A DNA stretch of 29,399 bases, taken from the IMG/VR virus record IMGVR_UViG_3300032668_000108, positions 1 to 29,399 of that record. One strand, written 5' to 3'. The number at the start of each line of letters is the position of its first letter. Position 1 is the first letter of the stretch. The translations under genes were made by a program, and so were the position numbers. The stretch is from a virus. Positions 1 through 29,399 of this stretch are shown in pieces. The notes below the pieces were generated by a model. It made no database searches and was not told the origin of the DNA. It saw only the letters and a list, made by a program, of their open reading frames with translations.

Positions 1-400
1 GTCGAACCTTGCCTTCTTCATAAATCAGGTTAATGCCTGTCTCTGGGACGTGCATGGTCTCTTCTCTCGACTCGCGAATAGCGCTTTCAATCGGAGATTC
101 TCCTTCTTCAACGTGACCACCGGGAAAGCCCCAGGTATCATCCTTGGTTCTTTTCATCCAGAGAATCCTTTCGCCGTCCGTGTAGACGATAAAAGCCACA
201 ATTTCAGAATCTGGCTCTTCCTTGAGGTCTCGTTTGTGTGATTGGATCTCTTCTTCAGTCAATTTCTCATCAACACCGTGAGATTTACGAGCATTGCTAT
301 AGGCAATTGCGACTGCCTGATTTTGCGGATATCCGCTCTTAACCAGCTCAGCAATGTTCGAGCTGATCGTCTCTTTTGAATAACCTTCTTTGAGGGGCAT
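1..400 (-). CDS. Nudix hydrolase-like protein with KEGYSKE-type N-terminus (partial)
   Basis: The C-terminus lies beyond the left window edge; 133 residues are visible. Residues 1-40 start [19 protein letters not shown] and continue through [15 protein letters not shown], a leader common at the start of phage proteins. From about residue 67 a Nudix fold begins, with a Nudix box [22 protein letters not shown]. The G-x5-E-x7-RE-x2-EE core is intact, but the usual Gly after the EE pair is Met. Nudix enzymes hydrolyse nucleoside diphosphates linked to another moiety; the substrate cannot be told from sequence. The ATG overlaps the stop of the upstream gene (TAATG), so it belongs to the late virion operon, where it may be a packaged enzyme or part of a larger fusion. 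Family call is firm, substrate unknown. Confidence 0.85.
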
Positions 401-765
401 TAGATGATCCTCCCTGTCTGGAAAGGAATGTTCGTAACATTCAACAAAACGGTAGCTTCACGAGTGTTGCCCTCGTTAGTATCGAACAATGGCCGAATGG
501 TATAGATTTGATTGGTTGAGCCAGTTGGAACTACACCTTCAGAAATCTGGACAGATATGACTTTCCCGGCAAGTGCAGTGACTCCATCAGAAAATGTGAC
601 TGGAACTGTGTTTACGGCTGGAGCTGCAAAAACAAGCCCAGATTGATCTGCTGTTATTCCTAGAATTGAGGTAATAATCTCGCCAGCATCTAGCATATTG
701 GTGCAGTCAATGTCATACCAGATTGCCTCACTGGTCCGCTTTTCAAGAATGTAAGTGTTACTCAT
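400..765 (-). CDS. Putative phage fibre-tail adaptor-like virion protein
   Basis: 121 residues, beta-rich, no membrane segment. The N-terminal third ([20 protein letters not shown] followed by a short ILGITAD segment) resembles small phage proteins that connect fibres to the tail, in which a D-x-T-x-x-L-x-x-GE-x-I pattern is common. The gene starts inside the end of the repeat-protein gene (8 nt overlap) and its TAA overlaps the ATG of the Nudix gene, so the three are translationally coupled. The placement next to fibre-like genes fits a structural connector. The family name is recalled from pattern similarity and should be treated as tentative. Confidence 0.55.
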
Positions 766-2212
766 TCGGTCTCCAATAATTCAATCTGGGAGGCATTTCC
801 CAATAGTCTGGTCTGGAAAGTATGCAACCGCACCAATAATCCGGTCTTGGGACAAGATGCCACACTTTTTCCGATTTGTTGAAGATCGGAGCGCAAGTGT
901 AGATATCAACGACATTGCCACTTTCAACCACCACAACCACAACATAGACTGATTCATCCTGAGCATCTATGGCGTGACCAAATTCATCAATTTGAACCGC
1001 TGCCGTAAGTAGCTGAGACTGTATGTCTATTGCATTGGCTTCTTCAGCTACTATAACCGAAGAAATCATGTTTTGAGGATAAAAATCGGCCATTTGGCTA
1101 GATTCCACCTGCTGAACGAATGCGGTCATTTGCTCGGATATTGAATCTTTGGCAAATCCAGATTCAGAAATGGCCAGTAAAGCCGTGAGCAATTCTGAGA
1201 ACTGATCGCTTGCTTTGTTCGTTTCAGTCACGGTTACGAAAGCCGTCACGTTTTCAGTGACAACATCCTTCAGTGATCCAGCCTCAACAATGAATACTGG
1301 GGCTGTCATGTTTTCTGAAACCACATCTGAAGCTCTAGCTGATTCAGATACGCTATTAGGCGCGGTCATCTGTTCTGAAGTTGAGTCAGAAGACGAGGCT
1401 TGTGCCGACTCTGAAATGGTTACTCCATCGACGGCATTCTCTGACACCACATCAACAGCCTTTACTACTTCCAATAGGCTTATAGGAGCGGTCATAGCCT
1501 CATTAGCAGAGTCAGACAAAAGAGCGGATTCCACAACAGCGTTCGGAGCCGTCATATTTTCAGACGTTGAATCTTTTGCGTTTATTGCATCAGCAAGCGA
1601 AAGCGGAGAGGTCATTTGTTCAGAAACAGAATCAACCGCTTGTCCAGAATCGGTTGCAGAAACCGGAACACTTACCGAAACGCTTTCTCTTTCTGCGCTA
1701 AGTGTCTGTTCCGAAATGGAAATAGGAGCTGTCATGTTTTCTGATACCGAATCAGAAGAAATAGCAGCCTCAGAGACGTTTACTGCATCCGTTGAATTCT
1801 GTGATACCAAATCAGTTGAAACCGTGACTTCAGTCAGTGAGACGGCATCAGTGCTATTTTGAGAAACAGAATCAGATATTGCTGCACTTTCCAACACTGA
1901 CTGAGGAGCAGCCATTGATTCTGATTGGCTGTCATTTAGGCTTTCAAATTCCAAAATTGAAATTGGCGCGGTCATATTCTCTGATGCTGCATCATTGGCA
2001 GCAGCAGATTCAATTATGGATAATGCAGAGTTCGTATTTTGAGAAGCTGAATCATTTATCTGTGCATTTTCTAGGGAATAAACAGCATCAACAGAATTTT
2101 GAGAGGTACTATCGTTTGATGTAACGGAATCAGCAACATTCGCAATGAAATATACCTTTTGGGAAGGATTCCCGCTTATTGAGTTGTAGGAGAATGGAGC
2201 AATCCCGAGCAT
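758..2212 (-). CDS. Repeat virion protein with twenty 20-residue repeats
   Basis: 484 residues. Residues 34-435 consist of twenty consecutive units of 20 residues (one unit of 22), each opening with Asp and following the pattern D-S-x-S-E-N-M-T-A-P-I-S-I-x-E-S-A-x-x-S. Units in the N-terminal and middle part are regular, and the last five drift. The tail carries three short echoes of RPDYW/RLNYW near residues 455-481 plus a CGC. Composition is Ser/Thr/Glu/Ala-rich with almost no aromatic residues in the repeats, suggesting an elongated solenoid or fibre. It sits between fibre-related genes in the late operon, so a tail appendage or decoration role is inferred. The start uses AAAGG 8 nt upstream. 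No known family name can be given with confidence. Confidence 0.8.
   Translation of the reverse strand: MLGIAPFSYNSISGNPSQKVYFIANVADSVTSNDSTSQNSVDAVYSLENAQINDSASQNTNSALSIIESAAANDAASENMTAPISILEFESLNDSQSESMAAPQSVLESAAISDSVSQNSTDAVSLTEVTVSTDLVSQNSTDAVNVSEAAISSDSVSENMTAPISISEQTLSAERESVSVSVPVSATDSGQAVDSVSEQMTSPLSLADAINAKDSTSENMTAPNAVVESALLSDSANEAMTAPISLLEVVKAVDVVSENAVDGVTISESAQASSSDSTSEQMTAPNSVSESARASDVVSENMTAPVFIVEAGSLKDVVTENVTAFVTVTETNKASDQFSELLTALLAISESGFAKDSISEQMTAFVQQVESSQMADFYPQNMISSVIVAEEANAIDIQSQLLTAAVQIDEFGHAIDAQDESVYVVVVVVESGNVVDIYTCAPIFNKSEKVWHLVPRPDYWCGCILSRPDYWEMPPRLNYWRPNE
908..2113 (-). repeat. Tandem 60-bp coding repeat, about 20 units
   Basis: The 20-residue repeat of the overlapping protein corresponds to a 60-bp period at DNA level. 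Units share blocks coding SENMTAPIS and ESA but are diverged by synonymous and replacement changes, so this is an old repeat under protein-level selection rather than a recent slippage product. One unit (residues about 254-275) has a 6-bp insertion coding extra serines. Confidence 0.85.
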
Positions 2213-2223
2213 TTATAATGCCT

Positions 2224-2538
2224 TTAAACCGTGGATGATTCTGCATTTGCCGGAATCTGAGCTACTCCATCAATGTATACAATGGGGGGAACATGATTGT
2301 TCCAAGCATCAAGAGCGGACTGAAAAGGAGAAAAATCGGTGAAGGATTCATTGGGAGCTTTAGTGAATTTGTCTCCATCAAAGATTTCCTTGTATTCGAT
2401 GATTCCTGCAGTCCCATACCATTGAACCGCATGAATCGAAGAATCAATGCTGAAGGTTAGATTGTTATAGCCAACACCATTTACATACACGCTCTGGTCA
2501 TCTGCAATGATGGCAATCTTGCTAGTTGAATCAGCCAC
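2224..2538 (-). CDS. Conserved phage hypothetical, tail-fibre neighbourhood
   Basis: 104 residues, soluble. The sequence DDQSVYVNGVGYNNLTF, then a segment with HAVQWYGTAGIIEYKE, matches a type of small protein often found next to tail-fibre genes in phages (a short first strand naming V-NG, a W-x-x-x-x-G-x-IE core and an N-E-x-I/F-T-D-x-x-P-x motif). Its function is unknown; association with the fibre or baseplate is inferred from position only. It starts 8 nt inside the end of the upstream gene. Confidence that it is a real gene is high and functional knowledge is low. Confidence 0.8.
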   Translation of the reverse strand: MADSTSKIAIIADDQSVYVNGVGYNNLTFSIDSSIHAVQWYGTAGIIEYKEIFDGDKFTKAPNESFTDFSPFQSALDAWNNHVPPIVYIDGVAQIPANAESSTV

Positions 2539-2824
2539 TTAATAGCCTCCCATTTTGGTGAATAGTAGCAAGCAGCACTTGTTGGCTAGATTCATTTGAT
2601 TTAACCATTTCATTTCTAAATGACTCAACTGCTGCCCCGGTTTGTCGTTGCATCTGGCTATTTTCAATTAAAAGGACCGGAATCCATGAAATAGCACAAT
2701 CCCATTCATCGACAGGTTCCCCTGTGTTTGGATTTTGTCCCCTGAGTTTTACAAAAAAATTGCACTCTAGTTTTTTGCATTCGCCTTGAACAAAAGGGCA
2801 AAAATTTCCTTTTTCGATTTTCAT
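2531..2824 (-). CDS. Conserved small phage protein with N-terminal cysteines
   Basis: 97 residues. Four cysteines (CPF, CKKLEC and a later WDC) fall within the first 45 residues and could bind a metal. The stretch DEWDCAISWIPVLLIEN followed by QRQTGAAVESFRNEMVK is a conserved pattern in small proteins of many tailed phages, usually located among tail genes. The C-terminal half looks helical. Biochemical role unknown. It lies between the large fibre gene and another small fibre-neighbour gene with an 8 nt overlap. The start codon is preceded by AAGGAAAA. Confidence 0.8.
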   Translation of the reverse strand: MKIEKGNFCPFVQGECKKLECNFFVKLRGQNPNTGEPVDEWDCAISWIPVLLIENSQMQRQTGAAVESFRNEMVKSNESSQQVLLATIHQNGRLLSG

Positions 2825-2832
2825 GTTTTCCT

Positions 2833-5046
2833 TTAATTTTTGGTTGCAATAATCACATCAACATAAGAAACAGCAAGGTTAATTGATGAGGCCGTAAGGG
2901 TGTGGCTGTGTGATGTACCGCCTCCAGTGTTCGTCGTTGAGATGCCTGTGTAAGCGCCACCCGTTGATCCACTTGCAGTAACCGATGACTGTCCATTTGA
3001 CCCATTGACTACTTGCTGTCCAGTAAACTGCACGGCTGAATGTCCATGGCTCGGATCTGAAATCCCGTGGTTATGTGCTGGGATCTGCGAGGAAGATAGG
3101 GTTGTGCCATCCGTTGAGCCCGTCACGGCTTGAGAAGCAAAAGCCGTAGTGAATGCTACTGAACCGCCCGATCCAGCCGTTCCGCTCACTACGCGCAATG
3201 CAACGTTGTTGTAAGTTGTAACTTTTGTCCATCCAGTCGGAGCAGCGGTCTGCTGGAAAGTCATAGCCGTTCCAGATGGCAAACATGCCCATGCGACAGA
3301 TGATGGGATCGTGCCTATCAGATTTCCCGCCGTTAAAGATGTGAGATTAGCCCCAGATACTGCGCCAAATAATCCACTCCAAGTTCCAGAAGTGACAGTT
3401 CCGGTTGTCGTAAGGCTTGATGACCCCGCAAGAGGAGAAGCCCCGAGCGTATTGTAAGAAATCGTCTGGGCTGCTGAACCGTTATAGGTTGTTCCTGAAG
3501 CTGCACCCGCACCGACATTGTTGAAAGTAACGGCATTCGTTACGGACCCTGCTGATCCAGTGGTATTTTGGTTCAGGGTTGGGATATCGGCAGAAACAAT
3601 GGCCCGGAAAGTTGGAGCGCCTGTCGAGCCATTTGGAGCAGCTAGGAAATAGTTCGCGGTTTTAGATGCGTATGGATTGATCGAATCACCATAAGCCGTG
3701 GCAAGAGTCCATGACACTGCAGCTGATCCATTAAAGCTTGATCCACTTAATCCCGTTCCTGCTGAATGCGAGTTAGCAACGCTCCCAGCTTGTCCCGTAG
3801 TGTTTTGGTTAAACGTTGGCCAAGTAAACGTGCCAGTACTGAAATTTCCCGATTGTGGCGTTCCAAGAATTGGGGTTACTAAAGTTGGGCTTGTGGTCAG
3901 AGCAAAGTTTCCTGAACCTGATACTGCATTTCCAAGAGCCGTTTGGACTCCTGCTCCAAGCGCCGTTAAACCAGTCCCACCATAAGCCGTTCCTATTGTG
4001 GACCCATTCCATGCTCCAGCGTAAATAGCCCCAGCATTGTTAATGGCAAAAGCCTTAGTGCCTCCCGAATATGTCCAAATGTCAATCAAGTCGGCAATTT
4101 GGGAGGAACTGTACCCATAAAGCTGAAGCACATTAGATGATGTGCTGAATGCGGTGAAAGATACGGGGCTAATGATGTTCGATCCCAGCGTGTAGACGTT
4201 TCGGACAGAGGCAAAAATAATCCCCGTTGAGGAACCGCCTACAACCACGAATCCTGCACGAACCGCATAGAACGGGCTTGCCGGTTGAATCGTAGTCAAT
4301 GCGCCAGCCGTGGTTGGGGACAGGTAAAGAGTCTGCCCCGCAGTCATGCCTGTAGTGTTGTAGCTGAAAATTTCCCCAAGGATGACAACAATGCCGGTCG
4401 ATCCATTGGCAATGGATTGCCCCGTAATGCCGACCATGTTTGCGGTTGACTGTGATGTAGCGATAGCAGGGGTGATGTAAGGATAATTACCGCTGCTTCC
4501 ACCGCTCAAGTAGACAGCCGTTCCTGCTGGAATAGTTGAGCCTGTGTTGTTGTAGCAAACTTGATCGACTTGCTGCCCTATATTGATCTCATAGCCGGTA
4601 GCATTGTAATAAGACAAGCTGTCTTTGGTTTGGTCATACCAGACCAATCCGGTTGCAGCGGTTGGATTCGATGATTGAGGGCTAAATGTTAAATAAGGGT
4701 TTCCCCCGGCATCAACATATCCAGAGGCATCCAAATTGACAGATTTCCCTGCAGGATAGTCCACCCATACGTTTTGAATCCCGCTGCTGAAGTTCGTTAA
4801 TGAACCCGCATTAGATGAAGCAAGAACCGTAGTTCTGGCAAGCGTGTTGCCCGTGGATGAATACGTCCCAAGACCTACTTCCCAGTTGGCCCCAACTTGA
4901 TCGGCTATTGCGTAAAAAGTGGTATTTCCGTTACCAATACCAGCCAAAAAAGTTTGAAACCCGCTCACTGCTCCGAGGAGGGTTACTGTACCCGTCCCCG
5001 GAGAACTGCAGGTTTCTTGGACTCTATCTGCAAGGATTAGAGTCAT
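2833..5046 (-). CDS. Large tail fibre protein with His-rich tip
   Basis: 737 residues. The N-terminus (MTLILADRVQETCSSPGTGT, then GAVSGFQTFLAGIGNGNTTFYAI) is the attachment-type module of many phage fibre proteins: a virion-anchoring beta domain with the ADRV-x-ET-x(5)-GTGT signature. The middle is long and Gly/Ser/Thr/Asn-rich with repeated NQNTTGxAGSV segments, as in trimeric fibre shafts. The C-terminus carries QIPAHNHGISDPSHGHS and later GTSHSHTLT, the H-x-H clusters that bind metal along the tips of trimeric fibres. It probably binds the host receptor. It stands apart from the second fibre gene near the baseplate genes. No frameshift was seen. Confidence 0.88.
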   Translation of the reverse strand: MTLILADRVQETCSSPGTGTVTLLGAVSGFQTFLAGIGNGNTTFYAIADQVGANWEVGLGTYSSTGNTLARTTVLASSNAGSLTNFSSGIQNVWVDYPAGKSVNLDASGYVDAGGNPYLTFSPQSSNPTAATGLVWYDQTKDSLSYYNATGYEINIGQQVDQVCYNNTGSTIPAGTAVYLSGGSSGNYPYITPAIATSQSTANMVGITGQSIANGSTGIVVILGEIFSYNTTGMTAGQTLYLSPTTAGALTTIQPASPFYAVRAGFVVVGGSSTGIIFASVRNVYTLGSNIISPVSFTAFSTSSNVLQLYGYSSSQIADLIDIWTYSGGTKAFAINNAGAIYAGAWNGSTIGTAYGGTGLTALGAGVQTALGNAVSGSGNFALTTSPTLVTPILGTPQSGNFSTGTFTWPTFNQNTTGQAGSVANSHSAGTGLSGSSFNGSAAVSWTLATAYGDSINPYASKTANYFLAAPNGSTGAPTFRAIVSADIPTLNQNTTGSAGSVTNAVTFNNVGAGAASGTTYNGSAAQTISYNTLGASPLAGSSSLTTTGTVTSGTWSGLFGAVSGANLTSLTAGNLIGTIPSSVAWACLPSGTAMTFQQTAAPTGWTKVTTYNNVALRVVSGTAGSGGSVAFTTAFASQAVTGSTDGTTLSSSQIPAHNHGISDPSHGHSAVQFTGQQVVNGSNGQSSVTASGSTGGAYTGISTTNTGGGTSHSHTLTASSINLAVSYVDVIIATKN

Positions 5047-5052
5047 AAAGTT

Positions 5053-5286
5053 TTACTCTGTTGGAGCTGAAAGATCAGGAGCAGGAGGTTCGACAGCAAC
5101 CACCGGGGTTGCCTCTAACTCGCTCTGCTCAAAATAACGCTGCTGTTGAGTTCCGTCTGCAGCAACATAGCCGACCAAAACCGTAACGTTGCCCGTATTT
5201 GGATCAAATCCAAATCCAAGAACCGTTCCCTGAATTGGAGGAGGAAGAATTTGAGTTACGGCTTCGCCTTGAACAAAATTAACCAT
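5053..5286 (-). CDS. Small virion-operon protein, unknown
   Basis: 77 residues from the chosen ATG, which has AAGGGG seven nucleotides upstream; an in-frame ATG further upstream would overlap the preceding gene and lacks such a site. The protein begins MVNFVQGEAVTQILPPPIQG, has a beta-rich core with GFGFDPNTGNVTVLVGYV and ends in a Pro/Ala/Glu-rich tail. It looks like a small single-domain beta protein. It lies between a virion protein and the large fibre and could be an accessory fibre or decoration protein, but no family was recognised. Confidence 0.75.
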   Translation of the reverse strand: MVNFVQGEAVTQILPPPIQGTVLGFGFDPNTGNVTVLVGYVAADGTQQQRYFEQSELEATPVVAVEPPAPDLSAPTE

Positions 5287-5296
5287 GATCGACCCC

Positions 5297-6136
5297 TTAC
5301 ATTGATAGAGTATAAGAAACCTGAACAATGTTTCCACTGTTTACAGGCTGTGCGCCACCCGTGAAGAAACCAGCAGAGAGTAGCGTTCCAGCCGTACTCA
5401 TCAACGTGGCAACTGCACCCGTACCGAATACCAAGAATGCACCCTCAAGCGTTCCGGCGCTGGTCATCGTATAGCTTACTGCAGCGGACGTTGAGATAGA
5501 CCCAGAAGCAGCAGTTCCGAAGCTTGGAGCAATACGAGCTGCAAAGGTTGGCGCGTTTGTTGAACCTGCTTCAGTCCATAGGCTGTGTGAGGCCATCGTG
5601 TCATTGATGCGGGTAGCTGAAGAGGTCGTAACGTTACCGCCCGTGATGGTCATCGTAAGGCCAGAAACGATTGTAAAGTTAAGCGTGGTTCCGGTCGTTC
5701 CGGTCGTTGCCAAGAACGTACCATTCAGGGCAGCGAATGAGCCCGTACCTGCAGCGGAGGCAATCGTAAACGTATCACCGGGGAGCAAGCCGTGAGCTGC
5801 TGCCGTGGTCAGAGATACCGCGCCCGTTCCAGTCGTGTAAGTACCGCTGGAAATAGTTGTTGACAACGGAGTCCAGCCAACTGAAGAAATCATGCCCATA
5901 TAGGGGCCAACCACCGTATAACCTGAACCCGTCAAACCAGTCTGAAGCAACAGGTTTTTGCCGACATAAGTGACAACGTTCTTAACGTCATCTTCCCAAA
6001 GCAGCGGACCGCCTTCAAATTCAAAGCACTTAAAGTGGTAAGTGCCATGTATACCAATAGATTCCCCAAGGGAAGCATTGGCGCAAATCGAAGCAATAGA
6101 TGCTTCTAGTGCGTTTGTTTTTTCGCTAGATTTCAT
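5297..6136 (-). CDS. Conserved phage virion protein
   Basis: 279 residues. After a short helical start, residues 28-65 contain YHFKCFEFEGGPLLWEDDV and then a V-G-K-N-LLL motif. This order (a beta pair resembling 'tVtc.d.dG.v.W.d...N.vv..Gkn.ll') is common in phage structural proteins of unknown role. The remainder is Thr/Ser/Gly-rich with predicted beta strands, including a section GDTFTIASAAGTGSFAALNG that resembles adhesin-like modules. It sits between the head-morphogenesis gene and fibre genes, with GAGGA before the ATG. Structural role is likely; exact location in the virion is unknown. Confidence 0.75.
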   Translation of the reverse strand: MKSSEKTNALEASIASICANASLGESIGIHGTYHFKCFEFEGGPLLWEDDVKNVVTYVGKNLLLQTGLTGSGYTVVGPYMGMISSVGWTPLSTTISSGTYTTGTGAVSLTTAAAHGLLPGDTFTIASAAGTGSFAALNGTFLATTGTTGTTLNFTIVSGLTMTITGGNVTTSSATRINDTMASHSLWTEAGSTNAPTFAARIAPSFGTAASGSISTSAAVSYTMTSAGTLEGAFLVFGTGAVATLMSTAGTLLSAGFFTGGAQPVNSGNIVQVSYTLSM

Positions 6137-6137
6137 G

Positions 6138-6965
6138 TTAGTCCTCTAAATCAAAGTTGATGACAGGTTTACAAATGCAACGGCAGTAGGGCAAATCTCC
6201 CGGCAACCCTCGAACTTCCTCACCGTACATTACACCAATAACAGGAGGATCGTCGAAGGAATACTCATTCCCCGACATTCTAATATGGTTAAGCCTTGGT
6301 TCTTTGCTCCCGCCAGTATGCACCCAAATAAACTTCTTTACTCCCAATGACTTGAGGCGAGAAGTATTTATCGACTGATACGATTTGCGCGTTTGATCTA
6401 AAGCGACATTTCGCGCATGGCGTATGTTCCCATTGTATTTCTTTGTGAGGAATGGTACTAGGTCTTCCATTCCCTTTCCGGTCGTAATGCTTCGCATGAC
6501 CTGACCACCGACCTCAGACAGGTATTTTTGAGGTATCAGCTTGATGAGCCCAGCAGCTTCCTGAGTGCTGGCTTTTATAACGTCATCTATCTGTTCATTC
6601 CGAAATGACGTGTCAATGGTAAAGTCTTCGCTTGCTTCCCTGAGAGATAGGCCCAGAGTTACAGTAGAGTTGCGGACTGTCCGCTCAATCATCCGGTCGG
6701 TTGATTCTTTGGCCACTTTGTTGAATCTCTTAGTCCATTTGGCCATTAGGTAATTCATGAGGATTCGGGCTTGGCTGGAGATTGAGGCATCCTCAGCAAA
6801 TCCGAATTTGTTCTCTTTGAAGAGTTTTTTCAGCTCCCGCTCAACATCACGGGACATAAGCTCGATAAGGTTTATCGTTGGCTTGGCATAGTCAGAGGCT
6901 ATGCTTGCGTTAGGACGCAAAGCACTCCCAACCAAGCCATCAATTTTATTCTTGCGCTTTGCCAT
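6138..6965 (-). CDS. Head morphogenesis protein (SPP1 gp7 / Mu gpF-like)
   Basis: 275 residues from the chosen ATG ([12 protein letters not shown]); an alternative ATG 42 nt upstream would give 289 residues and a 62 nt overlap with the portal gene instead of 20 nt. The C-terminal half carries the family hallmark: [13 protein letters not shown], then [20 protein letters not shown], then a PP-V patch, PGDLPYCRC and a final P-V strand. Proteins of this family are minor head proteins that associate with the portal and help capsid assembly or DNA ejection. The position directly downstream of portal is the classic order. Strong family assignment. Confidence 0.9.
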
Positions 6966-8616
6966 TTTTGGGCTTACGTCCTCTGCGTGGTTTTTGTAAG
7001 GCTGCATCTTCAGTCATGCAATCTTCTTCTTTTGCCTCTTCCACTTTTTCAGGTTCGATTTGCCCTTGGTCAGAATCATTCACGCTCATATAGTCATTGA
7101 AAGCTTTCTCTGAGGCTTCTTCCTGCTCCTCATCATCAAACGGATCTTCATTGAGGATTCCAAGTTCGTCATAACCGCTTTCTTTATCGGTTGCTAGTCT
7201 TTGTCTCTCGTCTTCGCTGCTAATAGCTCCAGATTCAATAAGCACCTGACCAGTTTGAGCCTTCATCATATTGGTCCGAGCCAGTTCTTCAGCCGTTGGG
7301 GTATCAAGTGGCAACCAGTTAATAGACAGCTCGAAGCTGAACTTCTTTTTAAGTTGGGGTTCAACATAAGACTTCATTACCAAACGATGATGACGGTTTA
7401 GGAATGGCGTAAGGTCATTTTCTTGGATGGATTCGAGCAGTTCGTGATAACTAGCCTCTTCATATTCGCCCGTAGCATTAAAGCCTTTAGGAGAGGTTCC
7501 AAGCAGCTTGGTAGCGGGTACGCCAGCGATTGCAGCAACTAGTTGATACTGAGTCATGATAAGAGCGTCAAAGTCAGCAAGACTAGTATCAAATTGCTGG
7601 AATTCGTCTGCTTCCTTATCACCAAGTTTAATTCCGTAGTTGTCGCGATACGCTGCCCATTGTTGGAGTCGGCTAATAGCTGCTGTAGTGTCTGACATCA
7701 CAGCTTCCATATCGGTCAACCAGACAGTTGTGCGCTTCGACATAGCCAACTGAGGAGCTTCATTTGAAGTTCTCTCTGCAGCGTATACACGCTCCATGAT
7801 CTGCTGAGTTAAAGGTACACCGCCATAAATGTACATTGGCTTTAGTACGTCTACGGGCTCAGCATGACGGAAAATAATTAAATGACTTCTATGGATCTTC
7901 TTCCCGTTTATGATCCAGTAGGTTGGCTCGTAGAAGTGAAGCGTGTCAGGTTGACTTGAAGCAGCATTATCAAGCCAAGGAGCAGTCCAGTAGGGATCAA
8001 CCTGCACAATGCCCTTGTAGCTGTTTGGCGTAACACCGTCGATATTGAATGGTTTCTCATAGTATTGCGGATCAGTCGATTGGACCTTGAACATCGCAAT
8101 TCGAATACCGAAGATGCGACCCTTGCGGATGAACTCCCGCATTTTGAATTTGACATTAAACGCTCGGTCGTAAGCTTTGAGGATTTTGTAAGCATCGGGG
8201 TCCAGCTCGTCTCCATTATCCGTTGCTATGTTGTAGCCTTTACGAATGGCATCGTCTCCGGGCATTGCGCAAGCTTTGTTGATGAGCCAGTTCTGAGCCA
8301 GAATCCCGCAAAGCTGGGCCCCAATGAACCCTTGGGTTGCATACCATCCAACCACTGCTTCGGATACGGTATTGATTCCACCGTTGGGATAGTACATTTT
8401 GAAAGCAGCAACTCCATTGCTGGAGTCATCCATTGCAAACTCGCCATGAAGGGCTGGCTGCTCTTTCTGAAGGGAAACTATTCTATCGTTTAAGGCAAAC
8501 TTTGCTGCGTCTGGGTCTAAAGCGTCAAAGGTATGTGTGCTAAAAAGGCTATTTTTAACCTTTTGCGTTTGTGGCTCTTCGGGAGCCTTGGCTTTCTTTT
8601 TGAAACAGTTGAACAT
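6946..8616 (-). CDS. Phage portal protein (DUF1073 family)
   Basis: 556 residues from the ATG giving [15 protein letters not shown], which has AGGGG six to seven nucleotides upstream and leaves a 7 nt gap after terminase. Recognisable features include [20 protein letters not shown] near residue 110, [21 protein letters not shown]-like wing sequences and [20 protein letters not shown] followed by [14 protein letters not shown], typical of portal proteins of the DUF1073 (Acb1-like N-terminal) type. The C-terminal 90 residues are acidic and Lys-rich, probably disordered. It forms the dodecameric DNA channel of the capsid vertex. It follows terL and precedes the gpF-like gene as expected. Confidence 0.92.
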
Positions 8617-8623
8617 AAAACCC

Positions 8624-10882
8624 CTATCCAAAGAAACTCTTACGAGCAACCATTATTTCAGAAAACGCTCTTGACAGGGAGTCGATTTGGTCATCATGAG
8701 CTCCATTAGGGAACACTCGCATTTCATTGATGAGGGCTTGATTCCAATCTCCTCGAAGCATAAGCACGTTGCCAACGTTCACTTGAGCTGCAAATGGTTC
8801 TGCGCGGGTTATTTTGTCTCCCGTCTCAGGTGAGCTTTTGACATTGTATCCCGACAATGCACGAGTTAGGTATAACACTTGGGTTTTACCTGCTTGACCG
8901 GGGTCTTGAGGGATGCTGATTCTTACGCCTCGCCCATCCTGTGAGGCTATGTTAATCATTGCAGCGTCTCGCTGGTCTGGTCCTACGCGCATTCTGGCCA
9001 TATCCGCAATAATGTACCGCCCATCTTCGAGCCGTCCGAGCTTGCCTCCTGCTGTGTAATCCCCTTCCGGTGAACTGGCCAAGTCCCAGCCTCGACACCA
9101 CTTGATCGAGCCAGCAGGAATTGCGTCCACCACTTTGATTTGGTCAGGACGAAATAAATCACCCTCAAGCGGAGCGGGACGTTGCTGGAAGAGTGCAGCC
9201 CAAGTCCTTGGGTTTTGCTCGAACTGATCCCAGTGTTTACGGTCGAACCATTCTGGCCAGAGATATACGCCAATTTCACGTCCAAGCGGGTCATTCTCCT
9301 GTTCGCATTTAGCTGCAAGACAAATAACTTCCCAATAGTTGCCATCTTTGCAAAGAATCTTTCCACTTTCACCGTTCCAGTCTTCTGGAAGGATTCGCCC
9401 TGATAAATCATCTTCGTGCCACCGTGTATTGTGGCTTACTAGACCGTTGGCAATGAAGTTCTCAGTCCGTTCTACCTGAATATCATAAACGTCCTCATAG
9501 CCTTCCGAATATATTGCCTCTACGGTGTCAAGAATGAAGTCTGAGGTATTCAGCGGCCCGCTCAAGGATTTCGGATGTCTTTCCGTATCCGACGGCCAGA
9601 TTGCAATCGTTGCACAGTAATCCCCGAACCTTCGCAGTGTCGTGGCAATGATCGACGCATAATTTGCCGCCCCAATGCGCTCTAACATTTTTCCCCGGGG
9701 GTTCACCACATACGGCACACTTTCCGCCTTGCGCTTCCAGAATCCGGTTGTATTCTTCGATGGTGATTCCGTATCGGTGTTTGAGGTGCGCTGATCTGTG
9801 GGATTCTGCGTTGACTGATGGCGCCCTGTAGCCGCTCTGCCACCGCCACTTATTGTAATGAGAGTTGCAATACCCTCGAACGCGAACGTCTTTTTCGCAT
9901 CCGTCAGCTTTGCACTTAACCCCAGTCCACTTTCCTTTTTGACCCGGAAGATTTCTTGGCCCGGGACTATATTTTTCAGACGAATCCATTTTGGTTCTCC
10001 ACCCACATTAACAAGAAACGGATGTCTCTCGTTTGCGCGGACGATTATCCCTGACTTCATCTTAATTACATAGATTAAATCAGGACCATTGTTTCTCCAA
10101 TTTAGAACCTTTGATTTTGTGAGCTTACCGTTTTCAAAGGTAGCAATTTTGTCTCCAATTTTGATGTTCTTAAGGTCTGTTTCAGTTCCATCAGCCATCA
10201 AAACAGATGTATCTCCCGTCATACATTGAATTATGCAAATCCATCCACCCGGAATAAGTCGAGTTTTTAAGTCATCTTCATACGCTGCAAAGGTACGATC
10301 CCTTATAGTTTGTGAGTTTGCTTGATCTCTGCCTTTTACTGGATCATCAATAATGATCCCGTTGGCGCGGTTGCCCGTGATGCCACCAAGAATTCCGCAA
10401 GCCATATATTCTGAACCGTTAGTCAAAGCAAACTCTTGGGCTGCTGATGATTCAGTCGTCAATCCAGTTGCCCATATTCCTTTGTATCGTGGTTGCTTAA
10501 TAATGGATCGGGTACGCCGCCCCAGCTTACGGGCTAGATCGTCTCCATAGCTGGCCAGAATAATCCGGCTTCCGGGGATGGCCCCCATATAGTCGGAAGG
10601 AAACACCACTGAGGCATACGTTGATTTAGCACTGCCCGGAGGCATGAAAACCATCATTCGCCCGTGTTTGGTTCTTGAGACTTCATAAAGTTTGGAAAGA
10701 AGAAGACGATGGTGCAAAGCCATCGTAGTTTCGACTGGATAAAAGAACTCAGTGTCAGGATCTTCCGATCCGGGTTTACCCGGAACATCAATGGCATTTG
10801 CATAGTGCAGGATGTCCTCTCTTGCCATCCTACGAATTAAAACTTCCCTAGCTGCGTCCGATTGCGATTGCGAGTAGCTCAT
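8624..10882 (-). CDS. terL: Terminase large subunit interrupted by an intein
   Basis: 752-residue precursor; removal of the intein (residues 220-485) leaves a 486-residue terminase of normal size. The ATPase half has a deviant Walker A PPGSAKST (81-88) and Walker B IIIDD (176-180). The C-extein opens with [13 protein letters not shown], the conserved coupling segment. The RuvC-like nuclease half shows the metal-binding acids in GWDLASS (D600), PQDPGQAG (D660) and AHDDQIDS (D730/D731, D734). It cuts and pumps concatemeric DNA into proheads, working with the portal downstream and the small subunit upstream, with which it overlaps by 35 nt. An activity-critical insertion site means splicing is probably required for packaging. 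Confidence 0.95.
9528..9989 (-). CDS. Endonuclease VII-like HNH nuclease nested in the TerL intein
   Basis: 153 residues, wholly inside the intein and read in a different frame. Residues 26-44 form a small zinc motif (C26, C31, C41, H44) ending HYNKWRW, as seen at the start of phage HNH nucleases. Residues 74-130 match the recombination endonuclease VII family: [18 protein letters not shown], then [20 protein letters not shown]. Zinc ligands C91/C94/C126/C129 and catalytic D113-H114 and Asn127/130 are present. Its own Shine-Dalgarno GGTGGAG lies 7 nt before the ATG, and the TGA falls just before the C-terminal splicing blocks. It is probably the homing endonuclease for this intein, targeting intein-less terL; that activity is inference. 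Confidence 0.9.
   Translation of the reverse strand: MDSSEKYSPGPRNLPGQKGKWTGVKCKADGCEKDVRVRGYCNSHYNKWRWQSGYRAPSVNAESHRSAHLKHRYGITIEEYNRILEAQGGKCAVCGEPPGKNVRAHWGGKLCVDHCHDTAKVRGLLCNDCNLAVGYGKTSEILERAAEYLRLHS
9987..10003 (-). promoter_or_regulatory. Shine-Dalgarno and start of the nested endonuclease
   Basis: GGTGGAG, seven spacer bases, then ATG. The site is made from intein codons for Gly-Gly-Glu-Pro-Lys (intein residues 75-79) right after block B, so it doubles as splicing-domain coding sequence. It decides that the nested frame can be translated independently of the terminase frame. Confidence 0.7.
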
Positions 10883-11372
10883 CGTCGGTCATCTCTCTAA
10901 GCTGGGATGCACCAATTTGGTTATTAACCTGTACGGCAACGTCTGGAGACTTTCCATAAATGTTCTCTTTTCCTTTTCCAATGACATTTTGGGCAATTTC
11001 TAACTCCTTCATATCCATGATTGGAGTCTCTTGAACCTTCTTTACTGCCCTTTGTGCAATCAACAAACTGGCCTTCCGAAAGAAGTGCAAATCTTTTGTG
11101 CGCTCATCAACTAGAGTCTGATGAACCTCAAGCTCTGTTGAATTTAGTGTTGATTTTTGCTCCGAAATCTCAGCAAGCTGTTGTTTCACATGGACAGTTT
11201 TTTCAACAAGGGGTTGAATTTTACCCTTTACCCATCCTTCTGTCTTTGCCTTTTTGCTAATAGAGCTTCTGTCTTTAATAGCAACTTCCTCCCTTTCAGT
11301 AATCTCTGAAAGAGACAGACCGCTTTCATAAAATGCTTTGACAACATCCCAATCGTGTCTTGTGTATGCCAT
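10848..11372 (-). CDS. terS: Terminase small subunit
   Basis: 174 residues. The N-terminal 50 residues look like a helix-turn-helix DNA-binding domain (DWDVVKAFYESGLSLSEI followed by RSSISKKAKTEGWVKGK), as in small terminases that recognise packaging sites. The centre (residues 60-130) is a helical oligomerisation region, and the end ([16 protein letters not shown]) is a typical tail that contacts the large subunit. The 35 nt overlap with terL and the order ABC/GNAT-terS-terL-portal support the call. No strong Shine-Dalgarno is visible; the start lies 6 nt after the upstream stop, so re-initiation is probable. Confidence 0.85.
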   Translation of the reverse strand: MAYTRHDWDVVKAFYESGLSLSEITEREEVAIKDRSSISKKAKTEGWVKGKIQPLVEKTVHVKQQLAEISEQKSTLNSTELEVHQTLVDERTKDLHFFRKASLLIAQRAVKKVQETPIMDMKELEIAQNVIGKGKENIYGKSPDVAVQVNNQIGASQLREMTDDELLAIAIGRS

Positions 11373-11377
11373 GTCAT

Positions 11378-12466
11378 TTATGGGTTTGAATTTTCTTGTT
11401 CAATGCTTTTGAATTCGAACGTTGCAGTCAATCGAGCATCGGATGTTGATCCAGCCAATATTCCTGTTTTTGCCGTATCTTTCAAACGACCCGGTTTTCT
11501 TACCATTGCCCATGCTTTGTCATGTTGTAATCCATGAACAAATGCAGGTGAGCTTGTAACCAATGACACTCTAAATCCTTGTTTTTTGTATTTTTTGGCT
11601 ATCTCATTCAAAAATTGTTTGCCGAGTCCAATACCTTGATAATCAGGTTTGACCACTATTCGATGAATACGCTTCATGTTTTTGACGTGAGGATGCGGAA
11701 AATGCAAAACTGAACACCACGCCACAGGTCGATCATTGATTTCGCAAATGTATTTGTGCGCTGCCATATTGTGATCGTGGCTCAAATAATGAAACTCCAT
11801 GAATTGCTTCCATTCACGTTGCTCAGCTTTTCTGATGTTGCAGACAATTTCAGGACGCCGAAGATCCCTCCAGACAAATTCTGCTTTGTCGCAGTTGTAA
11901 ACCCAATCAGGTTCCAACCATTTTTCAATGTCATAATGACAAGAAACAGCGATGAATTGTTTGTCTTGTTTCCTGATGAATTTTTGGATTGCTGACGATC
12001 CTACGCAAGCCACTTGGCGATCCACAACAGAAGTAAACTCATCATAAATGCAGGGTTTTTCGCTTGTTAGGATCAATTTGGCGAGTTCTGCTCGCATCTT
12101 TTGACCGTTTGATAAGACTTGAAATGGTTTTAGCCAATCAGGAGGCGAAGCGAACCCGACTTTGCACAGCGTTTCCGTAATGTCTTTAGCTGAATGATCG
12201 CCAAAATCATCAATAATGGATTGCCCCGTCCATTCATAGCCTTCAAAAAAAAGGAAATCTTTAAACAGGCGTCGAGCAATTGTTGTTTTACCGCTTCCTG
12301 ATGCTCCGACAATTAGACCTACATTCCATTTCTTGTCTTCAATCGGAATTTTAACGTCGAATTCTTTTCTGACTACATCGGCATCAAAATCGAACGCTGA
12401 TTTGACTTTGTTTGCTTTGAATGAATTTGATGTGGGACTTTCAATTACAAACTTTGAACTCGGCAT
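11378..12466 (-). CDS. ABC-type ATPase fused to GNAT acyltransferase (COG2401-like)
   Basis: 362 residues. Residues 45-195 are a soluble ABC ATPase with Walker A GASGSGKTT (54-62), signature LSNGQ (118-122), Walker B CIYDEF (139-144, catalytic Glu143), D-loop SVVDR and switch His177. Residues about 205-350 are a GNAT fold with acyl-CoA loop VVKPDYQGIGLG (271-282). No membrane segment, so it is not a transporter. This domain pair is the COG2401 arrangement; phage Mu Mom, which modifies adenine in DNA, is also GNAT-like. It overlaps the ParB-like gene by 22 nt and has GAGGG before the ATG. A role in phage DNA modification is inferred; an accessory packaging role is also possible. Confidence 0.85.
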   Translation of the reverse strand: MPSSKFVIESPTSNSFKANKVKSAFDFDADVVRKEFDVKIPIEDKKWNVGLIVGASGSGKTTIARRLFKDFLFFEGYEWTGQSIIDDFGDHSAKDITETLCKVGFASPPDWLKPFQVLSNGQKMRAELAKLILTSEKPCIYDEFTSVVDRQVACVGSSAIQKFIRKQDKQFIAVSCHYDIEKWLEPDWVYNCDKAEFVWRDLRRPEIVCNIRKAEQREWKQFMEFHYLSHDHNMAAHKYICEINDRPVAWCSVLHFPHPHVKNMKRIHRIVVKPDYQGIGLGKQFLNEIAKKYKKQGFRVSLVTSSPAFVHGLQHDKAWAMVRKPGRLKDTAKTGILAGSTSDARLTATFEFKSIEQENSNP

Positions 12467-12990
12467 TTATATCCCTCGATGTCCAAACGATTAAAAATTT
12501 TTTCTTGTTCTTCTTCGTCTTTGCATTCAACAATTACGTTAAAAACTTCAGAATACAATTCTTCTTTTAATTCTTTTTCTTCTTCTTGAATTTCATCAAA
12601 TAAATTAGCTAATTCAATTAAATCAAAGCCTATGATTTCCAAATTAAAATCATAATTGGCAAGTTCTTTAAGTTCAATTTTTAAAAGCGATTCATCCCAT
12701 CCAGCATTCATGGCCAATTTGTTGTCTGCTAAAACAAGTGCCCGTTTTTGAGCTTCAGATAGATGAGCAAGCTGGATGCTCGGGATTTCTTGTATTCCAA
12801 GTTTGCGCGCAGCCATAACGCGCCCGTGTCCCGCTATGAGACCATTTTCCCCATCAATCAAGACAGGATTGGTCCAGCCAAATTCTCGGATGCTGGCAGC
12901 GATTTGCGCGATTTGCTCGTCAGAATGAGTTCGTGAATTTCGAGCATAAGGGATAAGGCTTTCTAAGGGCCTATATTCGATGGTAATCAT
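12445..12990 (-). CDS. ParB/Srx-like nuclease-fold protein
   Basis: 181 residues. Residues 1-85 are a ParB-like domain: YRPLESLIPYARNSRTHSDE, IREFGWTNPVLID, then GLIAGHGRVMAARKLG with the GHGR signature, and the following ALVLADNKLAMNAGWDESLL segment. That second segment is the one normally leading into a DNA adenine methyltransferase in phage ParB-methyltransferase proteins. Here the methyltransferase is missing; a short acidic helical tail follows and the next gene encodes an ABC/GNAT protein overlapping by 22 nt. The start has AAGGAAAA upstream. Plasmid-style partitioning is unlikely without a ParA. A targeting or regulatory role in DNA modification is inferred. Confidence 0.85.
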   Translation of the reverse strand: MITIEYRPLESLIPYARNSRTHSDEQIAQIAASIREFGWTNPVLIDGENGLIAGHGRVMAARKLGIQEIPSIQLAHLSEAQKRALVLADNKLAMNAGWDESLLKIELKELANYDFNLEIIGFDLIELANLFDEIQEEEKELKEELYSEVFNVIVECKDEEEQEKIFNRLDIEGYKCRVQSL

Positions 12991-13044
12991 GAGTTTTCCT
13001 TTTTTGTTTAATCTTCGTCAAGAGGATTTTACTGTTAGGCGTGA

Positions 13045-13071
13045 AACCAGAAAACCCCGAAGGGTCTGGTT
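13045..13071 (-). promoter_or_regulatory. Hairpin with TTCG tetraloop upstream of the ParB-like gene
   Basis: Perfect 7-bp outer arms AACCAGA/TCTGGTT enclose an inner CCC-TTCG-GGG stem-loop with a 3-nt bulge. Read on the minus strand it is the very stable UUCG type. It lies about 55 nt upstream of the ParB-like ATG and downstream of the minus-strand terminator. No U-run follows, so it may be a 5' leader structure protecting or controlling the late transcript rather than a terminator. Confidence 0.45.
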
Positions 13072-13094
13072 ACGGTTCCAGCGCCAGAGAAAGG

Positions 13095-13118
13095 AAAAAA
13101 CTGGCCGATTCCGGTCAG
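13095..13118 (-). terminator. Rho-independent terminator after the replication operon
   Basis: On the minus strand the stem CTGACC / GGCCAG (one G-T pair) with a 6-nt loop is followed directly by TTTTTT. It lies 20 bases downstream of the YbcO-like gene, separating the minus-strand replication operon from the ParB-terminase operon. The downstream operon therefore probably has its own promoter in 12991-13094, though no convincing one was seen. Confidence 0.6.
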
Positions 13119-13137
13119 CATATCCAATCTTATTCAC

Positions 13138-13428
13138 TCAAGCAATCTTAACTATCCCACGCTCGAACAAAAGCCCGATAGTTCTCCTGTGGGCAAGCTC
13201 CCAGATTGCCACTCGTTCCTCTCTTTTCATCTTTGAACCTTGATCTATCTCCATGTGACATTTATGGCATAAAGCCGATATGCGAAAATCGTGAGCTTTA
13301 ATTCCTTTACCTTTTCCGTCAATAAGCTGATTGCTGTGACTTGCAGCTATTGTTGAGTCTTCTATCCCACAAGCTTGACAAGGAAAATCCCTTACTGCTT
13401 CAAGTAGCTTTTTATTACGGTAGTTCAT
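13138..13428 (-). CDS. YbcO-like (DUF1364) HNH-type nuclease
   Basis: 96 residues, the usual family length. MNYRNKKLLEAVRDFPCQAC starts the protein in the typical way, followed by AASHSNQLIDGKGKGIKAHD, ALCHKCHMEIDQG and an end WELAHRRTIGLLFERG. The paired cysteines (C17, C20, and the CHKCH group) and the His of ASHSN form the zinc and metal site of this small nuclease family, known from lambdoid prophages (YbcO). Such proteins replace or accompany Rap/NinG junction nucleases in recombination. NinB lies two genes upstream, which fits a lambdoid nin-like set. It is the last gene before a terminator. Confidence 0.88.
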   Translation of the reverse strand: MNYRNKKLLEAVRDFPCQACGIEDSTIAASHSNQLIDGKGKGIKAHDFRISALCHKCHMEIDQGSKMKREERVAIWELAHRRTIGLLFERGIVKIA

Positions 13429-13633
13429 CGTGCCTCATTTGTGCCTTGATGATGGCCATGCGATAAAGCAAAGCCTCAATGTATCCACAAGCGTCCATCA
13501 GCTCTTCCTGAAGATGAACCAGCCATTGCTCTTCCGTCAGGTCGTCGCGTTCTAGCGTTACCCCGTACTTTTTGAGCCCGTGTTGAGCCCGTTTTTGAAT
13601 TTTCTTGCAAACTCTATCTTCAATAATGCTCAT
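13415..13633 (-). CDS. Small phage protein, CKKIQKRAQ-type, unknown
   Basis: 72 residues from the ATG that overlaps the stop of the NinB gene (ATGA); AGGA lies upstream, and a longer start inside NinB is less likely. The sequence VCKKIQKRAQHGLKKYGVTL then EEQWLVHLQEELMDACGYIE resembles small helical phage proteins near replication genes that look like a shortened MazG-type nucleotide pyrophosphohydrolase (E-E-L-x-D core). Only one helix pair is present, so enzymatic activity is uncertain. It overlaps the YbcO-like gene by 14 nt. Confidence 0.75.
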   Translation of the reverse strand: MSIIEDRVCKKIQKRAQHGLKKYGVTLERDDLTEEQWLVHLQEELMDACGYIEALLYRMAIIKAQMRHDELP

Positions 13634-14013
13634 GTTTCCACTTCCTGATCTATTGCCCAAGCCTGTATGTATTCGATCAGCTCGATCATTTCGTTCTTTG
13701 TAAGCTCGGATGTTCTGCGAAATACAATGTCTACCCCATACCCATCAATAGCCGGGAGCATTTCCAGCGGTTCACCACGAGCCCGAAGCCATGCAGCGGT
13801 AAGTAAGCGCTTCCATACTTCAACATCGCGCCGTTTACCAGCCCACTCAAGATACCTTGCAATGTCGCTCAATAGAGCGTGAAGCTTGGCATTCTGTGCC
13901 AACGTTCGCTTGACTGGCTTAACTTCGACTGCATAGCCGTCTGGGGCCTCCTCAACCGCTTTTTTGGCATTAGCCCTTGCTTCATCATGGGCCAGAACAA
14001 AATAACGTCTCAT
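13630..14013 (-). CDS. ninB: NinB-like recombination protein
   Basis: 127 residues. Clear NinB family features: KRTLAQNAKLHALLSDIA, YLEWAGKRRDVEVWKRLLTA, AWLRARGEPLEMLPAIDGYG, and DIVFRRTSELTKNEMIELIE ending in IQAWAIDQEVE. In lambda NinB (Orf) is a recombination mediator that helps annealing or strand-exchange proteins load on SSB-coated DNA; here Erf and SSB are encoded in the plus-strand operon. The ATG overlaps the preceding stop (ATGA) and GGGGGAT lies 8 nt upstream. Family is firm. Confidence 0.92.
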   Translation of the reverse strand: MRRYFVLAHDEARANAKKAVEEAPDGYAVEVKPVKRTLAQNAKLHALLSDIARYLEWAGKRRDVEVWKRLLTAAWLRARGEPLEMLPAIDGYGVDIVFRRTSELTKNEMIELIEYIQAWAIDQEVET

Positions 14014-14201
14014 CGCCAATCCCCCGATTTACCACGATTTCCTTTTTTCCATTGATCTACAAAATCCTCTTCAGTAAGTTTTTTCATCCATGCAGCTTTT
14101 GGCCCGTTGATATAACAGCGATATTTCTCAAGCCCCCACTCAGCGCGATACTTTAAGAGTTGCCTAATTAAACAACGATATTTATGCTGTTCTTGATCCA
14201 T
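14010..14201 (-). CDS. Small conserved phage protein ending GNRGKSGDWR
   Basis: 63 residues, Lys/Arg-rich. The pattern CLIRQLLKYRAEWGLEKY, then KLTEEDFVDQWKKGNRGKSG and DWR at the extreme end, recurs in small proteins of proteobacterial phages in nin-like regions. No catalytic or binding motif stands out; two cysteines are too few for a zinc site. It starts 20 nt inside the preceding gene and couples to NinB by an ATGA overlap. Function unknown. Confidence 0.75.
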   Translation of the reverse strand: MDQEQHKYRCLIRQLLKYRAEWGLEKYRCYINGPKAAWMKKLTEEDFVDQWKKGNRGKSGDWR

Positions 14202-14406
14202 CTTTCGGCTTTCTCTTTTCGACTATCTTCAAAAGGCAGCGCTGGTCATTTGCATGAATTTGGTCTATCGAGTCATATTGAAAAGCCCATTTTCCGTTGT
14301 ATATCCCAAACATGATTTCACGCGCTCTAGTCCAACTAGAAGCGGTTATTGAGACGTAACCGGGGCCACCTTGAGTGGCCGATAATGTGAAGAAGTGTTC
14401 GCTCAT
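14182..14406 (-). CDS. Small unknown phage protein
   Basis: 74 residues. SEHFFTLSATQGGPGYVSIT, then SSWTRAREIMFGIYNGKWAF, looks like a small alpha/beta fold with one long helix; nothing in it identifies a family. The ATG overlaps the stop of the upstream zinc-finger gene (ATGA) and its end overlaps the next gene by 20 nt, so it is a genuine member of the operon rather than a chance frame. Confidence 0.7.
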   Translation of the reverse strand: MSEHFFTLSATQGGPGYVSITASSWTRAREIMFGIYNGKWAFQYDSIDQIHANDQRCLLKIVEKRKPKDGSRTA

Positions 14407-14579
14407 TTTTTCACCACTCTACAGTCCAGACAGCGCCAGCCCTTTACAGCCGGGGCTTTGTCTTTTGGTTTGTATTCCCTGCAGATTTCACAAAAGCGTT
14501 TCCCTCTGATTGAAACCAGTCTTCCTGCAGCATCCAAAAAGGATCCATTGGCCCTAGTTTTTTGGCTTACACTAGTCAT
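14403..14579 (-). CDS. Small zinc-ribbon protein
   Basis: 58 residues from the second ATG, chosen because GGGG sits seven nucleotides before it; the first ATG (14585) overlaps the dUTPase stop but leaves almost no spacer. Two CxxC knuckles (FCEICREYKPKD and WRCLDCRVV) about 20 residues apart form a rubredoxin-like or ribbon zinc site. The N-terminal part (FLDAAGRLVSIRGKR) is basic. Probably a nucleic-acid or protein-binding adaptor; no function known. Coupled by ATGA overlap to the next gene. Confidence 0.75.
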   Translation of the reverse strand: MTSVSQKTRANGSFLDAAGRLVSIRGKRFCEICREYKPKDKAPAVKGWRCLDCRVVKK

Positions 14580-14581
14580 GG

Positions 14582-15037
14582 TCATGCCCCGGTTGAACCG
14601 AAACCGCCTATTCCTCGGTCGGTATCAGAAAGCATTGCCGTTTCAAAAAATTCAACTTTAGGGATAGGCACGATCATTCCCTGAGCGATACGGTCCCCAT
14701 GCGTGATGTTGAGAGAAAGTGTATATTCAGAATCTTTTGCAAGCTTTACTTTAAGCTCTCCTCGATAGTCCGAATCAATGACTCCCACGCAATTTGCAAG
14801 CCTTACCGAGTTTTTGAAACCATGCCCGGACCTGCTATAAATCAACATAACGTATCCTTCAGGAATTTCAAATGCTAATCCTGTTGAAATAGCGACTGGC
14901 ATATCCGCGTATATGGATTGTGTTTCCTTCATCACTGCAAAGATATCAAAACAACCTGAACCATCAGTGGCGTATTCAGGTAGTCGGGCTTCTTGAACAA
15001 GCTTTTGAACTTTTACGGTCAATGTGTTTTCGGTCAT
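14582..15037 (-). CDS. dut: dUTPase
   Basis: 151 residues, normal for trimeric dUTPases. All five motifs are present: I ATDGSGCFDI (23-32), II SRSGHG, III GVIDSDYRGEL with the catalytic Asp, IV GDRIAQGMI, V DTDRGIGGFGSTG at the C-terminal arm. It hydrolyses dUTP to dUMP and pyrophosphate, keeping uracil out of phage DNA and feeding thymidylate synthesis. The start has good spacing from the upstream wHTH gene (8 nt gap). No thymidylate synthase or other nucleotide enzyme is near. Confidence 0.96.
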   Translation of the reverse strand: MTENTLTVKVQKLVQEARLPEYATDGSGCFDIFAVMKETQSIYADMPVAISTGLAFEIPEGYVMLIYSRSGHGFKNSVRLANCVGVIDSDYRGELKVKLAKDSEYTLSLNITHGDRIAQGMIVPIPKVEFFETAMLSDTDRGIGGFGSTGA

Positions 15038-15045
15038 GGTTTCTC

Positions 15046-15294
15046 CTAGATTTGTTCTTTTGGTAGTTTTTCAGGATGGTATTGATAAGACCAAATTGTT
15101 TTTCTGGCCCTCTCATGCGTTCTTTCGGTCAATTCCCTGCTGACATATCTGTTTCTGTACAAATGGCAAAGGGCCATTGAAATGGCAGAGTTTGAGAGAT
15201 TAGTTCTATCTCGTATCATCGGCAGGGTTAGTGGTGTTTCTGCGCTTAGGAAGGTCTCTCGGACCCTAACAAGCGCATTCTTTGAGTTATTCAT
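15046..15294 (-). CDS. Small winged-helix DNA-binding protein
   Basis: 82 residues from the ATG coupled to the upstream stop as TAATG; a longer frame starting 48 nt earlier lacks a better ribosome site. Residues 20-55 (TLPMIRDRTNLSNSAISMAL then YRNRYVSRE) have the helix-turn-helix and wing pattern of MarR- or replication-type winged helices. It lies between the helicase loader and dut, so it may regulate the operon or assist replication initiation. No closer family recognised. Confidence 0.72.
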   Translation of the reverse strand: MNNSKNALVRVRETFLSAETPLTLPMIRDRTNLSNSAISMALCHLYRNRYVSRELTERTHERARKTIWSYQYHPEKLPKEQI

Positions 15295-15710
15295 TAGTTG
15301 CTCTTCATAACTTGTTGGCGATTCTTTAACTTTTGACTCCATTCTCGCAGCTTATCCAGAGCCTCTTCCTTGTCTCTTTGAGCCTTGGCTATCTGCTCAG
15401 GGGTCTTTGGTTGATGTTCAATCCTTGGGGCTGGCTTAGGAGGTATCGCTGGCCCATCGTTGCAAAGCTCCTTGAATGCCAAAACCGAAGGAGGGAATTT
15501 AGGGTCCATGTGCTTCAGGGCATAATCGAGCTTGGGCCTGTAGGTCAGGAAGACCCCTAGCATTTCCTCCCAAGTCTGCCTCACCAACATCACGTCTACT
15601 CCTTCCCAATGGCGCATGAATGCAGCGCCGTAAATCGCTCCCATTCTTCCGAAGACATAATCCATCCCTTCGGATGATTCGCAAAAATCACTTTCCAAGT
15701 AATCCAACAT
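15294..15710 (-). CDS. Lambda P-like helicase loader
   Basis: 138 residues. DYVFGRMGAIYGAAFMRHWE, then VDVMLVRQTWEEMLGVFLTY, followed by PPSVLAFKELCND and PAIPPKPAP: this is the order seen in short replication proteins of the lambda P type (W near the start, a helix with W-x-x-x-L, a PP-x-x-x-x-F-x-x-LC motif, then a proline linker). The C-terminal 40 residues are a charged helix. Such proteins recruit the host DnaB helicase to the origin complex built by the initiator encoded immediately upstream (22 nt overlap). The call rests on motif pattern and position. Confidence 0.75.
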   Translation of the reverse strand: MLDYLESDFCESSEGMDYVFGRMGAIYGAAFMRHWEGVDVMLVRQTWEEMLGVFLTYRPKLDYALKHMDPKFPPSVLAFKELCNDGPAIPPKPAPRIEHQPKTPEQIAKAQRDKEEALDKLREWSQKLKNRQQVMKSN

Positions 15711-16428
15711 TTTTCCCTCCTCCTACAAGTCCACGAGTTAAACCCGATAATACTTCTCTGTTCCGGTCTCCTGCTGTTGGTTTGTCGTTGTTGTCTTTCA
15801 ACCAAGATGCTTTAAGCCCTATAGAACCCCTAACGCACCAAACAGAAAAGAACTGCTCCAGAGTCATGCCAGCAAGAGCTGCTTCTTTCCTTGCTTCCTT
15901 GATAACCGTTTCAGTTACCGAAGCCTTTTTAAGCTTTCGATGCTGCATCCAATCACCCCAGACTTGTTCGCTCACATCAGGGGGACAGGCAACGATAGTT
16001 GCCTTCTTCTTACTTTTGGTTATTGGTTCTTGGTTTATGGTTATTTGTTTATGGTTAGCATTGCCTTCGGATTGCGTTTGCAATGCGTTCGCATTTTTCT
16101 TTGACTCTTCCCTTTGCCAACGGGCATTTGCTGACTCTCTAGCTTTCTCAGATTTACCGTGATAGGCAGCAATAACTTCATCGCAACGTTTGTGAACATA
16201 TCCCTCTTCGGTTAATTCGAAGAAGTCATTCAATACGTTTTGAAAGCATCGCTTTTCGTCTGCACTGCGAACGCTATGCGAACGCATAAGCTTCGCAATG
16301 TCACCGCATAGAGGCATTTCATGAAGGTAATAAGAATCAAGCAGTTGGCGATAGATGCCATGCTCTAGCAACGAAAGGTGTAAAGTGTCCTTCCGGTAGT
16401 CACCGATATTGTGAGCGTAGAAGTGCAT
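15688..16428 (-). CDS. DUF1376 replication initiator-like protein
   Basis: 246 residues from the second of two adjacent ATGs; it overlaps the upstream stop (TGATG) and has GGAGG 4 nt before it. Residues 1-90 carry the DUF1376 signature: FYAHNIGDYRKDTLHLSLLE, YRQLLDSYYLHEMPLC, VLNDFFELTEEGYVHKRC. A linker rich in Lys, Asn and Gln follows, then a C-terminal helical domain (VWGDWMQHRKLKKASVTETV and later GSIGLKASWLKD) typical of phage replisome organisers. It probably binds the origin and acts with the lambda P-like loader downstream. The coding region may contain the origin, as in lambda O, but no iterons were identified. Confidence 0.85.
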   Translation of the reverse strand: MHFYAHNIGDYRKDTLHLSLLEHGIYRQLLDSYYLHEMPLCGDIAKLMRSHSVRSADEKRCFQNVLNDFFELTEEGYVHKRCDEVIAAYHGKSEKARESANARWQREESKKNANALQTQSEGNANHKQITINQEPITKSKKKATIVACPPDVSEQVWGDWMQHRKLKKASVTETVIKEARKEAALAGMTLEQFFSVWCVRGSIGLKASWLKDNNDKPTAGDRNREVLSGLTRGLVGGGKNVGLLGK

Positions 16429-16622
16429 CATTCCTCCGAGTCTGAAAAGTCTTGGAGTTTGAATAAATTTGCTGAAATAAACGCTGCCAGATGGTGGGCT
16501 TGTGTTTTTGTCAAAACAACACAGTCTTCTCCATCGCGCTGCATGATACGCAAAGATCCGTCTATATCAGCGACTATTTCAGTCTCATAAGCGGATATTA
16601 AAAGTCTGGTTTTTTGTGTCAT
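16428..16622 (-). CDS. Small unknown protein, first gene of the replication operon
   Basis: 64 residues: a beta-rich start (RLLISAYETEIVADIDGSLR) followed by a helix with LTKTQAHHLAAFISANLF. Proteins of this look, with the K-x-QA-x-x-LA-x-FI helix, are common early phage proteins of unknown role. AAGGA lies 5 nt before the ATG. It is the promoter-proximal gene of the leftward operon, directly next to the divergent control region. Confidence 0.75.
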   Translation of the reverse strand: MTQKTRLLISAYETEIVADIDGSLRIMQRDGEDCVVLTKTQAHHLAAFISANLFKLQDFSDSEE

Positions 16623-16854
16623 GGTCCTTCCCTCAAAAGGTTAAGCCTCATTGAAAAAGGTAGGCAGAACGATGAGGAACCGTCTTTTCGGGAGCTACCC
16701 TAGCCTAGCTTCATTGTACTTCATACGAGCCCAAGCCCCGTATTATTTAATCATACATCAAAACGAAAAGGTAATACATTTATTTTGACGTGTCTTTGGT
16801 TTGTTTTGTGATACATTCAATAGGATTAAACCATTAAATTTTGTTGAGGGCTAT
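16623..16854. promoter_or_regulatory. Divergent intergenic control region
   Basis: This 232-bp AT-rich stretch separates the leftward replication operon from the rightward genes. It holds two TCATAC hexamers (16721-16726, 16751-16756) like those near the early promoters, a plausible rightward promoter at 16785-16814 and an inverted repeat CCTCAT/ATGAGG (16646-16677) in the leftward leader. No gene of usable length was found. It is the expected site for early regulation. Confidence 0.6.
16785..16814 (+). promoter_or_regulatory. Candidate sigma70 promoter for the endonuclease gene
   Basis: TTGACG, 18-bp spacer, TGATAC. The -35 box matches five of six consensus positions; the -10 is weaker. Transcription would begin about 30 nt before the AGGG-preceded ATG at 16855. 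Confidence 0.45.
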
Positions 16855-17730
16855 ATGAGGTCATCGTGGACAGAAGCTGAAATAGTTGAATTTATTGAGC
16901 TTTACCCAGAAAAAGGCAAAGCATGGTGCATGAAACACTTTTCAAAATCAGAAGGTCAAGTTAGAGACAAGGCATCTCGATTAGGGCTCAGAATCAATCA
17001 AAATTCCGAGTTCATGAAACGGTCCAAAAAACTTATGGGAGAAAAATTAAAAGGAAGGAAACGGCCACAACATTCTGAAGTCATGAAAAACCGTTATTCT
17101 GAAAATTGCCCTATGACTCAATGGGTAAAAAACAATGGACAAGAAATTTCCAGAAAAGCAAAAGAAAGAATACAAGATAAAGGCCATCCCAGAGGTGCGC
17201 TCGGCCTTAAGCATTCAGAAGAAACCAAAGAAATCTTGTCTCAAAAGTCTAAATTGATGTGGAAAAACATGGATGAAAAAGCAAAAGACGAATTGATTTC
17301 AAAGCGATTGAGAACTTGGGCAAAAAATGGGAATCAGGTTGTGCATAGAAAAGCTTCATGGAAAGGAGCATGGAGAGATATTGGCGGGAAAAACCATTTC
17401 TTCAGGTCGGCATGGGAAGCAAATTATGGTCGCTATCTTCAATGGCTAAAATCACACAACAAGATAAAAGACTGGGACCATGAGCCCAAAACTTTTTGGT
17501 TCGAAGGAATAAAAAGAGGTTGCGTAAGTTATTTGCCAGATTTTTTGGTGCAAGAGATTGACGGGTCAGAGTCTTACCATGAAGTCAAAGGGTGGATGGA
17601 TGACAGAAGCAAAACAAAAATCGCCCGAATGGCTCGATATTTTCCAAAAATCAAGCTTATTGTAATTGACAAAAAGTCTTACCGATCCTTAGAAAAAACC
17701 ATGAAATCTTTCATTTGTGATTGGGAATGA
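16855..17730 (+). CDS. Putative homing endonuclease: HTH, NUMOD3-like repeats, PD-(D/E)XK nuclease
   Basis: 291 residues from the ATG with GAGGG upstream; the open frame extends further 5' but runs into the promoter. Residues 3-45 (SSWTEAEIVEFIELYPEKGK and later QVRDKASRLGLR) form a Myb/SANT-like DNA-binding unit. Residues 62-80 and 110-136 (GALGLKHSEETKEILSQKSK) are NUMOD3-like DNA-binding repeats, typical of mobile endonucleases. Residues 183-275 form a PD-(D/E)XK nuclease: RSAWEANY (E188), YLPDF (D229), EVKG (E243, K245). It is monocistronic, beside the divergent control region, and is probably a free-standing mobile nuclease. Target unknown. A DNA repair role is less likely given the NUMOD3-like parts. 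Confidence 0.8.
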   Translation: MRSSWTEAEIVEFIELYPEKGKAWCMKHFSKSEGQVRDKASRLGLRINQNSEFMKRSKKLMGEKLKGRKRPQHSEVMKNRYSENCPMTQWVKNNGQEISRKAKERIQDKGHPRGALGLKHSEETKEILSQKSKLMWKNMDEKAKDELISKRLRTWAKNGNQVVHRKASWKGAWRDIGGKNHFFRSAWEANYGRYLQWLKSHNKIKDWDHEPKTFWFEGIKRGCVSYLPDFLVQEIDGSESYHEVKGWMDDRSKTKIARMARYFPKIKLIVIDKKSYRSLEKTMKSFICDWE

Positions 17731-17738
17731 AATAATTG

Positions 17739-17767
17739 TTGCATGGTCATACTTCTTCTGTCATACT
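17739..17767 (+). promoter_or_regulatory. Early promoter P1 with TCATAC half sites
   Basis: TTGCAT, 17-bp spacer, CATACT, followed by TCAATCGT. The spacer contains GTCATACTTC, repeated directly after four bases as part of the -10 region, so two operator-like half sites overlap the promoter. The same arrangement recurs at 21094-21122. It would drive the operon from 17810 to the terminator at 21055. Confidence 0.6.
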
Positions 17768-17789
17768 TCAATCGTACCTTAAATCTTGA

Positions 17790-17803
17790 AACCACGAAAG
17801 GAG
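17790..17803 (+). repeat. Leader repeat AACCACGAAAGGAG, copy 1
   Basis: Exact 14-base element ending in the Shine-Dalgarno AAAGGAG, six bases before the ATG at 17810. It is the first of at least five copies ahead of early genes. Confidence 0.85.
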
Positions 17804-17809
17804 ATTGAA

Positions 17810-18061
17810 ATGCTTTACAGAATCGTAACCAAGTCTGAAGCTGGCTGGAAAACCATAGACCTTCAGCAAGAAAACGTTGGCGATTTCGTTGAAAAGATGG
17901 AGGCCCTTGGGTATTCCTACAACGGACCTTCACAAAACAAGTTCTTGAGAGATGAGATCAAGGGCAAGCCAACTTTCTCTGAACTTGCTGGCCCAATGTA
18001 CGATGGCCCCGGAGTCATTCGGTACGAGTGCTGGGCAGCTTACGAAACCCTGTCAAACTAA
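17810..18061 (+). CDS. Small early phage protein, unknown
   Basis: 83 residues beginning MLYRIVTKSEAGWKTIDLQQ, with AAAGGAG six bases before the ATG. A predicted alpha/beta fold contains a helix VGDFVEKMEALGY and ends GVIRYECWAAYETLS. Acidic and basic residues are balanced, with no membrane or metal motif. It is the first gene after promoter P1, the position where phages often place host-takeover factors, but the sequence itself identifies no function. Confidence 0.75.
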   Translation: MLYRIVTKSEAGWKTIDLQQENVGDFVEKMEALGYSYNGPSQNKFLRDEIKGKPTFSELAGPMYDGPGVIRYECWAAYETLSN

Positions 18062-18073
18062 CCACGAAAGGAG
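18060..18073 (+). repeat. Leader repeat AACCACGAAAGGAG, copy 2
   Basis: Exact copy beginning inside the TAA stop of the upstream gene and ending six bases before the next ATG (18080). The junction shows that the repeat alone forms the whole intergenic segment. Confidence 0.85.
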
Positions 18074-18079
18074 AAAATC

Positions 18080-18382
18080 ATGGACTATGATCGTTGGCTT
18101 GAAAAGCCTTACCAAGACCAGTGCGACAGAGATAACGCTCTGGAAGCGATTGAGGAAGAGCTGCTTAAAGGAGATTACAACCCCGATAGCTTTGACAACT
18201 TTGTAGAGGCCCTCTCCGAAGTAGATCAAGAGCAAATTGAAACTCTTGAAGACTACATCGAGCAGCGCGAATACGAAAAACTTGGCCGAGCGCTTTGGTG
18301 TATTTCTCTTGAATACTGGGAGAAACAAGCGCAAGACAAGGCTTCAGAAGTGTATTACAATAGATGCAAAGATGATTATTAA
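18080..18382 (+). CDS. Acidic early phage protein, unknown
   Basis: 100 residues, strongly acidic (Asp and Glu about a quarter of the protein) and helical throughout. It starts MDYDRWLEKPYQDQCDRDNA and has a long amphipathic region DQEQIETLEDYIEQREYEKL. Small acidic early proteins of phages are often inhibitors that mimic DNA or bind host enzymes; that is only a possibility here. It is expressed behind an exact leader repeat. Confidence 0.75.
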   Translation: MDYDRWLEKPYQDQCDRDNALEAIEEELLKGDYNPDSFDNFVEALSEVDQEQIETLEDYIEQREYEKLGRALWCISLEYWEKQAQDKASEVYYNRCKDDY

Positions 18383-18394
18383 CCACGAAAGGAG
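18381..18394 (+). repeat. Leader repeat AACCACGAAAGGAG, copy 3
   Basis: Exact copy overlapping the upstream TAA, with the ATG at 18403 eight bases after the GGAG. Confidence 0.85.
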
Positions 18395-18402
18395 TTTTTC
18401 AA

Positions 18403-18666
18403 ATGCTAAAGCTAGTCACCCTAGCGCTTCCAGTCTGCATAGCTGGATGCGCGTCTAAAGCCCCACCGCCTTTAATTCTTCCTGTTGAGCCTGTCTACAA
18501 GCTCAGGAACTACGATGGCCCAGAAGCCATGAGCCCCGAAGAAGTGTTTATGAAATCGCGTGAGTGCGTCATGAACAAGATGAGGCCAAACGTAAATTAT
18601 CTATACGTTAAAACGGATCATGGCAATGCGCCAGTTCCGATCAGCGTCATCTGTTCACCGTTCTGA
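18403..18666 (+). CDS. Small early lipoprotein
   Basis: 87 residues. The N-terminus LKLVTLALPVCIAGCASKAP is a lipoprotein signal peptide with lipobox IAGC and modified Cys16, so the mature 72-residue protein is anchored in a membrane. Asn/Ser/Lys after the Cys does not give an inner-membrane retention Asp at +2 (it is Ala), which predicts outer-membrane sorting. The mature part has a conserved-looking PEEVFMKSRECVMNKMR helix and ends PVPISVICSPF with two further cysteines. Being in the early rather than lysis region, it may be a superinfection-exclusion protein; this is inference. Confidence 0.75.
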   Translation: MLKLVTLALPVCIAGCASKAPPPLILPVEPVYKLRNYDGPEAMSPEEVFMKSRECVMNKMRPNVNYLYVKTDHGNAPVPISVICSPF

Positions 18667-18674
18667 GGTGAATC

Positions 18675-18887
18675 ATGCTTAACATTATCTGCTTTTTTTT
18701 AGGATTTATTGCGTATCCGTACATTAACCACCTGCCATTCCCAAATGTGACAGCGGTTCAGCAAGCGGAAGCAGGACAGAAGCCAACTGCTGAAGATTTG
18801 AAGAGGTTGGAGTATGTCAAAGAATGCCAGCGTTACGGTTTTTCGGAGCCTGAATGCGAAAACTTTTGGGACGGCATCCCAAATTAA
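18675..18887 (+). CDS. Small protein with N-terminal membrane segment
   Basis: 70 residues. LNIICFFLGFIAYPYINHLPF is one hydrophobic segment without signal-peptidase or lipobox features, and the remaining 48 residues are polar, ending CQRYGFSEPECENFWDGIPN with two cysteines. It is probably a single-span membrane protein with a C-terminal soluble part. It lies 8 nt after the lipoprotein gene (GAGGTG as ribosome site), so the two may act together in the cell envelope. No family recognised. Confidence 0.7.
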   Translation: MLNIICFFLGFIAYPYINHLPFPNVTAVQQAEAGQKPTAEDLKRLEYVKECQRYGFSEPECENFWDGIPN

Positions 18888-18900
18888 CCACGAAAAAGGA
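18886..18900 (+). repeat. Leader repeat variant AACCACGAAAAAGGA, copy 4
   Basis: The element has one or two extra A residues before GGA compared with the other copies. It overlaps the TAA of the upstream gene and precedes the Erf start at 18908. Confidence 0.8.
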
Positions 18901-18907
18901 AAATGAA

Positions 18908-19552
18908 ATGAAAGTTTATAAAGCAATTAACTCAGTGCAAACTGAATTATCCAAAATTGGCATCACCAAAAGCCGAACTAATACTCAAGGGGCTGGATAC
19001 AAATTTCGAGGAATTGACGACATTTTCAACACCATCAGCCCACTGTTAGCCGAGCATAAGCTCTGCATACTGCCTAGAGTTATTGCGCGAGATTGTGTCG
19101 AGCGTATTAGCCAAAGAGGTTTGGCCCTATTTTATGTCACTGTTGAGGTTGAATTTGACTTTGTAAGTTCTGAAGATGGCAGCAAACACATCATCAAAAC
19201 TTTTGGGGAAGCTATGGATAGCGGAGATAAGGCAACCAACAAGGCCATGAGTGCAGCTTATAAATACGCAGCACTTCAGGCTTTTGCGATTCCAACGGAA
19301 GGAGACAATGATTCAGAGAATCAAACTCACGAAATCCAGCCTGAGCCAACCAAGCAACCTACGCTTGAGAAGATCCCAGAGAATCAGATTATTGATTTTA
19401 TATCGGCCATTGAATCTTCTAGCAATGAAGAAGAGATAAAAAAATATTACACCGCGGCTTATCGCCTGGCTCAAGGCAAAAAAGACCAAGATGCTATTAA
19501 GCGATTCACTGAAGCAAAAGACCAAGCAAAAGCAAAATTGGAGAATCAATAA
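18908..19552 (+). CDS. erf: Erf-family ssDNA annealing protein
   Basis: 214 residues from the ATG (MKVYKAINSVQTELSKIGIT) after the leader repeat; an upstream in-frame start would lie in the previous gene. The Erf core is clear: GAGYKFRGIDDIFNTISPLL, then FGEAMDSGDKATNKAMSAAY, KYAALQAFAIPTEGDNDSE. The C-terminal third is a charged helical tail. Erf proteins anneal complementary single strands and recombine phage DNA, for example in genome circularisation. It is followed by Gp157 (TAATG overlap) and SSB, a standard recombination operon; NinB and YbcO are on the opposite strand. Confidence 0.93.
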   Translation: MKVYKAINSVQTELSKIGITKSRTNTQGAGYKFRGIDDIFNTISPLLAEHKLCILPRVIARDCVERISQRGLALFYVTVEVEFDFVSSEDGSKHIIKTFGEAMDSGDKATNKAMSAAYKYAALQAFAIPTEGDNDSENQTHEIQPEPTKQPTLEKIPENQIIDFISAIESSSNEEEIKKYYTAAYRLAQGKKDQDAIKRFTEAKDQAKAKLENQ

Positions 19553-20055
19553 TGACTGATTTAACGCTTTATCAAATTGCCGACAATTACATTGCTGACA
19601 TGGAAAAGCTGAAGGATATGGACCTAGATGAGCAAATCTTAGCGGATACGCTTGAAGGTATGGCTGGAGACCTTGAGGTTAAATCCACCAACGTTGCCAT
19701 GTTTATGAGGAATCTTGAAAACACGGCTGCAGCTATCAAGGAAGCCGAGAAAGATATGGCAGCAAGACGAAAAGCCATAGAGAACCGGATAGACCAAATC
19801 AAAGACTACTTGAAGGTCAACATGGAGCGGACCGGGATAACTAAGATTGAATGCCCGTACTTCGTCATAAGTGTGAAGAAAAACCCGCCAGCCCTGAAGG
19901 TTGAGGACGAGGCAAAGATTCCAGACAAGTATTTCACGATCCCAGAGCCACCGCCTCCGGTCCTGGATAAAGCCAAACTCAAAGATGACTTGAAAGCTGG
20001 AGTCGAAATCGAAGGGGCAATTCTTACCGCTGGAACGTCATTACAAATCAAATAG
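19552..20055 (+). CDS. Siphovirus Gp157-like protein
   Basis: 167 residues. Residues 5-100 are mostly a long coiled-coil helix ([40 protein letters not shown]), then a beta segment [30 protein letters not shown] and a short C-terminal [18 protein letters not shown]. This matches the Gp157 family, found beside phage recombination genes; its exact role is unresolved though some relatives are linked with phage resistance in streptococci. Start is coupled to erf by TAATG and ssb follows after 8 nt. Confidence 0.9.
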
Positions 20056-20063
20056 GAGCATTT

Positions 20064-20477
20064 ATGTCTAGTCTGAACAAAGTCATGTTGATAGGAAATA
20101 TCGGAAAGGATCCAGAAGTCCGATATACCCAAGCGGGTCAAGCGGTCACTAATATCTCAATCGCAACGACTGAGCGGTACAAGGACAAACAAACGGGCCA
20201 GCAAAAGGAAATCACTGAATGGCATCGAGTAGTGTTCTTTAACCGACTGGCTGAGATTGCAGGGGAATACCTAAAAAAAGGAGCTGTCTGCTTTGTGGAA
20301 GGCCAAATGAGAACCCGTAAATATACTGATGGCAACGGAATCGAGAAGTACACCACTGAAATTGTGGGCTCTTCGATGAAAATGCTGGGAGGCAGGGATA
20401 ACAACTCAGGGCAACAAAACGGCAATCATCAAGGTCAAATGGATGAAGATGGTTTTGATTCGGACGTGCCTTTCTGA
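20064..20477 (+). CDS. ssb: Single-stranded DNA-binding protein
   Basis: 137 residues. The OB fold starts [20 protein letters not shown], continues [40 protein letters not shown] and [20 protein letters not shown] Gln/Asn/Gly linker follows, and the end DGFDSDVPF is the acidic tail that recruits replication and repair partners. AGGAG lies seven bases before the ATG. It would coat ssDNA for Erf-mediated annealing and for replication. Confidence 0.97.
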
Positions 20478-20523
20478 TATGTTGTTGATTTGAAAGGGAT
20501 TCATTCTAATCGGAGGATGCAGC

Positions 20524-21006
20524 ATGGTCAATTTCAAAATATGCAAGAAGTGCAAGGAAAGTGAGCCACTGCATGAGTTTTACAGGCATCCAAATATGGC
20601 CGATGGTCATCTTAATGTCTGCAAACAATGCAAGCGTGAAGACTCTATTCAACATCGACTGAAAAACATAGAGCGAATTAGAGCTTACGACCGGGAGCGT
20701 GGAAAACTCCCGGAACGTATAGCGTTTAACGTCATGAGTAACAGGCTATGGCGTAAAGCCGACTGTAGACGCGCAGCAGCGCACAATGCAGTTAGCAGAG
20801 CACTAAAGAACGGTACGCTCGAAAAGCAGCCCTGTGAGCGTTGTGGCTATGAGAAATCACTAGCCCATCATGAGGATTATGACTATCCGTTACTGGTCAT
20901 GTGGCTTTGTCAAATTTGCCATAAGCAAAGACACAAGGAAATTGATGAGGAAAGATTGGCAGAACTATCTTTGTCTGTAGTAAAGTTGCCCTCGATCTCC
21001 TCATGA
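20524..21006 (+). CDS. HNH-like zinc-binding nuclease, possibly mobile
   Basis: 160 residues. An N-terminal zinc knuckle pair (C7, C10, C33, C36: CKKCKESEPLHEFY and CKQCKRED) is typical of phage HNH proteins that recognise DNA. Residues 87-137 carry NAVSRALKNGTLEKQPCERC, then AHHEDYDYPLLVMWLCQICH and a final H, an HNH-like site with C104/C107/C129/C132 zinc ligands and His115-His116-Asp118. The gene sits after ssb with a 46 nt gap and ahead of a terminator, so it looks like an insertion into the operon end. It has a good ribosome site (CGGAGG). Mobility is inferred. Confidence 0.75.
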   Translation: MVNFKICKKCKESEPLHEFYRHPNMADGHLNVCKQCKREDSIQHRLKNIERIRAYDRERGKLPERIAFNVMSNRLWRKADCRRAAAHNAVSRALKNGTLEKQPCERCGYEKSLAHHEDYDYPLLVMWLCQICHKQRHKEIDEERLAELSLSVVKLPSISS

Positions 21007-21030
21007 GATTGTGTTTCCTGCTTACTCTCC

Positions 21031-21051
21031 GATGGATCTCAGAAGTCCATC
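21031..21051 (+). other. Short inverted repeat before the terminator
   Basis: GATGGA/TCCATC arms with a 9-nt loop, 25 bases after the HNH stop and 3 bases before the terminator hairpin. There is no U-run of its own; it may stabilise the transcript end. Confidence 0.4.
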
Positions 21052-21054
21052 ATT

Positions 21055-21083
21055 GGCGAATCTTCACGGTTCGCCTTTTTTTT
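21055..21083 (+). terminator. Rho-independent terminator after the erf-ssb-HNH operon
   Basis: Stem GGCGAA/TTCGCC with a 9-nt loop and an eight-T tail. It ends the operon that starts at promoter P1; a second promoter follows within 15 bases. Confidence 0.85.
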
Positions 21084-21093
21084 GTCTTCCCTA

Positions 21094-21122
21094 TTGCGTA
21101 ATGTATGACAATATGTCATACT
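21094..21122 (+). promoter_or_regulatory. Early promoter P2
   Basis: TTGCGT, 17-bp spacer, CATACT, followed by TCAATCGT. It matches P1 at 17739 in both boxes, in spacing and in the bases after the -10, so both are probably controlled together. It would drive the small genes from 21165 to 22711. Confidence 0.6.
21103..21121. promoter_or_regulatory. Perfect palindrome GTATGACA-ATA-TGTCATAC (operator candidate)
   Basis: Two 8-base arms with a 3-base spacer overlap the spacer and -10 box of P2, the position of a repressor site. TCATAC half sites also occur around P1 and in the divergent region. The binding protein is not identified; the small HTH protein encoded at 21912 is one possibility. Confidence 0.6.
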
Positions 21123-21142
21123 TCAATCGTCTTCTTATTTTC

Positions 21143-21156
21143 AACCACGAAAGGAA
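21143..21156 (+). repeat. Leader repeat AACCACGAAAGGAA, copy 5
   Basis: Thirteen of 14 bases match copies 1-3. It precedes the ATG at 21165 and follows promoter P2, the same promoter-leader order as at P1. Confidence 0.8.
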
Positions 21157-21164
21157 ACCGACAA

Positions 21165-21362
21165 ATGAAAGCACCAATAGTAATGATTGCAGCAATACGC
21201 ACAATTCCAAAACAAAAACGTTTTAAAGCAGCATTATTGGCTGAAAAAACTTTCTATTGCCATTTGGCTAAAAACAAATTAGATGGCAACTTCACAAAAG
21301 AAGATTGCATTTTAATGGCTGCCGAGGCAGCAGCAGCAGAAATCTATTATCAATTTGCATAA
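21165..21362 (+). CDS. Small early phage protein, unknown
   Basis: 65 residues starting MKAPIVMIAAIRTIPKQKRF from the ATG after leader repeat copy 5. A helical, mildly hydrophobic start is followed by a basic segment, then CHLAKNKLDGNFTKEDCILM and AAEAAAAEIYYQFA. No known motif. First gene of the P2 operon, which carries a series of very small proteins. Confidence 0.65.
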   Translation: MKAPIVMIAAIRTIPKQKRFKAALLAEKTFYCHLAKNKLDGNFTKEDCILMAAEAAAAEIYYQFA

Positions 21363-21385
21363 ATAAAACTGCGCCAAGGATGGTG

Positions 21386-21399
21386 CATCACGAAAGGAA
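21386..21399 (+). repeat. Degenerate leader repeat, copy 6
   Basis: CATCACGAAAGGAA keeps CACGAAAGGA of the leader and ends five bases before the ATG at 21405. It is likely a diverged member of the same element. Confidence 0.6.
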
Positions 21400-21404
21400 A
21401 GAAA

Positions 21405-21560
21405 ATGAAAAATAAATACAACCCTAACAAAATGTACCAAGGAAACTTCATTGAGCCAAAGAAAGCCCCGCTGTGGGTTGAATACGCCAGCCTCATAACA
21501 CTAGGGGTGGTTATGGGCGGTTTGTTTGCTTACGGGCTTGTCACGGCTACTGGGGGCTAA
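21405..21560 (+). CDS. Small single-span membrane protein
   Basis: 51 residues. A polar N-terminus (MKNKYNPNKMYQGNFIEPKK) leads to one hydrophobic helix YASLITLGVVMGGLFAYGLV near the C-terminus, suggesting an inner-membrane protein with the N-terminus in the cytoplasm. It is preceded by a degenerate leader repeat. Its stop overlaps the start region of the next gene (TAATGTG). Too short for any family assignment. Confidence 0.6.
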   Translation: MKNKYNPNKMYQGNFIEPKKAPLWVEYASLITLGVVMGGLFAYGLVTATGG

Positions 21561-21561
21561 T

Positions 21562-21804
21562 GTGAATAAAGAACGCGAGTTGTTGATACAAGCAATTGAT
21601 GCTTATGACATTGCGTCAAGCCCCTGCTCTGACAGGCTGCATCACGCCTTTGAAGAAATTCGTAATTACCTTATTTGCGAACCAGAATCCGATGAGCCTG
21701 TGGCGTGGGTTGATGTTAAAGAGACCGATCAAGGGCCTTATGAGTTTCACGGAATAAAGTTATTGCCAGTTGGCAAGCACAACCTCTACACCAGACCCGC
21801 GTAA
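21562..21804 (+). CDS. Small phage protein with PVAWVD/LYTRPA motif
   Basis: 80 residues from a GTG start four bases after the upstream stop region, with GGGGG just upstream; no ATG is available in frame except far upstream in the previous gene. The helix ERELLIQAIDAYDIASSPCS is followed by EIRNYLICEP, then EPVAWVDVKE and an end KHNLYTRPA. Phage proteins with 'EPVAW' and 'LYTRP' ends are common accessory proteins of unknown role. Start choice is the main uncertainty. Confidence 0.65.
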   Translation: MNKERELLIQAIDAYDIASSPCSDRLHHAFEEIRNYLICEPESDEPVAWVDVKETDQGPYEFHGIKLLPVGKHNLYTRPA

Positions 21805-21816
21805 GAAAGGAAGCCG

Positions 21817-21915
21817 ATGACGGGCTGGAGAGGTGAGTGGGGGAACTTACATAACAATTTTGAAGAAGGAATCCGCTACACAGAACGACACCACGGGATT
21901 GGAGGAAAAGAATGA
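21817..21915 (+). CDS. Possible 32-residue protein
   Basis: A short frame MTGWRGEWGNLHNNFEEGIR continuing to GGKE, with AAAGGAAG before its ATG and a stop that overlaps the next ATG (ATGA). The coupling and ribosome site favour a real gene, the size argues for caution. The many aromatic and Gly residues suggest no known domain. Confidence 0.4.
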   Translation: MTGWRGEWGNLHNNFEEGIRYTERHHGIGGKE

Positions 21916-22157
21916 ATTATCCAGATGAAATTAACTGGAGCTTGATTGTTGGAAACCTTCGCCGGAGCGGATTGACTCACGCGACAGTAGCAATGGAAAC
22001 TGGATTTTCAGTTGGAGAACTTCGACAAATGGAATCTGAAGTTTATTATCCGCCTTACATCAGCATCATGAAGCTTCTGGATTTGCATCATGAAATGTGT
22101 CCGGGGCATCATGAATTGATTGCTAACCATAGCATTGAAGAAAAGGAGACATCATGA
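21912..22157 (+). CDS. Small helix-turn-helix protein
   Basis: 81 residues. DEINWSLIVGNLRRSGLTHA, then TVAMETGFSVGELRQMESEV, reads as a lambda repressor-like HTH core (LRRSGLT-x-x-x-VA-x-x-x-GFS-x-x-x-LR), followed by YPPYISIMKLLDLHHEMCPG, which resembles the remaining helices. It may bind DNA as a small Cro-like regulator, conceivably at the TCATAC palindrome near P2; no evidence links them beyond proximity. GGAGG precedes the ATG, and the last bases overlap the next gene by 4 nt. Confidence 0.72.
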   Translation: MNYPDEINWSLIVGNLRRSGLTHATVAMETGFSVGELRQMESEVYYPPYISIMKLLDLHHEMCPGHHELIANHSIEEKETS

Positions 22158-22339
22158 CAAACAATGACCAAAATTTAATTCAACAAATGATTCGAGCCGG
22201 GAAAATGGACGCAATAAGAGATTTGCTTCCTGAATACCATCAAGCTCGAGCTGAAAGAATGATTGAAGAAATGGGGGAGAAGTATATCCTCCATCATAAA
22301 AACCACGTCAAAAGGCTTAAAACACCTTTAGCGCACTAA
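22154..22339 (+). CDS. Small helical phage protein, unknown
   Basis: 61 residues starting MTNNDQNLIQQMIRAGKMDA, with AGGAG six bases before the ATG and an ATGA overlap with the HTH gene. The whole protein looks helical with a basic C-terminus (YILHHKNHVKRLKTPLAH). Nothing identifies a family. Confidence 0.6.
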   Translation: MTNNDQNLIQQMIRAGKMDAIRDLLPEYHQARAERMIEEMGEKYILHHKNHVKRLKTPLAH

Positions 22340-22351
22340 GAGGAAACAACA

Positions 22352-22591
22352 ATGAACGATTATAAAATAAAAAAAGTAAACAAAAACGGGCTTAAATTTA
22401 TTAGAGAAATTCTCGATCAATATCACGTTAACCCGCAAAGAGCTTGCGAAAAAGAATATGCAAAAGACGTTGAATTTGCGTTAACTGAATTATGTGACCC
22501 AATTCTTGAAATAAAAGCATTACATTCGGTAAGCGGTTGCACTTGCTCATGGGTTTTGTCAGAAAACGATATCACGACTTATTATGAATGA
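22352..22591 (+). CDS. Small early phage protein, unknown
   Basis: 79 residues: MNDYKIKKVNKNGLKFIREI, later DVEFALTELCDPILEIKAL and SVSGCTCSWVLSENDITTYY. Lys-rich first half and a Cys-x-Cys near the end. AGAGGAA precedes the ATG. AT-rich coding sequence compared with neighbours. Function unknown. Confidence 0.6.
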   Translation: MNDYKIKKVNKNGLKFIREILDQYHVNPQRACEKEYAKDVEFALTELCDPILEIKALHSVSGCTCSWVLSENDITTYYE

Positions 22592-22600
22592 GCTGCATGA

Positions 22601-22711
22601 ATGAAAAAAAACCCACAAGGTAGGCCTAAGAAAGCCTTAAAAGACCAGGTTATTGTTTGTTCGGCAGAAGCAGATTTGTTAGATGATTGCATAGGATTGC
22701 TGATTGTTTAA
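22601..22711 (+). CDS. Possible 36-residue protein at the operon end
   Basis: A short frame MKKNPQGRPKKALKDQVIVC followed by SAEADLLDDCIGLLIV. The RPKK segment resembles an AT-hook-like basic motif. The ribosome site is weak (GAGCTG) and its stop overlaps the end of the convergent zinc-finger gene by 4 bases. Treat as tentative. Confidence 0.35.
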   Translation: MKKNPQGRPKKALKDQVIVCSAEADLLDDCIGLLIV

Positions 22712-22899
22712 CGTTTAGGCTTTCCGATGATCTTCCTCATTTCCTGTTCAAATTCGTGATCTTCTTTGCACCAATCATCACAAAAAGATCCGTGATCGAG
22801 TTTGGCGTTACAAGAAAGGCAGTACCCGCTGGTCGGATGCTGCCTTTTTTGTTTTGAGTGCTTTGGACGTAAATCGTCCGAGCTGTCAGAGAATTTCAT
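22708..22899 (-). CDS. Small zinc-finger-like protein
   Basis: 63 residues. GYCLSCNAKLDHGSFCDDWC then KEDHEFEQEMRKIIGKPKR: two cysteine pairs (C-x2-C, C-x3-C) followed by acidic-basic helix, the pattern of small zinc-ribbon proteins common beside phage lysis genes. The start overlaps the lysozyme stop (ATGA). It is the last gene of the leftward lysis operon and meets the rightward early operon tail to tail with a 4-base overlap. Function unknown. Confidence 0.72.
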   Translation of the reverse strand: MKFSDSSDDLRPKHSKQKRQHPTSGYCLSCNAKLDHGSFCDDWCKEDHEFEQEMRKIIGKPKR

Positions 22900-23345
22900 T
22901 TCATGCCAGAAAGGAACTCATCCCTTTCCGCTATTCTGCGTCTCAGCAATCCAGCCATGTGCTTTCCGTGAGACATATCCCAATCATCGAACTGTTCGGC
23001 AGCGCCTTTGTAATTTCCAGCGTTCAAAAGTCGAAGCAATGTTGAGTTCTGAAAGTTGGTTCTGCCAACGTTGAATACAAAGTCCACCAGCGCGTCGAAT
23101 TCCTGCTGTGACAGTCTGACCCTAACCAAAGCATTAACAGCGTTCACGGCCTTCTGAACGTCCCTCATGAGCAAGTCTTCGGCTTGCGTCTGTGTAATCT
23201 TCATTCCGGGATTGACTTCTGGCCCAGTGTGGCCGTATCCGATAGTCCAAGGAGTCCCGCCAGAGCCCGGATCTGGATACGCTTCGAGCTTGCAGCCCTC
23301 GAATTGCTCCGTCAAATGGAGCCCGTCTTTGGAATACTGCATCAT
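22896..23345 (-). CDS. Endolysin, GH24 lysozyme
   Basis: 149 residues, normal for T4/P22-type lysozymes. The catalytic region reads EGCKLEAYPDPGSGGTPWT then IGYGHTG, giving Glu16, Asp25 and Thr34; the substrate-binding FVFNVG and the end LLRRRIAERDEFLSG are also typical. It cleaves the MurNAc-GlcNAc bond of peptidoglycan at the end of infection. No signal or SAR anchor is present, so export depends on a holin. An alternative ATG three bases later (23342) couples to the Rz stop as TGATG. Positioned with Rz/Rz1 and a holin candidate. Confidence 0.95.
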   Translation of the reverse strand: MMQYSKDGLHLTEQFEGCKLEAYPDPGSGGTPWTIGYGHTGPEVNPGMKITQTQAEDLLMRDVQKAVNAVNALVRVRLSQQEFDALVDFVFNVGRTNFQNSTLLRLLNAGNYKGAAEQFDDWDMSHGKHMAGLLRRRIAERDEFLSGMK

Positions 23346-23776
23346 TTGAGCGCGTTATATTTCTGGATCACTTCGTTCCGTTCGATTTCTGTTGCGGAGC
23401 AATCACGGGCAAAGTTGATAAGAGATTCGACATCCTGCTCAAGTAAGCGGAGTCCTTGGGCTGGTACTGGAGCGGGGGAGGAGCTGGGCAAGGTTGCTCG
23501 ACCAGAACCGGGTTGCTTGAGCATCCCGCGATATTGAGCAATAAGAGAATCATACTGAGCTTGTAAGTCATCTTTTTCCTTTTGTTTGTTCTGCGAAATC
23601 TGGGCTTGCTGGTAGACAACCATATTCTCATGGTCAAGAGCATCCTTCTGAGCCTGTGCAGATTTCTGCTGCTCCTGAGCAATCAGCTTTTGATACTTGG
23701 CCGTATCTACTTCATGAGTGACCATCGCGGAGAATCCGCACAAAACCAGAAGGACGCAAATCTGCAGGTAAATCAT
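23342..23776 (-). CDS. Rz: i-spanin (Rz-like)
   Basis: 144 residues. One N-terminal membrane helix (MIYLQICVLLVLCGFSAMVT) followed by a long periplasmic coiled coil (LIAQEQQKSAQAQKDALDHE and onward), the architecture of inner-membrane spanin subunits. A Rz1-type lipoprotein is encoded within it in another frame, which confirms the assignment. Together the pair fuses inner and outer membranes after the endolysin has acted. The start overlaps the upstream membrane-protein stop by 4 bases. Confidence 0.9.
   Translation of the reverse strand: MIYLQICVLLVLCGFSAMVTHEVDTAKYQKLIAQEQQKSAQAQKDALDHENMVVYQQAQISQNKQKEKDDLQAQYDSLIAQYRGMLKQPGSGRATLPSSSPAPVPAQGLRLLEQDVESLINFARDCSATEIERNEVIQKYNALK
23368..23571 (-). 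CDS. Rz1: o-spanin (Rz1-like lipoprotein) nested in Rz
   Basis: 67 residues read in another frame, wholly inside the Rz gene. MTYKLSMILLLLNIAGCSSN is a lipoprotein signal with Cys17, and the mature part is Pro-rich (CPAPPPLQYQP) as usual for o-spanins. The ATG, preceded by AGGA six bases upstream, is preferred over upstream starts that give a basic non-signal extension. It anchors in the outer membrane and pairs with Rz. Confidence 0.88.
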   Translation of the reverse strand: MTYKLSMILLLLNIAGCSSNPVLVEQPCPAPPPLQYQPKDSAYLSRMSNLLSTLPVIAPQQKSNGTK

Positions 23777-24009
23777 GACTGCTCTTTCTGGGTTGCAGCT
23801 TTCCCGCCAATGAGAACGCCACCACCACCTAACAGGGCCCCAAAACCTATTCCGAAATCAGAAAAGTTAACAGGTAAACCTTTGAATATATGGAGAAAGC
23901 CTACAGCGCAAAAAGTGATTGAGGCCATCAATGTGCAGGATCTAGCAAGGCAGAATGTCTTGTTGTCATCTTCGGTAAGAATGTCTAAGAAAAACTGCTT
24001 TATGTTCAT
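23773..24009 (-). CDS. Holin candidate, two membrane segments
   Basis: 78 residues. A cytoplasmic-looking charged start (MNIKQFFLDILTEDDNKTFC) is followed by two hydrophobic stretches: LMASITFCAVGFLHIF and IGFGALLGGGGVLIGGKA, and a charged end ATQKEQS. This matches class II-type holins and sits directly upstream of Rz and lysozyme. The Gly-rich second segment is typical of proteins of this class. It would time lysis by opening the inner membrane. Family not proved. Confidence 0.65.
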   Translation of the reverse strand: MNIKQFFLDILTEDDNKTFCLARSCTLMASITFCAVGFLHIFKGLPVNFSDFGIGFGALLGGGGVLIGGKAATQKEQS

Positions 24010-24200
24010 TCTGGTTTGGCTTTCTTTTTTGGTGCAGCTTTCTTTGCTGCTGGAGGCTTGGGCTCGGCCTTGGGTTTTGGCTTGGCCTTTTTGGGCTTTT
24101 TGTCTGGATGATGTTCTGGATGACGATCAAAATATGAGCCTATAACGGGCTCAACATCGAAAGGTTTGGGCTTGAAAAGAGCTAAAAGCTTCTTAATCAT
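24006..24200 (-). CDS. Lys/Pro/Ala-rich small basic protein
   Basis: 64 residues. After MIKKLLALFKPKPFDVEPVI the C-terminal 35 residues are a histone H1-like tract of Lys, Pro and Ala (KKPKKAKPKPKAEPKP). Very basic, no predicted fold in the second half. The first residues could be an amphipathic membrane helix. Start and stop overlap both neighbours by 4 bases. Its role in the lysis-tail interval is unknown; DNA or membrane binding are both possible. Confidence 0.65.
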   Translation of the reverse strand: MIKKLLALFKPKPFDVEPVIGSYFDRHPEHHPDKKPKKAKPKPKAEPKPPAAKKAAPKKKAKPE

Positions 24201-24463
24201 GGTTTGTCCGCTTTGCCGTCTAGACGGTCGAATATCAAATCAAGAGTCCTTTCCATCCTTGATAATCGAGCGTCTAAATCAGTTTTTCTGACATATTCCG
24301 TTGGGAGGAGAATCTCTAAATTCTTCATATCTCTAGCCAGTTCTGTTTGAGCGTCAGCTATTCCCTTTTGACTTGTGGATATGCTTTTTGTCCACCATCC
24401 GATTACACCACTAACGAACATATAAAACAGAGTGACGGATGCGATAATGGCCTCCCAACTCAT
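24197..24463 (-). CDS. Membrane-anchored coiled-coil protein in the lysis region
   Basis: 88 residues. One N-terminal membrane segment (AIIASVTLFYMFVSGVIGWW) is followed by a coiled coil (GIADAQTELARDMKNLEILL) and EYVRKTDLDARLSRMERTLD, ending in DRLDGKADK. Small proteins with this N-TM plus coiled-coil layout (XhlA-like) occur in phage lysis modules; this one may be an antiholin or holin accessory. The call is from architecture and position. Confidence 0.62.
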   Translation of the reverse strand: MSWEAIIASVTLFYMFVSGVIGWWTKSISTSQKGIADAQTELARDMKNLEILLPTEYVRKTDLDARLSRMERTLDLIFDRLDGKADKP

Positions 24464-24472
24464 GTTTACTCC

Positions 24473-24763
24473 TTATGCTGCAGGGTCAGACGTATCCCCG
24501 ACTGGTTCTGCAGGAGCTTCAGAAATTGGCTCGGATACAGGAGCGGGGGCTTTCGCAGCAGCTTCATCGGCTGCTTTCTGGGCAGTTTCAGCAGCAGCTT
24601 TTGCAGCATCGGCAACAGCAATTGCTGCCTCCGCTTCCTTCTTAACGTCTTCGGCTACAGCAGCAGCAAGCTTGGCTTCTTCTGCTTCTACGAAATCCAG
24701 AATAGAGCGCAGCTCTTGACGAGCTTCAGTGGTTAATTCCAAAACGAGTTGCTTCAGTGACAT
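24473..24763 (-). CDS. Ala/Glu-rich coiled-coil protein
   Basis: 96 residues. MSLKQLVLELTTEARQELRS starts a helix; residues 28-75 are Ala-rich with charged heptad positions (EEAKLAAAVAEDVKKEAEAA, then AVADAAKAAAETAQKAADEA). The tail is Pro/Glu-rich and probably disordered. A helical rod that could oligomerise. AGAGGAT precedes the ATG. Found between fibre-assembly and lysis genes; function unknown. Confidence 0.62.
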   Translation of the reverse strand: MSLKQLVLELTTEARQELRSILDFVEAEEAKLAAAVAEDVKKEAEAAIAVADAAKAAAETAQKAADEAAAKAPAPVSEPISEAPAEPVGDTSDPAA

Positions 24764-24765
24764 AT

Positions 24766-24972
24766 TTAATCCTCTTTTGCTTCTTCATCGTGTGTTTCTA
24801 CAGCCTCAGAAGCATGTGCTTCTTCTTGGGCAGCTTGAGCTTGCATTTGCTGCATGACTTGCATCCGGATTCCGTATACCAGCATTTCAGACTTTTCCAT
24901 TGGAAGCTTACGCAAGCCTTCAAGAATGATATCTACTTCTACGGTTGATTCGACTGTGATTGTAAGTGCCAT
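24766..24972 (-). CDS. Small acidic protein, unknown
   Basis: 68 residues: a beta start MALTITVESTVEVDIILEGL, a helix KLPMEKSEMLVYGIRMQVMQ and a Gln/Ala then Glu/Asp-rich tail (HDEEAKED). AAGGAAAAAA lies before the ATG. It is adjacent to the preceding coiled-coil gene (2-base gap). No family recognised; perhaps a chaperone or tail accessory. Confidence 0.62.
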   Translation of the reverse strand: MALTITVESTVEVDIILEGLRKLPMEKSEMLVYGIRMQVMQQMQAQAAQEEAHASEAVETHDEEAKED

Positions 24973-24983
24973 TTTTTTCCTTT

Positions 24984-25637
24984 TTAAACGGTTGGCTTAG
25001 TAGGTGCTGCTGGAAGCATAGCCACAAACGCTTCTGCAGTGTCAGGCAAAGTGCCTTGCTCAATAGTGTACGCCTCAGCCCAAATACTGTCACGCCAAGC
25101 TATTAAAGAATCGGCATCAGCTTTGTATTGTGGATTTGATGAGGTCGCATAAGAGACTGCCGATAACAGAGAGTCATAGCCCCATGATTTCGCAATATTA
25201 TCAAGATTCACCTGAACTTCGCTATTGAACGATTGGATGATCTGGTCTTTTGTTGGGGCTGGGGCAATAGTTGATGCTCCAATAGGGAGCGGTCCCTTTG
25301 TTGCCATGATGTGTTGAGAACCATCAGGAAGCCAATAAATAATTCCCACATGATCTTCGGGGGCGGTTAATGACGAACCTTCTGGAAACGGACCTAAATC
25401 TATTTGAACATTTTGACTGAAATCAGGCAACCAATAGACGGTCCCACGATGATCTTCTTGAATGCTCCATGATCCACCAGAAAAAACCGCAACGCTTCCT
25501 TTAAGTACAACAGGAGGAGCTTCAATTGTTGCAAATGCAGGAAGCAAAATCACTCCCTCCTCAATCGGAGAATAACTTGCATCTTCTGAACTGAGATATT
25601 CGCCAGTAATGTTTGAATAGTTGTAAATGAGAGTCAT
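24984..25637 (-). CDS. Tail fibre assembly-like protein with WLPD repeats
   Basis: 217 residues. An N-terminal segment (LIYNYSNITGEYLSSEDASY) resembles the usual fibre-assembly or fibre-tip chaperone start ('Y..d..Tgey....A..dP'). Residues about 60-115 contain two near-copies of EDHxGxxYWLPDxSQ with a linking GPxPxG stretch, and a third motif LGPFPEG-like. The C-terminal 80 residues (WGYDSLLSAVSYATSSNPQY, ADADSLIAWRDSIWAEAYTI) match the helical domain often attached to such proteins (DUF4376-like). It follows the collar fibre gene, the standard place for a fibre chaperone. Confidence 0.78.
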   Translation of the reverse strand: MTLIYNYSNITGEYLSSEDASYSPIEEGVILLPAFATIEAPPVVLKGSVAVFSGGSWSIQEDHRGTVYWLPDFSQNVQIDLGPFPEGSSLTAPEDHVGIIYWLPDGSQHIMATKGPLPIGASTIAPAPTKDQIIQSFNSEVQVNLDNIAKSWGYDSLLSAVSYATSSNPQYKADADSLIAWRDSIWAEAYTIEQGTLPDTAEAFVAMLPAAPTKPTV

Positions 25638-25646
25638 AACCTTTTC

Positions 25647-26915
25647 CTAGTATTTGATGCAAGCCAGAAGAGCAACGTTTTTGGGTGTGGTTTCTGTCCC
25701 ACCCGTATTAGTAAGGGCAGCATATCCATTTTGAATCTGAACGCGATTTGAAGGGCTTTCTATGCTTGTCTGTGGAGCAACACACAATCCATTTCCACTT
25801 CCAGCAGAAGAACCCAAGATTATGTTATCCAAATGCCCGTGGCCCGTATCTGTGTGAGTATGGCTTCCAAAAGAGTCGGCTTGATACGATCCAAAAACGC
25901 GACTGGGATCTAGTCCCCGTCCATTGTCCCATCCCCGAACAAACACAGCCCTTAAATCAGGAATGTTGAATGTAGTAGATCCGTCACCTGCTCCAAATGT
26001 TGTGCCAATCGCTGAAAATAATCCGGAATAAGTTGTTCTTGAAATTGCTGCGCCATTACAAGCCAAATATCCGCTAGGAGCAGTTGTTGAAGCAAACCAA
26101 TCTACTAATCCCGGAGTGTTTGAAACATAATTGGCTGGATTAGCTGCATTGTAAGGCGTAAATCCAAGAGCAGAAATTACATCTGAGGAGGTCAGACTAA
26201 CGGTTCCGACTCGCCCATTAAAGCTGGCAACTTTTGCTGAATCGGCAAAACTGATATTTGCACCATCACCATAAATAAAAGTCGATTGCCCTTGAGTGAG
26301 GGTCACACCAGTGCCAGAAGCTGTCCGAGCCGTGAGAGTAAATGATCCAGTGGTGTTGTTCTGGACGATGTATTCGCCAACTGTAGCCGGAAAAATTAAA
26401 TTTCTGTTTGCAGTGAGGGCTCCAGAAATAATCAATACCGGATAAGCTGCTTGTAACGTAGTAAGAGTTACATCAGCAGTTGTAACGGTTACGGATTGAG
26501 ATCCTTCGAAGGCGAGAGAAATCCAGCCAGCACCACCCGTATCAGGATTGGATGTATTGTTATCTACTGAATTCAGCCAAAGCCCACTCAGCCCTGCAGC
26601 CAAAAGAACAGCACCATTGGGATATCCTCCAATGGTTGAGGAGAATGTTGCGTCATAAGTGAAAAGTCCACCCGCTTCCTGCCATTGCTGAATGGCAGTG
26701 ATTTCATAAAGAATGCCGTTGAAATCCGCGCCAAAAGGAGGGACACCGCCAGAGCTGATAGCCTGAAATGTAAGTGGAGGAAATCCATCAGTTAAAGAGG
26801 CTTTCCCGTTGGTTATCCCAATTTGAGAAGCCTGTGGAATCGTGTTTTTGTAACTAGATCCCGCCGAGTTTGCAAAAGGGATCTGAATCTTTGATGGGAT
26901 GTTTGTGCTTTGCAT
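25647..26915 (-). CDS. Tail fibre with C-terminal collar domain
   Basis: 422 residues. The N-terminal module (IPFANSAGSSYKNTIPQASQ, GKASLTDGFPPLTFQAISSG, FGADFNGILYEITAIQQWQE) is the anchoring region seen in many baseplate-linked fibres. A beta-rich middle follows. The end is a phage tail-collar domain: APSGYLACNGAAISRTTYSG, FGAGDGSTTFNIPDLRAVF, RGWDNGRG and His-rich DSFGSHTHTDTGHGHLDN. It probably makes a trimeric receptor-binding or short fibre. It is the second fibre gene of the window and lies directly after the DUF2612 gene. Confidence 0.92.
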   Translation of the reverse strand: MQSTNIPSKIQIPFANSAGSSYKNTIPQASQIGITNGKASLTDGFPPLTFQAISSGGVPPFGADFNGILYEITAIQQWQEAGGLFTYDATFSSTIGGYPNGAVLLAAGLSGLWLNSVDNNTSNPDTGGAGWISLAFEGSQSVTVTTADVTLTTLQAAYPVLIISGALTANRNLIFPATVGEYIVQNNTTGSFTLTARTASGTGVTLTQGQSTFIYGDGANISFADSAKVASFNGRVGTVSLTSSDVISALGFTPYNAANPANYVSNTPGLVDWFASTTAPSGYLACNGAAISRTTYSGLFSAIGTTFGAGDGSTTFNIPDLRAVFVRGWDNGRGLDPSRVFGSYQADSFGSHTHTDTGHGHLDNIILGSSAGSGNGLCVAPQTSIESPSNRVQIQNGYAALTNTGGTETTPKNVALLACIKY

Positions 26916-26926
26916 TTCTGATCCTG

Positions 26927-27526
26927 TTAATAAGTTACGTTGACAAGTACGCCAGCCGGACGGGGAAACACGCCCGAACTATTCACAATGGCAAGCTGCC
27001 AAGCATTCGGAATAAAGTTGAAATGATACGTCAGGCTCATATTTAAGCCATCTATCACATAAACGATTCCATAAGGGCTTCCAGATACCGAAGTGCCAAA
27101 AAAATACTGGAGAAAGCTGTTGATATTTGGAATCGACAAATTGCTGATATTGACCGCTGCTTTTACCATAATCAGACGGCGATAAACGTCATCTGATAGG
27201 TAGTAAGTCGTGGTGTTTGAAACAGAAGAATAGAATGGAGCTTGTCCAAAAGGCTGGGGACCAGTTGAGGCATAAGCTAAAAGATAAGCTTCATCAAAAC
27301 CCAAAAAGTTTGGTGAACCCGGAATTTGCAGATACCGCGAAACGTTAACAATCTGCCCCCAAATATCAAGACCACTTCCAACAGCCGTGTTTACGTCCCA
27401 AATGTTTGCATAAAACTGTGCAATGTCACTTGCTGGGTCTACAGCGTCATTGTATGACTTCAACAGCGAATAAATCGTTGGAGAATTGTAGTATTGGCTA
27501 AGAAGTGTCTCGTCCCAGTTTTGCAT
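26927..27526 (-). CDS. DUF2612 tail protein
   Basis: 199 residues. WDETLLSQYYNSPTIYSLLK, VNTAVGSGLDIWGQIVNVSR, and PNINSFLQYFFG with a final GVFPRPAGVLVNVTY are the DUF2612 hallmarks (YxNSPxIxxLxxxFN-type start, GxGLDxWGxIVxxxR, and a C-terminal RPAGV strand). Members occupy the position of P2 gpI next to baseplate J and are presumed baseplate or fibre-attachment proteins. The order J-DUF2612-fibre here is standard. Confidence 0.88.
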   Translation of the reverse strand: MQNWDETLLSQYYNSPTIYSLLKSYNDAVDPASDIAQFYANIWDVNTAVGSGLDIWGQIVNVSRYLQIPGSPNFLGFDEAYLLAYASTGPQPFGQAPFYSSVSNTTTYYLSDDVYRRLIMVKAAVNISNLSIPNINSFLQYFFGTSVSGSPYGIVYVIDGLNMSLTYHFNFIPNAWQLAIVNSSGVFPRPAGVLVNVTY

Positions 27527-27528
27527 AA

Positions 27529-28908
27529 TTACACCAGGGTCACTGTTACGTTTGAAGCAGAAAGAACTGGAAGCTGGTCAATGCCGAATGCAACCAAAAG
27601 CGCAAATTGCAGAGCTGTGCCATTGCCTGAGCTTGCGCCAGTAGTTGCAGCGGTGAATGTTGAGCCCACCGCATAAGTAACCCCGGAAGTTCCTGCTATC
27701 GTGTTCCACTGCGTTTGCGTAGTCGAGCCAAGCGTCAAAATTTGATAGAACTGACCAATAACAAAAGATCCAGCGGTTACTGAATTGTAGGCTGCAAGAT
27801 AGACTTCTTCGATATTTACATAAGGGCTTATCGCGTTGATGTTGGCGTAATAGCGCCCTGAATAAGTAGTCTGCCCAATGTAAGCAGCTTGCCCCCCGTC
27901 TTGGCCGTTAAATGAAGCAACAACCGCATTTTGGACTAGCTGAGTAATGTTTGATGGAAGCAAAGAATTGCTTTTAATGACTATATCAAAATAGCAATTC
28001 GTTGCAGTTGGGGTCAGATAAGTGACGGAATAGGCAATCGGGGTTGCGTAGGACGTATCATAAACCGTAACGGTTGTATTCCCGTTATATCCGCAACCCG
28101 GAGGCTTTTTGTTCCAGATTGCCTGTGCAATAGCAGAGGAGGAACCACCACCAACCGAAACAACCATTGAATGAGCAGCGATTGAATAGCTAGTGGATCC
28201 GTAGCTGATTGCAGTTCCTGAAGGATTATCGACCACTACGGCCTGAAGGACATTAGGAACCGCCAGCACTGAAGCAAGGATTGCTTGAATAGAATTGACT
28301 GCATTCACTGCAACGCTGTTTTGCCTTCTGGCTTCAAATGCTGCTCTACTTTCTACCGCATTTCCAAGCGTTCCAGCCGTTGAGTTGTATACCGTATCCC
28401 AGCCAGCAACAGCGGTATAAATTTTAATCAATGCTCCAACGTTGCAAGCAATCGCGCCAGTGGTTTGGTTCTGGAATGTTCCAACGATGTTCCCGCTGGC
28501 TGGAATGGTTACTGAAGCCGTGAGGCTGTAAAGGTATCCATTAGTATCCTGAGCGATAGATCCAGCAGGGATCACGGTTCCCACCGCTCCTGTGCAAGTT
28601 GCCTGAACAACGGTTCCTGCTGCCTGAATGCGAGTCATGAAATAAATGTAACCAATAGCATCCTGCCAAATGCCAGAGGCAAAGGCTGGATTTACCTGAT
28701 TGGCAATATAAGCAATTTCATTGTTTTTCTCGCCAATGATGGCCGTTTCAGATTGAGCAAGTTGGCCTTGTGGGGTTGTAAGCTGCGAGTTAACGCCACC
28801 ACCAAAGGCAACGTTAATGTCTGTTTGAACTCCTGTAAGGATGGCCTGTTCTGTAGGGAGAACAGGGGCTCCATTGACCCATGTAATAGCAGGAACGTTT
28901 GTGGTCAT
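27529..28908 (-). CDS. Baseplate J-like protein with an inserted domain
   Basis: 459 residues. The core resembles Mu gp47/P2 gpJ: an N-terminal helical region (ITWVNGAPVLPTEQAILTGV, TPQGQLAQSETAIIGEKNNE), AVESRAAFEARRQNSVAVNA, an AVVVDNPSG strand, IWNKKPPGCGYNG and a C-terminal QLPVLSASNVTVTLV. Residues about 380-432 form an unrelated Gly/Thr/Ser-rich unit beginning GSFVIGQFYQILTLGSTTQT, which looks inserted into the last part. The protein builds the baseplate wedge of contractile tails, placing this phage among myovirus-like types. Confidence 0.9.
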   Translation of the reverse strand: MTTNVPAITWVNGAPVLPTEQAILTGVQTDINVAFGGGVNSQLTTPQGQLAQSETAIIGEKNNEIAYIANQVNPAFASGIWQDAIGYIYFMTRIQAAGTVVQATCTGAVGTVIPAGSIAQDTNGYLYSLTASVTIPASGNIVGTFQNQTTGAIACNVGALIKIYTAVAGWDTVYNSTAGTLGNAVESRAAFEARRQNSVAVNAVNSIQAILASVLAVPNVLQAVVVDNPSGTAISYGSTSYSIAAHSMVVSVGGGSSSAIAQAIWNKKPPGCGYNGNTTVTVYDTSYATPIAYSVTYLTPTATNCYFDIVIKSNSLLPSNITQLVQNAVVASFNGQDGGQAAYIGQTTYSGRYYANINAISPYVNIEEVYLAAYNSVTAGSFVIGQFYQILTLGSTTQTQWNTIAGTSGVTYAVGSTFTAATTGASSGNGTALQFALLVAFGIDQLPVLSASNVTVTLV

Positions 28909-28911
28909 TTA

Positions 28912-29280
28912 TTAGCCTCCGAAAGCGACATTGTTAGCCACTCCATCCGTATCAATGAATTCAATTTGACCCGCCAATGATCGGTTCTGGAATTTTGTAA
29001 AGTTTACCTGCACTTCAGCAACATCAGGAACAAGCAAAGCTTCAGTTTGCATTTGCTGTGCAATGTAAGACAAGGGGGGGAATTCTCCAAGGATATCCTG
29101 CCAATAGGGAAGCCCCAAATTGGTGTTGTACCAGCATTCACCGAGAAAAGTTCGAGTAGCCGAGGCTACATCTTGAGCGATAGCATAGGGAGCGCCAGCA
29201 AGCGCAATGTTTCCATTAGCATCGAGAACCAAATCCCAAGCTGTTTGATCGAGTAAAAGCGTATTGTGAATGATCGTCAT
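28912..29280 (-). CDS. gp25/W-like baseplate protein
   Basis: 122 residues. AWDLVLDANGNIALAGAPYA, IAQDVASATRTFLGECWYN, then GLPYWQDILGEFPPLSYIAQ and VPDVAEVQVNFTKFQNRSL show the family order: an opening DxxGN strand, QDV helix, GE segment, GIPY-x-x-x-IL-x and an R-x-L-x-x-x-I end. Such proteins are early baseplate wedge components beside J in P2-like and other contractile-tailed phages. The start overlaps the upstream stop (ATGA). Confidence 0.82.
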   Translation of the reverse strand: MTIIHNTLLLDQTAWDLVLDANGNIALAGAPYAIAQDVASATRTFLGECWYNTNLGLPYWQDILGEFPPLSYIAQQMQTEALLVPDVAEVQVNFTKFQNRSLAGQIEFIDTDGVANNVAFGG

Positions 29281-29399
29281 ACTGGTTGCCCCGTATTGCT
29301 TCCACCAGATTGAACGCCAGAATGAACGTGAGTGTGGAGGCTCGTTCCCTGACCTTTAACATCACCCGTTGCCGTAAAGGATCCAGTATGGGACCAAGT
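29277..29399 (-). CDS. gpV-like baseplate spike protein, C-terminal end (partial)
   Basis: Only the last 40 residues are visible, ending in TGA that overlaps the next ATG. WSHTGSFTATGDVKGQGTSL, HTHVHSGVQSGGSNTGQPV is the characteristic end of gpV-type central spike proteins, with a TGDV strand repeat, HTH-x-H metal site and GGxNTGxP terminus. It forms the membrane-piercing spike under the baseplate hub. The remainder lies beyond the right edge. Confidence 0.85.
   Translation of the reverse strand, partial: TWSHTGSFTATGDVKGQGTSLHTHVHSGVQSGGSNTGQPV

Follow-up and report, generated by a model that had tools for sequence, protein, structure and literature searches.

Two extended -10 promoter-like sites in an uncultured phage, and gene exchange between relatives at the predicted transcription start of one of them

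Sigma-70 promoters of the extended -10 type, at which a match to the -35 consensus is not required, are known from proteobacterial phages, and operators of the Cro/CI type overlap an early promoter. Two further systems bear on the locus described here. The operator of NikR is GTATGA-N16-TCATAC (PMC7055735), and PMC10448857 describes nuclease genes at the boundaries of phage gene exchange, in so-called HEG islands.

The DNA analysed (hereafter the window) is the viral record IMGVR_UViG_3300032668_000108, linear and 29,399 bases long (window 1-29,399), from a phage that, by its IMG sample numbers and neighbouring matches, we take to be of freshwater origin. One side of the window encodes terminase, portal, baseplate and tail proteins, several of these structural names being our own reading of the open reading frames, and a rightward block encodes ERF and Gp157 (both by Pfam) and SSB. 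A second record, G005, holds almost the same phage, differently permuted: bases 1-1326 of G005 are identical to window 28074-29399, G005 from 13244 onward follows the window from position 1 onward at about 99.9%, and the 11.9 kb between these parts is new sequence. Window and G005 together indicate a whole genome of probably about 41.3 kb. The ten proteins scanned from the new part of G005 are structural or without a regulator match. DNA relatives in the phage collection are limited to matches at the level of SSB and ERF, at 60-80%; MW202544 has a similar gene order, ERF-exonuclease-SSB-nuclease. Eleven genome contigs carry portal relatives at 50-70%; most are proteobacterial (Ferrovum, Burkholderiaceae, Paraburkholderia, Rhizobium, Bartonella and others), but two, from MAGs, bear the labels Bacteroidetes and Chloroflexi.

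Elsewhere in the window, the large terminase gene (8624-10882, minus strand) carries an intein insert at about 9432-10225 (Pfam Intein_splicing, E = 1e-14), in which an endonuclease VII reading frame (9528-9989, E = 9e-21) is nested in another frame; the related record G004 is colinear across this place without the insert. The protein of 11378-12466 (minus strand) matches both ABC-type ATPases and GNAT acetyltransferases. Its gene adjoins a ParB_N-like gene (12445-12990), and the DNA at this place is about 67% identical to Pseudoalteromonas phage SL25 over 1.4 kb.

An earlier note on this DNA had claimed that TTGC[A/G]T, a 17-bp spacer and a common element occur at 17739 and 21094, with direct repeats at the first site. 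Both claims hold, and the parts of the two sites, hereafter sites 1 and 2, are these:

17739..17744, plus strand: -35-like box TTGCAT of site 1, read from the sequence
17746-17755 and 17760-17769, plus strand: direct copies of GTCATACTTC at site 1, 14 bp apart
17759..17775, plus strand: site 1 copy of the 17-mer TGTCATACTTCAATCGT, with CATACT hexamer at 17762-17767 and predicted +1 G at 17774
17792..17802, plus strand: CCACGAAAGGA, leader/ribosome-binding element preceding the gene at 17810
21055..21083, plus strand: intrinsic terminator upstream of site 2 (8-bp stem, 5-nt loop, T8)
21094..21099, plus strand: -35-like box TTGCGT of site 2, in the same register as at site 1 across a different 14-nt spacer
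21114..21130, plus strand: site 2 copy of TGTCATACTTCAATCGT, with TGT-CATACT, hexamer at 21117-21122 and predicted +1 G at 21129
21145..21155, plus strand: CCACGAAAGGA, leader/ribosome-binding element ahead of the opening gene of block 2, whose ATG is at 21165

At both sites the -35-like box is followed by 17 bp and then CATACTTCAATCGT. The 17-mer was found exactly twice in the window, each time 14 bases past TTGC[A/G]T, and no further copy with up to three mismatches occurs there (0.10 expected from shuffles); across the roughly 41-kb genome covered by the two records no third good copy stands out, the best others matching at 10/17 or fewer. The two 14-nt spacers agree at only two positions. 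An exact 17-mer with a -35-like box in register despite such unlike spacers points to two promoters, not to one long duplication.

The resemblance to sigma-70 extended -10 promoters of phages lies in the TGn upstream of the -10 hexamer, the A at position 2 and T at position 6 of CATACT, the 17-bp distance to the -35 box (16-18 bp being the range expected) and the ribosome-binding site and ATG behind. Where the two sites depart from them is in the match of their -35 boxes to TTGACA, which is 3/6 in each case and so below a 4/6 threshold, and in an identity that runs on for an unusual length, through TCAATCGT up to the start. It is because of these poor -35 boxes that a canonical sigma-70 scan lists neither site, its total of 11 predictions in any case showing no excess over shuffles (11.5). 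We read both sites as sigma-70-type extended -10 promoters with weak -35 boxes. The ribosome-binding site follows the scanned 34-mer after 25 nt at site 1 and 23 nt at site 2, with the ATG next, and the terminator (listed by the scan as 21055-21075 plus the T tract) ends the ERF-Gp157-SSB-HNH unit ahead of site 2. The earlier note's proposal of like promoters at the head of two rightward blocks of genes is supported by the 17-mer, the common register, the terminator and the ribosome-binding site with its ATG.

One further rightward promoter is possible:

16785..16824, plus strand: TTGACG ... TGTGATACATTCAATAGG, before the gene at 16855

Its TGTGATACATTCAATAGG (16808-16824) is the best match to the 17-mer in the divergent region and ties with the coding background. 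The leader element CCACGAAAGGA is common to several genes of the rightward blocks, being exact at 17792, 18062, 18383 and 21145 and present with one mismatch at 21388; all four exact copies fall in these blocks. The idea that it is more than a ribosome-binding element was set aside: a scan with the 15-mer TAACCACGAAAGGAG returned 117 stretches and was uninformative, since those listed in other contigs are nearly all single copy.

The 17-mer is held by five IMG/VR contigs, all of which share the flanks of site 1 or of site 2 and are relatives by whole-record comparison. Three haplotypes are available at site 2, namely those of the window, of G001/G004 and of G002/G003, G005 stopping before it. 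What differs between them lies in the following region:

21131..22649, plus strand: cassette of small genes, exchanged between relatives and situated behind site 2; gene order and first gene differ in kin

Any two of these haplotypes agree over at least 109 bases upstream of the 17-mer and over exactly the 17-mer itself, and diverge directly beyond its last base (predicted +2). The leaders are CTTCTTATTTTCA, ACCTTAAATCTTTAG and GCTTTGATTTTG; ACCACGAAAGGA and an ATG come next in every case, and the first genes behind them differ. G001/G004 use the site 1 leader at site 2, with 46 bases there matching site 1 at 95.7%. The gene at 22352, which stands near the end of the cassette in the window, is the first gene in G004/G001 and the second in G003/G002, the identity being 92-97%. 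G003 matches the window at 99.97% over 22650-29399, yet has another gene set behind site 2, so that the cassette is exchanged even between near-identical phages. Since identity ends at the last base of the 17-mer in three haplotypes, the promoter appears as a fixed port before an exchanged cassette: related phages swap genes exactly at the predicted transcription start. A literature search for mosaicism at boundary sequences gave no match.

Each copy of the 17-mer lies just downstream of a nuclease gene:

16855..17730, plus strand: endonuclease-like gene closely preceding site 1 (PHROG 190 / DUF1064); start chosen from GAGGG-ATG, the tool's reading frame starting at 16801
20524..21006, plus strand: HNH/endonuclease VII-like gene closely preceding the terminator and site 2 (PHROG 2340)

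This position raises an alternative, that the 17-mer serves chiefly as a target for recombination or for a nuclease and not primarily as a promoter, to which the identical break-point in three haplotypes and the described occurrence of nuclease genes at exchange boundaries (PMC10448857) also lend weight. Comparison with G004 speaks partly the same way. The blocks of endonuclease and site are nearly unchanged, with differences at 3/897 positions in the site 1 endonuclease gene (from a start at 16834), 6/483 in the HNH gene, 0/79 and 0/124 in the intergenic regions of sites 1 and 2, 0/252 in the gene after site 1 and 0/46 in the short region before the HNH gene. Elsewhere divergence reaches 29%: 49/418 in the DUF1376 gene, 55/191 over 16432-16622, 10/211 in the divergent region, 55/303 in the 18080 gene, 24/648 in ERF, 15/503 in Gp157 and 21/414 in SSB. 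However, two non-nuclease genes, at 18403 (5/264) and 18675 (1/213), are likewise among the least diverged in this one phage pair, which makes homing by itself a weaker reading. The promoter regions sit inside blocks of low divergence, so that their conservation alone is no proof of function. Among the kin examined, none showed an allele lacking either nuclease gene. The -35-like boxes, moreover, hold the same register at both sites, site 1 shows no break-point pattern (identity continues through the 17810 gene), and the same element precedes a ribosome-binding site and ATG in unrelated phages (see below). We consider a primarily recombinational role improbable. The locus resembles the HEG islands of PMC10448857 in having nuclease genes beside low-divergence blocks and exchanged neighbours; it differs in that the far boundary here is a predicted promoter start, and homing is only putative.

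The two views might be combined, in that nuclease gene, terminator and promoter could form a travelling expression port. Nuclease-driven exchange would re-install the promoter, different accessory early genes would dock at +1/+2, and the palindrome described below would silence the docked genes until a cassette-encoded regulator or its dilution released them. To us this is a speculative idea with a small chance of being right. The preferred reading remains that of two promoters, with the exchanged genes behind the second.

Recurrence in other phages was assessed with the pattern TTGNNT-N14-TGTNATACTTCAAT, which occurs in 24 IMG/VR contigs, five of them kin and 19 not. A ribosome-binding site and ATG follow closely in 9 of the 19, with no open frame longer than 108 nt across the element; these are eight contigs of one phage group and L299. 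The ten lacking them lie in open frames, seven of 429-6801 nt and three of 147-255 nt. In gene content, judged by eye, the eight-contig group is not clearly like this phage. Its three haplotypes keep TTGATT-N14-TGTTATACTTCAATCGT, in part because the search pattern required it, and differ in spacer and flanks; beyond what the pattern required, all three also agree in the free letters of TTGATT, in the variable N and in the CGT that comes after the pattern. When 255 non-kin loci were searched for the 17-mer with up to three mismatches, MW202544 held no copy and 29 matches with two or three mismatches were in other contexts. A near-palindrome in the unrelated group was considered as a shared operator and rejected, being altered in two of three haplotypes. 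The eight contigs (L301-L305, L307, L308 and L311) also have, after TTGATT-N14-TGTTATACTTCAATCGT, an inverted repeat GTGTTC...GAACAC in the leader before the ribosome-binding site and ATG.

At site 2 alone, the promoter is overlapped by the perfect palindrome that the earlier note had reported, with half-site centres 11 bp apart:

21103..21121, plus strand: perfect palindrome GTATGACA-ATA-TGTCATAC, resembling an operator and reaching from about -26 to -8 with respect to the predicted start

The pattern GTATGACA-N3-TGTCATAC occurs once in the window, and the same dyad was not found at other promoters, site 1 included. It plausibly suits a dimeric repressor, and its origin there by chance seems unlikely: given the right arm, the exact left arm beside either promoter has a probability of about 2e-4, a figure computed after the fact. 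A counter-reading grants that both promoters are real and holds the palindrome to be an accident of the site 2 spacer sequence, with no regulatory role. The window should indeed hold several palindromes of such size by chance (for arms of 8 bp and loops of at most 10, 7 were found against 1-9 in eight Markov simulations, no excess), site 1 has none, the unrelated phage group does not keep it, and no significant regulator match was obtained. On the other hand, it is the only one of the seven in intergenic DNA, and GTATGACA-N3-TGTCATAC is present in 41 IMG/VR contigs (four of them kin), many in a few clades, compared with 0 for a control palindrome of equal composition, a single sequence and thus few for comparison. 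We regard an accidental palindrome as rather unlikely, and keep to a candidate operator at site 2. The palindrome is identical in all four kin records reaching that position; because the whole 124-bp intergenic region is unchanged among kin, constraint and recent common origin look the same here. The 37 non-kin contigs are not independent cases, since many belong to one low-GC phage group. Fourteen non-kin representatives of them, chosen by eye, show mixed contexts (4/14 have no reading frame of at least 50 aa across the palindrome), so that no regulator can be read from them.

The low-GC group (about 0.27-0.31) carries AAA-GTATGACA-N3-TGTCATAC-TTT, the operator-like palindrome being kept and the middle three bases varying:

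L041-L042, L047, L049-L052, L054, L057, L060, L062-L064, L066-L067, L069-L071, L073, L075, L076: low-GC palindrome group

The earlier note had further proposed that one regulator, acting on TCATAC sites, controls both operons and possibly the divergent region. Of this, the two like promoters and the operator-like palindrome at one of them stand, and the sharing of a regulator is unsupported in that form. In its favour, the half-site TGTCATAC is found at both promoters, with an extra copy as a direct repeat at site 1, and the two further TCATAC hexamers said to lie in the divergent region are there, at 16721 and 16751, and survive in G004. That pair is 30 bp apart in direct order, with no inverted pair. 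Yet what the two promoters have in common as a half-site is simply the extended -10, and site 1 has no inverted partner; its repeats lie 14 bp apart (about 1.3 helical turns), whereas at site 2 the centres of the half-sites are 11 bp apart. No further good copy stands out in the genome covered by the two records. Nor is TCATAC enriched in the window overall (13 against 9.9 +/- 3.3), though it is skewed to intergenic DNA (about 878 bases by our own gene list). The expectation that it would not be equally frequent in coding DNA is borne out by 6/13 intergenic occurrences, yet four of these six are the twin sites themselves; outside them the fraction is 2/9, a weak skew (p about 0.03 by our own arithmetic). 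The hexamer was accordingly dropped as a regulon marker, and a common regulator of the three regions seems very improbable. The half-sites GTATGA and TCATAC are those of the NikR operator (PMC7055735), at a spacing of 7 here, not 16. No NikR was found among the phage proteins scanned, and a literature search with the half-sites produced only unrelated work among the matches listed.

A candidate for a regulator acting at site 2 lies within the block itself:

21912..22157, plus strand: small protein, possibly XRE-like helix-turn-helix, candidate Cro-like regulator

Its gene stays in the site 2 block in all three haplotypes despite the rearrangement of the cassette. The product has sub-threshold matches to Pfam HTH_31 (E = 0.036) and to a PHROG regulator family (E = 0.033), and AlphaFold gives a four-helix, HTH-like model of moderate confidence (pLDDT 75; four other models were poor, at 49-54). 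The best Foldseek matches, all with E above 0.06, are mostly controller proteins of restriction-modification systems and XRE-type repressors. Relatives occur in viral contigs at six loci, all at 94-96% identity and four of them in known kin; none was found in the phage collection and none is significant among solved structures. A second weak candidate is the winged-helix-like product of 15046-15342. The likeness to Cro/CI operators is a dyad over spacer and -10, with half-site centres about one helical turn apart, and an HTH-like gene in the block. Unlike them, the operator here is single, the sister promoter has none, and no CI or integrase was recognised in the parts of the phage scanned.

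We propose the following. Host housekeeping RNA polymerase would read 17739 and 21094 as two phage promoters, presumably early ones, each with a weak -35 box TTGC[A/G]T, a 17-bp spacer, the extended -10 TGT-CATACT and the conserved TCAATCGT up to the start. Site 1 would drive the recombination/replication block from 17810 to SSB; the terminator at 21055-21083 would reset transcription, and site 2 would then drive the small accessory genes that relatives exchange at its start. The palindrome at 21103-21121 would make only site 2 repressible, a dimeric regulator bound there covering spacer and -10 and blocking the polymerase. The candidate repressor is the HTH-like 21912 product, which would act in a Cro-like manner on its own operon. 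Taken as a whole (two host-polymerase promoters, the second repressible through its palindrome, and the 21912 product as candidate), this is the account that we, on balance, favour.

Much of this layout is fairly ordinary for phage promoters, the informative part being the break-point at the predicted start. For an uncultured phage the analysis yields two precise promoter predictions and one operator candidate. The promoter element, as TTGNNT-N14-TGTYATACTTCAATCGT, is found again in a freshwater phage group unrelated to this one, and the cassette behind site 2 clearly exemplifies gene exchange between phages with its break-point at a predicted transcription start.
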